Positions 1 to 64,000 of a stretch of 64,000 bases of DNA are shown piece by piece. How positions within the stretch are numbered: the first letter of the stretch is position 1; the number at the start of each line of letters is the position of its first letter. Origin of the DNA: Xenophilus sp. Marseille-Q4582 (GTDB lineage: Bacteria > Pseudomonadota > Gammaproteobacteria > Burkholderiales > Burkholderiaceae_C); the NCBI RefSeq assembly GCF_916700565.1, contig NZ_CAKAKO010000007.1, forward strand, positions 1-64,000, given 5' to 3'. The notes under the pieces are model-generated. The model did no database searches. It was not told the DNA's origin and saw only the letters and a program-made list of their open reading frames with translations. The position numbers and the translations under genes were made by a program.

Positions 1-105
1 CTGCCCAAGGTCGCCCTGGTCGCCTGCATGCGCAAGCTGTTGACCACGCTCAACGCCATGGCCCGAACCGGCAAACATTGGGATAAATCGCTTCTCGGCG
101 CTTGA
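1..105 (+). CDS. IS110-family transposase, C-terminal end (cut by window edge)
   Basis: The first 34 codons read LPKVALVACMRKLLTTLNAM and then end in TGA at 103-105. This matches the conserved C-terminus of IS110/IS1111 transposases, DEDD/serine recombinase-like enzymes that move a circular intermediate without classical terminal repeats. Only the tail is visible, so whether the element is intact cannot be judged. It sits directly beside the accessory locus that follows and may mark one boundary of it. A palindrome lies 40 bp downstream; IS110 elements often insert beside such dyads, but that link is inference. Confidence 0.75.
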   Translation: MPKVALVACMRKLLTTLNAMARTGKHWDKSLLGA

Positions 106-144
106 CTTCAAAGACGGTTACTCAGAACACACGCCCACTGCAAT

Positions 145-172
145 AACGTTCACCGCATCAGCAGTGAACGTT
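145..172. terminator. perfect 9-bp inverted repeat after the amidohydrolase gene
   Basis: AACGTTCAC (145-153) and GTGAACGTT (164-172) are perfect inverted arms around a 10-nt loop. The dyad lies ten bases beyond the stop codon of the minus-strand amidohydrolase and 40 bp after the transposase stop. It could act as a bidirectional terminator, although the following T-tracts are weak, or it could be an insertion-target dyad. Confidence 0.45.
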
Positions 173-181
173 CTTTATGCA

Positions 182-1549
182 TCAGCGATCAGCCAACCGC
201 CTCATCACCAGATCATCCAGCTCCCGATAGTCCGGCAGCGTGGTGTCGATGGCCCGCCCGCCGCGCAGCACGGTACGGTCGAACTGGTGGCGCGCCAGCA
301 TCTCGGAATAGCTGCGCGCGCGCAGCACCATCAGGTCGGCCGGGGCACCCACTTTCAGCACGCCGCGTTGGCTCAGGCCCATGATGGCCGCGGGCGTGGC
401 GCTGGCGGCGCGGATCCAGTCGCCGAAGGGGTGGTCCAGGTGCAGGATCTTCACCGCCTGGGTGTAGGTGTCCAGCATGTCGTGGTCGCCGTACGCGTAG
501 AAGGGGTCGCGGCAGTTGTCGCCCGCCACGGCCACGGGAATGCCGGCGGCCTTCAGTTCGTGCAGCACCGTCACACCGCGCCAGCGCGGGGTGCGCACGG
601 CGTCCACGCTGCGGTCCTGCAGGTACATGTTGACGGTGGGCAGGCTCACGATGGCGATGCCGGCGTCCCGGCAGGCGGCAAGGGTCTCGGCGATGAATGC
701 GTCGGTCTGCAGCGCCAGCGAGGTGCAGTGGCCGCACAGGATGCGGCCCTTGAAACCCACGGCCACCGCCGCGCGGGCCACGCGGATCAGCGAACGGGCG
801 CGCGGGTCGGTGGATTCGTCCACATGCAGGTCCACGTTCAGCCCGCGCTCGGTCGCGAGCTGGAACAGGCGCGTGATGCTTTCGTCGATCTCCGGTGGCG
901 TGGGCTCGGCCGGGTGGCGCATCGAGCGCGTGACGCAGCCCAGGTTGCCGCCGCTCTCTGCCACGATGTCGGCCAGACGCACACCCTCCTCGGTCAGGAA
1001 CACGTCCACCGGCGCGATGGACGACACCTGCAGGTCGATGCGGCCGGCCCAGGCTTCGCGCATCGCGCGAAAGACCGGGAAGGAGATCTCGGCTTGCGGC
1101 GCCTGCGAGTCCAGGTGCGTGCGGATCGCCACCACGCCCTTGGCATAGGCGGTGCGCAGCGCGAAGTCCATGCGCCGGCGCACGTCTTCGGCATGCCAGT
1201 TCTTCGTGCGGTCCTGCGCCGTGGCTTGGGACGCACCCGCACCGTCGCCCGTGGCGTTGGGCTGGCGCGGCCAGATGTGACCCTTGTCCAGATGGGTGTG
1301 CAGGTCTAGAAAGCCGGGCAGCACCAGCGAGGCATCCAGGTCCGGGCCACGGGCTGCGTCCGTCGCGCCTGCGGGCGCGATGGCGGCAATGCGCCCGGCT
1401 TCGATGGCGAGGTCCAGCGCCACCAGGTCGCCGTCGCCGGCCGGGCGCAGGCGCCCCGCACCGGGGTCCTCGATCAGGCAGCGCGGGGCGCGCACGTGGC
1501 GCAGCACATGACTGTCGCCCGGCGGCGGGGTGAAGAAGCCGTGCGTCAT
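182..1549 (-). CDS. cytosine-deaminase-like amidohydrolase A
   Basis: This 455-aa member of the amidohydrolase superfamily hydrolyses a cyclic amidine or amide ring, as cytosine deaminase, creatinine deaminase and AtzC do. The metal and catalytic motifs are in the expected order: HTHLDKGH near residue 84 (HxH pair), DLHVDES (the HxxE pair, general acid), GHCTSL (His) and GDNCRDPF (metal Asp). No signal peptide is visible, so it is probably cytoplasmic. Its ATG overlaps the stop of the upstream binding-protein gene by four bases, so the two are translationally coupled. A clear paralogue (amidohydrolase B) sits in the right arm at 6254-7600. The substrate is not readable from sequence; a pyrimidine, creatinine or hydantoin-type ring is inferred from context. 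Confidence 0.85.
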   Translation of the reverse strand: MTHGFFTPPPGDSHVLRHVRAPRCLIEDPGAGRLRPAGDGDLVALDLAIEAGRIAAIAPAGATDAARGPDLDASLVLPGFLDLHTHLDKGHIWPRQPNATGDGAGASQATAQDRTKNWHAEDVRRRMDFALRTAYAKGVVAIRTHLDSQAPQAEISFPVFRAMREAWAGRIDLQVSSIAPVDVFLTEEGVRLADIVAESGGNLGCVTRSMRHPAEPTPPEIDESITRLFQLATERGLNVDLHVDESTDPRARSLIRVARAAVAVGFKGRILCGHCTSLALQTDAFIAETLAACRDAGIAIVSLPTVNMYLQDRSVDAVRTPRWRGVTVLHELKAAGIPVAVAGDNCRDPFYAYGDHDMLDTYTQAVKILHLDHPFGDWIRAASATPAAIMGLSQRGVLKVGAPADLMVLRARSYSEMLARHQFDRTVLRGGRAIDTTLPDYRELDDLVMRRLADR

Positions 1550-2595
1550 GCGTTCTTCTTTCCGGCCACGAATTGCAGCGTGTAGGCGGTTTGAATGTCC
1601 ACGCCCGGCTTCTGCGCGCCGGCCGCGACCATGGCGTCGTAGAAACTCTTCCAGCGTGCTTCGCTCATGGTGCCGATGCCCTTGACCCGCGTGTCGGCGG
1701 TTTCGACCAGGCCGTATTGCTTCATGGCGCCGATGGCATAGGCGATGGTGTCGGCGCCCATCTGCGGGTTGCTCTTCTGGATCATCGCGTTGGCGGCCGA
1801 CGCATCACCGTTCAGGTAGCCGGCCCAGCCTTTGGCGGTGGCGGTGACGAAGCGCTGCACCAGTTCGGGCTGCTCCTTCACCATCTTCGGCACGGCGATG
1901 GTGACGTTGGCGTAGTTGTCGAAGCCTTGATCGGCCAGCAAGTGGATGACCGGCTCCACGCCCGACTTGCGCGCATTGAAGGGCTCGCTGGTCAGGTAGC
2001 CCTGGACGGTGGCCTGCCTGTCCACCAGCCAGGGCGCCAGGCTGAAGGCATAGGGACGCAACTGATCCTCGGTCAGGCCGAACTTCGCCTTCAGCCACAG
2101 CCAGTAGGTCTGGCGGCCCGTGGTGGCGACCAGGATGGGCTTGCCCTTCAGGGCGGCCAGCGTGTCATTGCCGGTGCCCGGGTGCGACATCAGCACGCGC
2201 GGGTCCTTCTGGAAGAAGGCCGCGATGGCCACGGCGGGGAGTTTGTCCTGCGCAAAGGCGAAGGTGCGGAAGCTGTCGGCGTCGGCAAAGTCGCAGGTGC
2301 CGGCCATGAACAGCTGCATCACGTTGACCTGCGGGCCGCCGGGCCGGATCTCGACGTCCAGCCCGTGTTCCTTGTAGATGCCGGTGGCCTGCGCGTGGTA
2401 CAGGCCGCCGTGCTCGGCCTGGGCCAGCCAGCCGGTCTGGTAGCTGATCTTGGTGAGGCCCTGCGCGGTGGCGCGCGGCAGGAAGGCCGGCAGGTGCGAC
2501 ACCAGCGCGGCACCGCCCAGGGCGGCCAGCGTGCGGCGGCGGCTCAGGCCGATGGGCGCCTGTGAAAGAGAGGCAGGGGGCATGCGGGCGTTCAT
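1546..2595 (-). CDS. NMT1/THI5-like ABC substrate-binding protein A
   Basis: A 349-aa periplasmic binding protein of the NitT/TauT/NMT1 group, which captures small anions or pyrimidine-like ligands. The N-terminus carries a twin-arginine-like motif (LSRRRTLAALGGAAL) and an A-x-A cleavage region near residue 44. The mature part contains AQAEHGGLYHAQATGIYKE and GGPQVNVMQL, hallmarks shared with the second binding protein at 8613-9614. The start at 2595 has GAGGA a few bases upstream. No ATPase or permease lies in this left arm, so it must use the translocator of the right arm or an unlinked one. It sits between the FAD oxidase (29-bp gap) and amidohydrolase A (4-bp overlap). Confidence 0.88.
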   Translation of the reverse strand: MNARMPPASLSQAPIGLSRRRTLAALGGAALVSHLPAFLPRATAQGLTKISYQTGWLAQAEHGGLYHAQATGIYKEHGLDVEIRPGGPQVNVMQLFMAGTCDFADADSFRTFAFAQDKLPAVAIAAFFQKDPRVLMSHPGTGNDTLAALKGKPILVATTGRQTYWLWLKAKFGLTEDQLRPYAFSLAPWLVDRQATVQGYLTSEPFNARKSGVEPVIHLLADQGFDNYANVTIAVPKMVKEQPELVQRFVTATAKGWAGYLNGDASAANAMIQKSNPQMGADTIAYAIGAMKQYGLVETADTRVKGIGTMSEARWKSFYDAMVAAGAQKPGVDIQTAYTLQFVAGKKNA

Positions 2596-2624
2596 GGTGG
2601 GTCCTCGGAGTGGCGGATCGGGGA

Positions 2625-4088
2625 TCAGGCCGCGCTGGCCTCTGCTTGCTCGGCCACGGCGGCGGGCGCCACGGCGGGCTCCTGCGCATCGGCCCCGCCG
2701 CGAAAGCGCCAGCCCGCACTGGGCAGCGCACCGCCCGTGCTCTGCTGGGCGGCGCCGGCGTCGAAGCGCAGCTTGCCGGGGTTCATCAGGCCCAGCGGGT
2801 CCATCGCCTGCTTGAAGGCGGCGTCGGCGCCGCCCAGCGACTTCATGCCGCCTTCCTTGACCAGGAAGGTGTGGTTGTTGGCGACCATGGCGCCGTCCTC
2901 GGCCATGCCGCGCATCACCTCGGCCAGATGTGCCTCGCCTTCGTAGCGGAAGAAGGGCGAGCCCTGGAAGCTGAGCTTGCCGTCGAAGCGCTTGGCCTCG
3001 AAGTGCATGCCCAGCAGGTGCGAGAAGCGCTGGTGGCTGCGGCCAATGGCGCCCACCAGGTCCGGGTCCAGGTACAGGCCCACGTTGCTCACCACCTCGG
3101 GATGCTCGCGGTTCACATGCATGCGCGTGTGGCCCCAGCTCATCTCGTAGAGCGGGATGCGGTAGGGCGCCTCGCCTTCCGGCGCCTCGCTGGTGACGAG
3201 TCCGCCGAACTCTTGCACCAGCGCCTGGAAGGCCTCCATGAAGGGCGCCGCGACCATCGCCAGCACCATGCCTTCGCAGTCGTCGCGGCCGTAAGGCCGC
3301 AGCACGCGCATCATGCGCCAGATGGGGCCGCCGATGACGCTGACCAGCTTCTTCGGGACGCCGTCGCTGGTGGCCAGCGCATGCGCGAAGCGCACCGAAG
3401 TCATGAACTCCGGGAACACGACCACGGCCTCGCGCCAGGGCCAGGCCGGCGCCAGCGGCATCTCGACCTCGGTGATGATGCCGTTGCTGCCGTAGGCGTG
3501 ATGCGCGAGGTTTACGTCGTCACCGCGCAGTTGCACCACGCGCGGCTCGGCTTCCACGCTCACCACTTCCAGGCCCAGGATGTTGCCGCGGTCGCGCAGG
3601 ATGCCCCATTCACAACTGCCCACGCCCGCGTGGCCGCCGCCGACGAAGCCGCCCAGCGTGGCGACCTTCTTGGTGGACGAATGGATGCGCAGCTCCCAAC
3701 CCAGCGGCCGCGTGGCCTCGTCGATGTGGGACAGGCGCGCGCCGGCTTCGGCGCGCAGGCGGCCGGGCTCCTGCCACAGCACGCGCGACAGCGCGGTCAT
3801 GTCGACCATCGCGCCGCCGGCCAGCGGAATGCCCTGGCCGAAGTTGCAGGTGCCGGCGCCGCGCATCACCAGCGGCATGCGCGTGCGCGCCGCGGCGGCG
3901 GCCACGCGCAGCACGTCGGCCTTGTGGCGTGGCTGCACGATGACGTCGGCCACATGCGCCAGCGCGTCGTCCTTCATCACGGGGCTGAAGTTGGCTGTCA
4001 TGTCGCGGCTCTTGCGGCGCACGATGTCGGGGTCTGAAATGGCGGGGACGTCGCCCAGCGCGGCAAGGAAGGCAGCGGTGTCGTTCAT
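2625..4088 (-). CDS. FAD-linked oxidase A (GlcD/PCMH type)
   Basis: A 487-aa flavoprotein with an N-terminal PCMH-type FAD-binding domain (GAGTCNFGQGIPLAGG, then a glycine-rich TLGGFVGGGHAGVGS stretch) and a C-terminal oxidase domain ending in MDPLGLMNPGKLRF, as in GlcD/D-lactate dehydrogenase relatives. I chose the ATG at 4088, because the longer open frame to 4169 has no family similarity and the 4088 start has GAGAA upstream. It is first in the left arm and divergent from the MarR gene. A paralogue lies at 11573-12937. Oxidation of a hydroxylated or ring intermediate is plausible; the substrate is unknown. Confidence 0.85.
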   Translation of the reverse strand: MNDTAAFLAALGDVPAISDPDIVRRKSRDMTANFSPVMKDDALAHVADVIVQPRHKADVLRVAAAAARTRMPLVMRGAGTCNFGQGIPLAGGAMVDMTALSRVLWQEPGRLRAEAGARLSHIDEATRPLGWELRIHSSTKKVATLGGFVGGGHAGVGSCEWGILRDRGNILGLEVVSVEAEPRVVQLRGDDVNLAHHAYGSNGIITEVEMPLAPAWPWREAVVVFPEFMTSVRFAHALATSDGVPKKLVSVIGGPIWRMMRVLRPYGRDDCEGMVLAMVAAPFMEAFQALVQEFGGLVTSEAPEGEAPYRIPLYEMSWGHTRMHVNREHPEVVSNVGLYLDPDLVGAIGRSHQRFSHLLGMHFEAKRFDGKLSFQGSPFFRYEGEAHLAEVMRGMAEDGAMVANNHTFLVKEGGMKSLGGADAAFKQAMDPLGLMNPGKLRFDAGAAQQSTGGALPSAGWRFRGGADAQEPAVAPAAVAEQAEASAA

Positions 4089-4162
4089 GCCTGGGTTCTC
4101 TTTCTCATGGTTTGAACAAAGGAATGGCGCCGTCGCTGCGGGGCGAGAGCCGCGGCCCACGC

Positions 4163-4174
4163 GGTGCATGCACC
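4163..4174. promoter_or_regulatory. 12-bp perfect palindrome between oxidase A and marR
   Basis: GGTGCATGCACC is a perfect 12-bp palindrome in the 223-bp divergent region. It lies 75 bp upstream of the FAD oxidase start and 138 bp upstream of the MarR start. MarR proteins bind short palindromes in divergent promoters, so this is a candidate operator. I do not see a second copy. Confidence 0.35.
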
Positions 4175-4311
4175 ACGGTGGACGCGGACCCTGGGCTTGT
4201 CACGTCGTCTCTTCAAGCGGTGCAAGGAGCATGCCTATGCGTGAAAATGCACACATCTCCAGGCGCGGCCCGCAATGTGCGTGAGGTGCCGCGAAAGGAA
4301 GGCGCACGCTG

Positions 4312-4743
4312 ATGGAACTCGAAGACCACCTCTTCTTTCTCTGCACCCAGGTGGTGTACCGGCGCGACCGCGCCATCAACGACGCGCTGCGCCCACTGGG
4401 CATGCTCAACACCGAGTGGCGCACGCTGGGCACGCTGGTGCGCAAAGGGCCGCAGACCATGCAGGAGCTGGCGCAGTGGACCGCCTACGAACGCACCCGG
4501 CTCACACGCATCCTGCACGGCATGGAAGAACGCGGCTGGGTCGAGCGCACCGGCGCCGCGCACGACGGGCGCGCCGTGCTGGTGCGCATCGCGCCGCGTG
4601 GCAAGAAAGCCCATGCCGAAGCCGAAGCGGCCGTGGAGGCGCTGACGCAGGACGTGCTGTCGGTGTGCTCCCCCGCCGAGGTGGCGCGGGTGCGCAAGTC
4701 GCTGCAGGCGATGCGGGCGCAGCTGATGCGTGCCGGGCATTGA
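4312..4743 (+). CDS. MarR-family transcriptional regulator
   Basis: A 143-aa winged-helix repressor of MarR size and layout: helices around EWRTLGTLVRKGPQTMQELA, a recognition-helix region TAYERTRLTRILHGMEERGW, and the wing DRR-like segment AHDGRAVLVRIAPRGKK. GGAAGG precedes the ATG at a normal distance. It is divergent from the left arm and stands immediately upstream of the TetR gene. MarR proteins typically sense aromatic or small organic ligands and repress a divergent operon, so it probably controls the left arm and itself. The ligand is unknown. Confidence 0.9.
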   Translation: MELEDHLFFLCTQVVYRRDRAINDALRPLGMLNTEWRTLGTLVRKGPQTMQELAQWTAYERTRLTRILHGMEERGWVERTGAAHDGRAVLVRIAPRGKKAHAEAEAAVEALTQDVLSVCSPAEVARVRKSLQAMRAQLMRAGH

Positions 4744-4792
4744 CGCCGGCGCGGCGGCCCGCGGCGCTTATATTCAGCCCCCTGTTGCCCCC

Positions 4793-5482
4793 ATGACCAC
4801 CGCTTCCGACACGCCCGACACCTTCCTGGCCCATGCGCCGGCGCGCGCGCTCTCGGCCCGGCGCAGCTCGTCGCGCGTGCGCCAGGGGCGCGAGCGCATC
4901 CTGGCGGACATCCGCGCGGCAGCCATCACGGAGTTCAGCCAGAACGGGCTCAAGGGCACGTCCACCCAGGCCATCGCCGACCGCGCCGGCCTCACCAAGC
5001 CACAGCTGCACTACTACATCACCGGCAAGGAAGAGCTCTACAACGAGCTGCTGATGCAGGTGCTGCACGACTGGAAGGTGGTGTTCGCGTTCGACGAGCG
5101 CAGCGACGACCCGGCGCGCGTGCTGGAGGCCTATGTCCGCCAGAAGCTGGACCACGCCTTCGACCACCCTGAGATGTCGCGCATCTTCACGCGCGAAGTG
5201 CTGGACGGCGGGCGCAACCTGGAGCGCTTCTGGCCGCTGTCGCGCCAGTGGACGCAGAAGAAGATCGACATCATCAACGGCTGGATCGCCCGCGGCCGGA
5301 TGCGCCCGCTGGACGCCATGCTGCTGCTGCAGCACATCTGGGCCATGACCCAGTACCACGCCGATTACGCACTGCAGGCGCGCGCGATGGCCCGGCGCGG
5401 CGAGGGCGCCGCGCTCGAGCGCGAGGCCGTGGCGCGCGAGCTGGTCGACTTCGTGCTCGCGGGCTGCGCCATCCGCCGCTGA
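4793..5482 (+). CDS. RutR-like TetR-family regulator
   Basis: A 229-aa TetR protein. The N-terminal helix-turn-helix spans about residues 38-85 (GTSTQAIADRAGLTKPQLHY). The ligand domain resembles E. coli RutR: YYITGKEELYNELLMQVLHD aligns with the RutR segment after its HTH, YVRQKLDHAFDHPEMSRIF aligns with its next helix, and HIWAMTQYHADYALQ is close to the RutR IWASTQHYADFAVQ segment. RutR senses uracil/thymine and controls pyrimidine catabolism. The ATG at 4793 was preferred over a GTG at 4730 that would overlap marR. A TATATT element lies just upstream. The TGACCA/TGGTCA dyad at 5619-5645 is its likely operator. Confidence 0.88.
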   Translation: MTTASDTPDTFLAHAPARALSARRSSSRVRQGRERILADIRAAAITEFSQNGLKGTSTQAIADRAGLTKPQLHYYITGKEELYNELLMQVLHDWKVVFAFDERSDDPARVLEAYVRQKLDHAFDHPEMSRIFTREVLDGGRNLERFWPLSRQWTQKKIDIINGWIARGRMRPLDAMLLLQHIWAMTQYHADYALQARAMARRGEGAALEREAVARELVDFVLAGCAIRR

Positions 5483-5618
5483 GAGGCTGAGCCGGCGCCG
5501 GCCTGGGCCTGCCGTGCCCGCGCGCTCCATTCCCTGATCCGGGCCGCCGCGCACCACAGCGGCGCATGCGCGCCCGTGCGCACCCCCGCCAACCCTGGCA
5601 CGTGACTTGCGTGAACTC

Positions 5619-5645
5619 TGACCAGTTGCTCTGATTAACTGGTCA
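5619..5645. promoter_or_regulatory. RutR-type operator over the right-arm promoter
   Basis: TGACCAGTT (5619-5627) and AACTGGTCA (5637-5645) are perfect 9-bp inverted arms around a 9-bp spacer. The outer half-sites TGACCA/TGGTCA are those of the known RutR box (TTGACCA-NN-TGGTCAA), but spaced further apart. A weak promoter overlaps it: TTGCGT at 5607-5612, 17 bp, TCTGAT at 5630-5635. The dyad ends six bases before the quinone reductase ATG, so binding would block transcription of the right arm. Confidence 0.6.
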
Positions 5646-5651
5646 AGCCCC

Positions 5652-6239
5652 ATGCGAGTGCTCGTCATCTACTGCCACCCGGTCGAAACCAGCTTTGCCG
5701 CCGCCCTGCACCAGCAGGTGCTGGACAGCCTGCGCGCCGCCGGCCACGAGGTGGACGACTGCGACCTCTACGCCGAGGGCTTCAACCCCGTGATGTCGCG
5801 CGAAGAGCGCCTGGGTTACCACGACGTGCCCGCCAACCGCGCCCCGCTGCAAAGCTACATCGACCGCCTGCACCGCGCCGAGGCCATCGTGTTCTGCTTC
5901 CCGACCTGGTGCTTCGGCCTGCCGGCCATGCTCAAGGGCTGGTTCGACCGCATCCTGATGCCGGGCGTGGCCTTCGACATCAGCGACCCGGCCAACGTCA
6001 GGCCCATGCTCACGAACATCCAGCGCATCAGCGCCGTCGTGACCTACGGCCGCCCGCGCTGGATGGCCTGGTACATGGGCGATCCGCCGCGCAAGATCAT
6101 CACGCGCTACATGAAGCGGCTGACGGCCGCGCAGGCCCGCGTGGACTACCACGCCCACTACCACATGAACGTGGCCACGCGCGAGCAGCTGTCGCGCTTC
6201 AAGGCGCGCGTGGGCCAGGCCATGGCCCGGCTGGCTTGA
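5652..6239 (+). CDS. flavodoxin-fold NAD(P)H:quinone oxidoreductase family protein
   Basis: A 195-aa Flavodoxin_2-type protein related to NQO1/KefF/MdaB. It shows the N-terminal beta strand and phosphate loop (MRVLVIYCHPVETSFAAALH), a central FCFPTWCFGLPAMLKGWFDR segment that binds FMN/FAD in this family, and a typical length. It would transfer two electrons from NAD(P)H to a quinone or flavin. It is first in the right arm, directly behind the RutR-type operator. It may recycle reduced flavin or detoxify a quinoid intermediate; this role is inferred. No Shine-Dalgarno sequence is obvious before the ATG. Confidence 0.85.
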   Translation: MRVLVIYCHPVETSFAAALHQQVLDSLRAAGHEVDDCDLYAEGFNPVMSREERLGYHDVPANRAPLQSYIDRLHRAEAIVFCFPTWCFGLPAMLKGWFDRILMPGVAFDISDPANVRPMLTNIQRISAVVTYGRPRWMAWYMGDPPRKIITRYMKRLTAAQARVDYHAHYHMNVATREQLSRFKARVGQAMARLA

Positions 6240-6253
6240 GCGGACCACAGGCC

Positions 6254-7600
6254 ATGCAAACGCCCATGCCCGCACATCTGCAACAGGTGCGCCTGCCGCG
6301 CTGGCTGTTGCCCAGCGACTGGCCACAGATCCAGGGTCACCCGGCGCCGGCGCAACTGGGCCTCTCGCAAGGCCGCATCACTGCGCTGACGCCCGCCGCG
6401 CAGGCACAGCCCGCCCACAGCGGCTGGAACCTGCACGGCGCGCTGGCCCTGCCCGGCTTCGTCGACGCGCACGTGCACCTGGACAAGACCTTCACGCTGC
6501 CGCGCATCCCGCACGTCGAACCCGGCCTGCTCGGCGCCATCGAGGCCATGATGACCGACCGCGCTGGCTGGACCGCCGAGGACGTGCGCCAGCGCGCCGA
6601 ACGCGCCCTGCACTGGGCCTGGGAAGCCGGCAGCACGCGCCTGCGCACCCATGTGGACTGGTGGGAGCCCGACCGGGTGCCCGTGGCCTGGCCCGTGCTG
6701 CGCGAACTGGCGCAGGCCTGGCGCGGCCGCGTGCGGCTGGAGCGCGTGAGCCTGATGCGCCTGGCCTTCTACGAAGACGCCGCGCAGGCCGACCGGCTCG
6801 CGCGCACGGTGGCCGCCAGCGGGCCCGACGCGCTGCTGGGCGGCTTCGTCCACACCGCGCACTGGAACGAGACCGGGCTGCGCCACCTGCTGCGGGCCGC
6901 GCAACGCCACGACCTGGATGTGGACCTGCACGTGGACGAGGAGCTGGAGCCCTCGGCCCATGGCCTGGCGACACTTGCCCGCCTCACGCGCGAGATCGGC
7001 TTCACCGGCCGCGTGGTCTGCGGCCATGTGTGCGCGCTGGCCGCGCAGGACGAGGCCACCGCGCTGCGAACGCTGGACGCCGTGGCGCGCGCGCCGATCA
7101 CGCTGGTGTCGCTGCCCGCCACCAACCTGCTGCTGCAGGACGCCGTCACCGGCCGCACGCCGCGCCAGCGCGGCCTGACGCTGGTGAAGGAGGCACGCGA
7201 GCGCGGCATCCCGCGGCTGCTGGCCAGCGACAACGTGCAGGACCCGTTCTGCCGCCTGGGCAGCTACGACCCCGTCGAGGCGCTGGCCATCGGCGCGCTG
7301 GTGGGCCAGCTGCCCGATCCCTTCGACACCTGGTCCGAAGCGCTGTGCCGCGCCGACTGGCTGGAGCGCGCGCCCGCCGCCGTGCAGGCGCCTTCGCTGA
7401 TCGGCGCCCCGGCCGACCTGGTGCTGTTCGCCGACGCCGACATGCACGGCTTCCCGTCGCGCGCCGCGCGCCGCGTGGTGCTGCGCGACGGCCGCCTGGC
7501 GCACGGCCAGCCGCCTGCGGGCTGGCTGCCGTCCGCGGCCCATGCGGCCCATGCGGCCCACGCGGCGCCCGCGCCGGCCTCCTCCTTCGTCCTTTCCTGA
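6254..7600 (+). CDS. cytosine-deaminase-like amidohydrolase B
   Basis: A 448-aa paralogue of amidohydrolase A. The ordered motifs are DAHVHLDKTF (HxH), DLHVDEEL (HxxE), GHVCAL (His) and SDNVQDPF (metal Asp). The family includes cytosine deaminase, creatinine deaminase and N-isopropylammelide hydrolase AtzC, all of which cut C-N bonds in small rings. I took the ATG at 6254, 14 bp after the quinone reductase stop; the frame is open further upstream inside that gene, but without homology. The C-terminus has an odd low-complexity AAHAAHAAHAAP tail encoded by a 9-bp tandem repeat. Substrate unknown. Confidence 0.85.
   Translation: MQTPMPAHLQQVRLPRWLLPSDWPQIQGHPAPAQLGLSQGRITALTPAAQAQPAHSGWNLHGALALPGFVDAHVHLDKTFTLPRIPHVEPGLLGAIEAMMTDRAGWTAEDVRQRAERALHWAWEAGSTRLRTHVDWWEPDRVPVAWPVLRELAQAWRGRVRLERVSLMRLAFYEDAAQADRLARTVAASGPDALLGGFVHTAHWNETGLRHLLRAAQRHDLDVDLHVDEELEPSAHGLATLARLTREIGFTGRVVCGHVCALAAQDEATALRTLDAVARAPITLVSLPATNLLLQDAVTGRTPRQRGLTLVKEARERGIPRLLASDNVQDPFCRLGSYDPVEALAIGALVGQLPDPFDTWSEALCRADWLERAPAAVQAPSLIGAPADLVLFADADMHGFPSRAARRVVLRDGRLAHGQPPAGWLPSAAHAAHAAHAAPAPASSFVLS
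7535..7561 (+). repeat. 9-bp tandem repeat in the amidohydrolase B tail
   Basis: Three consecutive copies of GCGGCCCAT (the last with C in place of T) encode the AAHAAHAAH tail of amidohydrolase B. The same 9-mer recurs at the N-terminus of the RhlE-like gene near 37146-37154 on the other strand. It looks like local slippage, with no sign of function. Confidence 0.7.
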
Positions 7601-7618
7601 ACCCAGCGAGACATTCCC

Positions 7619-8473
7619 ATGCTCCACGGCTACATCCCGCCCCACCGCTTCCTGCCCTACCTGAGCTGGACCGAGATCGACGCGCTGCCCGACCGCGAGA
7701 ACACGGTGATCGTGCTGCCCTGCGGCGCCATCGAGCAGCACGGCCCGCACCTGCCCTGCTCGGTGGACAGCGTGATCGCCTCCGGCGTGATGGGCGAAGC
7801 CCTGCGCAAGCTGCCGGCCGACGTGCGCGCCTTCGCGCTGCCGCCCATCACCTACGGCAAGTCCGAGGAGCATCTGCACTTCCCCGGCACCCTGACGCTG
7901 ACCGGCACCACGCTGCTGTCCACCGTGATCGAGATCGGCGAATCGGTCTACCGCTCGGGCTTTCGCAAGCTGCTGTTCGCCAACGGCCACGGCGGCCAGC
8001 CGCAGGTGCTGGAGATGGCGGCACGCGAGCTGCGCCTGCGCCACGGCGACTTCGTGGTGGTGCCGCACGGCGTGTCGCGCCTGCCCAGTGCCGCCAGCAA
8101 GCAGGTGAGCGAGCAGGAGAAGAAGCTGGCCATGCACGCGGGCCACTCCGAAACCGCGCTGATGCTGGCCCTGGCGCCCGAAACGGTGCGCATGGACCGC
8201 GCTGCCGCCAACTTCCCGCCGCCCTTCCCCATCCCGCTGCTGTCGCCCGATGGCCGCCCGGCCTGCGCCTGGACGGCGCGCGACTTCGGCCCCTCGGGCG
8301 TGATCGGCGACCCGACCTCGGCCACGCGCGAACAGGGCCTGGCCATCCTGGACACGCTGAGCGACAGCTGGGCGCAGGCGCTGACCGAGCTGTACCAGCT
8401 GCGCTGGCTGGTGCGCGAGGAAGCGACCTGGGAGCGCGGTCAGTACACGGGCCACATCGAGTCGGTGCGCTGA
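7619..8473 (+). CDS. creatininase-family amidohydrolase
   Basis: A 284-aa creatininase-fold metal hydrolase. Motifs: PCGAIEQHGPHLP (metal Glu/His), DSVIASG, FANGHGGQPQVLE (NGHGG loop) and MHAGHSETAL (metal His/Glu). Family members open small amide rings or deformylate: creatinine amidohydrolase, MftE, ArfB. It lies 18 bp after amidohydrolase B, in the same operon. Its pairing with two deaminase-like ring hydrolases is what points to a cyclic N-compound such as creatinine or a pyrimidine. It could instead be a formamide hydrolase; the exact reaction cannot be read. Confidence 0.87.
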   Translation: MLHGYIPPHRFLPYLSWTEIDALPDRENTVIVLPCGAIEQHGPHLPCSVDSVIASGVMGEALRKLPADVRAFALPPITYGKSEEHLHFPGTLTLTGTTLLSTVIEIGESVYRSGFRKLLFANGHGGQPQVLEMAARELRLRHGDFVVVPHGVSRLPSAASKQVSEQEKKLAMHAGHSETALMLALAPETVRMDRAAANFPPPFPIPLLSPDGRPACAWTARDFGPSGVIGDPTSATREQGLAILDTLSDSWAQALTELYQLRWLVREEATWERGQYTGHIESVR

Positions 8474-8554
8474 AGCCGCGCCCGCCCGCTCCCACCCTGC
8501 ATGCCCCAGGACGGCGCGGTCTGCCTCTTGCTAGCGCCCACCCTGAGCCGCCGT

Positions 8555-8568
8555 CCCCCCCCCTTTTT
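8555..8568 (+). repeat. C9T5 homopolymer run before the binding protein B gene
   Basis: Nine C followed by five T lie in the 139-bp gap between the creatininase and binding protein B, 45 bp before the latter's start. Such runs slip during replication and could vary leader length. There is no evidence of phase variation here. Confidence 0.5.
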
Positions 8569-8612
8569 CCTCTCCCTGCACTGATTTGTCTGACCTCTCC
8601 AGGAGCCCTGCC

Positions 8613-9614
8613 TTGAACACTCGCCTCACCCGCCTCGCTTCCCGTGCCGCCCTGGCACTGGGTGTCTCCGTCCTGGGCCTTGCCGCCGGCGGCGCCCACG
8701 CGCAGGAGAAGTTCACCTACATGACCAACTGGTACGCGCAGGCCGAGCACGGCGGCTTCTACCAGGCCGTGGCCACCGGCATCTACAAGAAGTACGGCCT
8801 GGACGTGACCGTCAAGATGGGCGGCCCGCAGGTCAACATCCTGCAGATCATGGCGGCCGGCCAGGCCGACTGCATCATGGGCTCCAGCGACCTGCAGATG
8901 ATGATCGCGCGCAGCGGCGGCCTGCCGGTGGTCACCGTGGCCGCGATGTTCCAGAAGGACCCGCAGGTGCTGATCGCGCACGAGGACGTGAAGAGCCTGG
9001 CCGACATGAAGGGCAAGACGATCCTCATCGCGCCCGCGGCCCAGCGCGGCTACTACGCCTGGCTCAAGACCAAGTTCGGCTTCACCGACGCGCAGACCCG
9101 CCCCTACACCTTCAACATCCAGCCCTTCGTGGCCGACAAGAACGTGGTGCAGCAGGGCTACCTGACCTCCGAGCCCTTCGCCATCCAGAAGGCCGGCGTG
9201 AAGGCCAACACCTTCCTGCTGGCCGACAACGGCTACCCCTCCTACGCGACCACCGTCTCGTGCATGGACAAGACGGTGAAGGAGCGCAGCAAGGCCGTGG
9301 AAGCCTTCGTCAAGGGCACGGCCGAGGGCTGGAAGTCCTACCTGGCCGACCCGGCGCCGGCCAATGCGCTGATCAAGAAGGACAACCCCAACATGACCGA
9401 TGAGCAGCTCGCACACAGCGTGGCCAAGCTCAAGGAGATGGGGATCGTGGCGAGCGGCGACGCCCTCACCCAGGGCATCGGGATCATGCAGGAGGCGCGC
9501 GTGAAGCAGAACTACGACTTCGCCGTGTCCGCCGGCCTGATCGAGGCCGCCAAGGTGGACCTGAAGCAGGCCTTCGACCTGCGCTTCATCCAGGCCGCCA
9601 AGGTCCTGCCCTGA
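8613..9614 (+). CDS. NMT1/THI5-like ABC substrate-binding protein B
   Basis: A 333-aa periplasmic binding protein. The start is a TTG at 8613 chosen for the AGGAG at 8601-8605 seven bases upstream; it gives a clean Sec signal peptide (MNTRLTRLASRAALALGVSV) cleaved near AHA-QEKF at about residue 30. The frame also opens at a TTG at 8586, but that start lacks a Shine-Dalgarno. The mature protein has NWYAQAEHGGFYQAVATGIY and GGPQVNILQIMAAG, closely matching binding protein A. It is followed by the ATPase and permease, so it is the dedicated receptor of this importer. The ligand is probably a small heterocycle or carboxylate. Confidence 0.9.
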   Translation: MNTRLTRLASRAALALGVSVLGLAAGGAHAQEKFTYMTNWYAQAEHGGFYQAVATGIYKKYGLDVTVKMGGPQVNILQIMAAGQADCIMGSSDLQMMIARSGGLPVVTVAAMFQKDPQVLIAHEDVKSLADMKGKTILIAPAAQRGYYAWLKTKFGFTDAQTRPYTFNIQPFVADKNVVQQGYLTSEPFAIQKAGVKANTFLLADNGYPSYATTVSCMDKTVKERSKAVEAFVKGTAEGWKSYLADPAPANALIKKDNPNMTDEQLAHSVAKLKEMGIVASGDALTQGIGIMQEARVKQNYDFAVSAGLIEAAKVDLKQAFDLRFIQAAKVLP

Positions 9615-9654
9615 GCGGGCGCACCGATCCCGCCAGACGCCAAGAGAGGCAGCC

Positions 9655-10467
9655 ATGAGCGATCACTCCCCCGTGCCAGCCATCGAGGTGCTGTCGGCGC
9701 AGAAGACCTACCCCAACGGGACGGTCGCCCTGCAGCCGGTTCAGCTCACGATCCAGGAAGGCGAGTTCGTGACCCTGCTGGGCCCGTCGGGCTGCGGCAA
9801 GAGCACGCTGTTGAAGATGGTCGCCGGCCTGCTGGAGCCTTCCGACGGGCGCCTGCTGCTGTGGCGCAAGCCGGTGCAGGCGGCGCTGGACGCGGACGCC
9901 GAGGCGAAAAAGATGGCCTTCGTCTTCCAGTCCCCCACGCTCATGCCCTGGGCCAGTGTGCAGACCAACGTGCGCCTGCCGCTGGACCTGGCCGGCGTGC
10001 CCCGCGCCGAGGCCGACGCCCGCGTGGCCGAGGCGCTGGAACTGGTGGGCCTGTCGAAGTTCGCCAAGGCGCTGCCGCGCGCCCTGTCGGGCGGCATGCA
10101 GATGCGCGTGTCCATCGCGCGCGGTCTGGTCGTGCAGCCCAACCTGCTGCTCATGGACGAGCCCTTCGGCGCGCTGGACGAGATCACGCGCCACAAGCTG
10201 GACGCCGACCTGCTCGAACTCTGGCGCAAGAAGAAGCTCACCGTGGTCTTCGTCACCCATTCGATCCACGAGGCGGTCTTCCTGTCCAGCCGCGTGGTCA
10301 TGATGGCCGCGCGGCCCGGCCGCATCGTCGAAGAGGTGCACATCGACGTGCCCTACCCGCGCAGCGCGGAGTTCATGGTCTCCAGCGAATTCCAGCACTA
10401 CGCCAAACACCTGCAGCGCAGCCTGCTGGCGGCCAGCCAGCACACCGAAGAGGAGTCCGCGACATGA
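9655..10467 (+). CDS. NitT/TauT-type ABC transporter ATPase
   Basis: A 270-aa ATP-binding subunit that powers import for the adjacent binding protein and permease. Walker A GPSGCGKST lies at residues 43-51, a Q-loop at FQSPTLMPW, the signature LSGGMQMRVSIARGL, Walker B LLLMDEPFGALDE and the H-loop VTHSIHEA. This is the SsuB/TauB/NrtD layout. An AGAGAGG sequence precedes the ATG. It ends in an ATGA overlap with the permease gene, so the two are co-translated. It is the only importer ATPase in the locus. Confidence 0.95.
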   Translation: MSDHSPVPAIEVLSAQKTYPNGTVALQPVQLTIQEGEFVTLLGPSGCGKSTLLKMVAGLLEPSDGRLLLWRKPVQAALDADAEAKKMAFVFQSPTLMPWASVQTNVRLPLDLAGVPRAEADARVAEALELVGLSKFAKALPRALSGGMQMRVSIARGLVVQPNLLLMDEPFGALDEITRHKLDADLLELWRKKKLTVVFVTHSIHEAVFLSSRVVMMAARPGRIVEEVHIDVPYPRSAEFMVSSEFQHYAKHLQRSLLAASQHTEEESAT

Positions 10468-11399
10468 GCATCACCTGGAATGCCGCGCCGGCCCCCGCGC
10501 CGGCGTCGACGTCTGCCGCCACGGCCGCCGTGGCCCCACCCGCCATGCCCGCTACGCCCGCGGTCGCAGCGCCCGTCGCCCCGCTGCCGCCGGCCGTGGC
10601 ACCCGCCCGCGTGCCGCTGCTGGCCCAGCCGCGCGTGCAGCGCGTGCTGCTGCCGGTGGGGGTCGGCCTGGTGCTGCTCGGCGCCTGGCAGGCGCTGGTG
10701 GTGGGCCTGGAGCTGCCCCCCTACCTGGTGCCCTCGCCGGGCCTGATGATGCAGACGCTGATCACCGACGCCGGCATGCTGGGCATGGCCCTGCTGGTGA
10801 CGCTGAAGATCACGGTGCTGTCCTTCCTCGTCGCCACGTTGCTGGGCGTGCTGATCTCCTTCGTGTTCGTGCAGAGCCGGCTGATCGAGACCGCGCTCTT
10901 CCCCTACGCGGTGCTGCTGCAGGTCACGCCCATCGTGGCCATCGCGCCGCTGATCATCATCTGGGTGAAGGACCCGACGGCTTCGCTGGTGCTGTGCGCC
11001 ACGCTGGTGGCGCTATTCCCCATCATCAGCAACACCACGCTGGGGCTGCGCAGCGTCGACCCCGACCTGCAGGCCTACTTCAAGATGAACCGCGCCACGC
11101 GCCTGCAGACGCTGGTGCGGCTGCGCGTGCCGAGCGCGCTGCCCTACTTCTTCGGCGGCCTGCGCATCTCCAGCGGCCTGGCGCTGATCGGCGCCGTGGT
11201 GGCGGAATTCGTGGCCGGCACCGGCGGCAGCGCCACCGGCTTGGCCTACCAGATCCTGATGGCCGGCTACCAGCTCAACATTCCGCGCATGTTCGCGGCC
11301 CTGCTGCTGATCTCGCTCACCGGCGTGGGCCTGTTCGTGCTGATGGCCTGGGCCACGCGCGCGGCCCTGGGCTCCTGGCACGCCAGTGAGATGGAGTAA
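10464..11399 (+). CDS. NitT/TauT-type ABC transporter permease
   Basis: A 311-aa membrane subunit. The first 55 residues are an unusual Ala/Pro-rich cytoplasmic extension. About six transmembrane helices follow (VLLPVGVGLVLLGAWQALVV first). The EAA loop that contacts the ATPase is visible around residues 215-240 (NRATRLQTLVRLRVPSALPY). The ATG overlaps the ATPase stop by four bases. The homologues SsuC/TauC usually lack such a long N-terminal extension; whether it is translated or an internal start is used is uncertain. It probably serves both binding proteins A and B. Confidence 0.92.
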   Translation: MSITWNAAPAPAPASTSAATAAVAPPAMPATPAVAAPVAPLPPAVAPARVPLLAQPRVQRVLLPVGVGLVLLGAWQALVVGLELPPYLVPSPGLMMQTLITDAGMLGMALLVTLKITVLSFLVATLLGVLISFVFVQSRLIETALFPYAVLLQVTPIVAIAPLIIIWVKDPTASLVLCATLVALFPIISNTTLGLRSVDPDLQAYFKMNRATRLQTLVRLRVPSALPYFFGGLRISSGLALIGAVVAEFVAGTGGSATGLAYQILMAGYQLNIPRMFAALLLISLTGVGLFVLMAWATRAALGSWHASEME

Positions 11400-11401
11400 C
11401 A

Positions 11402-11520
11402 CCCCCCAGGCCGCTTCGCGGCTCCCCCCTCTCTCGCCTTCGGCGGGAGGGGGGCGCACCCAGAGGCCTGGCAGAGCCAGTTCCTCGGGTGCCCTGGGGG
11501 CTTCGCTGCGCTCGCCGGCT
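11402..11520 (+). repeat. dispersed intergenic repeat, copy 1
   Basis: The gap between the permease and FAD oxidase B is filled by a GC-rich repeat with internal hairpins (GCCGC-TTC-GCGGC; CGCC-TTC-GGCG inside a C/G-run stem). It ends in GTGCCCTGGGGGCTTCGCTG. A near-identical inverted copy is at 63467-63564 and a partial copy at 30711-30770. It may terminate or attenuate transcription between the transporter and oxidase genes. Confidence 0.75.
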
Positions 11521-11572
11521 TGGATTGCCTGCTTCGGCGCGCCGCGCCATGCTTGACTGAGAGATAACGACC

Positions 11573-12937
11573 GTGAACGCACCCGTTTCCCCCATCGAAC
11601 AGCTGCAGCTGGGCCTGCCCGAGCTGGACTGGATCACCGACCCGAACCGCATCCAGCGGCTGTCGCAGGACTTCTCCTGGTTCAGCCCGGTCCTCACGCG
11701 CCAGCTGGAAGGCAAGGTGGCCGAGGCCGTGGTGCGCCCGCGCACCGAAGCACAGATCCGCCAGCTGGTCAGCGCCTGCGTGCGGCTGAAGCTGCCGCTT
11801 ACCGTCCGCGGCAGCGGCACCGGCAACTACGGCCAGACCACACCGCTGGCCGGCGGCGTGGTGATGGACATGACCAGCTTCAACGAACTGCTGTGGCTGC
11901 GCCCCGGCCTGGCGCGCGCGCAGGCCGGCATCCGCCTCAACGAGATCGAGAAGGCCGCGCAGGCCGAAGGGCAGGAGCTGCGCTGCATGCCCTCCACCTA
12001 CCGCAGCGCCACGCTGGGCGGCCTGTTCGGCGGCGGCTTCGGCGGCGTGGGCTCCATCAACTACGGTCCGCTGGCTGCCGCCGGCAACGTGGTGGGCATC
12101 AAGGCCATGACCATCGAGGCCGAGCCGCAGGTGATCGAGCTGCGCGGCGCCGAGGCCCTGCGTCTGCACCACCTGTGGGGCACCAACGGCCTGGTGCTGG
12201 AGCTGGAGATCGGCCTGGCGCCGGCCCGCCCCTGGCTGGAAACGCTGGCCGTGTTCACCGACTTCGACGCCGCCCTGGCCTTCGGCGACCAGCTCGCGCG
12301 CGCGCCGGGCATCGAGAAGCGCGAGGTCGCCTTCCTCGCCAGCCCCGTGCCCGACTACCTGACCCAGCTGGGCGACTACCTGCCCAAGGGCTGCCACGCC
12401 GTGCTCTCGCTGGTGTCCGAAGCGGGCGAAGAGGCGCTCAACGAACTGGTGGCCGCCCACGGCGGCACGGTGAGCTATCGCCGCACCGCCGCAGAAGTGA
12501 CCCGGAGCCACAAGACGCTGATGGAGTACACGTGGAACCACACCACGCTGCACGCCCTGAAGGTGGACAAGAGCCTCACCTACCTCCAGACCAGCTTCAC
12601 GCCCGGCGAGTACGTGAAACAGATCACCGAGCTGAGCCAGCGCTATGCCGGCGAGGTCTTCATGCATGCCGAGTTCCTGCGCAACCTGGATGGGCAGATC
12701 AACTGCAGCGCGCTGCAGATCGTGCGCTTCACCACCGAGGAGCGGCTGCAGCAGATCATCGACGAGCACCGCGCCTATGGCGTGCGCATCAACAACCCGC
12801 ACACCTTCATCGTCGAGGACGGCAAGGCCGGGGGCGACCTGCCCGAAGAAGTGCTGGCGATGAAGGCGCGCTTCGACCCATTCGGCCTGCTCAACCCGGG
12901 CAAGCTGCGCGGCTGGCCGGTGGCCGCGGCCGCATGA
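11573..12937 (+). CDS. FAD-linked oxidase B (GlcD/PCMH type)
   Basis: A 454-aa paralogue of FAD oxidase A. PCMH FAD-binding motifs GSGTGNYGQTTPLAGG and TLGGLFGGGFGGVGS occupy the N-terminal half; the C-terminus FDPFGLLNPGKLRGW matches the oxidase C-terminal signature. The start is a GTG at 11573 with GAGAGA upstream. It is separated from the permease by the dispersed repeat but shares its strand, and its stop overlaps the RidA start. It probably oxidises a product of the ring-opening reactions, passing electrons to a carrier or O2; this is inferred. Confidence 0.85.
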   Translation: MNAPVSPIEQLQLGLPELDWITDPNRIQRLSQDFSWFSPVLTRQLEGKVAEAVVRPRTEAQIRQLVSACVRLKLPLTVRGSGTGNYGQTTPLAGGVVMDMTSFNELLWLRPGLARAQAGIRLNEIEKAAQAEGQELRCMPSTYRSATLGGLFGGGFGGVGSINYGPLAAAGNVVGIKAMTIEAEPQVIELRGAEALRLHHLWGTNGLVLELEIGLAPARPWLETLAVFTDFDAALAFGDQLARAPGIEKREVAFLASPVPDYLTQLGDYLPKGCHAVLSLVSEAGEEALNELVAAHGGTVSYRRTAAEVTRSHKTLMEYTWNHTTLHALKVDKSLTYLQTSFTPGEYVKQITELSQRYAGEVFMHAEFLRNLDGQINCSALQIVRFTTEERLQQIIDEHRAYGVRINNPHTFIVEDGKAGGDLPEEVLAMKARFDPFGLLNPGKLRGWPVAAAA

Positions 12938-13413
12938 CCGCCGTCGCAAGCATGGGCGCCCCCATGGCGCGCTACGCCGCGGCGCAGCGCGTGGGCGACT
13001 TCGTCTTCATGAGCGGCGTGGTGGCAGTAGACCCGGCCACGCGCCAGGCCGTGTCGCGCTACGAGCAGTTGCCCGAGGCGGCGCAGGCCGAGTTGCGCGG
13101 CCTGGGTTTTGTCACCGGCCAGATGTCGGTGGACGTGTTCGAGGCGCCCCTCGTGGCCCAGAGCTGGTTCGTGCTGGAGCGCATCCGCGCGCTGGCCGCC
13201 GAGCACGGCGGCACGATGGCCGACGTGTTCAAGCTGGTGCAGTACTTCCGCCGCCTCCCCGACTACGCGCCCTTCAACCGCGTGCGCGGCCTGTTCTACC
13301 CCGACGCGCCCCCCGTGAGCACGGTGGTCGAGGTCAACCGCTTCCTGCCCGGCGACGAAGTGCTGGTCGAGGTGGAAGCCACGATGTACCTGCCGCTCGC
13401 GGCGAAGGGCTGA
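12934..13413 (+). CDS. RidA-family (YjgF/YER057c/UK114) protein
   Basis: A 159-aa RidA-fold protein with GDFVFMSGVVAVDP at the N-terminal half and PVSTVVEVNRFLPGDEVLVE near the end. RidA deaminates reactive enamines/imines; RutC in uracil catabolism belongs to the same fold. The position of the archetypal catalytic Arg (P-A-R-S/T) reads P-P-V-S-T, so the RidA deaminase arginine is missing, as in the Rid4-7 type subfamilies. Its ATG overlaps the oxidase B stop (ATGA). It would act on an unstable intermediate made by the oxidase; the reaction is unknown. Confidence 0.85.
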   Translation: MTAVASMGAPMARYAAAQRVGDFVFMSGVVAVDPATRQAVSRYEQLPEAAQAELRGLGFVTGQMSVDVFEAPLVAQSWFVLERIRALAAEHGGTMADVFKLVQYFRRLPDYAPFNRVRGLFYPDAPPVSTVVEVNRFLPGDEVLVEVEATMYLPLAAKG

Positions 13414-13520
13414 ACCGCCCGACGGCCCGGCGCACGCGCGAGCCGCGGGCACCACGGCGGCCAGCGCACCGCGCCATGGTGCGGCTTTCCGGTCCGCGCC
13501 GCGCGCGGCGAACGGCAGGC

Positions 13521-13542
13521 CTGTCATCTTCCGGGATGACAG
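13521..13542. terminator. 8-bp stem hairpin after the ridA-like gene
   Basis: CTGTCATC, a 6-nt TTCCGG loop, then GATGACAG. It lies 107 bp beyond the ridA-like stop and about 100 bp before the tannase-family gene. It has no U-run, so it may be a weak terminator or an operator. Confidence 0.35.
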
Positions 13543-13574
13543 AGCGCATCGCCACATGCTCCTACGCTACGGCC

Positions 13575-13614
13575 CGGTTCCCACAGGCTCGGCAGAGCCG
13601 GCGCGGGAACCGGA
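13575..13614 (+). promoter_or_regulatory. nested stem-loop in the tannase-family leader
   Basis: CCGGTTCCC (13575-13583) pairs with GGGAACCGG (13606-13614), and GGCTC-GGCA-GAGCC forms an inner hairpin. This 40-nt structure ends 27 bases before the ATG of the lipoprotein gene and just before its GAGAGGAG ribosome-binding site. It could modulate translation or mRNA stability. It matches no riboswitch I know. Confidence 0.4.
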
Positions 13615-13640
13615 CCCCACGCGAGAGGAGACACGACGTG

Positions 13641-15320
13641 ATGAAGATGATGCGCCCTGCCGCGCCTGTTCCTGCCCTGCTGCTGGCTTTGCTGGCCGGT
13701 TGCGGTGGCGGAAGCGGCCCTTCCTTCCCCCTGCTGGGCGCGCTGCCCACCGAGCCCGCCACGCCTTCGCCCGAAGCGCGCTGCACCAGCCTGGCCGCCC
13801 AGGCCGGCCTCGCGGGCACCACGCTCAAGACCCGCTACGTGCCCGCGGGCACGCGCCGGCCCGGCGGCGCCGCCAGCGGCGACTTCCTGGGCAGCCACTG
13901 CGTGGTCACGGGCAGCATCGATCCGCGCACCGGCGTGGACGGCAAGCCCTACGCCATCGGCTTCGAGCTGAGCCTGCCGGACGACTGGAACGGCCGCTTC
14001 CTGTACCTGGGCGGCGGCGGCAACGATGGCACGCTGCGCGACACCTCGCTGTCGTCCAGCATCTCCATCGGCACGCCCTCGCCGCTGGGCCAGGGCTATG
14101 CAGTGGTGTCGACCAACGCGGGCCACGAAGGCACGAGCGCCAGCTTCGGCGCCGACCCGCAGGCGCGCATCGACCATGCCTACCACGCGCATGACAAGAC
14201 GGCGCAGGCCGCCAAGGCGCTGATCGACTGGCGCTACGGCCGCAAGCCCGACTACTCGTACTTCTCGGGCTGCTCGGGCGGCGGACGCCAGGGCATGATG
14301 TTCTCGCAGCGCTTCCCCGACTACTTCGACGGCATCACGGCCGGCGCGCCGGCCATGCGCGTGTCCAGCGGCGCCACCGTCGCCGCCATGTGGAACAACC
14401 GCAAGCTGACCGACATCGCGCCGGCCGGCGCCGACGGCAAGCCGGTGCTGTCGCAGGCCTTCAGCAACGGCGACCTGAACCTGGTGGCCGACGGCGTGCT
14501 CAAGGCCTGCGACGCGGCCGACGGTGCCGTCGACGGCCTGGTGCAGAACACCAAGGCCTGCCGCTTCGACCCCGCCGTTTTGCAGTGCAGCGGGGCGAAG
14601 AACGACCAGTGCCTCACGCCCGCCCAGGTCGGCGCGCTGAAGGACGTGTTCGGCGGCCCCAAGAACTCGGCCGGCCAGCCGCTTTACGTGACACAGCCCT
14701 GGGACCCGGGCCTGCGCGACGCCGGCTGGCGCAACTGGACGCTGGGCACCTCGACCACCGGCACGCCCAACTCGCGCTACAACGTGCTGATGGTGGATGC
14801 GCTGGTCAACGAGTTCTTCACGCCGCCCGACCCGGACTTCGACCCGCTGGCCTTCAACTTCGACACCGACCCCGCGCGCATGGAGGCCTTCTCGGCCGTG
14901 TACGACACCTACCGCGACGACAAGCTCACGGCGTACCAGGCGCGCGGCGGCAAGCTGCTGTTCATCCACGGCATGGCCGACCCGATCTTCTCGGCCGACG
15001 AGGTGGTGGAGTACTACGAACGCCTGGCCGCCCATCACGGCGGCATCGCGGCCACCCAGGATTTCGCCCGCACCTTCCTCGTGCCCGGCATGGCGCACTG
15101 CTCGGGCGGCCCGGCCACCGACACCTTCGACTCGCTGCAGGCGATGGTGGACTGGGTGGAAAAGGGCATCGCGCCCGACACCATCGCCGCGCGCGCCAGT
15201 GCCACGAACGCCTACTTCCCGAACCGCACGCGCCCGCTGTGCCCCTACCCGAAGTTCGCGAAGTACAAGGGCACGGGCAGCCTCGAGGACGCGGCCAACT
15301 TCAGCTGCGAGGCGTCGTGA
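13641..15320 (+). CDS. tannase/feruloyl-esterase-family lipoprotein
   Basis: A 559-aa secreted serine hydrolase of the tannase family, which cleaves aromatic esters (tannins, feruloyl esters, MHET). A lipoprotein signal MKMMRPAAPVPALLLALLAG precedes Cys in the lipobox. The family's CS-D-HC triad is present: GCSGGGRQG with Cys211-Ser212, GMADPIFS with Asp447, and MAHCSGG with His486-Cys487, the two cysteines normally forming a disulfide beside the active site. The ATG at 13641 is chosen; a GTG at 13638 is better spaced from AGGAG (13626-13630) and is equally possible. No transporter or aromatic genes adjoin it, so the substrate is open. Confidence 0.87.
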   Translation: MKMMRPAAPVPALLLALLAGCGGGSGPSFPLLGALPTEPATPSPEARCTSLAAQAGLAGTTLKTRYVPAGTRRPGGAASGDFLGSHCVVTGSIDPRTGVDGKPYAIGFELSLPDDWNGRFLYLGGGGNDGTLRDTSLSSSISIGTPSPLGQGYAVVSTNAGHEGTSASFGADPQARIDHAYHAHDKTAQAAKALIDWRYGRKPDYSYFSGCSGGGRQGMMFSQRFPDYFDGITAGAPAMRVSSGATVAAMWNNRKLTDIAPAGADGKPVLSQAFSNGDLNLVADGVLKACDAADGAVDGLVQNTKACRFDPAVLQCSGAKNDQCLTPAQVGALKDVFGGPKNSAGQPLYVTQPWDPGLRDAGWRNWTLGTSTTGTPNSRYNVLMVDALVNEFFTPPDPDFDPLAFNFDTDPARMEAFSAVYDTYRDDKLTAYQARGGKLLFIHGMADPIFSADEVVEYYERLAAHHGGIAATQDFARTFLVPGMAHCSGGPATDTFDSLQAMVDWVEKGIAPDTIAARASATNAYFPNRTRPLCPYPKFAKYKGTGSLEDAANFSCEAS

Positions 15321-15388
15321 GCGCTTGAGTGGCCACGCGCCCTGGCCCTGCGAGGGCGGCGGCACGTGAGACGCGGCCCGGCGGCGAT

Positions 15389-15712
15389 TCAGCCGCCATC
15401 CGCCGCCTCCCGCGCCAGGAATTCGTCGAGGTTGCGGCTCATCTTCTCCTCGATCATGGGCGCCATCGCCGACATCAGGCCGCCCAGCGCCAGCTGCACG
15501 GCGAAGCGCGAGGCGCTGACCTGCACCGTGCCTTCGGCGCCCATGCCGCTGAAGCGGATGTGGTCGGTGGCGGTGGGCGATTCATCGGCGGCCGGCCGGT
15601 GGTCGAACTGCAGGCCCCAGCGTTCGCGGGCCTGCGCCATCCAGTCGGTGGCCACGCGGCGCGCGCGCGGCAGGCCCAGCTGGTGCTGGCGTTCAATGCG
15701 GATGTCGGACAT
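15389..15712 (-). CDS. polyhydroxyalkanoic acid system family protein
   Basis: A 107-aa protein starting MSDIRIERQHQLGLPRARRV, matching the PHA_gran_rgn family found near polyhydroxybutyrate genes. It has one compact domain and no membrane segment. Members are thought to associate with or regulate PHA granules; a biochemical activity is not established. Its start lies within the last 20 bases of the upstream aminopeptidase gene, so it is probably co-transcribed with it. No other PHA genes are in the window. Confidence 0.8.
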   Translation of the reverse strand: MSDIRIERQHQLGLPRARRVATDWMAQARERWGLQFDHRPAADESPTATDHIRFSGMGAEGTVQVSASRFAVQLALGGLMSAMAPMIEEKMSRNLDEFLAREAADGG

Positions 15713-16907
15713 CGGTGCGGTTCTCGTTCGTGAGGCTCGGGTCCCGTGCGTCCTGCGCGGGCGCGGCCGCCGGTGGCGCCGCGGCCGGCACGGCGGCGGG
15801 ATCGGGGGTGAATGCGGCCAGCGCGGCGCGGCGCGCCTCGGGCGTGGGCAGGCGGGCCAGGCGCCGCACGGCCGCATGGAAGCGTGGCCAGTCGCGCCCT
15901 TCATGCGCGAACAGGCCCTCGAAGGCAGGCACGCCCTGGTCATAGGCGGCCTGCGCGGCGAAGGTGGCGTTGTTGGCGCCGGCCACCCAGGCGTCCCAAG
16001 CGCCCTGGCGCGGGCCGGTCCACTGGGCGCGCAGCGCGGCATAGCGGGCGCGGAATTCCGCCATCGCGGCCTGCTTGGCCGCCTCGACGGCCGGCCAGTC
16101 GCCAGCCCGGGCGACGGGCGAGTCGTAGACCTGCTCCAGCCGGCGGCGCGTGTCCAGCATCAGCATGCGCATCTGGCGCCGCCGCGCGTCGAAGGCCGCG
16201 TACTCCTCACGCGCGGCGGGGCTGGCCTGGGTGTGGAGCCACTGCGCGCCGCCCAGGCGTTCCACGGCCGTGGCGTAGGACTCGTTGAAGCCCGTGTCGC
16301 CCGCCACGTAGAGCACCTGGTGCGCCAGCTCGTGGAACACGATGCGCGCCAGCTCGCCTTCGGGGTACGCGATGAAGGTGGACAGCAGCGGATCGCCGCC
16401 GGCCCAGTTGAGCCAGCCCAACGTGGAATACGCGGGCACCGGATAGACCGAGGCCTCCAGCCCCGCGTCGCGCTGCGCCTGCGCCTCGGCCTGCGCAGCC
16501 TGCAGGTCGTAGTAGCCGCGGTAGCCCACGCAGCCCGCCACCGGGAAGCACCAGGTCTTGAGCGTGAGCGCATAGGGCGGCGCGGCCACCACGTTCCACA
16601 CGGCCGCCGCGCGGCCCAGGTCGGCATAGCCGGTGTAGCTCGCGTTGTCGGGCAGCGCGAGCTGCTCGCTGGCGAAGCGGCGGATGCGCTGGGCCAGCAG
16701 CAGGCGCTCGCGCAGGCGTTCGGGTGTCTGCGCATCGGCCAGCCAGTCCGAAACCGGCCGCGCGGCGCGCATGAGGCGCACATGGCCGTGCGCGGCCTGC
16801 CAGTAGTAGCCCAGCGTGCCGCAGCCGCTGAGCAGGGCCGCGCCCAGCGCCGCGAGCGCCAGCGCGCCCCACAGCGCCGGCCGCCGGCGGCACGCGCCCC
16901 GGTTCAT
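15693..16907 (-). CDS. putative zinc aminopeptidase lipoprotein (DUF2265/Aminopep)
   Basis: A 404-aa protein with a lipoprotein signal (ALAALGAALLSGCGTLGYYW; lipobox LLSG-C). It carries the zinc peptidase motif IVFHELAHQVLY (HExxH) followed by FNESYATAVE, whose Glu would be the third ligand. This matches the predicted aminopeptidase family of proteobacteria, anchored in the envelope. The C-terminus is Ala/Pro-rich. Its ATG overlaps the molybdopterin oxidoreductase stop (ATGA at 16904-16907). The longer frame to 17027 lies in the upstream gene and is not used. Confidence 0.82.
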   Translation of the reverse strand: MNRGACRRRPALWGALALAALGAALLSGCGTLGYYWQAAHGHVRLMRAARPVSDWLADAQTPERLRERLLLAQRIRRFASEQLALPDNASYTGYADLGRAAAVWNVVAAPPYALTLKTWCFPVAGCVGYRGYYDLQAAQAEAQAQRDAGLEASVYPVPAYSTLGWLNWAGGDPLLSTFIAYPEGELARIVFHELAHQVLYVAGDTGFNESYATAVERLGGAQWLHTQASPAAREEYAAFDARRRQMRMLMLDTRRRLEQVYDSPVARAGDWPAVEAAKQAAMAEFRARYAALRAQWTGPRQGAWDAWVAGANNATFAAQAAYDQGVPAFEGLFAHEGRDWPRFHAAVRRLARLPTPEARRAALAAFTPDPAAVPAAAPPAAAPAQDARDPSLTNENRTDVRHPH

Positions 16908-18958
16908 CCGGCCAGCGCTTCCACCTGCACCAGGCAGTCGTAGAAGGTCGGACCGCGGCCGATGTCGGTCAGGCGCTGGCTGGTGAGCTGGTTGACGTTG
17001 GTGCCGTCGGCATTGAACTTGCGCCACCAGATGCCCAGGCCGTTGACCACGCCGGGCCGCGCGCGGCGCGAGACCTCGGCGCGGCAGCGGTGTTCGCCGC
17101 GCGCGTTGAACACGCGCACCATCGCGCCGTCGGCAATGCCGCGCGCGGCGGCGTCGTCGGCATGGATCTCGATCAGCGGCTCGCCCTCGATGCTGCGCAG
17201 GCTCCTGACGTTGACGAAAGTGCTGTTGAGGAAGTTGCGCGCGGGCGGCGAGATCATGGCCAGCGGAAAGGCGCTGCTGCTGCCCGCGGGCTCGTGGTTG
17301 GGCACGTGGTCAGGCAGGCCGTCCATGCCCAGCGCGACCAGCCGTTCGCTGAAGAACTCGCATTGGCCCGAAGGCGTGGGAAAGCGGCCTTCGGCAAAGG
17401 GCGCCTCGGGCAGCGGCACGGGCGCGAAGCCGTCGCGCTCCAGCGCCGCCCAGTCGATGGCGCCGGGCGCGAAGGCCTGGCGGCACAGGGCCTCGTCGTC
17501 GTCGGCGAAGCAGGGTTCGTCATAGCCCATGCACCGCGCGAGTTCGCGAAACACCCAGGCGTTGCTGCGCGTCTGGCCGGGCGCTGCGATGGCGGGCTGG
17601 TTCAGCAGCACATCGGTGTGGCCGTAGCTGCAGTGGATGTCCCAGTGCTCCAGCTGCATGGTGGCGGGCAGCAGGTAGTCGGCGTAGTCGGCCGTGTCGG
17701 TCTGGAACTGCTCCAGCACCACGGTGAACAGGTCTTCGCGCGCAAAGCCCGCCACCACCTTGGCCGACTCGGGCGCCACCGCCACCGGGTTGCTGTTGTA
17801 GACCACCACCGCCTGCACGGCCGGGCCGCCGCTCAGGGCCTGCGCGTCGCCCGTCAGCGCATCACCGATGCGACTCATGTTGATGGTGCGCGGCCGGCGG
17901 CCGGCCAGCAGATCGGGCCGCTGCAGCGCGGCACGGTCGGCGGGATAGAAGCCGGAACTGCTGAGCAGCACGCCACCCGCGCGGTGCCGCCAGGCGCCCA
18001 CCAGCGCCGGCAGGCAGGCGATGGCGCGCGCCGCATTGCCGCCGCCGCGCACGCGCTGCATGCCGTAGTTCAGGCGGATGGCGGCCGGTTTCGTGGTGCC
18101 GTAAGCCTGCGCCAGGTCGCGGATCTGCTGCGCGGGGATGCCGCAGACCTCGGCCGCGCGCTCAGGCGGCCACTGCAGCGCGCGTTCGCGCAGCGCCTCC
18201 CAGCCCAGGGTGTGGCGGGCGATGTAGTCGGGGTCCAGCCAGTCGTGCACGATCAGCTCGTGCATCAGCGCCAGCGCCAGCGCGCCGTCGGTGCCCGGCA
18301 GCAGCGCGATGTGCTCGTCGCACTTGTCGGCGGTCTCGGTGCGGCGCGGGTCGATGCACACCACGCGCGCGCCGGCGCGCTTGGCGGTCTGCACATGGCG
18401 CCAGAAATGCAGGTTGCTGGCGATGGAGTTGCTGCCCCAGATCAGGATCAGCTTGGCCTCGGCGAAGAACTCCAGCCGCATGCCCACCTTGCCGCCCAGG
18501 GTGTAGCCCATCGCTTCGCCGCCGGCCGTGGAACAGATGGTCCGGTCGAGCAGAGACGCGCCCAGGCGGTGGAAGAAGCGCCGGTCCATGGATTCGCCCT
18601 GCACCAGCCCCATGGTGCCGGCGTAGCTGTAGGGCAGGATGGCCTGCGCGTCCTCGGCCGCCAGCGCGCGCAGGCGCGCGGCGATGTCGTCCAGGGCCTC
18701 GTCCCACGACACGGGCTCGAAGCGCCCCTCGCCCTTGGCGCCGACGCGGCGCTGCGGCTGCAGCAGGCGTTCCGGATGGTCGTGCCGCTCGATGTAGCGC
18801 GACACCTTGGTGCACAGCACGCCGCCGGTGGGCGCATGCGCGGGATTGCCCTGGAGCTTGATGGCGCGGCCGTCCTCCACGGTGGTGAGCAGGGCGCAAG
18901 TGTCGGGGCAGTCGTGCGGGCAGGCGCCTCGGACGACGGAGCGGGTCGGTGCGGTCAT
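16904..18958 (-). CDS. molybdopterin-dependent oxidoreductase (BisC/PhsA-like)
   Basis: A 684-aa member of the DMSO-reductase superfamily. The N-terminus GACPHDCPDTCALL plus GGVLCTK supplies four cysteines for a 4Fe-4S cluster. Molybdopterin-binding features follow (YAGTMGLVQGESM, IWGSNSIASN, NYGMQRVRGGGNAAR), and the C-terminal molydop-binding domain begins near EIHADDAAARGIADG. No twin-arginine signal is present with the ATG at 18958, so the enzyme should be cytoplasmic. The upstream extension to 19054 lacks homology. No partner Fe-S or membrane subunits adjoin it; the electron donor and substrate are unknown. Confidence 0.88.
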   Translation of the reverse strand: MTAPTRSVVRGACPHDCPDTCALLTTVEDGRAIKLQGNPAHAPTGGVLCTKVSRYIERHDHPERLLQPQRRVGAKGEGRFEPVSWDEALDDIAARLRALAAEDAQAILPYSYAGTMGLVQGESMDRRFFHRLGASLLDRTICSTAGGEAMGYTLGGKVGMRLEFFAEAKLILIWGSNSIASNLHFWRHVQTAKRAGARVVCIDPRRTETADKCDEHIALLPGTDGALALALMHELIVHDWLDPDYIARHTLGWEALRERALQWPPERAAEVCGIPAQQIRDLAQAYGTTKPAAIRLNYGMQRVRGGGNAARAIACLPALVGAWRHRAGGVLLSSSGFYPADRAALQRPDLLAGRRPRTINMSRIGDALTGDAQALSGGPAVQAVVVYNSNPVAVAPESAKVVAGFAREDLFTVVLEQFQTDTADYADYLLPATMQLEHWDIHCSYGHTDVLLNQPAIAAPGQTRSNAWVFRELARCMGYDEPCFADDDEALCRQAFAPGAIDWAALERDGFAPVPLPEAPFAEGRFPTPSGQCEFFSERLVALGMDGLPDHVPNHEPAGSSSAFPLAMISPPARNFLNSTFVNVRSLRSIEGEPLIEIHADDAAARGIADGAMVRVFNARGEHRCRAEVSRRARPGVVNGLGIWWRKFNADGTNVNQLTSQRLTDIGRGPTFYDCLVQVEALAG

Positions 18959-19069
18959 GGCGGCGATCTCGGATTCGGCGGGGGCGGACGTGGCGCGGCG
19001 GGGGCGCGCCTTCGCGCCGAGTCTAGTGGGGCGCGGCGGCGCGCGCTTGCGCACCGGCGGGCGCGCGCG

Positions 19070-20299
19070 TCAGCCGGCCAGCCCCAGCGTCAGCCCGTGG
19101 ATCGCCAGTCCCACGAGCCCGCCCACCAGCGTGCCGTTGATGCGGATGAACTGCAGGTCGCGGCCGATGTTGCGTTCCACCTCGCGCACCATGGCGTCGG
19201 TGTCCCAGGCCGCCACGCGCTCTTCGATGTAGCGGCGGCCGTCCTCGCGCCAGCGGTCGATGAGCGCGGGCGCGGCGGCAAGGAGCTGCTCGTCGAGCCA
19301 GCGCCGCATGGCCTCGTCGGCCTCCAGGCGCCGGCCCAGCTCGGCCGCCAGCAGGGCCACGCGCTGGCGCAGGGCCGAGTCCTCGCGCGCCAGGTCGGCG
19401 TCCAGCCAAGCGCGCACCCGGCCCCACAGGCCCTGCAGGTAGTCGGCCAGCGCCGGATGCGCGAGCAGTTCGTCGCGCCAGCGCTCGCCGCGCGCGACAA
19501 ACGCCGGGTCGTGCTGCAGGCGCTCGACGAAGCGGCCGGTGAAGGCGTCGAAGCGCTGGCGCAGCGGGTGATCGGGCTGCGCCGCCGTCTCGCCCAGCGT
19601 GTGGGCCACGGCGGCGACGATCTTGCGCGTGGCCAGCTTGGCCGCGACCTGGTCCAGGCCCAGGTAGCGCAGCGCCTTGACTTCGCGTGCGATGGCGTCG
19701 GTCAGCCGGTCCTGCAGCGCCTCGTCGTCGAGCAGGTCGGCCAGCTGGCGCAGCACCTCGTCGAGCAGCGCCTGGTGCCGCCCCTCGGCCGTGAGCGCGC
19801 CCAGCACCTGCCCGGCCAGGGGCGCCACGTCGATGCGCTGCAGCCCGGCGCCTGCCGCGCGCGCCACGAAGTCGCGCACGCGGGTGTCGTCGAAGGCGTT
19901 GAGCGCCAGCCGCACCAGCGCCACCGCGTGCGTGCCCAGCTGCTGCGTGTGCTCGGGCTGCGCCAGCCAGCGCGCGATGCGGCCCGCCGCGCCGTAGCTG
20001 CGCAGCTTGGCCAGCACCTGCGGCGTGGCCAGGAAGTTGTCGCAGATGAAGTCGGCCAGGTTGCGCCCCAGCCGCGCCTTGCGCGTGGGCAGGATGGCCG
20101 TGTGCGGAATGGGCAGGCCCAGCGGATGGCGGAACAGCGCCACCACGGCGAACCAGTCGGCGATGGCGCCGACCATCGCCGCCTCGGCGCCCGCGGCCAG
20201 CCAGCCCCAGGCGGCGTGCGGATGGGCCTGGCCGCCCCAGACGGCCAGCCCGTACAGCAGCGCGGCGCCGGCCAGCAAGGCCAGCGCCAGGCGCTTCAT
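19070..20299 (-). CDS. DUF445 family membrane protein
   Basis: A 409-aa protein of the DUF445 (YjiN-like) family. It has an N-terminal transmembrane helix (LALALLAGAALLYGLAVWGG), the conserved GAEAAMVGAIADWFAVVALF motif with HPLGLPIPHTAILP, a long helical central region, and a C-terminal membrane helix ending in GLTLGLAG. Function is unestablished; membrane association is predicted. I used the ATG at 20299; an in-frame TTG at 20335 would overlap the argE stop. It follows argE by about 28 bp and is probably co-transcribed. Confidence 0.85.
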   Translation of the reverse strand: MKRLALALLAGAALLYGLAVWGGQAHPHAAWGWLAAGAEAAMVGAIADWFAVVALFRHPLGLPIPHTAILPTRKARLGRNLADFICDNFLATPQVLAKLRSYGAAGRIARWLAQPEHTQQLGTHAVALVRLALNAFDDTRVRDFVARAAGAGLQRIDVAPLAGQVLGALTAEGRHQALLDEVLRQLADLLDDEALQDRLTDAIAREVKALRYLGLDQVAAKLATRKIVAAVAHTLGETAAQPDHPLRQRFDAFTGRFVERLQHDPAFVARGERWRDELLAHPALADYLQGLWGRVRAWLDADLAREDSALRQRVALLAAELGRRLEADEAMRRWLDEQLLAAAPALIDRWREDGRRYIEERVAAWDTDAMVREVERNIGRDLQFIRINGTLVGGLVGLAIHGLTLGLAG

Positions 20300-20327
20300 G
20301 CGCGCGGCGGGGTCTGCAGGGAGCGCC

Positions 20328-21518
20328 TCAGGCAATTTCGCGCGTCTCGGCCAGGCCCCGCAGGAAGGCTTCGCAGCGCGCCAGCTGCTCGATCGTCACG
20401 TACTCGTCGGGCTGGTGCGCCTGGGTGATGCTGCCCGGGCCGCAGACCACCGTGGGAATGCCCGCGTTCTTGAACAGGCCGGCCTCGGTGCCGAAGGCGA
20501 CCAGCGTGGTGCGCGCCTCGCCCGACAGCCGCAGGGCCAGCTTCGTCACCGGGTCGGTGGCCGCGCCGAGGAAGCTGGGAATCTCACAGATCGTGTCGAA
20601 GGCGAAGCCGGTGTCGGGCGCCACCTTCTTCATGGCCGGCTCCAGGCTGCGCGCATAGGCCCGCACTTCGGCCTGCATGGCGCGCGCGTCGGCGGTGGGC
20701 AGGTCGCGGAATTCATAGCGGAACTCGGCGTCGCGCGGCACCACGTTGTCGGCGATGCCGCCGTGGAACTGGCCCACGCTGGCGGTGGAGAAAGGCACGT
20801 CGAAGCCTTCGTAGCGCGGCTCGCGGGCCTCGAAGCCTTCGGCCATGTCGCGCACCTTGCCGATCACGCGCGCGGCCATCTCGATGGCGTTGACGGACTG
20901 CGGCGTGAGGGAGGAATGCGCCTCCTTGCCGCGCACGCAGCAGCGGTAGCGGTACACGCCCTTGTGCGCGATGGCCGGCACCATCATCGTCGGCTCGCCC
21001 ACGATGCAGGCCAGCGGCCGGATGCCCGCGTCGCGCAGGTCGGCGATCAGCTCGCGCACGCCGAAGCAGCCGATCTCTTCCTCGTAGCTGAAGGCGAAGT
21101 GCACCGCGAAGGGCGCATCGCTGGCCAGGAAGCGCTCGGCATTGGCCAGCGCCAGCGCGATGAAGCTCTTCATGTCGGCCGCGCCGCGGCCGTACAGGCT
21201 GGGGCCTTGCGGGCCGTCCTGCACCACGGCCGACAGCGGGTCCACGGTCCAGGCCTGGCCGTCCCACGGCACGGTGTCGGTGTGGCCCGAGAGGATCACG
21301 CCGGCCGGCTTGCCCTCGCCCAGGGTGGCGAAGAGGTTGGCCTTGGTGCGCTCGGCGTTCCAGGTCAGGCGGCTGGTCACGCCCAGGCGGGCCAGGTGCT
21401 CGCGGGCGAAGTCGATGAGCGCGAGATTGCTGTTTTCGCTGACGGTGTTCATGCGCACCAGCGCCTGGGCGAATTCCAGGCCTTGGGCGGAAAGGGTGGG
21501 GGTGGGCATGCGTGGCAT
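20328..21518 (-). CDS. argE: acetylornithine deacetylase
   Basis: A 396-aa M20 zinc hydrolase. Metal-site motifs are LSGHTDTVPWDGQ, YGRGAADMKSF, FSYEEEIGCFG and CIVGEPT, with the distal His in SITQAHQPDEYV. It removes the acetyl group from N-acetylornithine in arginine synthesis. Starts at 21518 and 21509 are both possible; neither has a good Shine-Dalgarno. The frame stays open to 22739 opposite the M20 gene, but that part is a GC-rich shadow. It is divergent from the M20 amidohydrolase across 120 bp. Confidence 0.9.
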   Translation of the reverse strand: MPRMPTPTLSAQGLEFAQALVRMNTVSENSNLALIDFAREHLARLGVTSRLTWNAERTKANLFATLGEGKPAGVILSGHTDTVPWDGQAWTVDPLSAVVQDGPQGPSLYGRGAADMKSFIALALANAERFLASDAPFAVHFAFSYEEEIGCFGVRELIADLRDAGIRPLACIVGEPTMMVPAIAHKGVYRYRCCVRGKEAHSSLTPQSVNAIEMAARVIGKVRDMAEGFEAREPRYEGFDVPFSTASVGQFHGGIADNVVPRDAEFRYEFRDLPTADARAMQAEVRAYARSLEPAMKKVAPDTGFAFDTICEIPSFLGAATDPVTKLALRLSGEARTTLVAFGTEAGLFKNAGIPTVVCGPGSITQAHQPDEYVTIEQLARCEAFLRGLAETREIA

Positions 21519-21638
21519 TGTGGGGCAAGGCGGCGGCGGCCGCGCGGCCGTGCGCGCGCCGGCCTCCCACGATGCCCCTGCGGGCATCGGTATTGCTTCC
21601 CATGGCAGCTTCCGGCCCGCCGGCCTAGACTGCTTCCC

Positions 21639-22868
21639 ATGAACCTGATCGATTCCATCGTCACCCAGGCCGCCGGCATTGCCGCCGTGCGGCGCGACCT
21701 GCACGCGCATCCCGAACTCGGCTACGAGGAAGTGCGCACCGCCGACGTGGTGGCCGCCAAGCTCACGGAATGGGGCATCCCCATCCACCGCGGGCTGGGC
21801 AAGACCGGCGTGGTGGGCATCCTGAAGAACGGCAGCAGCACGCGCGCCGTCGGCCTGCGCGCCGACATGGACGCGCTGCCGATCCAGGAGCTCAACACCT
21901 TCGCCCATGCCAGCAGGCACAGCGGCAAGATGCACGCCTGCGGCCACGACGGCCACACGGCCATGCTGCTGGCCGCGGCCCAGCACCTGGCGAAGCACCG
22001 CCACTTCGACGGCACCGTGTACCTGATCTTCCAGCCGGCCGAGGAAGGCGGCGGCGGCGCCGACGCGATGATCAAGGACGGCCTGTTCGAACGCTTCCCC
22101 ATGGACGCCGTGTACGGCATGCACAACTGGCCCGGCATGCAGGCCGGCCAGTTCGCCGTCAGCCCCGGGCCGGCGATGGCCTCGGGCAACAAGTTCTACG
22201 TGACGGTGCGCGGCAAGGGCGGCCACGCGGCGCTGCCGCACACGGGCATCGACCCGGTGCCCATCGCCTGCGAACTGGTGCAGGCCTGGCAGACCATCGT
22301 CACGCGCAAGATGAAGCCCACCGACTCGGCCGTGATCTCGGTGACTACCATCCACGCGGGCGACACCAACAACGTCATCCCCAACGACTGCGAACTGACG
22401 GGCACCGTGCGCACCTTCTCGCTGGAAGTGCTGGACCTGATCGAATCGCGCATGCGCCAGGTGGCCGAGCACATCTGCGCCGCGCACGATGCCGAATGCG
22501 ACTTCCGCTTCGAGCGCTACTACCCGCCGACCATCAACACGCCGGCCGAGGCCGACTTCGCGCGCGAGGTGATGGCCGAGGTGGTGGGCCCGCAGAACGT
22601 GCTGAAGCAGGAAGCGGCCATGACCTCGGAGGACTTCGCCTTCATGCTGCTTGCGCGGCCGGGCGCCTATGCCTTCATCGGCAACGGCGACGGCACGCAC
22701 CGCGACGCGCTGCACGGCGAAGGCCCGTGCACGCTGCACAACCCCAGCTACGACTTCAACGACGACCTGATCCCGCTGGGCGCCACCGTGTGGGTGCGGC
22801 TGGCCGAGCGCTTCCTGGCCGAGCCGCCCGAACGCTTCCTCGAAGGCCGGCCGGAGCGCTTCAAGTGA
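21639..22868 (+). CDS. M20D amidohydrolase (hippurate hydrolase type)
   Basis: A 409-aa M20D peptidase/amidohydrolase related to HipO, IAA-amino acid hydrolases and AmaA. It shows RRDLHAHPELGYEE, GLRADMDALPI, MHACGHDGHTAMLL, QPAEEGGGGA and MHNWPGMQAG, with the dimerisation-domain insert FYVTVRGKGGHAALPH. It cleaves an N-acyl or N-aroyl amino acid. Its stop overlaps the GTG of the DUF2817 gene, so the two products probably work in one peptide- or amide-scavenging step. Confidence 0.92.
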   Translation: MNLIDSIVTQAAGIAAVRRDLHAHPELGYEEVRTADVVAAKLTEWGIPIHRGLGKTGVVGILKNGSSTRAVGLRADMDALPIQELNTFAHASRHSGKMHACGHDGHTAMLLAAAQHLAKHRHFDGTVYLIFQPAEEGGGGADAMIKDGLFERFPMDAVYGMHNWPGMQAGQFAVSPGPAMASGNKFYVTVRGKGGHAALPHTGIDPVPIACELVQAWQTIVTRKMKPTDSAVISVTTIHAGDTNNVIPNDCELTGTVRTFSLEVLDLIESRMRQVAEHICAAHDAECDFRFERYYPPTINTPAEADFAREVMAEVVGPQNVLKQEAAMTSEDFAFMLLARPGAYAFIGNGDGTHRDALHGEGPCTLHNPSYDFNDDLIPLGATVWVRLAERFLAEPPERFLEGRPERFK

Positions 22869-23968
22869 TCGGCGTGGTCGATGCCTTCAGCGACAGCTAC
22901 GCGCTGGCGCGGCAGAAGTTCCTGCGCGGCTGCCTGGCCGCGGGCCTGGCGGTCGATTCGCGCCCGCTGCCGCTGCCCGGCGCGCAGGGCGAACAGCTGG
23001 CCATGGACGTGGCGCTGGACGGTGCGGCCGATGCGCGGCGCCTGCTGGTCGTCAGCAGTGCCTGCCACGGCGTGGAAGGCCATTGCGGCAGCGGCGTGCA
23101 GGTCTTCGCGCTGCACGATGCCGAATGGCGCGCCAAGGCGCGCGACGCGGGCGTGGCGGTGCTCTACATCCATGCGCTGAACCCGCACGGCTTCTCGCAC
23201 GGCCGGCGCGTGACGCAGGAGAACGTGGACCTGAACCGCAACTTCATCGACTTCGGCCAGCCGCTGCCGGTGAATGAAGGCTACGCCAGCCTGCATGCGC
23301 TGCTGCTGCCCGACCAATGGCCGCCCTCGCCTACCGACGAGCAGGCCCTGAACGGCTGGATGGCGCAGCACGGCCTGCCCGCCTTCCAGGCCGCGGTGTC
23401 GGGCGGGCAGTACCAGTTCGGCGACGGCCTGTTCTTCGGCGGCCAGGCGCCCACCTGGAGCAACCGCACGCTGCGCGAGCTGCTGCGCCGCTACGCGGGC
23501 CAGGCCGCGCACATCGCCTGGATCGACCTGCACACGGGCCTGGGACCGAACGGCCACGGCGAGCGCATCTTCGCCGGCCGCAACGACGCCGCCGAACTGG
23601 CGCGCGCCAGCGCCTGGTGGAGCGGCGGCGGCGCCACGCCCGTGACCTCGATGTACGACGGCAGTTCGACGTCCGCCGAACTCCAGGGCCTGCTGTGCCA
23701 CGCCGTCTATGACGAATGCCCGCAGGCGCAATACACCGGCATCGCGCTCGAATACGGCACCGAGCCGCTGCTCGAAGTGATGGCCGCGCTGCGCGGCGAC
23801 CACTGGCTGCACCAGCATCCGAAGGCCGCGCCCGAACTGGCCGCCACCCTCCGCGACCGCATGCGCCGCGCCTTCTACACCGACACCGACGCGTGGAAGG
23901 GCCAGGTGATCAGCCAGGCGCGGCAGGCGATGTTCCAGGCGGTGGACGGGCTGCGCGCCAGCGCCTGA
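22865..23968 (+). CDS. DUF2817 (M14-like zinc carboxypeptidase fold) protein
   Basis: A 367-aa protein with a GTG start in a GTGA overlap with the M20 gene. DUF2817 proteins are M14 carboxypeptidase relatives. Visible zinc-site motifs are SACHGVEGHCGSG (HxxE), NPHGFSHGRRVTQENVDLNRN (RxN-type segment) and IDLHTGLGPNGHGE (third His). No signal peptide is present, so it should act in the cytoplasm on an amide bond. Its substrate is unknown. Confidence 0.88.
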   Translation: MIGVVDAFSDSYALARQKFLRGCLAAGLAVDSRPLPLPGAQGEQLAMDVALDGAADARRLLVVSSACHGVEGHCGSGVQVFALHDAEWRAKARDAGVAVLYIHALNPHGFSHGRRVTQENVDLNRNFIDFGQPLPVNEGYASLHALLLPDQWPPSPTDEQALNGWMAQHGLPAFQAAVSGGQYQFGDGLFFGGQAPTWSNRTLRELLRRYAGQAAHIAWIDLHTGLGPNGHGERIFAGRNDAAELARASAWWSGGGATPVTSMYDGSSTSAELQGLLCHAVYDECPQAQYTGIALEYGTEPLLEVMAALRGDHWLHQHPKAAPELAATLRDRMRRAFYTDTDAWKGQVISQARQAMFQAVDGLRASA

Positions 23969-23996
23969 GCGCAGCGCGGCGTGGCGGCTGCGACGG

Positions 23997-24806
23997 TCAG
24001 GCGCGCAGCGCGCGCTGCTGCGCGATCACCAGCAGCCCGTCCATGATCAGGCTCTCGACCAGCTCGAATTCGCCCTCCATCGAAGGCGCCATCTTCCAGC
24101 CCGCGCCGCCGGCCATGTAGCAGACCGGCTCGGCCCCGCAGTGCTGCCGCAGGTGCTTGACCATGCGCTGCACGGCCCCGGCGATGGCATAGGTGCCGCC
24201 GCTGGTCAGCGCGTCGCTGGTGTTGGTCGGGAAGGTGCGCACCTCGCCCGTGGGCACGTGCAGGCCGGCCGTGCCCGATTCGAGCGCGCGCAGCATGATG
24301 CCGTGGCCCGGCAGGATCAGACCGCCCAGGAACTTGCCCTCGGCGTCGATGGCTTCCACCGTCACGGCCGTGCCCACGAGCACCACGATGATGGGCCGCG
24401 GCGCGGCGCCGGCCTGCGCCGCCAGCATGCGGTGGCGCGCGCCGATCATGGCGACGAAACGGTCGGCGCCCAGGCGGGTGGGGTGGTCGTAGCCGTTGGT
24501 GATGCCGGCCTCGCCAACGCTGGACACGGCCCAGCGCGGCGAGAAGTCGAAGGCCTCACCGATCTGCTCTTCGGTGCGGCGGCGCACATGTTCGCCCGCC
24601 ACTACGCAGCCCAGCATGGCGGTGGGCGTGACCGGCAGTTCGGCCCAGGGGCCTTCGCTCAGGCGGTCGATGTGGTCCAGGAATTCCGCGCCATGCGCCA
24701 GCACGGTCGCGCCGGGCGCGCCCTGCGAATAGAGCGCCCACTTGAGGCGCGTGTTGCCGATGTCGATGGCGAGGAAGGCGCTGTCGGGGCTTTGCATGCG
24801 CGGCAT
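23997..24806 (-). CDS. coaX: type III pantothenate kinase
   Basis: A 269-aa CoaX of the ASKHA fold, which phosphorylates pantothenate in the first step of coenzyme A synthesis. Motifs: [15 protein letters not shown] (phosphate 1), [13 protein letters not shown] and [12 protein letters not shown] (phosphate 2, DxGTA-like). Start ATGs at 24806 and 24797 are both in frame; the second is closer to family length. It is convergent with the DUF2817 gene, with a 28-bp gap. BirA, often its neighbour, is not in the window. Confidence 0.92.
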
Positions 24807-24891
24807 TATTCACGCGGCGATGGCGGCGGCGGGTCGCCGCGGCGATTCCCGGCCGCGGCCCGCTCACCGCCACCGCCACCGCAGCGCAGGC

Positions 24892-25776
24892 TCAGACGTG
24901 GTCGGTGGCGTTGCCGGCCGGCGCGGCCGCCGCGCCGCCGCTGTCGCCCTGCCGCGGCTCCTCGAAGCGGCGGTCGCGCACCCATTTGGTCGCCACCCAC
25001 TTCTCGCCGGCCAGCACCGGGCAGCCCGCATGGCGCGTGCGCGTGGTCGGGTAGGGGCGGTCGTAGGCAAAGAACACGGCCGTGCCGCGCCGCGGCGCCA
25101 CTTCCAGGTTCACGTCGGTGAAGGCCGTGCCGCCGCCCTCTTCGGGCTCGTTCAGGTACAGCAGCACCGTGGCCACGCGCTGGGCGGCGTCCTTGACCGG
25201 CTCGCCGGCTTCCAGCTTGCGGGCCAGGTAGGAGAAATAGTCGTGATGGGGCTTGTACTCGTGGCCCACGCCATAGCGCAGCACCTGCAGGCCTTCGCCC
25301 CAGTCCGCGGGCCAGGCCAGGAAGCGCTCCAGGCGCCGCTCGATGCGTTCGATCAGTGCGGTCTCGCCGCGGCGGAAAAAGGTGCCCTGGCTGGTGCGCA
25401 CCGAACTGTGCGAAATCTCGCCGGTCACCACGTCGGCCACCGTGGTGGGCGCCAGCCGGCCGCGCGCCGATTCGATGAGCGCCTCGCACTCCTCGTCGGA
25501 CAGCATGTTGCCCACCACCAGCAGCTTGGGCAGCGGCATGGACAGCAGCACATGCACTTCGCGGTCGCCCACGTCCAGCGTGGTGCGGTTGCGGAAATTC
25601 GGCGAGGGCGTGGGCGCGGCCGGGAACAGCCGCCGGCCCAGAGCCTCCTCGACGGCGCGGATGGCGACTTCGCCGTCCCACCCCGAGCCCATGCACGCCT
25701 CCAGCAGCTGATCGACGTTTTCGCCGGCCTCGTGCCGCTGACGCACCCATTCGCCCAGGGCCGACAGGTCGCTCAT
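24892..25776 (-). CDS. 2OG-Fe(II) oxygenase, prolyl 4-hydroxylase-like
   Basis: A 294-aa dioxygenase. The first 60 residues are a small helical region (EWVRQRHEAGENVDQLLEAC). The catalytic double-stranded beta helix holds the iron triad His177-x-Asp179 (YKPHHDYF) and His249 (TRTRHAGCPV), with Lys259 (GEKWVATKW) as the 2-oxoglutarate anchor. The layout is that of P4Hc proteins, which hydroxylate prolines in peptides; bacterial members can target EF-Tu. The ATG at 25776 was chosen over the longer frame to 25875, which lacks homology. The protein target is unknown. Confidence 0.88.
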   Translation of the reverse strand: MSDLSALGEWVRQRHEAGENVDQLLEACMGSGWDGEVAIRAVEEALGRRLFPAAPTPSPNFRNRTTLDVGDREVHVLLSMPLPKLLVVGNMLSDEECEALIESARGRLAPTTVADVVTGEISHSSVRTSQGTFFRRGETALIERIERRLERFLAWPADWGEGLQVLRYGVGHEYKPHHDYFSYLARKLEAGEPVKDAAQRVATVLLYLNEPEEGGGTAFTDVNLEVAPRRGTAVFFAYDRPYPTTRTRHAGCPVLAGEKWVATKWVRDRRFEEPRQGDSGGAAAAPAGNATDHV

Positions 25777-25920
25777 GGCCGGCCCTCCCCCGCCTTCGCC
25801 AGGCCGGACGCCCTGCCGGCCAGTCCCGCCACAGCCCTCGGCCCAGCGGCGCCGCGGTGTATCAAACCCCTGCATGAACGGAATGGGACCACGATGATTC
25901 CTCGGACGATCTTTGCCAGA

Positions 25921-25937
25921 GCCGAGCGAGGCTCGGC
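25921..25937. other. 7-bp hairpin in the 250-bp gap before the dioxygenase gene
   Basis: GCCGAGC-GAG-GCTCGGC is a perfect stem in the gap 25777-26026 between the rhodanese stop and the dioxygenase start. No T-run follows on either strand. It could be a weak terminator for the rhodanese gene. Nothing else recognisable lies in this gap. Confidence 0.35.
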
Positions 25938-26026
25938 GTTGCGTGACTTCAAGCGCACGCAGTTGTAAGCATTTTCATCATATCGGCCCCCCGGCCAGGC
26001 CGAACTCCGGGGAAGCCGGGGGCGTT

Positions 26027-26458
26027 TCAGTTCTGTCGCCAGGGCAGGCCGTGGAAGCGCCAGCCGCCGCGCCGGCCGCGGTGGCCTTGCGCATCGGCAT
26101 CGCCTTCGAAGCCTTCGAGGATGTTGTAGGCCTCCACGCCCAGTTCGGTGGCGCGGCGTGCGGCCGCGATGGAGCGCACGCCGCTGCGGCACAGCATCAT
26201 TACCTTGGCGCCGGGCGGCACGGCGGCGCGCAGCCCCTCGTCGAAGCCGGGGTTCAGCGCCATCCCGGGCCACTGCTTCCAGGCCAGAGGCACGGCACCG
26301 GGCACCTGCCCCACCCATTCGCGCTCGGCGTCGGTGCGCACGTCGACCAGCACCGCCTGGCCGCCGGCCAGCCACTGCGCGGCCAGTTGCGGACTGATGT
26401 CGCCCGCGTAGCCCTCGGCCGGCCGGGGCTGCTCCAGGGCCTGTTGCGATTCATTCAT
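26027..26458 (-). CDS. rhodanese-like domain protein
   Basis: A 143-aa single-domain rhodanese. It shows AVLVDVRTDAEREWVGQVPG and the active-site loop MMLCRSGVRSIAAA with catalytic Cys. It carries sulfane sulfur between thiols and acceptors such as cyanide or thioredoxin. No signal peptide. AAAGG precedes the ATG at 26458; the longer frame to 26995 is a shadow. The C-terminus is Arg/Gly-rich (GHRGRRGGWRF). It is divergent from the TRAP operon across 262 bp. Confidence 0.9.
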   Translation of the reverse strand: MNESQQALEQPRPAEGYAGDISPQLAAQWLAGGQAVLVDVRTDAEREWVGQVPGAVPLAWKQWPGMALNPGFDEGLRAAVPPGAKVMMLCRSGVRSIAAARRATELGVEAYNILEGFEGDADAQGHRGRRGGWRFHGLPWRQN

Positions 26459-26615
26459 GGAAATGCCTTTCAACAAACTGACAGCCGTGAAGTATTGCAG
26501 TGCATCAAGCGCGGCACGCCCCGGGCACCGGTCCTTTCCTGTCTGCCCCCTGACCTGAACTCGCGCGCCCTGCCGTGGGAGGCGGGTGCCTGGACTGCCG
26601 CGCAGGGCCTGCCAT

Positions 26616-26635
26616 TTTTCACCAGCGGGTGAAAA
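26616..26635. promoter_or_regulatory. 8-bp dyad upstream of the TRAP operon
   Basis: TTTTCACC-AGCG-GGTGAAAA is a perfect inverted repeat about 85 bp upstream of dctP, in the 262-bp divergent region. It is a candidate operator for the TRAP operon. No regulator gene adjoins it. Confidence 0.35.
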
Positions 26636-26720
26636 CCCTCTTGGTGGCGCTGCGCATCGCATCAAAAGTGAATGGCACGGAAGCGTTTGATTTCCGGCTC
26701 TAACGATTGGAGACAGACCG

Positions 26721-27836
26721 ATGACAGACAGCAAGACGACGCCCCGCCGCCGCAGCCTGCTCAAGGGCGCTGCGGTGGCCGCCGGCGCCCTTTCGGTGCC
26801 CATGGTCAGCCAAGCCCAGACTACGACCTGGCGCTTCCAGAGCACTTGGCCGGCCAAGGACATCTTCCATGAGTTCGCGCAGGACTTCGCCAAGAAGGTC
26901 AACGACATGGCGGGCAACCGCCTCAAGATCGACGTGCTGCCCGCGGGGGCCGTGGTGCCGGCCTTCCAGCTGCTGGACGCAGTGGCCAAGGGCACGCTGG
27001 ACGGCGGCCACGGCGTGATCGCCTACTGGTACGGCAAGAACCAGGCGGTGGCGCTGTGGGGCTCGGGCCCGGCCTTCGGCATGGACGCCAACATGGTGCT
27101 GGCCTGGCACAACTACGGCGGCGGCAAGGAGCTGCTGGACGAGATCTACAAGAGCCTGAACATGGACGTGGTGTCCAAGCTCTACGGCCCCATGCCCACG
27201 CAGCCGCTGGGCTGGTTCAAGAAGCCCGTCGCGAAGGTGGAAGACCTCAAGGGCCTGAAGTTCCGCACCGTGGGTTTGGCGGTGGACGTGTTCACCGAGA
27301 TGGGCGTGGCCGTGAACCCGCTGCCCGGCGGCGAGATCGTGCCCGCGCTGGACCGCGGCCTGCTGGACGCGGCCGAGTTCAACAACGCCTCGAGCGACCG
27401 CGTGCTGGGCTTTCCCGACGTGGCCAAGAACTGCATGCTGCAAAGCTTCCACCAGAGCAGCGAGCAGTTCGAGGTGCTGTTCAACAAGACCAAGTACGAC
27501 GCGCTGCCGGCCGAGCTGAAGTCCATCATCGACTACGCCACGCAAGCCGCCAGCGCCGACATGAGCTGGAAGGCCGCCGACCGCTACGCCAAGGACTATG
27601 CCGAGATGCAGTCCAAGCAGGGCGTGAAGTTCTACAAGACGCCCGACGCCATCCTGCGCGCGCAGCTCGCGGCCTGGGACAAGGTGACACAGAAGAAGGC
27701 CGCAGAGAACCCGATGTTCAAGAAGGTGATGGACTCCATGCGCGCGTTCGCCCAGCGCAGCGGCCGCTGGAAGAACGACACCGACATCGACTTCAAGATG
27801 GCCTGGAACCACTACTTCGCGCAGAAGAAGAGCTGA
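26721..27836 (+). CDS. dctP: TRAP transporter solute receptor (DctP/TakP-like)
   Basis: A 371-aa periplasmic receptor. A twin-arginine signal (PRRRSLLKGAAVAAGALSV) is cleaved after SQA near residue 33. The mature body has FQSTWPAKDIFHEFAQDFAK, the YWYGKNQAVALWGSGPAFGM segment and KVEDLKGLKFRTVGLA, typical of the branch that includes TakP (2-oxo acids). A GGAG sequence precedes the ATG. Two strong hairpins follow it before dctQ, which would leave receptor mRNA in excess over the permeases. The probable ligands are 2-oxo or other monocarboxylates. Confidence 0.92.
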   Translation: MTDSKTTPRRRSLLKGAAVAAGALSVPMVSQAQTTTWRFQSTWPAKDIFHEFAQDFAKKVNDMAGNRLKIDVLPAGAVVPAFQLLDAVAKGTLDGGHGVIAYWYGKNQAVALWGSGPAFGMDANMVLAWHNYGGGKELLDEIYKSLNMDVVSKLYGPMPTQPLGWFKKPVAKVEDLKGLKFRTVGLAVDVFTEMGVAVNPLPGGEIVPALDRGLLDAAEFNNASSDRVLGFPDVAKNCMLQSFHQSSEQFEVLFNKTKYDALPAELKSIIDYATQAASADMSWKAADRYAKDYAEMQSKQGVKFYKTPDAILRAQLAAWDKVTQKKAAENPMFKKVMDSMRAFAQRSGRWKNDTDIDFKMAWNHYFAQKKS

Positions 27837-27844
27837 AGGGCCGC

Positions 27845-27917
27845 AAGCGCCCGGGCGGCCCCGCGTGGCCGGGCCCGCCGGGCGCTTTCGCCGAGCGGGG
27901 CGCCCACGGGGCGCCCC
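27845..27917 (+). terminator. two intercistronic hairpins between dctP and dctQ
   Basis: AAGCGCCCGG (27845-27854) pairs with CCGGGCGCTT (27878-27887), followed by a short T-run. GGGGCGCCC-ACG-GGGCGCCCC (27897-27917) follows. Such stems after a TRAP or ABC receptor gene usually stabilise its mRNA or partly terminate transcription. That role is inferred. Confidence 0.6.
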
Positions 27918-27967
27918 TTCGTTCATTCCCCGCCGCGCCCGGCGCGCCCATTGCCGGCCTCCCATCC

Positions 27968-28606
27968 ATGCAGAAACTCTTGCTCGGCGTCGATGCGATA
28001 TCGACCTTCATCGGAAAAGTCGCGGCCTGGGCCGTGGTCGGCCTCACGGTCCTGATCAGCTGGGAGGTGTTCTCGCGCTACGCGCTGAACAACCCGCATG
28101 CCTGGGTGCTGGACGCGCAGATCATGCTCTACGGCACCCTCTTCATGCTGGCCGGCGCCTACACGCTGAGCAAGAACGGCCATGTGCGCGGCGACGTGCT
28201 CTACGGCTTCTTCAGCCCGCGCGCGCAGGCGGGCGTGGACTTCACGCTCTATCTGCTGTTCTTCCTGCCCGGCGTGATCGCGATGACCTGGGCCGGCTGG
28301 ACCTACGCACAGGAATCGCTGGCGATCCGCGAGCAGACCTTCTCGGCCACGCCGCTGCCGCTGTACCCGTTCAAGTTCGTGATCCCGCTGGCGGGCGCCG
28401 TGCTGCTGCTGCAGGGGCTGGCCGAGATCGCGCGCTGCGTCATCTGCCTGAAGACCGGGGCCTGGCCGCGCCGCGGCGACGACGTGGTCGAGGTCGACGT
28501 GGACAAGCTCAAGGAGATGGTGCACGTCAAAGACAGCGACATCGCCGCGCTGGACCGCGAACTGGCGGCGGGCCAGGCCGCCGGCTCCAACCAGGGGAGG
28601 GCCTGA
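27968..28606 (+). CDS. dctQ: TRAP transporter small permease (DctQ type)
   Basis: A 212-aa membrane protein with four predicted helices. The DctQ signature region is LTVLISWEVFSRYALNNPHAW, with MLYGTLFMLAGAYTLSKNGH after it. The C-terminal 45 residues form a charged cytoplasmic tail (VDVDKLKEMVHVKDSDIAAL), longer than usual. It pairs with DctM to drive sodium-coupled uptake of the receptor-bound acid. The dctM ATG follows its stop by three bases. Confidence 0.92.
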   Translation: MQKLLLGVDAISTFIGKVAAWAVVGLTVLISWEVFSRYALNNPHAWVLDAQIMLYGTLFMLAGAYTLSKNGHVRGDVLYGFFSPRAQAGVDFTLYLLFFLPGVIAMTWAGWTYAQESLAIREQTFSATPLPLYPFKFVIPLAGAVLLLQGLAEIARCVICLKTGAWPRRGDDVVEVDVDKLKEMVHVKDSDIAALDRELAAGQAAGSNQGRA

Positions 28607-28609
28607 GCC

Positions 28610-30601
28610 ATGCGCAAGGAACTCTGGTTCGGCTTCTCCATCATGGGCCTGGTGGTCGCCTCGATCATCTGGCTGCTGCTGGGCGTGGAGACCATCACCC
28701 ACGGCCACCTGGGCCTCTTGATGCTCTCGCTGGTGGTGATCGCCATCATGCTGGGCTTCCCCACGGCGTTCACGCTGATGGGCATGGGCATGATCTTCAC
28801 CTGGCTGGCCTACGACCGCGACATCCCACGCACGCTGGACCTCATGGTGCAGGCGGCCTACAAGAGCATGGCCAACGACGTGCTGATCGCCGTGCCACTC
28901 TTCGTGTTCATGGGCTACCTGGTCGAGCGCGCCAACCTGATCGAGAAGCTCTTCAAAAGCATGCACCTGGCGATGGCGCGCGTGCCGGGCTCGCTGGCGG
29001 TGGCCACGCTGGTCACCTGCACCATCTTCGCCACCGCCACCGGCATCGTCGGCGCGGTGGTCACGCTGATGGGCCTGCTGGCCCTGCCGGCCATGCTGCG
29101 CGCAGGCTACAGCACGCCGATGGCGGCCGGCGCCATCACCGCCGGCGGCTGCCTGGGCATCCTGCTGCCGCCCTCGGTGCTGCTGATCCTGTACGGCGCC
29201 ACGGCCGGCGTGTCGGTGGTGCAGCTCTACGCTGGCGCCTTCTTCCCCGGCCTGATGCTGGCCGCGCTGTATGTGGGCTACGTGATCCTGATGGCCAAGC
29301 TCAAGCCGCACTGGGCGCCGCCCCTGTCCGCGGCCGACCGGCAGGTGCAGTTGCCGCCCCAGCTGCAGGCGCTGCCCGCGCGCGGCGAGCAGTACGCGCC
29401 GCGCCAGTTGCTGCAGGCGCTGAAGGGCAGGCGCAATGCCGACGTGCCCACGGGCTACGTGCTGCGCCAGCTCGCGCTGGTGCTGCTGCCGGGCCTGATC
29501 TTCCTGGTGCTGGCCACCGGCACCTGGCGCGCGGTGACCACGGTGCCGGTGGAGGCCGTCTACGACATCCAGCCCATCGGTTTCTCGGGCGAAGGCAATT
29601 CGTCGTCCTCGGGCACCGGCCTGCAGGAGCCGCCTTCTTCCGGCGGCTTGCAGGAACCGCCGCAGGAAGAAGAGGCCGGCGGCGCGCTGCAGGAGCCTCC
29701 GGGAAGCCACACGGAAAGCAGCAGCGGCGTTCAGGAGCCCCCGGGCGCCGAGCGCGCGGCGCCGATCCCCGGTAGCTCCAGCGTGAGCGAGCTCCCTGCG
29801 GCCACGCAGGCCGCTGCAGCAGAGGGCACGACCGCCGCCGAGCGCCAGCCCGCCCCCACCTGGTGGTGGGTGATGTTCGCCGTACTGGGCGCCGCCACCG
29901 CGCTGTTCTACCTGTTCCTGAGCTTCGCCCGGCTCGAGATCTTCAAGATGCTGCTGGGCTCCTTCTTCCCGCTGGTGGTGCTGATCCTGGCGGTGCTGGG
30001 CACCATCGTCTTCGGCCTGGCCACGCCCACCGAGGCCGCGGCCATGGGCGCCGCGGGCGGCTTCCTGCTCGCGGGCGCCTACCGCCGGCTCAACATGGGG
30101 ATGATCAAGGAATCGGTCTACCTCACGGCCAAGACCTCGGCCATGGTGTGCTGGCTCTTCGTGGGCTCGGCCATCTTCTCGGCCGCCTTCGCGCTGCTGG
30201 GCGGGCAGGAGCTGATCGAGCGCTGGGTGCTGTCGATGAACCTCACGCAGCTCGAGTTCATGGTGCTGTCGCAGGTGGTGATCTTCCTGCTCGGCTGGCC
30301 GCTGGAGTGGACCGAGATCATCGTGATCTTCATGCCCATCTTCATCCCGCTGCTGGACCATTTCGGCGTGGATCCGCTGTTCTTCGGGCTGCTGGTGGCG
30401 CTGAACCTGCAGACCGCCTTCCTGTCGCCGCCGGTGGCCATGTCGGCCTTCTACCTGAAAGGCGTGGCGCCCCCGCACGTGACACTGAACCAGATCTTCC
30501 TGGGCATGATCCCCTTCATGGGCATCCAGATCCTGGCCATCGTGCTGCTGTACATCTGGCCGCAGATCGGGCTGTGGCTGCCGCAGCTTCTGTACAAGTA
30601 A
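28610..30601 (+). CDS. dctM: TRAP transporter large permease (DctM type) with repeat insert
   Basis: A 663-aa permease, against about 430 aa for a standard DctM. The N-terminal half has normal helices (ATGIVGAVVTLMGLLALPAM, GGCLGILLPPSVLLILYG) and the C-terminal half resumes at TIVFGLATPTEAAAMGAAGG and ELIERWVLSMNLTQLEFMV. In between, about residues 320-415 form a hydrophilic Gly/Ser/Glu-rich insert holding four spaced LQEPP/VQEPP motifs, then an extra hydrophobic helix (WWWVMFAVLGAATALFYLF). The frame is continuous, so this is a true insert. The insert's role is unknown. Confidence 0.92.
   Translation: MRKELWFGFSIMGLVVASIIWLLLGVETITHGHLGLLMLSLVVIAIMLGFPTAFTLMGMGMIFTWLAYDRDIPRTLDLMVQAAYKSMANDVLIAVPLFVFMGYLVERANLIEKLFKSMHLAMARVPGSLAVATLVTCTIFATATGIVGAVVTLMGLLALPAMLRAGYSTPMAAGAITAGGCLGILLPPSVLLILYGATAGVSVVQLYAGAFFPGLMLAALYVGYVILMAKLKPHWAPPLSAADRQVQLPPQLQALPARGEQYAPRQLLQALKGRRNADVPTGYVLRQLALVLLPGLIFLVLATGTWRAVTTVPVEAVYDIQPIGFSGEGNSSSSGTGLQEPPSSGGLQEPPQEEEAGGALQEPPGSHTESSSGVQEPPGAERAAPIPGSSSVSELPAATQAAAAEGTTAAERQPAPTWWWVMFAVLGAATALFYLFLSFARLEIFKMLLGSFFPLVVLILAVLGTIVFGLATPTEAAAMGAAGGFLLAGAYRRLNMGMIKESVYLTAKTSAMVCWLFVGSAIFSAAFALLGGQELIERWVLSMNLTQLEFMVLSQVVIFLLGWPLEWTEIIVIFMPIFIPLLDHFGVDPLFFGLLVALNLQTAFLSPPVAMSAFYLKGVAPPHVTLNQIFLGMIPFMGIQILAIVLLYIWPQIGLWLPQLLYK
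29621..29743 (+). repeat. LQEPP-encoding repeat inside dctM
   Basis: Four copies of a CTGCAGGAGCCGCC-like unit start at 29621, 29648, 29687 and 29729. They encode LQEPP, LQEPP, LQEPP and VQEPP at residues 338, 347, 360 and 374, separated by Ser/Gly/Glu-rich spacers. Spacing is uneven, so this is a degenerate repeat. Confidence 0.75.
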
Positions 30602-30710
30602 GCGCCGCAACCCCAGGCCGGTCGAGCCCCGCACTCAAAAGGACCGGCGAACCTTTGAGGCTGGCGAAGGGCGAGGTCACTGGTCTGGCCTCGCGTGGTC
30701 TGCAAGACCC

Positions 30711-30770
30711 CGGCGGCCCGGCACAGCCGGTTCCACGGGTGCCCTGGGGGCTTCGCTGCGCTCGCCAGCT
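30711..30770 (+). repeat. dispersed intergenic repeat, partial copy 2
   Basis: This stretch before gor matches the last 60 bases of the copy at 11402-11520, including the identical segment GGGTGCCCTGGGGGCTTCGC. It lacks the 5' hairpin half. The rest of the 222-bp gap holds only the gor ribosome-binding site (TTAGGAGA at 30807-30814). Confidence 0.7.
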
Positions 30771-30823
30771 GGGAAGAACGCGAGCGGGCTACAGTGGCAG
30801 CCCCCTTTAGGAGAACGCTGCCC

Positions 30824-32191
30824 ATGCGCACCCCCTACGACTTCGACCTCTTCGTCATCGGCGGCGGCAGCGCCGGCGTGCGCGCGGCGCGCATGGCCGG
30901 CCAGGCCGGGGCGCGCGTGGCGCTGGCCGAATGCGCCGAACTGGGCGGCACCTGCGTCAACGTGGGCTGCGTGCCCAAGAAGCTCTACAGCTATGCCGCG
31001 GGCTACGCGACCGCCTTCGACGAAGCGCCCGGCTATGGCTGGACGCTGCCCGAGGCGCCGCGCTTCGACTGGGACACGCTCAAGCGCCAGCGCGCCAAGG
31101 AGATCACGCGCCTGAACGGCGTCTACCGCAAGCTGCTGGACGGCGCCGGCGTGAAAACGCTGCAGGGCTGGGCGCAGCTGGAAGACGGCCACACGGTGCG
31201 CGTGGGCGAGGCGCGCCATACCGCGCGCCACATCCTGATCGCCACCGGCGGCATGCCTTCCGCGCCCGACCTGCCGGGCCGCGAGCTGGCCGTGGTGTCG
31301 GACGCGATGTTCGACCTGCCGCGCTTCCCGAAACGCCTGCTCGTCATGGGCGGCGGCTACATCGGCTGCGAGTTCGCCTCGGTCTTCCATGCGCTGGGGG
31401 CCGAGGTGACGCTGGTCAACCGCGGCCCCCACATCCTGAGCGGCTTCGACGACGACGTGCGCGAGGCGCTGGCGCGCGAAATGGGCCGCCAGGGCATCGA
31501 CCTGCGCATGACGGCACAGGTCGAGACGCTGCGGCGCGAAGGCGACCACCTGGTCGCCATGCTCGCGCGCGGGCAGCAGATCGAGGCCGACACGGTGCTG
31601 CTGGCCACGGGCCGCAAGCCCAACACGGCCGGCATGGGCCTGGAAGCGGCCGGCGTGAAGCTGGACGCGCGCGGGGCCGTGGTGGTCGATGCGCAATACC
31701 GCAGCAGCGTGCCTTCGGTGCTGGCCATCGGCGACGTGAGCAGCCGCCTGGCGCTCACGCCCGTGGCGCTGGCCGAGGCCATGGTGGTGGTGGACCAGCT
31801 CTTCGGCAGGAACGAGCGGCGCATGCGCTACGACAACGTGCCCACCGCCGTGTTCACGCATCCCGGCGTGGGCACGTGCGGGCTGACGGAAGCCGCGGCG
31901 CGCGCGAAGTTCGGCGACCAGGGGGTGCGGGTCTTCGCCACCGACTTCAAGGCCCTGCGCCACACGCTCTCGGGCCGCGACGAGCGCACCTTCATCAAGC
32001 TGGTGGTCGAGGCCAAGAGCGACCGCGTGGTGGGCCTGCACATGGTGGGCGCCGAGGCGGGCGAGATCGTGCAGGGCTTCGCCGTGGCCATGAACGCGGG
32101 CGCGACCAAGGCGCAGTTCGACAGCACGCTCGGCATCCACCCCACCACGGCCGAGGAGTTCGTGACGCTGCGCGAACCGATGGCGGGCTGA
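30824..32191 (+). CDS. gor: glutathione-disulfide reductase
   Basis: A 455-aa FAD disulfide reductase that uses NADPH to reduce glutathione disulfide. It has the FAD-binding GGGSAGVRAARMAG, redox cysteines Cys44 and Cys49 in GGTCVNVGCVPKK, the NAD(P)-binding GGGYIGCEFASVF with a following Arg (VTLVNRG), the second FAD motif VLAIGDVSSRLALTPVA, and the active-site His in LGIHPTTAEEF. TTAGGAGA precedes the ATG. It is probably a single gene in the cytoplasmic thiol system. Confidence 0.94.
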   Translation: MRTPYDFDLFVIGGGSAGVRAARMAGQAGARVALAECAELGGTCVNVGCVPKKLYSYAAGYATAFDEAPGYGWTLPEAPRFDWDTLKRQRAKEITRLNGVYRKLLDGAGVKTLQGWAQLEDGHTVRVGEARHTARHILIATGGMPSAPDLPGRELAVVSDAMFDLPRFPKRLLVMGGGYIGCEFASVFHALGAEVTLVNRGPHILSGFDDDVREALAREMGRQGIDLRMTAQVETLRREGDHLVAMLARGQQIEADTVLLATGRKPNTAGMGLEAAGVKLDARGAVVVDAQYRSSVPSVLAIGDVSSRLALTPVALAEAMVVVDQLFGRNERRMRYDNVPTAVFTHPGVGTCGLTEAAARAKFGDQGVRVFATDFKALRHTLSGRDERTFIKLVVEAKSDRVVGLHMVGAEAGEIVQGFAVAMNAGATKAQFDSTLGIHPTTAEEFVTLREPMAG

Positions 32192-32261
32192 GCCGGCGCG
32201 GCAGCGCATGCCGGGCGCGCAGCCCGTCGCCGCCGCCGTCGCCCGGCGGCACAATGCCGCC

Positions 32262-33779
32262 ATGCCCTACATGCCGCCCTTCGTCGCCCCCCTGCGTTTC
32301 ACCGACCCCGCGGCCGCGCTGGCCCAGGTGCGGCACATCTACGACACGGCCATCCAGCACCTGCGCACGTCCATGCAGCGCTTCGTCGCCGGCGAGGACC
32401 TGCCCGGCCGCGTGCGCGCCTGCTACCCCTTCGTGCGCGTGCACACCCACACCAACACGCGGCACGCCACGCCCGTCACCGCCGGCCTGAGCTACGGCTT
32501 CGTGGCCGGCCCGGGCCGCTACGAGACCACGCTCACGCGGCCCGACCTGTTCGCGCGCTATTACGAGCAGCAGTTCCGCCTGCTGCTGGCCAACCACCCG
32601 GTGGAGCTGGAGGTGGGCACCAGCACGCAGCCGATCCCGATCCACTTCTCCTTCGGCGAGAACGACCACATCGAAGGCACGATGAACGCCGCGCGGCGCA
32701 CGCTGATGCGCGAGGTGTTCGACCTGCCCGACCTGGCCGCCATGGACGACGGCATCGCCAACGGCACCCACCGCACCGCCCCCGGCGAGGCCGAGCCGCT
32801 GGCGCTGTTCACGGGCGCGCGCGTGGACTATTCGCTGCAGCGCCTGCGCCACTACACCGGCACCCTGCCCTTCTGGTACCAGAACTTCGTGCTGTTCACG
32901 AACTACCAGTTCTACATCGACGAATTCGTGCGCCTGGGCCACGAGGCCATGGCCGATGAACACAGCGAGTACATCGCCTTCATCGAACCCGGCAACGTCA
33001 TCACGCGCCGGCGCGGCCTGCCTGCCGAGGCGGCGGGCGACTTCACCGAGCTGCTGCACGGCCTGCAGGGCACGCCGCCGGGCCGGCTGCCGCAGATGCC
33101 GGCCTACCACTTGGTGCGCGCCGACCGCAGCGGCATCAGCATGGTCAACATCGGCGTCGGCCCGGCCAATGCCAAGACCATCACCGACCACATCGCCGTG
33201 CTGCGCCCGCATGCCTGGATGATGCTGGGCCACTGCGCCGGCCTGCGCAACACGCAGCAGCTGGGCGACTACGTGCTGGCCCACGCCTACGTGCGCGAGG
33301 ACCATGTGCTCGACGAGGAACTGCCGCTGTGGGTGCCGATCCCGGCGCTGTCGGAGATCCAGCTCGCGCTCGAGGAAGCCGTCGCCACGGTGACGGGCTG
33401 CCAGGGCCCGGAGCTCAAGGCGCTCATGCGCACCGGCACCGTGGCCAGCACCGACAACCGCAACTGGGAGCTGCTGCCCGACAACGAGCCGCAGCGCCGC
33501 TTCAGCCAGAGCCGCGCCGTGGCGCTGGACATGGAAAGCGCCACCATCGCGGCCAACGGCTTCCGCTTCCGCGTGCCCTACGGCACCTTGCTGTGCGTGA
33601 GCGACAAGCCGCTGCATGGCGAGATCAAGCTGCCCGGCATGGCCAACCACTTCTACCGCGAACGCGTGGAGCAGCACCTGCGCATCGGCATGAAGGCGGT
33701 GGAGCTGCTGCGCGGCCAGAACGCGAGCCGGCTGCACAGCCGCAAGCTGCGCAGCTTCGCCGAAGTCGCGTTCCAGTGA
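32262..33779 (+). CDS. amn: AMP nucleosidase
   Basis: A 505-aa enzyme that cleaves AMP to adenine and ribose 5-phosphate. The N-terminal AMN domain includes RVRACYPFVRVHTHTNTRH and YGFVAGPGRYETTLTRP; the C-terminal nucleoside-phosphorylase-like domain includes MVNIGVGPANAKTITDHIAV, VLRPHAWMMLGHCAGLR and AVALDMESATIAANGFRFRV. Length equals that of the E. coli enzyme. I chose the ATG at 32262; a frame from 32208 is open but has no homology. Confidence 0.94.
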   Translation: MPYMPPFVAPLRFTDPAAALAQVRHIYDTAIQHLRTSMQRFVAGEDLPGRVRACYPFVRVHTHTNTRHATPVTAGLSYGFVAGPGRYETTLTRPDLFARYYEQQFRLLLANHPVELEVGTSTQPIPIHFSFGENDHIEGTMNAARRTLMREVFDLPDLAAMDDGIANGTHRTAPGEAEPLALFTGARVDYSLQRLRHYTGTLPFWYQNFVLFTNYQFYIDEFVRLGHEAMADEHSEYIAFIEPGNVITRRRGLPAEAAGDFTELLHGLQGTPPGRLPQMPAYHLVRADRSGISMVNIGVGPANAKTITDHIAVLRPHAWMMLGHCAGLRNTQQLGDYVLAHAYVREDHVLDEELPLWVPIPALSEIQLALEEAVATVTGCQGPELKALMRTGTVASTDNRNWELLPDNEPQRRFSQSRAVALDMESATIAANGFRFRVPYGTLLCVSDKPLHGEIKLPGMANHFYRERVEQHLRIGMKAVELLRGQNASRLHSRKLRSFAEVAFQ

Positions 33780-33977
33780 GGCCCGCGCGCGCATGGCGGC
33801 CGCCGGCGCGGCTGTCCATGCCGCATTCGGTGACCGAATCGGCGCATTCCCGCTGTCGAAGCGGCTTTTGCGCAGGAGAAGGCCGCGCAACCTCCACTAC
33901 ACTGGGCGCAGCCGCGCTGCCCCGGCAACTGCATCTGGCAGCGCGGCGTCATCATCAAAGCAAAGAGGTAGTCTCAA

Positions 33978-34337
33978 TTGAACCGTCAAGAACTCGTTGA
34001 AAAGATCGCCACGGCCCACCAGCTCTCCAAGGCCGAAGCCGGCCGCGTGCTGGACACCGTGACCGAAGCCATCGTGAACGCCGTCAAGAAGGGCGACGCC
34101 GTCCAGCTCGTGGGCTTCGGCAGCTTCAAGCAAGTGGCACGCGCCGCGCGCACCGGCTTCAACCCGCAAGCCGGCGAGAAGATCAAGATCGCGGCCCAGA
34201 AGGTGCCCAAGTTCGTGCCGGGCGCCGCCTTCAAGGATGCCGTGGACCCCAAGGCCGCCAAGCGCCGCGCCGAAAAGGCCGCCGCCAAGAAGACCACGGT
34301 CACCAAGAAGGCCGCCGTGAAGGCCAAGAAGAAGTAA
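33978..34337 (+). CDS. HU-family DNA-binding protein with lysine/alanine-rich tail
   Basis: A 119-aa histone-like protein. Residues 1-90 are the HU fold (MNRQELVEKIATAHQLSKAE; VQLVGFGSFKQVARAARTG; the RTGFNPQAGEKIKI arm). The last 28 residues are an H1-like tail of Lys and Ala, common in Burkholderiales. It compacts and bends DNA in the nucleoid. The start is a TTG at 33978 with AGAGG upstream. A strong terminator follows. The 198-bp gap before it should hold its promoter. Confidence 0.94.
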   Translation: MNRQELVEKIATAHQLSKAEAGRVLDTVTEAIVNAVKKGDAVQLVGFGSFKQVARAARTGFNPQAGEKIKIAAQKVPKFVPGAAFKDAVDPKAAKRRAEKAAAKKTTVTKKAAVKAKKK

Positions 34338-34350
34338 TTGCTTCGCCGAA

Positions 34351-34400
34351 GGCCCGGCCTCGCCGGGCCGGCTTGAGAAGGCTCCGCAAGGAGCCTTTTT
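34351..34400 (+). terminator. rho-independent terminator of the HU gene
   Basis: AAGGCTCC-GCAA-GGAGCCTT followed by TTT (34378-34400) is a classical terminator 40 bp after the HU stop. A second hairpin, GGCCCGGC-CTC-GCCGGGCC (34351-34369), lies just before it. Confidence 0.85.
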
Positions 34401-34515
34401 CGTTTCCGCGCCCAACTCCGGGCCCGGTTCGCGCGGGCGCCGAAGCGCAGACACCCGCCGCGTGCTGGCACAGAATCCGCTTGGTCCGCAGGCATTCACT
34501 TGGGTGGCTCTTCTC

Positions 34516-35520
34516 ATGACCGCACGGCGCTCCTCGGCTCGCTTCCTCTTCCGTCACTTTCTGGTGCTGGCTGCACTGGGCACCGCCGCGCTGCACGCGC
34601 CGGCCCAGGCCCAGGCTCCGGCGCGCTACCCTGACAGGCCGGTCAAGCTCATCGTGGCACTGCCGGCCGGCGGCAGCGTGGACATGGTGGCGCGCCTGCT
34701 GGGCCAGAAGATGGGCGACCAGCTCGGTCAGCCCTTCGTGGTCGACAACCGCGCCGGCGCCTCGGGCCAGATCGGCGTGCCGGCGGTGGCGCGCGCCGCG
34801 CCCGACGGCTACACGCTGATGGTGTCGCCCGCCTCCTTCCTCACCACCAACAAGAGCATCTTCAAGACCCTGCCCTACGACCCCGAGACCGACTTCGCGC
34901 CCGTGGCCAAGCTGGTGAACCAGGCCATGGTGCTGGTGGTGCGCCACAAGTCGCGCTACGCCCAGGTGGCCGATGTGCTGGCCGCCGCCCGGGCCCGGCC
35001 CGGCCAGCTGACCTATGCCTCCTCGGGCGACGGCAGCCCGCAGCACCTGGCCGGCCTGATGTTCGAAAGCCGCGCCGCCGTGCGCATGCTGCACGTGCCC
35101 TACAAGGGCGGCGCACCGGCCATCACCGACCTGATGGCCGGCACGGTGGACATGGTGTTCGCGCCCATCCCCGAGGCGCTGCCCCACATCAAGGCCGGCA
35201 AGCTGCATCCGGTGGGCGTGCTCAGCGAACAGCGCTCGGCCATCCTGCCCGAGGTGCCGACCATGAAGGAAAGCGGCATCGATCGGCTGGTGCTGTCGGC
35301 CTGGATCGGCCTGCTGGCGCCCGCGAAGACGCCGCAGCCCGTGCTGGACCAGCTGCAGCAGTCGGTCCGCGCCGCGCTGCAGGGCGAGGCGCGCGCACGG
35401 CTGATCGAGTCCGGCATGGAACCCGCGCTGGACGACCCGAAGCCGCTCAGGCAGACGATCTCGGAGGACATCCGCATCCATGCGGAACTGGTGAAGGCGG
35501 CGGGGCTGGTGCCGCAGTAA
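34516..35520 (+). CDS. Bug-family tricarboxylate transporter substrate-binding protein
   Basis: A 334-aa periplasmic receptor of the Bug/TctC family. A Sec signal peptide ends near AQA at residue 35 (FLVLAALGTAALHAPAQAQA). Typical motifs follow: YPDRPVKLIVALPAGGSVDM, NRAGASGQIGVPAVARAAPD and VPYKGGAPAITDLMAG. Burkholderiales carry hundreds of orphans like this. No TctA/TctB membrane genes adjoin it, so its permease is unlinked. The ligand is probably a carboxylate. Confidence 0.9.
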   Translation: MTARRSSARFLFRHFLVLAALGTAALHAPAQAQAPARYPDRPVKLIVALPAGGSVDMVARLLGQKMGDQLGQPFVVDNRAGASGQIGVPAVARAAPDGYTLMVSPASFLTTNKSIFKTLPYDPETDFAPVAKLVNQAMVLVVRHKSRYAQVADVLAAARARPGQLTYASSGDGSPQHLAGLMFESRAAVRMLHVPYKGGAPAITDLMAGTVDMVFAPIPEALPHIKAGKLHPVGVLSEQRSAILPEVPTMKESGIDRLVLSAWIGLLAPAKTPQPVLDQLQQSVRAALQGEARARLIESGMEPALDDPKPLRQTISEDIRIHAELVKAAGLVPQ

Positions 35521-35568
35521 GGCGGCCAGGCGCCATTCGTTCGGGCGCGGCCGCGGGGCCGCCGGGGC

Positions 35569-35880
35569 TCAAAGGTCCGGGCGGTCCGTCTCGAAGGCGT
35601 CGGCCAAGGCCGCGCAGAAGGCAGGCGTTCCCGCCACGCTGAAGGTGAAGCTGCGGCGGCCGTCCGCCGTGTCGGCAATCTCCAGGTGCGCATCCCATTC
35701 GCCGCCCTCCTCCACGGGCCCACGCACCGCACCGAAGTGGCGCGTGGCCCAGGCCAGCACGGCATCCACCTCGGCCTGCACCGCGCCTGCGCGCGCTGCG
35801 GGCACGTCGGCCATGGCCTCGAACAGGCCGACGCCGTCGTCGCCTTCGCTGGCTTCGAAGAGCAGGTAGTCCAGCCTCAT
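35569..35880 (-). CDS. small protein of unknown function coupled to the helicase
   Basis: A 103-aa acidic protein whose ATG overlaps the stop of the RhlE-like gene (ATGA at 35877-35880). It has no signal peptide, membrane segment or motif that I recognise. The sequence MRLDYLLFEASEGDDGVGLF and a C-terminal FTFSVAGTPAFCAALADAF suggest a compact alpha/beta fold. Codon use matches its neighbours. Coupling suggests a role alongside the RNA helicase. Confidence 0.65.
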   Translation of the reverse strand: MRLDYLLFEASEGDDGVGLFEAMADVPAARAGAVQAEVDAVLAWATRHFGAVRGPVEEGGEWDAHLEIADTADGRRSFTFSVAGTPAFCAALADAFETDRPDL

Positions 35881-37184
35881 GCGCCGCCGCCCTCGCCCCG
35901 GCGCACGGCGGCCGCATTCGCAGCGGCTGCGGCGGCGCGCAGCTTGTCCTTCTTGCTGGGCCGCCGGCCCTTGATGCCGCCGCCCGGCGCGGGCGCATCG
36001 GCGGGCGGCGCCTCCACGGGCTCGAAGCCGGCGATGCGCTCGCGCGGCACGCGCAGGCCCTGGCGCTTTTCGATCAGGCGGAAATGCGCCTCGGCCGCCG
36101 CCGGCACGAAGCTGACGGCCACGCCGCGCACGCCCGCGCGGCCCGTGCGGCCGATGCGGTGCACATGGTCGGTGGGCGAACGCGCGAGGTCATGGTTGAC
36201 CACCACGGGCAGCTGCGCGATGTCGATGCCGCGCGCCGCCAGGTCGGTGGCCACCAGCACCTGCACGCGCCCGGCCTTGAAGTCGGCCAGCACCTGCGTG
36301 CGCTTGCCCTGGCCCAGCACGCCATGCAGCGGCTCGGCCGCCAGGCCGCCCTTGCGCAGCTTGTCGGCCACGGTCTCGCAGGCATGCTTGGTGGCCACGA
36401 AGACCAGCACCTGGCGCCAGCCTTCCTGCGCGATCAGGTGGCGCAGCAGCGCGGTGCGGCGGCCCGCGTCCACCTCGATGGCGCGCTGGGTGATCAGCGG
36501 CAGCGCGGCCGTCGGCGCGGCGGCCACCACGGCCACCGGGTCGTGCAGCAGCGCGTCGGCCAGCTGCGCCGTGCGCGGCGCGAAGGTGGCCGAAAACAGC
36601 AGGTTCTGCCGCCGTGCGGGCAGTGCATCGAGGATGCGCTGCAGCTCGTCGGCAAAGCCCAGGTCCAGCAGCCGGTCGGCCTCGTCGAGCACCAGCAGCG
36701 CGCATTCGTGCAGGCGCAGTGCGTTGTGATCCGCCAGGTCCAGCACCCGGCCCGGCGTGCCGACCACGATGTCGGCGCCGCCGCGCAGCGCCATCAGCTG
36801 CGGGTTGATGGACACGCCGCCGATGGCCCGCACCACCTTCGGCCGCTCGGGCAGGTGGACGGCGAGCGCCGCGATGCTTTCGGCCACCTGCGTGGCCAGC
36901 TCGCGCGTGGGCACCAGCACCAGGCTGTGCAGCGCGCGGCGCGAGCGGTGGCGCGGGCCTTCGTGCCAGCGCTGCAGCAGCGGCAGCGCGAAGGCGGCCG
37001 TCTTGCCCGAACCCGTGTGCGCCATGGCGCGCAGGTCGCGCCCCTGCAAGGCCACGGGGATGGCCGCGGCCTGGATGGGCGTGGGCGCGGCATGGCCCCG
37101 GTCGGCGGCGGCCTGCTGCAGTTCGGGGCGCAGGCCCAGGGCCGCATGGGCCGCATGGACCGCGTGAAGGGAAGAAGAGGACAA
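35877..37184 (-). CDS. rhlE: DEAD-box RNA helicase (RhlE-like)
   Basis: A helicase of about 435 aa. Motifs in order: Q-motif PTPIQAAAIP, AHTGSGKTAAFALPLL (I), VPTRELATQVAE (Ia), GTPGRVLDLADH (Ib), LVLDEADRLLDLGF (II), LLFSATF (III), VLVATDLAARGIDIAQLP (V) and HRIGRTGRAG (VI). The tail is Lys/Ala-rich. It unwinds structured RNA in ribosome assembly or decay. No ATG lies near the family N-terminus; I placed the start at a TTG (37184). The residues HAVHAAHAA just after it are encoded by a slipped 9-bp repeat, so the N-terminus is uncertain. Confidence 0.88.
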   Translation of the reverse strand: MSSSSLHAVHAAHAALGLRPELQQAAADRGHAAPTPIQAAAIPVALQGRDLRAMAHTGSGKTAAFALPLLQRWHEGPRHRSRRALHSLVLVPTRELATQVAESIAALAVHLPERPKVVRAIGGVSINPQLMALRGGADIVVGTPGRVLDLADHNALRLHECALLVLDEADRLLDLGFADELQRILDALPARRQNLLFSATFAPRTAQLADALLHDPVAVVAAAPTAALPLITQRAIEVDAGRRTALLRHLIAQEGWRQVLVFVATKHACETVADKLRKGGLAAEPLHGVLGQGKRTQVLADFKAGRVQVLVATDLAARGIDIAQLPVVVNHDLARSPTDHVHRIGRTGRAGVRGVAVSFVPAAAEAHFRLIEKRQGLRVPRERIAGFEPVEAPPADAPAPGGGIKGRRPSKKDKLRAAAAAANAAAVRRGEGGGA

Positions 37185-37295
37185 GAGCAGGAAGCCAGGC
37201 GGGGAAAAGCCGCGATTGTCGGGCTTCGCGCCGGGCCCGGCCCCCTGGGGCGCCCCATGGCGGCGCTTCGCGTCTTTCTTTATGCTGCGCCGGCC

Positions 37296-38222
37296 ATGAA
37301 CCGTCTGCCCGCCCTTCTTCGCCTTCGGCGCTTCGCCCTGCCGCTCGCATCCGCCCTCGTGCACGCACTGGCGGGGGCCGCGGCCGCGCAGGCCCAGCCC
37401 ATTCCCTTCATCGATGCCCACGTTCACCTCAACGACCCGCAGATGCAACTCGCGCTGATGGACCGTTTCGGCGCGGAACAGGCGGTGGTGTTCTGGGGCG
37501 GGCGCAGCAGCAACGAGTCGGTGGCCGAGGCCGCGCGCCAGCACCCGGGGCGCTTCATCGCCTTTGCGTCCATCTCGCCCGAACGGCGGGCCTACCGCCC
37601 GGCCTGGGCCGGGGGCGATGGCGCGGCGCTGCTGGCCGAGCTGGACGCGCTGCTGGCCACCGGCCACTACCGCGGCATCGGCGAGATCAACGCCGTGCAT
37701 TTCGAATCAGCCGGCTTCGCCGAGACCGACTACGCCCTGTCCGGCCCCGTGATGGAGGGCATCATGGCGCTGGCGCGCCGGCATCGCGTGCCCGTGATGC
37801 TGCATGTGGAATCCACCCGCATGGCCGAGCTGTCGACGCTGCTGGCGCAGTTCCCGGACGTGCCGGTGATCTGGGCGCATGGCGGCTACACGCCGCTGAT
37901 CCTGGCGCGGCGCATGCTGGCGCAGCATCCCAACCTCTACTACGAGCTCAGTGCCCGCACCTGGCCGCGGCATCCGCGCTCGCCGGAGTTCACGCTGCTG
38001 CGCGACGGCCGCGAGGTCTGGCCCGAATGGCTGGCGCTGATCGAGTCGCAGCCCGAGCGCTTCCTCATCGGCACCGATGCGAGCCACCGCGACGCCGCCA
38101 GCGAACAGATGAAGTTCGCCAGCGTGCAGAACTTCCTCGCGCAGCTCAGCCCCGCCGCGCAGGCCCAGGTGGGGCGTGCCAACCTGCTGCGCCTGCTGGG
38201 GCCGGCGAGCGCCCTTCGCTGA
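37296..38222 (+). CDS. exported amidohydrolase (Amidohydro_2, TIM barrel)
   Basis: A 308-aa metal-dependent hydrolase of the ACMSD-like amidohydrolase-2 group. A signal peptide (FALPLASALVHALAGAAAAQ) ends near residue 33, unusual for this mostly cytosolic fold. Metal-site motifs are PFIDAHVHLND (HxH), MLHVESTRM (His), VIWAHGGYTP (His) and LIGTDASH (Asp). The reaction is unknown; decarboxylation or lactone hydrolysis are family options. It is divergent from the helicase gene. The ATG at 37296 lies inside a much longer open frame that is a shadow. Confidence 0.85.
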   Translation: MNRLPALLRLRRFALPLASALVHALAGAAAAQAQPIPFIDAHVHLNDPQMQLALMDRFGAEQAVVFWGGRSSNESVAEAARQHPGRFIAFASISPERRAYRPAWAGGDGAALLAELDALLATGHYRGIGEINAVHFESAGFAETDYALSGPVMEGIMALARRHRVPVMLHVESTRMAELSTLLAQFPDVPVIWAHGGYTPLILARRMLAQHPNLYYELSARTWPRHPRSPEFTLLRDGREVWPEWLALIESQPERFLIGTDASHRDAASEQMKFASVQNFLAQLSPAAQAQVGRANLLRLLGPASALR

Positions 38223-38257
38223 CGCGGCCGCCGCACCGGCCTTTGCCAGAATGCGGC

Positions 38258-39241
38258 GTGCGCTCCGATCTGCCCCCGTCCTCCCCCACCGCCGCGGCGC
38301 CGCTGCTGCGCGCCCGCCACCTGCACAAGCGCTATGGCGCCAGCACGGTGGTGGACGACCTGAGCTTCGAGATCGCGCCCGGCGAATGCCTGGGCGTGAT
38401 CGGGCCCAACGGCGCGGGCAAGACCACCACCCTCCGCATGTGCCTGGGCCTCACGGCGCCCGACAGCGGCGGCATCGAGGCGCTCGGCGGCCTGCGCATG
38501 CCGCAGGATGCGCGGGCCATCAAGGCGCAGCTGGGCGTGGTGGCTCAGTACGACGCGCTGGACCCGGACTTCAGCTGCGCCGAGAACCTGGTGGTGTATG
38601 CGCGCTACTTCGGCTTCTCGCGCCGCGCCTTTGCGCCGCGCATCGCGCCGCTGCTGGACTTTGCCGCGCTCGCGCACAAGGCCGATGCCAAGCCGGGTGA
38701 ACTTTCAGGCGGCATGCGCCGGCGCCTGTCGCTGGCGCGCGCGCTGGTCAACGACCCCAAGCTGCTGATCCTCGACGAGCCGACCACGGGCCTGGACCCG
38801 CAGGCGCGCCACCTGATGTGGGAGCGCCTGCAGACGCTGCTGCAGCAGGGCAAGTCCATCCTGCTGACCACGCACTTCATGGACGAGGCCGAGCGCCTGT
38901 GTTCGCGCCTGCTGGTGATCGACCACGGCCGCAAGATCGCCGAAGGCCGCCCGCGCGAGCTGATCGCGCAGCACCTGGAGCCCGAGGTGGTGGAGGTGTT
39001 CGGCCAGGCCGGCGAGGGCGCGGACGCACCGTCGCTGGCCAACTCGCCCGCGGCGCGGCTGGCCGCGCGCGTGGAAGTGAGCGGCGAAACGGTCTTCTTC
39101 TACACCCACCAGGCACGGGCGCTGCTCGACGCGCTGGAAAGTCAGTTCGGCCCCGGCCGGCTGCGTACCTTCCACCGTCCCGCCAACCTGGAAGACCTGT
39201 TCCTCAAGCTCACGGGCCGGCAGATCCGCGAGGGAGGCTGA
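38258..39241 (+). CDS. ABC-2 exporter ATPase (NodI-like)
   Basis: A 327-aa ATPase with Walker A GPNGAGKTTTLR, Q-loop VVAQYDALDPDFSCAENLVV, signature LSGGMRRRLSLARALV and Walker B LLILDEPTTGLDP. The C-terminal 85 residues form an extra domain typical of NodI/DrrA-like proteins. The start is a GTG at 38258; the frame is open upstream without homology. Paired with the next gene, it would export a lipid-linked or drug-like molecule. No nodulation genes are present, so the name NodI is only structural. Confidence 0.9.
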   Translation: MRSDLPPSSPTAAAPLLRARHLHKRYGASTVVDDLSFEIAPGECLGVIGPNGAGKTTTLRMCLGLTAPDSGGIEALGGLRMPQDARAIKAQLGVVAQYDALDPDFSCAENLVVYARYFGFSRRAFAPRIAPLLDFAALAHKADAKPGELSGGMRRRLSLARALVNDPKLLILDEPTTGLDPQARHLMWERLQTLLQQGKSILLTTHFMDEAERLCSRLLVIDHGRKIAEGRPRELIAQHLEPEVVEVFGQAGEGADAPSLANSPAARLAARVEVSGETVFFYTHQARALLDALESQFGPGRLRTFHRPANLEDLFLKLTGRQIREGG

Positions 39242-39248
39242 GAGACCC

Positions 39249-40082
39249 ATGCCTGCATCGACCGACCCGTTCCACGCCCCCTCGGCCGAACCCTCGGTCT
39301 GGCGCGCGCCCCAGATCACGGCCCGCTGGTGGCCCGTGTTCCTGCGCAACCTGCTGGTGTGGCGCAAGCTGGCCCTGCCCAGCCTGATCGGCAACATCGC
39401 CGAGCCGCTGATCTGGCTGGTCGCCTTCGGCTACGGCATGGGCGCGCTGGTGGGCACGGTTCAGGTCCACGGCACGGCCGTGCCCTACATCCTGTTCCTC
39501 GCCAGCGGCTCCATCTGCATGAGCGCGATGAACGCCGCGAGCTTCGAGGCGCTGTATTCGGCCTTCTCGCGCATGCATGTGCAAAAGACCTGGGACGGCA
39601 TCATGAACGCCCCCGTGGGCCTGGACGACGTGGTCTTCGCCGAAATGGTCTGGGCCGCCTTCAAGTCGCTGTTCACCGTGACAGCCATCCTGCTCGTGAT
39701 GCTGGCGCTGGGCATCAGCCACAGCCCCAAGCTGATCGCGGCCTGGTTCGTGCTGGCCGGCTGCGGACTCGTGTTCTCCAGCATCGCGCTGATCTTCAAC
39801 GCGCTGGCCAAGGGCTACGACTTCTTCACCTACTACTTCACCCTGTTCATGACGCCCATGATGTTTCTGTCGGGCGTGTTCTTCCCGCTGGAGCAACTGC
39901 CGCCGCTGGTGCGCGCCGCGGCGGACTGGCTGCCGCTGACCAATGCCGTGGCCCTGGTGCGCCCGCTGTTCATGGACCAGTGGCCCGCCGCGCCGCTGCG
40001 CCCGGCGCTGGTGCTGCTGGGCGATGCGCTGCTGGCCTTCTGGGTCGCGCTGGCCTTGACGCGGCGGCGCTTTCGCGCCTGA
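39249..40082 (+). CDS. ABC-2 exporter permease (NodJ-like)
   Basis: A 277-aa membrane protein with six predicted helices, starting after VFLRNLLVWRKLALPSLIGN. The ABC-2 signature is visible in YYFTLFMTPMMFLSGVFFPL. It follows the ATPase gene by seven bases, forming a two-gene exporter. Family members form homodimers with the ATPase and export glycolipids, drugs or polysaccharides. The substrate is unknown. The 252-bp gap after it holds only the MHYT promoter region. Confidence 0.9.
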   Translation: MPASTDPFHAPSAEPSVWRAPQITARWWPVFLRNLLVWRKLALPSLIGNIAEPLIWLVAFGYGMGALVGTVQVHGTAVPYILFLASGSICMSAMNAASFEALYSAFSRMHVQKTWDGIMNAPVGLDDVVFAEMVWAAFKSLFTVTAILLVMLALGISHSPKLIAAWFVLAGCGLVFSSIALIFNALAKGYDFFTYYFTLFMTPMMFLSGVFFPLEQLPPLVRAAADWLPLTNAVALVRPLFMDQWPAAPLRPALVLLGDALLAFWVALALTRRRFRA

Positions 40083-40283
40083 TGAAGAGACGGGCGCGTC
40101 GCGCGCGCCGCCGCACGATTCCCGCCCCATGGCTGCCAACTAATTCACGTTTGCGCGCGCCGCATGGCGTCGCGCGCGTGACCCGCCCTCGCCTGGCGCC
40201 TCCAAGCTGGAAACCAAAGGACTCAGCCACGGGGCCACGCACACTTTCCGCGTAGTTGCTCCTGCCCTACAAGTGTCATCAAA

Positions 40284-40310
40284 TGAAACAGCGCTGGGTG
40301 CGTTGTTTCA
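40284..40310. promoter_or_regulatory. dyad upstream of the MHYT gene
   Basis: TGAAACA (40284-40290) and TGTTTCA (40304-40310) are perfect inverted arms, with inner CGC/GCG pairs also matching. The dyad ends 24 bases before the MHYT start. It is a candidate operator or leader hairpin. Confidence 0.4.
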
Positions 40311-40334
40311 ACTTCACTTGCAAAGGTGGCAGTC

Positions 40335-41159
40335 ATGGATCTCCAGATTGGTCAGGTTCTCAATCCCAGCTACGGGCTGGGCATGGTGGCACTGTCGTTC
40401 TTGATCGCCTGTGCCGGGTCCTTCGTGGCCCTGCTGTGCGCCCGGCGCATGTTCCGGGCCGATGGCCGGCTGGACTGGGCGATGGCCGTCGGCGGCGCCA
40501 TCGCGCTGGGCGGCATCGGCATCTGGTCCATGCACTTCATCGGCATGGTGGCCTACAGCCTGCCGGTGCGCGTGTCGTACGACATCGCGCTCACGACGAT
40601 CTCGCTGATCGCGGCCATCGGCATCTCGGGCCTGGCGCTGTACCTCGCGGGCCGCGGCGGCACCCGGTTCAGCCTGCGGGGCTGGGCGGCTGGCAGCGTG
40701 CTGGCCGGTCTGGGCGTGTGCGTGATGCACTACATGGGCATGTTCGCGATGAACATGCGCGCCACCATGGAGTTCGATGGGGCCCGGGTGCTGCTGTCGG
40801 TGGCCATCGCCATCACGGCCGCCGCCGCCGCGCTGTGGCTGGCCTTCAACCTGCGCAAGGTCTCGCACCAGGCCGCGGCCGCGGTGGTGATGGGCGTGGC
40901 CGTGTGCAGCATGCACTACGTGGGCATGAGCGCCGCCACCATGATCTGCACCGCGGCGGCACCGGCCAATGCCTTCACCATCGGCGGCAGCTTCCTGGGC
41001 CTGATGGTGTTCGGCGTCGCAGGCGCGGTGCTGCTCGTCATCGGCTACGTGATGTCGGAGCGCAGCATCGATGACGCGGCACACAGCAGCGAAAAGCCCG
41101 ACACGCTGTTCGGCCGCATGGCGGCCGCCACCACGCGCGCGCGGCTGCAGTCGCACTGA
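40335..41159 (+). CDS. stand-alone MHYT-domain membrane sensor
   Basis: A 274-aa protein with seven predicted transmembrane helices and three MHYT repeats: SMHFIGMVAY, MHYMGMFAM and MHYVGMSAA. MHYT is thought to bind copper and sense O2, CO or NO. Most MHYT proteins end in a GGDEF/EAL or kinase domain; this one ends about 30 residues after the last helix, so it has no output domain. GGTGG precedes the ATG at 40335; a GTG at 40326 is an alternative. It may signal through a partner. Confidence 0.88.
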   Translation: MDLQIGQVLNPSYGLGMVALSFLIACAGSFVALLCARRMFRADGRLDWAMAVGGAIALGGIGIWSMHFIGMVAYSLPVRVSYDIALTTISLIAAIGISGLALYLAGRGGTRFSLRGWAAGSVLAGLGVCVMHYMGMFAMNMRATMEFDGARVLLSVAIAITAAAAALWLAFNLRKVSHQAAAAVVMGVAVCSMHYVGMSAATMICTAAAPANAFTIGGSFLGLMVFGVAGAVLLVIGYVMSERSIDDAAHSSEKPDTLFGRMAAATTRARLQSH

Positions 41160-41173
41160 GCGGCCTGCGGCCA

Positions 41174-41216
41174 CCGGCCCCCGGCCCGGATGGATGGGAT
41201 GGACGCCGGGGGCCGG
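41174..41216. terminator. 12-bp GC stem after the MHYT gene
   Basis: CCGGCCCCCGGC (41174-41185) and GCCGGGGGCCGG (41205-41216) are perfect inverted arms with a 19-nt loop, 15 bp beyond the MHYT stop. There is no U-run. The remaining 220 bp up to arsH hold nothing I recognise. Confidence 0.5.
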
Positions 41217-41436
41217 GGGCTGCGTGGAGGCGCCAGCGGGGCGGCGCTGTTCGTCCCGGACAGCGCCTGGCCTCGCCCAGACCTGTGCCGGTGCACGCCC
41301 CAAGCCACAGACGTTGCGAAGAAGCCGGCGCGGTGATGCGGATCGCCCCCGGAACGCACAGCCGCCTGGGTGGCCGAAACCTGCCCGCCCGCCGCCATCG
41401 GTGGCGGCCTGTGCCGCGCCGCCGGTCGAGCGCCCG

Positions 41437-42165
41437 TCAGATGGCAGCAAGGCCCACCCGTGCCGCCGCCTCGGCCGCGCTTTCCATGCGCTCGCTGTAC
41501 CGGTCCACCAGATAGGGGGCCACGTCGCGTGTCAGCAGCGTGAACTTCACCAGCTCTTCCATCACATCCACCACGCGCTCGTAGTAGGGCGAAGGCTTCA
41601 TGCGGCCGGCTTCATCGAACTCCTGATAGGCCTTGGCGACCGAGGACTGATTGGGGATGGTCAGCATCCGCATCCAGCGGCCCAGCACCCGCAGCTGGTT
41701 CACCGCATTGAAGGATTGCGAGCCCCCGGACACCTGCATGACGGCCAGCGTCTTGCCCTGCGTCGGCCGCACCGCGCCCTCGCTGAGCGGAATCCAGTCG
41801 ATCTGCGCCTTCATGACGGCCGTCATGGCGCCGTGCCGCTCGGGCGACGACCACACCATGCCCTCGGCCCAACGCGCCAGGCTGCGCAGCTCGCGCACCT
41901 TCGGATGGTCCGCGTCCACGCTGTCAGGCAGCGGCAGGCCGCCCGGGTGGAAGGTCTTCACCTCCGCCCCCATGGCCTCCAGCAGGCGCCCGGCTTCCTC
42001 GGACAGCAGCCGGCTGTAGGAGCGCTCACGCAGGGAGCCGTAGAGCATCAGGATGCGAGGCGCATGGACGGACCTGGGTGCACGGGTGAGGCGGTCCAGG
42101 GAGGGCCTGTCGAAGCGCGACGGCTGGATGTTCGGGAGGTCGGGAAGCGAGAGGGGGTGTTGCAT
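41437..42165 (-). CDS. arsH: arsenical resistance protein ArsH
   Basis: A 242-aa NADPH-dependent FMN reductase of the ArsH type, which oxidises trivalent organoarsenicals. The flavodoxin-like core begins [20 protein letters not shown] (phosphate loop) and continues [20 protein letters not shown]. The extended N-terminus of about 35 residues ([15 protein letters not shown]) is typical of ArsH. It is divergent from arsR across 29 bp, with an operator that fills the gap. No Shine-Dalgarno can fit upstream of its ATG. Confidence 0.93.
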
Positions 42166-42167
42166 GA

Positions 42168-42193
42168 ATTCAATAATACGAATATTCTTGAAT
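42168..42193. promoter_or_regulatory. ars operator with overlapping divergent promoters
   Basis: ATTCAA-T-AATA and TATT-C-TTGAAT form a 26-bp dyad broken by one mismatch pair. It fills nearly all of the 29-bp space between arsH and arsR. On the plus strand TATTCT (42183-42188) lies six bases before the arsR ATG, 17 bp after TTGCAT; on the minus strand TATTAT lies seven bases before the arsH ATG. Both transcripts would start at or near the ATG. Confidence 0.65.
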
Positions 42194-42194
42194 T

Positions 42195-42518
42195 ATGGAA
42201 GAAAACAAGGTTGTTCAAGCCCTCGCGGCCCTGGCGCACCCCTTGCGCCTGCGCGTGTTCCGTGCGCTCGTGGTCGCCGGCCCGGAGGGTGCCACGCCCG
42301 GCACGCTGCTGGAAACCATCGACGTGCCCGCCACCAGCCTGTCCTTCCACCTCAAGGAGCTGACCAGCTCCGGCCTGGTGTCGCAAGAGCGCGTGAGCCG
42401 CAACCTGCGCTACCGCGCGGCTTTCGACCAGATGGAGGGACTGCTGAGCTACCTCACCGAGAACTGCTGTGCCGGCGAGCCCTGCGCGGTGGACGCCAAA
42501 GCCTCCAGCTGCTGCTGA
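42195..42518 (+). CDS. arsR: ArsR-family arsenite-responsive repressor
   Basis: A 107-aa winged-helix repressor with LAHPLRLRVFRALVVAG and the recognition helix PATSLSFHLKELTSSGLV. It lacks the CxC of the classical alpha-3 site. Instead the C-terminus carries Cys91, Cys92 and Cys97 (ENCCAGEPC) and a final CC, resembling the Acidithiobacillus-type ArsR in which a C-terminal Cys triad binds As(III). It represses the divergent arsH and its own operon through the dyad that abuts its ATG. Confidence 0.93.
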   Translation: MEENKVVQALAALAHPLRLRVFRALVVAGPEGATPGTLLETIDVPATSLSFHLKELTSSGLVSQERVSRNLRYRAAFDQMEGLLSYLTENCCAGEPCAVDAKASSCC

Positions 42519-42617
42519 CCCCTGCCCTCCTGATTCCCGCCGCCGCCGCGAGCGCCGAAGTCTGGGGCGCCGCGTGGGCACACCTGCGCCTTCGATATCC
42601 CACTTCACGAGCCCACC

Positions 42618-43121
42618 ATGACCGACACCCGAGCGCTGAACGTCCTTTTCCTCTGCACCCACAACTCGGCCCGCAGCATCCTGGCCGAGGCGGTGCTCAA
42701 CGACCTGGGCGCCGGCCGCTTCCAGGCCTTCTCCGCCGGCAGCAGCCCGCGCGAGAACCAACAGCCCAACCCCATGGCGCTGGAAGTGCTCCAGAAAGCC
42801 GGCATCGACACCGCAGGCCTGCGCAGCAAGAGCTGGGACGAGTTCGGCGGCGCGCATGCGCCGCACATGGATCTGGTCATCACGGTGTGCGACAACGCGG
42901 CCGGCGAAGTCTGCCCGTACTGGCCCGGTCAGCCGGCCACCGCGCATTGGGGCTATGCGGACCCCTCGGAGGTCGAAGGCACCGACGAGCAGCGCCGTGA
43001 GGCCTTTCGCCAGACGCTGCACGCCATCCGGCGCCGGCTGGAGCTGCTGGTGAACCTGCCCGCGACCCGCCTCGACAAGATGGTCCTCGAGTCCACCGCC
43101 CGCGCACTGTCGAAGTCCTGA
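42618..43121 (+). CDS. arsC: arsenate reductase, low-MW phosphatase type
   Basis: A 167-aa ArsC of the LMW-PTP fold. The P-loop CTHNSARS (Cys13 to Arg19) binds arsenate. Cys91 and Cys99 (VITVCDNAAGEVCPYW) match the two further cysteines of thioredoxin-linked enzymes. It reduces As(V) to As(III) for export by the next gene, three bases downstream. The 99-bp gap after arsR may contain a weak attenuator, but I see no clear hairpin. Confidence 0.93.
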   Translation: MTDTRALNVLFLCTHNSARSILAEAVLNDLGAGRFQAFSAGSSPRENQQPNPMALEVLQKAGIDTAGLRSKSWDEFGGAHAPHMDLVITVCDNAAGEVCPYWPGQPATAHWGYADPSEVEGTDEQRREAFRQTLHAIRRRLELLVNLPATRLDKMVLESTARALSKS

Positions 43122-43124
43122 GCC

Positions 43125-44189
43125 ATGGCGTCCCTCACGTCCGGGGCGGTGGCCGCCCCCGCGCCGGCCATCGGCTTCTTCGAGCGCTATCTGACCGTCT
43201 GGGTGGGCCTGTGCATCCTGGCGGGGGTTGGACTCGGCCAGTGGTTCCCGTCTGCCTTTCAGGCGGTGGCGGCCATGGAGGTGGCCCGGGTCAATCTGCC
43301 GGTGGGCCTGCTGATCTGGATCATGATCGTTCCGATGCTGCTGAAGATCGACTTCGGCGCACTCGGCCAGGTCAAGGCCCACTGGCGCGGCATCGGTGTC
43401 ACGCTGTTCGTGAACTGGGCCGTCAAGCCCTTTTCCATGGCGCTGCTGGGCTGGTTGTTCATCCGCCATGTCTTTGCGCCGCTCCTGCCCCCGGAACAGT
43501 TGGACAGCTACGTCGCCGGGCTCATCCTGCTGGCCGCCGCGCCGTGCACGGCGATGGTCTTCGTATGGAGCCAGCTGTGCCGCGGCGACCCGTACTTCAC
43601 GCTGTCGCAGGTGGCCCTGAATGACGCGCTGATGGTGGTGGCCTTCGCGCCGCTGGTGGCGCTGCTGCTGGGCCTGTCTTCCATCGCCGTGCCCTGGGAC
43701 ACCCTGCTGATGTCGGTCGGCCTCTACATTGTGGTGCCGGTGATCCTGGCCCAGGCGCTGCGTGCGCGGCTGCTCAAGGGCGGGCCGGCTCGGCTGCAGG
43801 CGGTCGCGGCCCAGCTCGGGCCGTGGTCCATGGCGGCGTTGCTGCTCACGCTGGTGTTGCTGTTTGCCTTCCAGGGTGAAGCGATCCTGCGTCAGCCGCT
43901 GGTCATCGCGCTGCTGGCCGTGCCGATCCTGCTGCAGGTGATCCTGAATTCAGGCCTGGCCTATCTGCTGAACCGAAAGCTGGGCGTGGCCCACTGCGTG
44001 GCCGGCCCTTCCGCCCTCATCGGCGCCAGCAACTTCTTCGAGCTGGCCGTGGCGACGGCCATCAGCGTTTTCGGGCTCCACTCCGGGGCGGCGCTCGCCA
44101 CGGTCGTGGGTGTGCTGATCGAAGTGCCGGTGATGCTGGCGGTGGTCGCCGTGGTGAACCGTTCGCAGCGCTGGTACGAGGCCCGCTAA
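43125..44189 (+). CDS. acr3: ACR3-family arsenite efflux permease
   Basis: A 354-aa transporter with ten predicted helices. The ACR3 hallmark AAPCTAMVFVWSQLCRGDP holds the essential Cys (residue 141), and ALNDALMVVAFAPLVALLLG and GPSALIGASNFFELAVATAI are also conserved. It exports As(III) using the proton motive force. It is the last gene of arsR-arsC-acr3. No arsenate-specific ArsA/ArsD genes are present. Confidence 0.94.
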   Translation: MASLTSGAVAAPAPAIGFFERYLTVWVGLCILAGVGLGQWFPSAFQAVAAMEVARVNLPVGLLIWIMIVPMLLKIDFGALGQVKAHWRGIGVTLFVNWAVKPFSMALLGWLFIRHVFAPLLPPEQLDSYVAGLILLAAAPCTAMVFVWSQLCRGDPYFTLSQVALNDALMVVAFAPLVALLLGLSSIAVPWDTLLMSVGLYIVVPVILAQALRARLLKGGPARLQAVAAQLGPWSMAALLLTLVLLFAFQGEAILRQPLVIALLAVPILLQVILNSGLAYLLNRKLGVAHCVAGPSALIGASNFFELAVATAISVFGLHSGAALATVVGVLIEVPVMLAVVAVVNRSQRWYEAR

Positions 44190-44269
44190 GTGCGTGAGCC
44201 CCATCAACGGCGCTTGCCGCCGAGCCCATCCCGTCACGCGCATCACCCGCCCCGCGCCATGGCTTGGGC

Positions 44270-45487
44270 TCAATCCCCGCGCGCCGGCCGCACGCGCGAC
44301 GCGGCTTCCTTGGCGCGTTCGCGCGCCGTGTTCACGTCGGCCGCATGCGCCAGGGCCACGCCCATGCGGCGCTTGACGAAGCTCTCGGGCTTGCCGAACA
44401 GGCGGATGTCGCTGCCTGGCACGGCCAGGGCCTCGGCCACGCCGTCGAAGACGATGCCGGTCGCGTCCACGCCGCCGTAGATCACGGCGCTGGCGCCCGG
44501 GCTCTTGAGCGAGGTGTCCACCGGCAGGCCGAGGATGGCGCGCGCATGCAGTTCGAATTCGCTCTGCCATTGCGTGGCCAGCGTGACCAGGCCGGTGTCG
44601 TGCGGACGCGGGCTCACTTCGCTGAACCAGACCTGCTCGCCTTTGACGAATAGCTCCACGCCGAAGAGGCCCTGGCCGCCGAGGTCGCTGGTGACGCGGC
44701 GCGCGATCTCCTGCGCCTTCTCCAGTGCCGCCGGGTGCATGGGGTGCGGCTGCCAGCTTTCGACATAGTCGCCGCTGACCTGCACATGGCCCACCGGGGC
44801 GCAGAAGTGCGTGTGCACGCCACCGTCCTCGCCCCGGGCACGCACGGTCAGCAGCGTGATCTCGTAATCGAAGTCGATGAAGCCTTCGACGATCACGCGG
44901 CCGTGGCTCACGCGGCCGCCGGCCATGGCGTAGTCCCAGGCCTTCTTCACGTCGGCCGGGCCGTCGATCTTGCTCTGGCCCTTGCCGGAGCTGCTCATCA
45001 CGGGCTTGACGATGCAGGGGTAGCCGATGCCCTGGCCATTCGCGCCATCGATGGCGGCCTGCAGTTCTTCCAGCGAATCGCAGAACTGGTACGGGCTGGT
45101 GGGCAGGCCCAGCGTCTCGGCCGCCAGGCGGCGGATGCCTTCGCGGTCCATGGTCAGGCGCGCGGCCCGCGCGGTGGGAATGACGCGCACCCCACCGGCC
45201 GCTTCCAGCTCTTCGAGCACGGGCGTGGCGATGGCCTCGATCTCGGGCACCACCAGGTCGGGCTTCTCGGCCTCGATCAGCGCCCGGAGCTGCGCCGCAT
45301 CGCTCATGGGGAGGGTGCGCGCATGGTGCGCCACCTGCTGGCCGGGCGCGTTCTCATAACGGTCCACGGCGATGGTCTCCACGCCCAGGCGCTGCAGCGC
45401 GATCAGCACCTCCTTGCCGAGCTCGCCCGAGCCGAGCAGCATCACGCGGGTGGCGGAGGGAGACAAGGGCGTTCCGAGGCGGGTCAT
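44270..45487 (-). CDS. purT: formate-dependent GAR transformylase
   Basis: A 405-aa ATP-grasp enzyme that makes formyl-GAR from GAR, formate and ATP in purine synthesis. Motifs: [20 protein letters not shown] (N-terminal), [15 protein letters not shown] (ATP-binding loop), [36 protein letters not shown] (metal Glu residues) and [11 protein letters not shown]. Length equals E. coli PurT. It is convergent with acr3. Confidence 0.95.
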
Positions 45488-45545
45488 GGTGCAGCAGACG
45501 AAGAAGTGGAGAAGAAGGCCCGCAATGGTAGCCAGCGCCGCGCGC

Positions 45546-46457
45546 TCAGCGCAGGTCCGGCCCCATCGCGCGCGCCATCGTGCGTGCCACCTGCGCGAAG
45601 TTGAGCACCATTTGCGACACCGGCCCGCGCCGGTGCGCCACGGCCAGCCCGGCGCGGATGGACGAGCGCCGCAGCGGCCGCCAGACCACGCCCTGCACGC
45701 TCAACTGCCGCAGCGACGCGGGCAGCAGCGACACGCCCAGCTCCGCCGACACCAGGGACAGCACCGACGCGATCTGCGGGGCCAGCGGGCCGCGCTCGGG
45801 CTCGAAGCCGGCTTCGCGGCAGGCGGCCAGCACGCCATCGTGCAGGCTGATGCCCACGGGCCGCGGCGTGAGGATGAAGGGATCGTGCCGCAACAGCGCC
45901 AGATCGAGCCCGCCGCGCCCGCGTGCGGCCGCATGCGTGGCCGGCAGCACCGCCGCCAGCGGCTCCTCGATCAGCGGCTGCACCTGCACCTCGGGCGGGT
46001 CGGACTGCGAGGGCCGTAGGATCGCCACGTCCAGCCGCTGCGCCAGCAGGCCCTGCATCAGCAGCACCGAATTCGCCTCTTCCACGCGCAGGTCCACCGC
46101 CGGGAACTGCTGGCGGAAGGCGCGGATGCAGGCCGGCAGCAGCGGGCTGAGCGCCACCGAGCCCGTGAAGCCCAGGCTCAGCTGGCCCGCCTCGCCACGG
46201 GCCGCGCGCCGCGCGCGCTGCACGGCGTCGGCGGCCTGACCGGGCAGCGGCTGCACGGCCTCCAGAAAGGCCTGGCCGGCTTCGGTCAGCGCTGCGCCAT
46301 GCGGCAGGCGGTGGAACAGGGCCGCGCCCACTTCGGCCTCCAGGTCGCGGATCTGCAGGCTCAGCGGCGGCTGGCCGATGCCCAGCCGGGCCGCGGCGCG
46401 CGTGAAGTTGCCTTCGTCGGCCACGGCCAGGAAGTAGCGGATGTGGCGAAGCTCCAT
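45546..46457 (-). CDS. LysR-family regulator, divergent from an MFS transporter
   Basis: A 303-aa LysR protein. The HTH is [20 protein letters not shown] through [18 protein letters not shown]; the effector domain starts near residue 90 ([20 protein letters not shown]), in the BenM/CatR style. The ATG at 46457 gives the standard N-terminus. It is divergent from the MFS gene across a 165-bp, locally AT-richer gap that should hold their shared operator, and it probably activates that transporter. Confidence 0.93.
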
Positions 46458-46622
46458 CGCGATGTGCCCCAGGTATCTGCCGAATATATGGGATCGGTTA
46501 CGGACATAGATTAGACAGATTGCGGGGCGCGGCCTAAAGTCCGCCGCCAAGGGACCAGTCCGCCGCATCCTCCTCAGGCTCGCAAGCACGCGAGACCCGG
46601 CGGGCCGCTGGCCCGGACAGCC

Positions 46623-47936
46623 ATGAACCGCACCTTGACGCAGGCGGCCGCAGGGGCCGCGCACACCGCCCCCGCCCCATCGCCCACCTCCGCGCCGGCC
46701 TCCGCAGCCGCCCGCACAGACGCCCCTCCCGCACCCGCGGTCACCGACGGCATCCGGCCCGGCACGGCCGAGGGCCGGCGCGCCGGACTCGCGCTCTTCC
46801 TGGTCGGCTTCGCCACCTTCTCACTGATCTACTGCGTGCAGCCGCTGCTGCCGGCCTTCTCGGCCGGCTTCGGCATCAGCCCGGCGGCCAGCTCGCTTGC
46901 GCTGTCGCTCACCACCGGCTCCCTGGCTTTCTCCATCGTGATGGCGGGCGCCTTTTCGCAGGCGCTGGGGCGCCGCGGCGTGATGGCAGCGTCGATGCTG
47001 CTGGCGGCCCTGCTCAACATCGCGGCCGCGCTGATGCCGCACTGGCACGGCCTGCTGGTGGCCCGAGCACTCGAAGGCCTGGTGCTGGGCGGCGTGCCGG
47101 CCGTGGCCATGGCCTGGCTGGCCGAAGAGATCCACCCCGCGCACCTGGGCCGCAGCATGGGCCTGTATGTGGCGGGCACGGCCTTCGGCGGCATGGCCGG
47201 GCGCGTGGGCATGGGACTGATGACGGAGTTCACCTCCTGGCGCACGGCCATGCTGGCGCTGGGCGTGCTGTGCCTGCTGTGCGCCATCGCCTTCGCCAGG
47301 CTGCTGCCGCCCTCGCGCCACTTCACGCCCAAGCCGGGCCTGAACCTGGGCTACCACCTGTCGACCTGGGGCGCGCACCTGCGCAACCGCGGCCTGCTGC
47401 GCCTGTATGCCATCGGCTTCCTCAGCACCAGCGTGTTCGTGGCGCTGTTCAACTACGCCACCTTCCTGCTGTCGGCACCGCCGCATGCGCTGAGCCAGAC
47501 GCTGGTGAGCCTGATCTTCCTGAGCTACGCGCTGGGCATGGTGTCTTCGTCGACGGCCGGGCGCCTGGCCGACCGGCTGGGCCGCCGGCCGCTGCTGGCC
47601 GCCGGCTTCGCCCTCATGCTGGGCGGCGTGCTGCTCACGCTGGCCGGGTCGCTGTGGCTCATCATCACGGGCATCGCCGTCGTCACCACGGGCTTCTTCA
47701 TCGCCCATGCGGTGGCCAGCAGCGCGGTGGGGCCGCAGGCCGGCAGTGCCAAGGGGCACGCCGCGTCGCTGTACCTGCTGTTCTACTACCTGGGCTCCAG
47801 CGTCACCGGCTCCGTGGGCGGCTGGTTCTGGGAGCACGGCGGCTGGAACGCCGTGGTCGCGCTCGCGGCCGGCCTGTGCGCCTCGGCCCTGGTCCTCGTC
47901 TTCATCGGCGCCTTCCCCAAGCGCGTGTCGCCATGA
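46623..47936 (+). CDS. MFS transporter (YnfM-like)
   Basis: A 437-aa major facilitator with 12 predicted helices after a 50-residue Ala/Pro-rich N-terminus. Motif A-like loops are QALGRRGVMAA and AGRLADRLGRRPLLA. It resembles YnfM/AraJ-type drug or sugar efflux carriers. It is divergent from the LysR gene and overlaps the following hydrolase by four bases (ATGA), so transport and hydrolysis may be linked. The substrate is unknown. Confidence 0.9.
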   Translation: MNRTLTQAAAGAAHTAPAPSPTSAPASAAARTDAPPAPAVTDGIRPGTAEGRRAGLALFLVGFATFSLIYCVQPLLPAFSAGFGISPAASSLALSLTTGSLAFSIVMAGAFSQALGRRGVMAASMLLAALLNIAAALMPHWHGLLVARALEGLVLGGVPAVAMAWLAEEIHPAHLGRSMGLYVAGTAFGGMAGRVGMGLMTEFTSWRTAMLALGVLCLLCAIAFARLLPPSRHFTPKPGLNLGYHLSTWGAHLRNRGLLRLYAIGFLSTSVFVALFNYATFLLSAPPHALSQTLVSLIFLSYALGMVSSSTAGRLADRLGRRPLLAAGFALMLGGVLLTLAGSLWLIITGIAVVTTGFFIAHAVASSAVGPQAGSAKGHAASLYLLFYYLGSSVTGSVGGWFWEHGGWNAVVALAAGLCASALVLVFIGAFPKRVSP

Positions 47937-48634
47937 AACCCGTTCCCCTTCTCTTCCTGCCCGGCCTGCTGTGCGACGAGGCGCTGTGGGCGCAACAGGC
48001 CCAGACGCTGGCCGACGTGGCCACGCCGCAGGTGGCCGACCTGACGCAGGACGACAGCGTGGCCGGCATGGCAGCCCGCGCATTGGCCGCCGCGCCGGAG
48101 CGCTTCGCCCTTGCCGCGCTGTCCATGGGCGGCTACGTGGCCTTCGAGATCCTGCGCCAGGCGCCCGAGCGCGTGCTGCGCCTGGCCCTGTTCGACACCA
48201 GCGCCGCGCCCGACGACGAAGCGCGTGCCGCCCGACGGCGCGCGTCCATCGCCTTCCTGTCGCACGGCAAATTCGCGGGCGTGACGCAGCAACTGCTGCC
48301 GCAGCTGGTTCAGCCCCGACACGTGGATGGGCCCGTGGGCCAGACCGTGCGCGACATGGCCGCACGCGTGGGCCAAGCGGCCTTCGTGCGGCAGCAGACG
48401 GCCATCCTGGGCCGGCCCGACTCGCGGCCGCTGCTCGCGCAGGTGCGCGTGCCCACGCTGATCGGCGTGGGCGACGGCGACCGGCTCACGCCGCTGGCCG
48501 AGGCCCGCACGATGCACGAGGGCATCGCACATTCGCGGCTGCATGTGTTCGAGGACTGCGGCCACCTGCCGCCGCTGGAAGCGCCCGAGGCCGCGAGCGC
48601 GGTGCTGCGCGAATGGCTGAGCGCGCCCGCCTGA
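47933..48634 (+). CDS. alpha/beta-fold hydrolase
   Basis: A 233-aa alpha/beta hydrolase. LLFLPGLLCDEALW forms the oxyanion region, ALSMGGYVAFEIL the nucleophile elbow (Ser in SMGG), VGDGDRLTP the acid and FEDCGHLPPLEAP the catalytic His. It has no signal peptide. It is translationally coupled to the MFS transporter and may hydrolyse an imported ester or lactone; the substrate is unknown. Confidence 0.88.
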   Translation: MKPVPLLFLPGLLCDEALWAQQAQTLADVATPQVADLTQDDSVAGMAARALAAAPERFALAALSMGGYVAFEILRQAPERVLRLALFDTSAAPDDEARAARRRASIAFLSHGKFAGVTQQLLPQLVQPRHVDGPVGQTVRDMAARVGQAAFVRQQTAILGRPDSRPLLAQVRVPTLIGVGDGDRLTPLAEARTMHEGIAHSRLHVFEDCGHLPPLEAPEAASAVLREWLSAPA

Positions 48635-48643
48635 ACCACGCGC

Positions 48644-49564
48644 TCAGTACCCGCGTTCGGGCTCGACCACACCCGTGATCGCCTCGCCGCGCTGCAGCGC
48701 ACGGATCTTGCCGGCGATCTGCGCGATGGATTCGCGCCGCAGCGTGCGGGCCGAGCCATGCGGCGTGACGGTGATCTTGGGGTGGCGCCAGAAGGCATGC
48801 TCGCCGGGCAGCGGCTCCTGCTGGAACACGTCCAGCGTGGCGCCGGCCAGGTGGCCGCTGTCGATCAGCGGGATCAGGTCTTCTTCCACCAGGTGGCCGC
48901 CGCGCGCGATGTGGATCAGGTAGCCGCCGCGCTTGAGCGCGCCCAGCGTGGTCTTGTTGAGGATGCCGCGCGTGGCGTCGGTCAGTGGCAGCAGGTTGAC
49001 CAGCACGCGCGTGTTGACCAAGAAGTCGCCCAGCCGCGCCTCGCCCGCGAAGCAGCGCACGCCGTCGATCTCCTTGCGCGTGCGGCTCCAGCCCAGCACC
49101 GGGAATTCGAACTGCTGCACCGCCCTGGCCACGCGCTCGCCGAGCACGCCCAGGCCCATGATGCCGACCGGGAAGTCGGCGCGCTCCAGCGGCTTGCGGT
49201 AGACCCAGCGGCCCTGGCGCGCCTCGGCCTCGTACACGTCGAACTCGCGGAAGTGGCGGATCAGCGCATGGCACACGTACTCGGCCATCTGCACCGACAT
49301 GCCGGCATCGTCCAGCCGCACCACCTGCAGCCCGGGCGGCAGCCGCAGCTTCATGATCGCGTCCACGCCGGCGCCGATGTTGAACATCCCCTTGAGCTGC
49401 GGCTGCTCGTCGATCAACTGCTGCGGCGGCGCCCACACCACCGCGTGATCGGCCTGCGGCGCCCCCGGCGACCAGGCAAACACCTCGGCCTCGGGCAGCG
49501 CGGCCTGCAGGCCCTCCACCCAAGGTTCAGGCTTGTTGTCGGTCAGGCAGACGGCGATGCGCAC
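48644..49564 (-). CDS. ghrA: D-2-hydroxyacid dehydrogenase (GhrA-like)
   Basis: A 306-aa NAD(P)-dependent reductase of glyoxylate/hydroxypyruvate. The dinucleotide motif GIMGLGVLGERVARAV, the basic SRTRKE segment after beta-2 (NADPH preference), LIHIARGGHLVEEDLI with catalytic Arg, and HAFWRHPKITVTPHGSA with catalytic His are present. It lies 60 bp after the AtuA-like gene on the same strand, so it may reduce a 2-oxo acid from that pathway. Confidence 0.88.
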   Translation of the reverse strand: MRIAVCLTDNKPEPWVEGLQAALPEAEVFAWSPGAPQADHAVVWAPPQQLIDEQPQLKGMFNIGAGVDAIMKLRLPPGLQVVRLDDAGMSVQMAEYVCHALIRHFREFDVYEAEARQGRWVYRKPLERADFPVGIMGLGVLGERVARAVQQFEFPVLGWSRTRKEIDGVRCFAGEARLGDFLVNTRVLVNLLPLTDATRGILNKTTLGALKRGGYLIHIARGGHLVEEDLIPLIDSGHLAGATLDVFQQEPLPGEHAFWRHPKITVTPHGSARTLRRESIAQIAGKIRALQRGEAITGVVEPERGY

Positions 49565-49624
49565 GGCGGAGCTCCTCGGGGTGGCGGACGATGGCCCCGA
49601 CTGTACCCAAGGCCGCGCCGGCGC

Positions 49625-51451
49625 TCAGGCCGGCGGGAACCACGCCGCCGGCACGCGCACCGGCAGCGCCAGCAGGATCTGCCCCATGCCCTTGCCCAAT
49701 GCGTCGTTGCGCAGCGAGGCCATGCCGCCGCCGCCCAGGGCCCGTTCGCACACGAAGTTGAAGGCGTGGATGCCCGGCACCTCGTGGCGCGTGACCGGCC
49801 CTTCGGCCAGGTGCGCCAGGTGCGCAGCGACGCGCTGCGGCGTGAGTTGCGCGCGCAGCAGCGGCAGCCACTCCGGCCGCCGCGCGATCACGCCGATGTT
49901 GGAGGTGTCGCCCTTGTCGCCCGAACGCGCCCAGGCCAGCCGGATCAGCGGCACTTCCACCGTCGGCCCCGCGGGTTCCTCCAGCGGCAGCGGCGGGCCG
50001 GCGGGCGCGGGCGCCACGTCGGACGCAGGCACGGTGCCGGCCGGCGGCGGTAGCGGCGGTAGGTCGACCGGCGCGCCGTCGAGCCGGACCTGCGGCGCGA
50101 CGCGGCCCTTGTCCAGCAGGAAGGCGTACTGGCGGATCAGCGGCGAGACGCCCGCGCGCCCGCCCGCGCCCGTGGTGCCCGGCGCCCACGAGGTGCCGGC
50201 CGGTGCGATCTCGCGCGCCAGCAGCTCCAGCGCGGCCTTGTCGGGGTGGCGCGCCGTCACGCGCAGAACGGCCTCGCGCACGCCCGCCGCGGCGGGCTGG
50301 GCATGTGGGCCATAGGGGCTCTCGCTGCCCAGCACCTCGACGAGCGTCGCGCTGAAAGGCGCCAGGCCGCGCGCGGCCAGCAGATCGCCCACGCGCTCCA
50401 GAATGGCCTCGCCGGTGCGGCGCGCCTTGGCCACGGCGTCGAAGCCCACGACGGTGAGCTGCGCCGAGGTCTTGAAGCCGTCCACGTAGGTGGCGCAGAC
50501 CTTGTAGCTGCCGGTGGGCGCGCGGCCGCGCGCGCCGTGCACGCGCACCTGCTGCGGCCCGGCCGGCTCGATGCGCACCTGCGTGAAGTCGCACACCACG
50601 TCCGGCAGCAGGTAGGCCGCCGGGTCGCCGATCTCGTAGAGCATCTGCTCGGCCACCACCTGCGGCGCAACCAGGCCGCCGGTGCCCTCGGGCTTGGTGA
50701 CGGTGAAGCTGCCGTCGGCGGCGCACTCGACGATGGGGTAGCCGATGTGCGCCCAGTCGGGCACCTCCTGCCAGTCGGTGTGCAGCCCGCCGGTGGCCTG
50801 GCAGCCGCACTCGATGATGTGGCCGGCCAGGCTGCCGCCGGCCAGCGCGTCGAAGTCGCCGGGCCGCCAGCCGAATGCGTGCATCAGCACGCCCAGCGTC
50901 ACGGCCGAATCGACGCAGCGGCCGGTGATGACGACCTGCGCGCCGGCATCCAGCGCCACCTTGACCGGCAGCGCGCCCAGGTAGGCGTTGGCCGTGACGA
51001 CCCGGGCCGGCAGCGGCGCGCCGCGCTGCAGCTCGGCCACGGGCGGCTGCGCGGCGCGCAGCTCCGGGATCAGCGGCAGCACGTCGTCGCCGGTGACGAC
51101 CGCGATCTTCACCGGCACGCCCAGTTCGTCGGCCAGCGCGCGCAGCGCATCGGCGCAGCCCTGCGGGTTGACGCCGCCGGCGTTGCTGACCACGCGGATG
51201 CCCTGAGCGACCGCGTCCTTCAGCACCGAGCGCATCGCCACGGTGACGAAGTCGGTGGCGTAGCCCATCTCGGGCTTCTTCATGCGCGCCGCGGCCAGGA
51301 TGGACATGGTGAGTTCGGCCAGGTAGTCGAACACCAGGTAGTCGACCCGGCCGCCGGCCACCAGCTGCGGGGCGCCCACGCTGGAGTCGCCCCAGAAGCC
51401 GGAGGCGCCGCCGATGCGCACGGTCTTCGGTTGCTTCATCGCCCGCTCCAT
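49625..51451 (-). CDS. AtuA-like (DUF1446) acyclic terpene/acyl-CoA catabolism protein
   Basis: A 608-aa protein of the DUF1446/AtuA family. The N-terminal domain shows RIGGASGFWGDSSVG, LVFDYLAELTMSIL, RVVSNAGGVNPQGC and ITGRCVDSAVTLG; the C-terminal AtuA-like domain of about 110 residues holds LIRLAWARSGDKGDTSNIGV. AtuA is required for citronellol/geraniol use in Pseudomonas, but its chemistry is unknown. It forms a cluster with a Bug receptor and a CoA transferase, so here it probably serves degradation of some carboxylic acid. Confidence 0.9.
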   Translation of the reverse strand: MERAMKQPKTVRIGGASGFWGDSSVGAPQLVAGGRVDYLVFDYLAELTMSILAAARMKKPEMGYATDFVTVAMRSVLKDAVAQGIRVVSNAGGVNPQGCADALRALADELGVPVKIAVVTGDDVLPLIPELRAAQPPVAELQRGAPLPARVVTANAYLGALPVKVALDAGAQVVITGRCVDSAVTLGVLMHAFGWRPGDFDALAGGSLAGHIIECGCQATGGLHTDWQEVPDWAHIGYPIVECAADGSFTVTKPEGTGGLVAPQVVAEQMLYEIGDPAAYLLPDVVCDFTQVRIEPAGPQQVRVHGARGRAPTGSYKVCATYVDGFKTSAQLTVVGFDAVAKARRTGEAILERVGDLLAARGLAPFSATLVEVLGSESPYGPHAQPAAAGVREAVLRVTARHPDKAALELLAREIAPAGTSWAPGTTGAGGRAGVSPLIRQYAFLLDKGRVAPQVRLDGAPVDLPPLPPPAGTVPASDVAPAPAGPPLPLEEPAGPTVEVPLIRLAWARSGDKGDTSNIGVIARRPEWLPLLRAQLTPQRVAAHLAHLAEGPVTRHEVPGIHAFNFVCERALGGGGMASLRNDALGKGMGQILLALPVRVPAAWFPPA

Positions 51452-51464
51452 CGCGTCGCCGCGC

Positions 51465-52454
51465 TCACTGCGGCTCGATGCCGGCCGCGCGGATGACCCG
51501 CTCCCACTTCTTCATGTCGGTGGCCTGGAACTGCGCCAGCGCCTCGGGCGTGCCGAAGGCCACCTCGCCGCTGGTCTTGGCCTGGAAGGCCTGGACCTCG
51601 GGCGATGCCGAGGCCTTGCCGAAGGCCGCGTTCAGCCGCTTGACCACGGCGGGCGGCAGGCCGGCCGGCCCGTAGATCGCGAACCAGTAGCTCATGTCGT
51701 AGCCCTTCACCCCGGCCTCGGCCACGGTCGGCACATCCGGCGCGGCGGCCAGGCGTTGGGCGCCGCTGGCGGCCAGCGCGCGCAGCTTGCCGCCCTGCAC
51801 CTGCGGCACGGCGGTGGGCGCGTCGGCGAACATGAAGTCGAACTGCCCGCCGATCAGGTCGGTGATGGCCTGCGGGTTGCTCTTGTAGGGCACGTGGGTG
51901 ACGTCCACGCCGGCCATCTGCTTGAGCAGCTCGCCTGCCACCTGGCTGGAAGAGGAACCGCTGCCGAAGTTGAGCTTGCCCGGCCTCTTCTTCGCCGCCG
52001 CCAGCAGGTCGGCCAGCGTCTTGTAGGGCGCATCGGGCCGCACCAGCAGCAGCATCTGGCCCTTGGCCAGCAGCGCGATGGGCGTGAAGTCCTTGACCGG
52101 GTCGTAGGGCACCGTCTTGAACAGGTAGGGGTTGGCCACCTGCGTGGTGTTGGTGGTGATGAACACGGTGTAGCCGTCGGGCGGGGCCTTGGCGACGTGC
52201 TGCGCGGCGATGAAGCCGCTGGCGCCGCCCTTGTTGTCGACCACGACCGGCACCTTCAGGTCGTCGGACACGGCCTGGCCATAGACCCGCGCCGACTGGT
52301 CCGTGCCGCTGCCGGCAGCAAAGGGCACCACGAGGGTGATGGGCTTGCTCGGGTAGTCCTGCGCCTGGGCAAGGGGCGCCGCCATGGCCAGCGCAGCGGC
52401 GCTCAGCATCAGCGCCGTGGTGGCGGCTCGGCGGGAAGGGCGGAAGAGGATCAT
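51465..52454 (-). CDS. Bug-family substrate-binding protein
   Basis: A 329-aa periplasmic receptor. The signal peptide (AATTALMLSAAALAMAAPLA) is cleaved near AQA. The Bug motifs YPSKPITLVVPFAAGSGTDQ, DNKGGASGFIAAQHVAKAPP and VPYKSNPQAITDLIGG are present. GGAGA precedes the ATG, which overlaps the CoA-transferase stop (52451-52454). It should bind the acid degraded by the neighbouring enzymes; transport subunits are elsewhere. Confidence 0.92.
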   Translation of the reverse strand: MILFRPSRRAATTALMLSAAALAMAAPLAQAQDYPSKPITLVVPFAAGSGTDQSARVYGQAVSDDLKVPVVVDNKGGASGFIAAQHVAKAPPDGYTVFITTNTTQVANPYLFKTVPYDPVKDFTPIALLAKGQMLLLVRPDAPYKTLADLLAAAKKRPGKLNFGSGSSSSQVAGELLKQMAGVDVTHVPYKSNPQAITDLIGGQFDFMFADAPTAVPQVQGGKLRALAASGAQRLAAAPDVPTVAEAGVKGYDMSYWFAIYGPAGLPPAVVKRLNAAFGKASASPEVQAFQAKTSGEVAFGTPEALAQFQATDMKKWERVIRAAGIEPQ

Positions 52455-53608
52455 GGTGTCTCCGGGGGGGTGATGGGGGGCGTGGGCACCTGGTGGCGTG
52501 CGTTGTGTTCTCCCAGGCGCGGCGCGACGCCTTGCACCTGCGGCCGGCTGCCGTCGATGCACAGCGGCATCGCGGTGAGGGAGAAGTCGGCGCCGGGCAC
52601 CGGCGCCAGCATCCCCAGCGCCTGCACCTGCGGATGCGCCAGCGCCTCGGGCACCGAATGCACCGGCGCGCAGGGCACGCCGGCCGCCTCGAAGCGCTCG
52701 CTCCACGCGGCCCGCGTGCGCGTGCGCAGGATCGGTGCCAGTTGCTCGAACAGCGTCGCCTTGTGTGCCAGGCGGGCACGGTTGGTGGCGAAGCGCTCAT
52801 CGCCGATCCACTCCGGCCGCTCCAGCGCGTGGGCCAGCTTGGCGAACAGGCGGTCGTTGCCGCAGCAGATCAGCAGCGGCCCGTCGGCGGTGTCGAAGGC
52901 CTCATAGGGCACGAAGCCGGGATGACCGGAGCGATGCCGCTGCGGCAGCCGCCCCTCGTTGGCCCAGGCATCGCCCTTCTGCGCGTTCCAGGCCAGCGCG
53001 GTCTCCAGCAGCGAGGTGCTCAGCAGGCCGCCGCGTCCGGTGCGCTCGCGCCGGTGCAGCAGCGCCAGCACGCCGATCACCAGCCACATGCCCGAGCCCT
53101 GGTCGCACATCGAGGCGCCGGAGCGCATCGGCGGGTCGCCCTCGCCGCCGTTGGTGCTCGACAGGCCGCTGAAGGCCTGCAGCAGCGGCTCGTAGCCGGG
53201 CCGCATGGCCATCGGGCCGGTGGCGCCGAAGGCCGAGATCTCGCCGTAGATCAGCCGCGGGTGGCGCGCGCACAGGGTCTGGCCGTCGATGCCCAGCGCC
53301 CCGGGCACGCCGGGCCGCAGGTTGTGGATGAAGACGTCGGCCTGCGCCGCAAGCCGGTCGAGGTGCGCACGGCCGGCCTCCGTCTTGAGGTCCAGCGCGA
53401 CCGACTGCTTGCCGCGGTTGAAGATGTGGAAGTTGAGCGCGTCGCCGTGGCGGAAGGCCGGGCCCATGCGGCGCGCGTCGTCGCCGCCCTCGGTGCGCTC
53501 GACCTTGACCACCTCGGCGCCCAGGTCGGCCAGGATCGCGCCGGCGAAGGGGCCGGCCAGCACCTGGCCCAGCTCCAGCACGCGCACGCCTTCAAGCACG
53601 CCCGCCAT
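52451..53608 (-). CDS. class III (CaiB/BaiF) CoA transferase
   Basis: A 385-aa family III CoA transferase that moves CoA between acyl groups. Motifs: VLELGQVLAGPFAGAILADL, the family DLK segment SVALDLKTEAGRAHL, FIHNLRPGVPGALGI and YGEISAFGATGPMAMRPGYE; the expected catalytic Asp falls in the DQGSGMWL region. It begins the operon that runs CoA transferase - Bug receptor - AtuA-like - GhrA-like. It is divergent from a LysR gene that probably activates it. Confidence 0.92.
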   Translation of the reverse strand: MAGVLEGVRVLELGQVLAGPFAGAILADLGAEVVKVERTEGGDDARRMGPAFRHGDALNFHIFNRGKQSVALDLKTEAGRAHLDRLAAQADVFIHNLRPGVPGALGIDGQTLCARHPRLIYGEISAFGATGPMAMRPGYEPLLQAFSGLSSTNGGEGDPPMRSGASMCDQGSGMWLVIGVLALLHRRERTGRGGLLSTSLLETALAWNAQKGDAWANEGRLPQRHRSGHPGFVPYEAFDTADGPLLICCGNDRLFAKLAHALERPEWIGDERFATNRARLAHKATLFEQLAPILRTRTRAAWSERFEAAGVPCAPVHSVPEALAHPQVQALGMLAPVPGADFSLTAMPLCIDGSRPQVQGVAPRLGEHNARHQVPTPPITPPETP

Positions 53609-53666
53609 GTCGGTTCTCCATCGGTCTGTCTCCTGATCTGGCGGCCAGTCTAGGCAAGGGGATCTG

Positions 53667-53698
53667 ATCTGTGAATCGCTACATTTCTATATCTGTGA
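53667..53698. promoter_or_regulatory. direct repeats in the LysR/CoA-transferase intergenic region
   Basis: ATCTGTGA occurs at 53667-53674 and 53691-53698, 24 bp apart. The second copy sits in the dyad TATC-TGT-GATA (53690-53700). This AT-richer 111-bp region separates the divergent genes, so these are candidate LysR binding sites. Confidence 0.4.
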
Positions 53699-53719
53699 TA
53701 ACTCCTGCGGATCAATGAC

Positions 53720-54649
53720 ATGCGCATCGACCTCAACATGCGGCAGCTCGAAGCCTTCGTGCGCGTGGCGGAGTGCGGCAGCTTCCGGCAGGCCGCGCAG
53801 CAACTCGGCCAGTCGCAGCCCGCGCTCAGCGGCGCCATCCGGCGCGCCGAGCAGACGCTGGGCGCGCGCCTGTTCGACCGCGACACGCGCCACGTGCGCA
53901 TCACGGCCGTCGGGCAGGAGCTGCTGCCCATCGCGCGCCGCATCCTGCGCGACTTCGACGATGCGCTGGGCGACCTGGGCGAGTTCATGGCCGGGCGCAG
54001 CGGCTGCGTGACGGTGACGGCCCTGCCGTCCATCAGCGTCGCGCTGGCGGTGCGCGCGGCCGCCGCATTCATGCGCACGCATCCGCAGGTGCGCTTCGCG
54101 CTGACCGAGGCGCCGGCCGACCTGCTGCTGACCGCGGTGGAGGAAGGCCGCGCCGACCTCGGCCTGAGCGTGCGCCCGGCGCCGCAGCAGCGCCTGCGCT
54201 ACCAGCACCTGCTCGACGATGCCTTCGTGCTGGTATGCCGCCGCGACGACCCGCTGGCCGCGCGCCGGTCCGTGCCCTGGTCGGTGTTCGCCACCCGCCC
54301 GTGCATCGTCAGCGCGCCGCACAGCAGCATCCGGGCGATGACGGACGCGGCCTTCCTGCGCCTGCGCAGGCCGGTGCGGCCGGTGCTGGAGTTTCCCAGC
54401 GTGGCGGCCTGCGGCGCGATGGTGAGCGGCGGGCTCGGTATCACCGCCCTGCCGCGGCTGGCGCTCCAATTGGTGGACATGGCCGCTCTGGCGACCGTGC
54501 CGCTGGTGCAGCCGACCGTGTCGCGGCCGATCGGCATCGTCACGCGCATCGGCCGTTCGCTGTCGCCCGCGAGCCGGGCCTTCATGGCCGGCCTGCAGGC
54601 CGAGGCTCAATCGCCCGGCCGCGGCAGTTCCGCCCCCTCTGCCACCTGA
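53720..54649 (+). CDS. LysR-family regulator of the CoA-transferase operon
   Basis: A 309-aa LysR protein. The HTH region is LNMRQLEAFVRVAECGSFRQ with AQQLGQSQPALSGAIRRAEQ; the effector domain starts near residue 92 (GCVTVTALPSISVALAVRAA). It is divergent from the CoA-transferase operon across 111 bp containing a repeated ATCTGTGA. The likely inducer is the acid bound by the Bug receptor or its CoA ester. Confidence 0.93.
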   Translation: MRIDLNMRQLEAFVRVAECGSFRQAAQQLGQSQPALSGAIRRAEQTLGARLFDRDTRHVRITAVGQELLPIARRILRDFDDALGDLGEFMAGRSGCVTVTALPSISVALAVRAAAAFMRTHPQVRFALTEAPADLLLTAVEEGRADLGLSVRPAPQQRLRYQHLLDDAFVLVCRRDDPLAARRSVPWSVFATRPCIVSAPHSSIRAMTDAAFLRLRRPVRPVLEFPSVAACGAMVSGGLGITALPRLALQLVDMAALATVPLVQPTVSRPIGIVTRIGRSLSPASRAFMAGLQAEAQSPGRGSSAPSAT

Positions 54650-54694
54650 TCGCCCGGCGCGGGGAGCCGTTCCCCACCGCGCCGCCGATCGTCG

Positions 54695-55618
54695 TCATGC
54701 CCCGGTTCTGCGGGCACGACGACGGCGCCACGCTCGCGCCAGCACACCCAGGCCCCCGAAGAACGGCACGGCCACCACCGCCCAGGGCAGCGCGGCCGCG
54801 ACGAAGGTGATGACAGCGGCGGCGCTGTCGGCCAGGGTCTCGCCGGCCTGCTCCCACGCGCGCGCGATGGGGTTGGAGCCGCCGCCGCTGACCACGCGCC
54901 GCTCGGCGCGGAACTCGATGTCGATCTGCTGCATGCGCGTGCGCGACTGCAGGGCCTTGAGCTGCGCGGCATGGCTGTCCAGTTCGGCCTGGGTCTGCGT
55001 GAGCGTGCGCTGGATCTCCAGCAGGTCCTTCAGCGCGCGCTGCGCATCGGGCCGCGCGAGCAGCGCGCGCAGGCTGTCGCGGAATTCGGTGCGGTTGCGG
55101 ATGTGGGCCTGCACGTCGATCACCTGCGCCGTGAGGTCCTCGCTGTGCGTGTCCTGCTGCACGATGGCACCGCCGCCCTGCAGGGCGCCCAGCAACTGGT
55201 CCACATCTTCGGGCGCCACGCGCAGCGACAGGCTGGCGCCGGCCGCCTGGCGCGGCGTTTCCTGCCGCAGCGAGGCCGTGAGCAATTCGCAGCGCAGCGT
55301 GCCGCATTGCGCGCGCACCTTCTCCCACAGCGTGGGCAGTTGATCGCCCGGGCTTTCGACGGTGAGCATCTGCCGCACGGCGATGTGGCGCTCCACGGCG
55401 GCGGTCTCGGCCGACGCGTCGGCCTGCGCGCCGCCGCGCTGCAGTTGCAGGGCAGTCGGCGCGGGCGCAGCCGGCATGACGGCCTCGGCCATCGCGGCCT
55501 CGGTGGACGGCCCCGGCGCCTGGCCGCAAGCGGCGAGCGCCAACGAGAGCGCCAGCAGCAGACCGGCCGAGAGAGGGCGCGCGGCCGTCCGGTGATTCCA
55601 TTTCCTGTGCATGACCAT
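54695..55618 (-). CDS. DUF4349 lipoprotein
   Basis: A protein of about 307 aa. The lipoprotein signal GLLLALSLALAACGQ ends in lipobox LAA-C. A periplasmic region with a coiled-coil stretch (EIQRTLTQTQAELDSHAAQL) follows, then a C-terminal membrane helix (AAAVITFVAAALPWAVVAVP) and a basic tail. This is the DUF4349 layout; the function is unknown. Starts at 55618 and 55612 are both possible. It follows liuD on the same strand after 112 bp. Confidence 0.82.
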   Translation of the reverse strand: MVMHRKWNHRTAARPLSAGLLLALSLALAACGQAPGPSTEAAMAEAVMPAAPAPTALQLQRGGAQADASAETAAVERHIAVRQMLTVESPGDQLPTLWEKVRAQCGTLRCELLTASLRQETPRQAAGASLSLRVAPEDVDQLLGALQGGGAIVQQDTHSEDLTAQVIDVQAHIRNRTEFRDSLRALLARPDAQRALKDLLEIQRTLTQTQAELDSHAAQLKALQSRTRMQQIDIEFRAERRVVSGGGSNPIARAWEQAGETLADSAAAVITFVAAALPWAVVAVPFFGGLGVLARAWRRRRARRTGA

Positions 55619-55730
55619 CGTTCCAGAGGGAGTGAAGACCCCCCTGATACGGTACAGCGCCAGGAATGGGGTCAAGGCCTCTCGCGAACGATGGCCAGAA
55701 CGGCTGCGGCAGGCGTTCGCCCGCCGCCCG

Positions 55731-57759
<2,029 letters not shown>

Positions 57760-57767
<8 letters not shown>

Positions 57768-57885
57768 GGCGGGTCTCCGCGGTGAAATCGCCTCGGCAGG
57801 CTGCGCCTGCCAGGCAATTTGGCTGCGCCGCTGCGCCGCTGCGCGGCTGGTCACCGCGATTGGCGATCAGGATCTTCTTGAACAC
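57760..57885 (-). other. 41-codon upstream ORF copying the liuD N-terminus
   Basis: A GTG at 57885 with an excellent AAGGAG (57892-57897) opens MFKKILIANRGD, identical to LiuD through residue 11. It then diverges and ends at TAA (57760-57762), five bases past the true liuD ATG. It begins 17 bases after the DUF4126 stop. It looks like the ancestral liuD start left by a rearrangement. Ribosomes ending here could reinitiate at the real start, giving translational coupling. Confidence 0.6.
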
Positions 57886-57901
57886 ATCGGTCTCCTTGAA
57901 T

Positions 57902-58630
57902 TCAGGACGTGGGGGCCGCGGACGTGCTCCCACCAAAAAATGCTTTCAGCTTGCGCAGCACCCCGCGCAGGAACTTCCACAGCACGATCAGCAGCGCCAC
58001 CGACACGATCAGCATCAGCCCCAGCGCGATGCCGAAGGCGATGGGATGCTGCGTGGCCAGCCACACCACGCCGACCACCAGCCCGTCCTCGAACAGCGAG
58101 GCCAGCCAGTTGGAAAAGGGCTCGGGCGAGGTGTTGATGGCCGCGCGCGCGGTGGCCTTGGTGGCAAAGGAGGTGGCGGCCAGCGAGCCGCCCAGCAGGC
58201 CCGCGGCCAGGCCCCACACGGCGTTGTCGCCGCCGAACACGCCGGCCGCCAGCAGCGCACCGCCCGGAATGCGGATCACGCTGTTCACCGAATCCCACAG
58301 GCTGTCGAGCCAGGGCACCTTGTCGGCAAAGAACTCCACCACCAGCATGAAGCCGCTCACGGCCAGCACCACCGGATGCGCCAGCAGCTGCAGGCCGCCG
58401 GGCAGCGCCAGCCAGTCGGCCGCGCCCATGGCGCCGACCAGGAACACCACCGCATAGAGCCGGAAGCCGCTGGCCCAGCCCAGTGCGCCCGCCAGCGCCA
58501 GCAGGGCGGGCAGGTCCATCCCCGCGATCGCCCGGCTCGCCTGCTGGCCGGCCGCCTGCGCCGCATCGGCCAGCGCGGGGTCCGCATGCAAGCCCAGGCG
58601 GTGCAGCCACTGGATGAAAGCGTCGATCAT
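57902..58630 (-). CDS. DUF4126 membrane protein
   Basis: A 242-aa protein with several predicted helices (MDLPALLALAGALGWASGFR, PVVLAVSGFMLVVEFFADKV, AFGIALGLMLIVSVALLIVL). ADKVPWLDSLWDSVNSVIRI is the DUF4126 hallmark. The function is unknown; DUF4126 proteins are inner-membrane proteins found in many operons. It lies between liuC and liuD on the same strand, an unusual position, and is probably co-transcribed with them. Confidence 0.85.
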   Translation of the reverse strand: MIDAFIQWLHRLGLHADPALADAAQAAGQQASRAIAGMDLPALLALAGALGWASGFRLYAVVFLVGAMGAADWLALPGGLQLLAHPVVLAVSGFMLVVEFFADKVPWLDSLWDSVNSVIRIPGGALLAAGVFGGDNAVWGLAAGLLGGSLAATSFATKATARAAINTSPEPFSNWLASLFEDGLVVGVVWLATQHPIAFGIALGLMLIVSVALLIVLWKFLRGVLRKLKAFFGGSTSAAPTS

Positions 58631-58695
58631 GGTCAGGGTCCCTGCGGAGGGTCAGGACGCCATGATGCGCGGTGAAGCCGCAGGCATGGCGAGGC

Positions 58696-59487
58696 TCAGC
58701 GCGCCAGCCATGACGGCTTGCGCTTCTCGAGGAAGGACTTCAGGCCTTCGCGGCCTTCCTCGCCCGCGCGCAAGGTGGCGATGCGCACCACGGTCTCGTG
58801 GTTCAGTGCCTCGGTGATAGGCTGTCCCGCCACGTCGCGCCACAGGCGCTTGCTTTCCCCCACTGCACCAGGCGCGGCGGCCAGGAGGTTCCTGAGCACT
58901 TCGTCCACCTTGGTGTCCAGCGCGTCGGCCGCGACCACCTCGTGCACGAAGCCGATGCGGTGCGCCTCGGCGGCGCCGAAGCGCTCGGCCGTGAGGAAGT
59001 AGCGCTGCGCGGCGCGCGCGCCCATGGCGCGGATCACATAAGGACTGATGGTCGCGGGGATGAGGCCGATCTTCACTTCGCTCAGGCAGAAGTGCGCCGT
59101 GTCGGCCGCGATGGCCACGTCGCACACCGACACCAGGCCCATGCCGCCCGCGTATACGTCGCCCTGGATGCGCGCGATGACCGGCAGGCGGCTCTGCTCC
59201 AGCGTGCGCAGCATGCGCGGCAGGCCGGCGGCGTCCTGCAGGTTCTCATCGTGCGTGTACTCGGCGGCCTTCTTCATCCAGTTGAGGTTGGCGCCGGCGC
59301 AGAAGGCCGGGCCGCGCCCGCCCAGCACCACAGCGCGCACGCCGGGCGTGGTCTCGGCCTGCGTCACCGCATCGCCCAGTTCGCGGATGAACACGTCGTC
59401 GATGGCGTTGCGCATCTCGGGGCGGTTGAGCCAGATGCGGGCCACGGCGCCGTCGAGCACCAGTTCGAGGGTGGTGAAATCAGTCAT
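58696..59487 (-). CDS. liuC: methylglutaconyl-CoA hydratase / enoyl-CoA hydratase
   Basis: A 263-aa crotonase. The oxyanion-hole motifs are AVVLGGRGPAFCAGANLNWM and IQGDVYAGGMGLVSVCDVAI, with the downstream FCLSEVKIGLIPATISPYV segment holding the usual catalytic Glu. It hydrates 3-methylglutaconyl-CoA to HMG-CoA, the step after LiuBD. The assignment comes from its place between the two carboxylase genes. Its ATG overlaps the dinB stop (59484-59487). Confidence 0.88.
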   Translation of the reverse strand: MTDFTTLELVLDGAVARIWLNRPEMRNAIDDVFIRELGDAVTQAETTPGVRAVVLGGRGPAFCAGANLNWMKKAAEYTHDENLQDAAGLPRMLRTLEQSRLPVIARIQGDVYAGGMGLVSVCDVAIAADTAHFCLSEVKIGLIPATISPYVIRAMGARAAQRYFLTAERFGAAEAHRIGFVHEVVAADALDTKVDEVLRNLLAAAPGAVGESKRLWRDVAGQPITEALNHETVVRIATLRAGEEGREGLKSFLEKRKPSWLAR

Positions 59488-59993
59488 GCGGAGGCTGCCT
59501 CCTGTTGCAGCAGTCGGACCCAGTCCAGTTCGGGCGATTTCAGACCCAGCGCCGTGAGCGCGGCGGTGAGCTGGCCCCGGTGGTGGGTCGCGTGGTTGAA
59601 CACATGGCCCAGGGTGGGCGTGAAGGGCAGGCGCACCAGCTCGCCATTGCCGCGCGTGTAGTGCAGTTCGCCGTCGAAGCGCTCGGCCGTCAGCGCCTGG
59701 ACCCAGGGCTGCCAGCGCGGCACATCGGCCTGCAGGGCGGCCACCAGCGGCTCACGCTCGGCATGCGGCACGGCGTCGAGCGCGATGCGCGGTGACTGCC
59801 CGAGCGCGAAACGCGACCACCAGATGCCGTCGGTCACGAGCAGGTGGCTCACTGTGCCGTGCACGGAGCCGAAGAACAGGCCGCAGTCGCGGTGCCACTG
59901 CGCGTCTTCCAGGCCTGCCAGCGCGCTCAGCAGGCGCTGCGTGGCCCACGCGTGGTAGCGCGCCAGGCCGGCGAAATAGGTGCGCAGGTCCAC
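59484..59993 (-). CDS. DinB-family protein
   Basis: A 169-aa four-helix DinB/YfiT-like protein. The metal His residues are in LARYHAWATQRLL near the start, VSHLLVTDG and HVFNHATHHRGQLTAALTAL, the classical DinB HxxxH. The start is a GTG at 59993 with GAGG eight bases upstream; it lies ten bases after the liuB stop. DinB proteins use a metal with bacillithiol/glutathione-like thiol chemistry or have damage-linked roles. A role within leucine degradation is not known. Confidence 0.85.
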   Translation of the reverse strand: MDLRTYFAGLARYHAWATQRLLSALAGLEDAQWHRDCGLFFGSVHGTVSHLLVTDGIWWSRFALGQSPRIALDAVPHAEREPLVAALQADVPRWQPWVQALTAERFDGELHYTRGNGELVRLPFTPTLGHVFNHATHHRGQLTAALTALGLKSPELDWVRLLQQEAASA

Positions 59994-60003
59994 GGCCCGC
60001 GCC

Positions 60004-61617
60004 TCACATGCGGAACACGCCGAACTTCGGCTCGGGAATGGGCGCATGCCGCGCCGCCGCCAGCCCCAGCGCCAGCACGCGGCGCGTGTCGGCCGGGTCG
60101 ATGATGCCGTCGTCCCACAGGCGCGCGGTCGCGTAGTACGGGTGGCCCTGGTCCTCGTACTGCTGGCGGATGGGTGCTTTGAAGGCCTCTTCCTCCTCGG
60201 CCGACCACTGGCCGCCCCTGGCCTCGATGCCGTCGCGCTTGACGGTGGCCAGCACGCTCGCGGCCTGCTCGCCGCCCATCACGCTGATGCGCGCGTTGGG
60301 CCACATCCAGAGGAAGCGCGGGCTGTACGCGCGGCCGCACATGCCGTAGTTGCCGGCGCCGAAGCTGCCGCCGATGATGACCGTGAACTTGGGCACGTTG
60401 GCCGTGGCCACGGCCGTCACCATCTTGGCACCGTGGCGCGCGATGCCTTCGTTCTCGTACTTGCGGCCCACCATGAAGCCGGTGATGTTCTGCAGGAAGA
60501 CCAGCGGGATCTTGCGCTGGCCGCACAGCTCGATGAAGTGCGCGCCCTTCTGCGCCGACTCACTGAACAGGATGCCGTTGTTGGCGACGATGCCCACGGG
60601 CATGCCCTCGATCTCGGCAAAGCCGCACACCAGCGTGGCGCCGTAGCGGGCCTTGAACTCGTGGAACTCGCTGCCGTCGACGATGCGCGCGATGATCTCG
60701 CGCACGTCGAAGGGCTTGCGCGTGTCGGTGGGGATCACGCCATACAGCTCCTCGGCCGCGAAGAGCGGCGCACGCGGCGGGTTGACCGGAATGCGTTGGG
60801 CCTGGGTCGCACGCGCATTGAGATTCGCCACCGCCTGGCGCGCCAGCGCCAGCGCATGCAGGTCGTTCTGCGCCAGGTGGTCGGCCACGCCCGACAGGCG
60901 CGTGTGCACGTCGCCACCGCCCAGGTCCTCGGCCGTCACCACCTCGCCCGTGGCCGCCTTCACCAGCGGCGGGCCGCCCAGGAAGATGGTGCCCTGGTTC
61001 TTGACGATGATGGACTCGTCGCTCATCGCCGGCACGTAGGCGCCGCCGGCCGTGCACGAGCCCATGACCACCGCGATCTGCGCGATGCCCTCGGCGCTCA
61101 TGTTGGCCTGGTTGTAGAAGATGCGGCCGAAATGCTCGCGGTCGGGGAAGACCTCGTCCTGGTTCGGCAGGTTGGCGCCGCCCGAATCGACCAGGTAGAT
61201 GCAGGGCAGGCGGTTCTGCGCGGCGATCTCCTGCGCGCGCAGGTGCTTCTTCACGGTCATCGGGTAGTAGGTGCCGCCCTTCACGGTGGCGTCGTTGCAC
61301 ACGATCAGGCAGTCGACCCCGCTCACGCGGCCGATGCCGGCGATCAGCCCGGCGCCGGGCGCCGCACCGTCGTACATGCCGTGCGCGGCCAGTGGCGAGA
61401 GTTCGAGGAAAGGCGTGCCCGGGTCCAGCAGTTGGTTCACGCGCTCGCGCGGCAGCAGCTTGCCGCGCGCCGTGTGCTTGGCGCGCGCCGCCTCGCCACC
61501 TCCCTGCGCCACGCGCTCGAACTGCACGCGCAGGTCGTCGACCAGCGCGCGCATGGCGGCGGCGTTGGCCTGGAAGTCGGCCGATCGCGGATTGAGTTGG
61601 GTGGCCAGTGCCGTCAT
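60004..61617 (-). CDS. liuB: methylcrotonyl-CoA carboxylase carboxyltransferase subunit
   Basis: A 537-aa carboxyltransferase that passes carboxybiotin CO2 to 3-methylcrotonyl-CoA. MccB hallmarks are [60 protein letters not shown] and [19 protein letters not shown]. It heads the liuB-dinB-liuC-DUF4126-liuD run. Isovaleryl-CoA dehydrogenase (liuA) is not in the window; it may lie beyond the acyl-CoA synthetase at the right edge. Confidence 0.93.
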
Positions 61618-61706
61618 GGCTTGATGTTCCTTTGCTGTGTGTCCGTGGGGCCGGCGGCCGCCGGGCTTAAGCTCGGGGCAAAAGTCCCCGGGGAGCGCCG
61701 CCCACC

Positions 61707-63440
61707 ATGCATACCGTCGAAACCGTCCTGCTCGTGCTCATGCTGGGGGCCCTGAGCGGGATCGCGGCGCGCTACGTGCGCGCCATCCCGCTGCCCCTGA
61801 TCCAGATCGCGCTCGGTGCCCTGCTCTCGTGGCCGCGCCACGGGCTGCACATCGCCTTCGATCCGGAGCTGTTCCTGCTGCTGTTCATCCCGCCGCTGCT
61901 GTTTGCCGACGGCTGGCGCATCCCGAAGCGCGAGTTCTTCGCGCTGTGGCGCCCCATCCTGCGGCTGGCGCTGGGGCTGGTGCTGTTCACGGTGATCGGC
62001 CTGGGCTATCTGATCCACTGGCTGATCCCGGAGATCCCGCTCACCGTGGCCTTCGCGCTGGCGGCCGTGGTCTCGCCCACCGACGCGGTGGCCGTGTCGG
62101 CCATCACGCGCAACCTGGGCATGCCGGTCAAGACCATGCACATCCTCGAAGGCGAGTCGCTGCTCAACGACGCCTCGGGCCTGGTCGCCCTCAAGTTCGC
62201 CGTCGCCGCCACGCTCACGGGCCTGTTCTCGTGGACCGAGGCGGCCCAGGAGTTCCTGTGGATCGCCATCGGCGGCCTGGGCGCGGGGGCGCTGATCGGC
62301 TGGGGCTTTGCGCGCCTGCGGGCCGTGGTCACGCGACGCGTGGGCGACGTGGCGGCCACGCAGATGGTGCTGCTGCTCCTGCTCATGCCCTTTGCCGCCT
62401 ATCTGCTGGCCGAGCGCATCGGCGTCTCGGGCATCCTGGCGGCGGTGGCGGCCGGCATCACGACCAACTTCGCCGACCTGGACCGCGGCGCCTACGTCAC
62501 GGAGCGCATGCAGACCGCGGCGACCTGGACGCTGGTGGAATCGTCCTTCAACGGCGCCATCTTCCTGCTGCTGGGGCTGCAGCTGCCGTCCATCCTGGGC
62601 TCGATGGACGAATACCGGCACCACGGCGCCTGGACCCTGCTGGGCTACGTGGTCGCGATCAGCACCGCCTTGCTGCTGCTGCGCTGGGTCTGGCTCATGC
62701 TGGGCGTGCGCCGCAGCCTGGCCCGCGCGCACCGCACGGGCCGGATGGCCGAGCCGCCCTCGCCGCTGCTGCAGCTGGCGACCACGCTGGCCGGCATCCG
62801 CGGCGCGGTGACGCTGGCCGGCGCGCTGTCGGTCCCGCTGCTCATGCACGACGGCCAGCCCTTCCCGGCCCGCGAGCTGCTGGTCTTCCTGGCCACGGGC
62901 GTCATCCTGTTCACGCTGGCGGTGGGCAGCATCGGCCTGCCCTGGGTGCTGCGGCACCTGCCGGCGCCGGGCGAGCCGGCCTCGGCCTTCGAGGAACGGC
63001 AGGCGCGCCTCGCGGCCTGCCAGGCGGCCATCGCGCGGCTGGTGCCCGACCCCGAGGTACTGGCGCGCCATGAAGACGACCCTGCCTGGCTGGCCCAGTA
63101 CCAGGAGGTCTCGGGCCGGCTCACGCAGGACTACCGCAAGCGCATCGACCTGCTGGACGACGGCAGTGCCGTGACCACGCCCGAGGCGCAGGCCGAAACG
63201 CCCGAGGTCCGCCGGCAGCGCCGCCTGCGCTACGTGATGGAGCTGGAACTGCGCCTGCGCTGCCTGCATGCCGAGCGCGACACGCTGTATGCCGAGCGGC
63301 ACGCGCACCGCATCAACGACGAATCGCTGCGCAGCCTGGTGCAGGAACTGGACCTGTCCGAGACCTCGCTGCGCAAGCGGCTGGCGGTGGCGAAGCAGGC
63401 CGCGGGGCTGCAGGCGAGCGCGGCGGGGCACGGGCATTGA
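61707..63440 (+). CDS. Na+/H+ antiporter, CPA1 family
   Basis: A 577-aa monovalent cation:proton antiporter (NhaP/YjcE type) with about 12 helices (the first is [20 protein letters not shown]). Conserved motifs are [20 protein letters not shown] and [20 protein letters not shown] (ND motif). The C-terminal 130 residues are cytoplasmic and charged, as in regulated CPA1 proteins. It is divergent from liuB across 89 bp and appears unrelated to leucine degradation. Confidence 0.92.
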
Positions 63441-63466
63441 GGCCCCGCCACACACGGCGAATGGCT

Positions 63467-63564
63467 CAGGGCACCCGGGGAACTGGCTCTGCCAGGCCTC
63501 TGGGTGCGGCCCCCTCCACGCCGAAGGCGCCAGAGAAGGGGGAGCCGCGAAGCGGCCTGGGGGA
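63467..63564 (-). repeat. dispersed intergenic repeat, copy 3 (inverted)
   Basis: In reverse complement this matches the copy at 11402-11520 almost throughout: CAGGCCGCTTCGCGGCTCCC, CGCACCCAGAGGCCTGGCAG and the following AGCCAGTTCC-CGGGTGCCCTG. It carries the same short hairpins. It fills the convergent gap between the antiporter and the acyl-CoA synthetase, where it could act as a bidirectional terminator. Confidence 0.75.
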
Positions 63565-63573
63565 TGCTTCATG

Positions 63574-64000
63574 TCAGGCCGTGCGATCGGCGACCAGGCC
63601 CAGATCCTGAGACATCTGCTCGCGGATCTTGAACTTCTGGATCTTGCCGGTCACGGTCATCGGGAACTCGGTGACGAAGCGGATGTACTTCGGCACCTTG
63701 TAGTGCGCGATCTGGCCCTTGCAGAAGTCGCGGATCTCGCCCTCGGTGGGCTGCTGGCCGGGCTTCGGGATGATCCAGGCGCACAGCTCCTCGCCGTACT
63801 TGCGGTCGGGCAGGCCGACGACCTGCACGTCCTGCACCTTCGGGTGGCGGTAGAGGAACTCCTCGATCTCGCGCGGGTAGATGTTCTCGCCGCCGCGGAT
63901 CACCATGTCCTTGATGCGGCCCACGATGTTCACGTAGCCCTCGGCGTCCATGGTCGCGAGGTCGCCGGTGTGCATCCAGCCCTCGGTGTCGATGGCTTCG
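63574..64000 (-). CDS. AMP-binding acyl-CoA synthetase, C-terminal part (cut by window edge)
   Basis: The last 142 codons of an acyl-adenylate-forming enzyme. [20 protein letters not shown] and [20 protein letters not shown] are the A7/A8 motifs, and the C-terminal [15 protein letters not shown] motif contains the catalytic Lys. It activates a carboxylic acid to its CoA thioester. Its place next to the liu genes suggests isovalerate or a medium-chain acid. The gene runs off the right edge. Confidence 0.9.

Follow-up and report, generated by a model that had tools for sequence, protein, structure and literature searches.

For the pteridine ring of folate, most of the bacterial disposal route has yet to be assigned, and the steps that degrade the ring are poorly known. 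In Variovorax sp. F1 the pterin deaminase PDA (399 aa, with an endoribonuclease gene downstream) deaminates folate and pteroate and is 37% identical to Arad3529; strain F1 accumulates deaminopteroate, extracts of F1 hardly degrade that compound, and the study follows the route as far as deaminated folate and pteroate, with later steps left open (PMC9513972). The flavin enzyme PDB 6v42 (also 6v43) is titled "flavin oxygenase with cofactor bound involved in folate catabolism"; its reaction is known from this title alone, and 6V42/6V43 were not found in the text of any paper in the open-licence PMC literature. The 2paj-type amidohydrolases (PRK12393), which we take to be isoxanthopterin/pterin-6-carboxylate deaminases and which were reportedly described as such by Hall in 2010, form a different branch that can hardly be aligned with the amidohydrolases discussed below.

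The locus studied here occupies positions 182–13413 of a 64,000-base stretch of Xenophilus sp. Marseille-Q4582 DNA (the window), which starts at base 1 of its contig, and it was not found in print in the open-licence PMC literature. Its 13 open reading frames form two divergent arms, a left module and a nine-gene core, and as judged from sequence they most likely serve this soil bacterium in the uptake and breakdown of pterins, which form the double-ring portion of folate. Profile searches placed each frame in the family that an earlier sequence-only reading had named: Amidohydro_3, NMT1 and FAD_binding_4 twice each, and MarR, TetR, Flavodoxin_2, Creatininase, ABC ATPase, permease and RidA/L-PSP once each. 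On the minus strand the left module carries the CodA/AtzC-type amidohydrolase AhA (182..1549), a proposed pteridine deaminase, the NMT1-like periplasmic receptor SbpA (1546..2595; PF09084, E 3e-29) and the VAO-fold flavin enzyme FoxA (2625..4088), a proposed pteridine oxygenase or oxidase; its MarR regulator (4312..4743; PF12802) is on the plus strand and adjoins FoxA in three other genomes as well (G071, G105 and G148). A block between MarR and FoxA (4221..4255) that is conserved in four aligned genomes may be the MarR operator or promoter. The core, all on the plus strand, begins with a TetR regulator that has a RutR-like (YcdC/RutR-type) C-terminal domain (4793..5482; PF08362, E 4.5e-29), followed by the flavodoxin-fold NAD(P)H reductase Fldx (5652..6239; PF02525, E 2.4e-29), a second CodA/AtzC-type amidohydrolase, AhB (6254..7600), the creatininase-fold metal hydrolase Crn (7619..8473; PF02633, E 1.8e-73), a proposed lactam-ring opener, the NMT1-like periplasmic receptor SbpB (8586..9614; PF09084), an ABC transporter ATPase (9655..10467; PF00005) and permease (10464..11399; PF00528), the VAO-fold flavin enzyme FoxB (11573..12937), a proposed pteridine oxygenase, and a RidA-family imine/enamine hydrolase (12934..13413; PF01042). 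The likely starts, chosen from translations, are 4088 for FoxA, 4793 for TetR and 6254 for AhB. Only 181 bases separate the left arm from the contig end, so this arm might continue beyond it.

A dedicated uptake and catabolism system for a nitrogen heterocycle had been proposed from the sequence, and comparison with relatives (the best 80 of 592 were scanned) bears this out: the core genes are conserved together as an operon across the 42 loci compared. A receptor is present in 41 of these, the ATPase in 40, the permease in 37, a flavin enzyme in 37 and an amidohydrolase in 30, in a set whose members are partly dependent on one another (L035 and L057, each 439,238 bases long, are apparently one contig, and a single genome holds both copies L032 and L033), are in some cases cut by contig ends, and include one locus with Crn alone (L066) and one with only Crn, SbpB and FoxB (L063). 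No AhB was found in 12 of the 42, some of which are among those cut short, and a VanB-type reductase replaces Fldx in seven. Crn is 73–92% identical to its counterparts in 11 aligned core relatives. The core is present in at least 12 named Variovorax genomes, yet F1 extracts hardly degrade deaminopteroate, so pteroates may lie outside what it acts on. Recurrent flanking gene clusters in Variovorax (c0, c7 and c8, in 11, 7 and 5 loci, respectively) were considered as pathway genes and rejected; they are lnt and two glycyl-tRNA synthetase genes, and thus mark a chromosomal address.

Against NF005759 (PRK07583; cut-off 403 bits), a model named for cytosine deaminase, AhA scores 606.6 bits and AhB, under the cut-off, 318.4 bits. 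Residues H73, H75, H226, E229, H258 and D326 (AhB numbering), named as active-site positions from what we take to be the catalytic residues of CodA, are invariant in 14 of 14 aligned rows. The features of the PDA/Arad3529 family are present, namely a CodA-like amidohydrolase with HxH, HxxE, H and D for which CodA is the best PDB match. The Xenophilus genome also holds two paralogous clusters, one of which contains a further amidohydrolase, AhC, and AhA and AhB are each 38% identical to it, about the value between PDA and Arad3529. AhC was sought in 8 of 12 Variovorax genomes; in seven it and a Crn-Atp-Perm-Fox-Sbp-VanB-TetR row are arranged tail to tail, and among the eight searched it was not found in V. 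paradoxus ISL-81 (G155). A RidA gene lies directly downstream in six of the seven (none was found behind the AhC of V. dokdonensis), a start giving 396–399 aa is available in five, and in V. boronicumulans AhC is the sole one of 29 amidohydrolase genes with RidA directly downstream. By length, neighbour and genus AhC would correspond to PDA, and the RidA of our locus is 80% identical to the one beside AhC. In the amidohydrolase tree (18 named loci that are repeats, near copies or, in the case of L002 and L004, more distant paralogues from the Xenophilus genome are omitted, as are identical rows and rows that have fewer than 330 residues or contain stops) AhA and AhB are separate clades, and AhA clusters, with support of 100/100, with the rhizobial amidohydrolase whose gene adjoins that of the 6v42-type flavin enzyme.

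FoxA and FoxB match 6v42 over their full length in sequence and fold, with identities of 39% (E 1.2e-89) and 42%, respectively, values that leave room for another substrate; in a tree of 39 chosen loci (rows with fewer than 330 residues or with stops were left out) 6v42 falls in a clade unlike that of FoxA or of FoxB, which are themselves in different clades. The closest kin found for 6v42 is a Mesorhizobium sp. 65-26 protein (76% identity) encoded in the gene row Fldx-Fox-AhA-Perm-Atp-Sbp. A survey of 229 genomes across the class at E 1e-90 gave no Fox gene beyond those of Xenophilus itself, so Fox statistics were taken from a family sample of 150 genomes, in which 38 of 40 Fox genes have a Crn-like, 2paj-type or AhA gene within 10 kb. 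Conversely, six of the ten 2paj-type genes in the family sample have a Fox gene within 10 kb (Fisher p by genome 2.4e-6, kinship ignored); the other four have none, and three of those are on contigs of 3.8–28 kb. A 2paj-type gene lies between permease and FoxB in three genomes (G115, G001 and G009), which is the place of AhA in Rhizobium. The divergent arm of Klebsiella and Rahnella consists of a receptor, an amidohydrolase and a 2OG-Fe oxygenase, and the Klebsiella amidohydrolase matches 2paj with E 2.3e-201. Ramlibacter pallidus has a 2paj-type gene (63% identical to that of Klebsiella) that ends 2 bases before a FoxA relative (76% identical to FoxA), about 9 kb behind the core and on the same strand; this arrangement makes the pteridine reading firmer and its rivals weaker. 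Among 11 other core genomes only 4 have a 2paj-type gene, and none was found in the Xenophilus genome at E 1e-100.

We thus consider it probable that this locus serves the uptake and catabolism of an oxidised pteridine (for example a pterin, isoxanthopterin, pterin-6-carboxylate or a corresponding lumazine), with folate and other pterins as its origin. The earlier reading had pointed to a duplicated triplet and a two-branch system, and an oxidase, a receptor and an amidohydrolase do occur in both arms, but with only 36% identity between the oxidases, 43% between the receptors and 36% between the amidohydrolases they are old paralogues and not products of a recent duplication, and the two branches are better described as two old modules that here meet head to head. 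That the arms are unrelated pathways, neighbours by chance, would fit their separate regulators, the location of the left module on a contig other than that of the core in G071, G105 and G148, and the ATPase and permease that the G105 left module has of its own. We nonetheless think this unlikely: in the window the left arm has no ATPase or permease up to the contig end, AhA-type genes occur in 5 of the 150 family genomes and the core is present in four of these five as well (Fisher p 0.0012 when the Xenophilus genome is left out and 0.012 when its genus is, kinship of genomes ignored), the FoxA relative of Ramlibacter follows the core on the same strand, and the enteric bacteria have an analogous divergent arm.

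It is similarly improbable, in our estimate, that the pterin-type enzymes are recruited relatives and that the compound degraded is some other fused-ring heterocycle (purine-, lumichrome- or flavin-like). The two paralogous clusters in the same genome have substrates that probably diverged, AhA and AhB share only 38% identity with AhC, and accessory oxygenases differ between loci; because the Rieske, 2OG-Fe and PaoABC genes vary from locus to locus, substrates may vary too. However, the three strongest anchors (6v42, 2paj and PDA) are all folate or pterin enzymes, and in a non-systematic view of annotated neighbours no dedicated purine or flavin genes were noticed except XdhC/PaoABC in Rhizobium.

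The remaining family comparisons were with the Rut, creatininase and mycofactocin systems, and every model cut-off was missed. TetR scores 123.2 bits against RutR (TIGR03613; cut-off 368), RidA 33.7 against RutC (TIGR03610; 169.1), and Crn 103.6 against creatininase (TIGR04448; 235) and 149.5 against MftE (TIGR03964; 172). With the Rut pathway the locus shares a RutR-like regulator, a RidA protein and operator half-sites (TGACCA/TGGTCA) that resemble what we take to be the E. coli RutR consensus, but the operator spacing is wider and no RutA/RutB-type gene is among the 13, in agreement with the earlier view that this is not that pathway. Crn has the fold and the EQHG...D and NGH motifs of the creatininase and MftE/ArfB-type hydrolases, with Gly where creatininase has Glu two residues after the active-site His. 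A monocyclic pyrimidine-, creatinine- or hydantoin-like substrate, as first suggested, is in keeping with that regulator and its half-sites, with the cytosine deaminase and creatininase folds and with the resemblance of SbpB to a pyrimidine-binding receptor (PDB 3ix1, a formyl-aminopyrimidine-binding protein, E 3.2e-10), but it is very unlikely given the missed cut-offs, the Glu to Gly change, the absence of the CodA PQEG glutamine, and matches to CodA, AtzC, creatininase and the pyrimidine receptor that are weaker than the links to 6v42 and the two deaminases, which point to pteridines.

If the substrate is a pteridine, SbpA and SbpB would capture it and share one ATPase and permease; AhA, and probably AhB, would remove the 2-amino group or hydrolyse a ring C–N bond; FoxA and FoxB would oxygenate the ring system with Fldx as the likely electron source; Crn, perhaps with AhB, would open lactam rings; and RidA would clear imine or enamine products. 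TetR, acting through a 27-bp operator, and MarR would switch the two modules on. More tentatively, and with somewhat less than even confidence, these loci could encode a whole bacterial route of pteridine-ring opening, in which Crn is a lactamase acting after flavin-dependent oxygenation, TetR senses pteridines and has one target operator in most of these genomes, and paralogous clusters are tuned to different pteridines (folate/pteroate versus small pterins). Sensing, uptake, deamination, oxygenation, ring opening and imine hydrolysis each gain named candidates from the cluster, in genera that are open to culture and knock-out, and the cluster suggests that an annotation as "cytosine deaminase" or "creatininase family" in clusters of this kind may conceal a pteridine enzyme.

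The putative operator is a palindrome, TGACC-N17-GGTCA (5619..5645), that ends 6 bases before Fldx. The motif occurs in 27 of the 42 core loci, and because it was derived from these sites themselves, the test is its rarity elsewhere and not its presence in core operons; it has a single match in the 5.54 Mb Xenophilus genome. A second match to a looser pattern, at window position 8806, was discarded because it falls within the SbpB gene and its recurrence is that of coding sequence. A promoter scan found no sigma-70-like site, and terminator-like sites number 6 against 4.7 expected.

Searches of the window for open reading frames and protein families bore out the thirteen genes and the families that the sequence-only reading had named. 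The minus strand carries genes for AhA (a CodA/AtzC-type amidohydrolase), SbpA (an NMT1-like receptor) and FoxA (a VAO-fold flavin enzyme), and the plus strand carries, in order, MarR, TetR, Fldx (a flavodoxin-fold reductase), AhB, Crn (a creatininase-fold hydrolase), SbpB, the ABC ATPase and permease (Atp and Perm), FoxB and the RidA-family gene Rid. That reading had also proposed duplicated modules, and paralogous pairs are indeed present in both arms, but their identities are only 36% (FoxA/FoxB), 36% (AhA/AhB) and 43% (SbpA/SbpB), and the Fox and amidohydrolase pairs fall into separate clades of their respective trees, which excludes a recent duplication. Base 1 of the window is also base 1 of contig C7 in this 5.54 Mbp genome. 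A tannase/feruloyl-esterase-family protein directly after RidA (13476–15320) was left out of the system because it has no match in the compared core loci.

The genes from TetR to Rid form a core operon that recurs in relatives. Crn is at least 73% identical in 12 of 150 same-family genomes (this one included; the next relative is 46% identical), and around these 12 genes lie TetR, Fldx, AhB, SbpB, Atp, Perm, FoxB and often Rid, with some genes lost or inserted locally. Gene order is mostly conserved within the core. The left module joins it between MarR and TetR in the window; in three genomes (G071, G148 and G105) MarR plus FoxA-SbpA-AhA is a unit on a contig separate from the core. Among the matches listed, named genomes carrying the core also include Comamonas, Ramlibacter, Pseudorhodoferax, Acidovorax, Polaromonas, Raoultella, Pantoea, Psychromonas and Variovorax (at least 12 genomes). 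Rubrivivax bins contain part of it, and in rhizobia and other alphaproteobacteria it is rearranged. In 42 core loci, some cut by contig ends and not all mutually independent, SbpB was found in 41, Atp in 40, Perm and FoxB in 37 each, AhB in 30, Fldx in 29, TetR in 24 and Rid in 22. Fldx is the only reductase in 28 loci and a VanB-type enzyme the only one in seven; one locus has both and six have neither. This distribution suggests an electron-donor requirement for FoxB or a partner oxygenase.

A putative operator, the 27 bp palindrome TGACC-N17-GGTCA at 5619–5645, is followed after 6 bases by the start of Fldx; its half-sites resemble the E. coli RutR consensus, with a wider spacing here. The motif occurs in 27 of the 42 core loci, where it usually precedes the first detected enzyme gene by 2–340 bases. 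A degenerate motif written from these core-locus sites themselves matches once in this genome and at 11 places in 10 of the 12 core genomes, and the coordinates put every one of these matches at a core operon. G064 and G101 gave no match, nor did a reversed-motif control. G105 has two tandem core operons (L032/L033), each with its own operator, and a further TetR-Sbp-2OG-Fe oxygenase unit with a similar palindrome at L032:6010.

The left module has a conserved block in its MarR-FoxA intergenic region (4221–4255, common to four genomes) that is a possible MarR operator, and in G105 it has an Atp and Perm of its own. AhA of this kind occurs in 5 of the 150 genomes, four of which also have the core. 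In Ramlibacter pallidus FoxA is tied to the core, since RidA, a receptor, two Rieske oxygenases, a 2paj-type deaminase and FoxA (76% identical, cut by the locus end) follow 3' of it on the same strand (L059:14898–20841). Variovorax dokdonensis has an AhA relative (L182, 71% identity).

Across all 14 alignment rows the HxH, HxDE, GH and DN positions of AhA, AhB and their relatives are invariant, but the glutamine of the CodA PQEG stretch, which has a role in cytosine binding, is not kept. Crn likewise has the EQHG...D and NGH motifs of creatininase, but Gly replaces Glu two residues after the EQHG His. Judged by these residues, "cytosine deaminase" and "creatininase" are best taken here as fold labels.

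The system is best read, from sequence comparison, as one for pteridine (folate or pterin) breakdown. Its first anchor is the likeness of Fox to 6v42, a PDB entry whose title names a flavin oxygenase involved in folate catabolism. A Fox profile search of the 150 genomes, independent of the choice of Crn, gave 40 genes in 23 genomes, and within 10 kbp of these lay a Crn-like gene in 32 cases, a 2paj-type gene in 8, AhA in 4 and at least one of them in 38. In the reverse direction Fox lies within 10 kbp of 29 of 107 Crn-like matches; the creatininase fold serves much else, and Fox is nearly always beside one of these genes.

The second anchor is a deaminase. In Klebsiella and Rahnella an arm of receptor, amidohydrolase and 2OG-Fe oxygenase is divergent to the core, and a full-length match (E 2.3e-201) links the amidohydrolase of the Klebsiella arm to 2paj, which we take to be the isoxanthopterin deaminase described by Hall et al. 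(2010). Relatives of this type occur in 10 of the 150 genomes, and six of these ten genes lie within 10 kbp of a Fox gene. Counted by genome, they are present in 8 of 22 with Fox versus 2 of 127 without (this genome left out; p = 2.4e-6), and in 4 of 11 with a core operon versus 6 of 138 without (p = 0.0028; Fisher tests ignoring kinship). In three genomes the gene lies directly between Perm and FoxB, and in R. pallidus 2 bases separate its end from FoxA. Metagenomic amidohydrolases deaminate isoxanthopterin and pterin-6-carboxylate (Hall et al. 2010, as cited in PMC5270733).

The third anchor is the pterin deaminase PDA of Variovorax sp. F1, whose probable counterpart is the amidohydrolase AhC in a paralogous complete cluster of this genome (L042, C1:783000–802900). 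One strand of that cluster carries Sbp, a carboxylesterase, Atp, Perm, Fox, Sbp, a VanB-type reductase and TetR, tail to tail with Crn, AhC and Rid on the opposite strand, and the RidA encoded there is 80% identical to that of the window. Seven of eight Variovorax genomes have an AhC of 60–70% identity. In these seven it lies tail to tail with a gene row that comprises Crn, Atp, Perm, Fox, Sbp, a VanB-type reductase and TetR; RidA follows immediately downstream in six of them, and in five AhC has a possible length of 396–399 residues. In V. boronicumulans, among 29 amidohydrolase genes (merged matches to two Pfam families) and 15 RidA genes, only AhC has a same-strand RidA directly downstream. 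According to PMC9513972, the PDA of Variovorax sp. F1 has 399 residues and deaminates folate (Km 0.28 mM) and pteroate (Km 1.5 mM), and an endoribonuclease gene lies downstream of predicted V. paradoxus PDA genes. Because length, neighbour gene and genus agree, AhC is very probably PDA.

Several observations count against pteridine breakdown: identity to 6v42 is about 40%, accessory oxygenases differ between loci, this genome has no 2paj-type gene at E 1e-100, and V. paradoxus ISL-81, one of the eight Variovorax genomes searched, has no detected AhC. Furthermore, Variovorax F1 accumulates deaminopteroate, which its extracts barely degrade (PMC9513972); should F1 share the core with the 12 or more named Variovorax genomes that have it, the operon may act on small pteridines instead or may not be induced. 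Single enzymes of the kind are already known, and no account of the whole cluster as one pathway was found in the open-licence literature searched; this catabolic system looks ordinary but is conserved widely and for the most part uncharacterised.

VanA-type Rieske oxygenases adjoin the cluster in L037 and L044, and a PaoABC-type molybdenum aldehyde oxidoreductase, its putative substrate perhaps a pteridine aldehyde, adjoins it on a Rhizobium leguminosarum plasmid (L127:3838–7634). Many cyanobacteria among the matches listed (L074–L099 and L102–L104) have a Crn relative about 46–54% identical, mostly with no other cluster genes near, although L083 and L087 each have a FoxB relative less than 10 kbp away.
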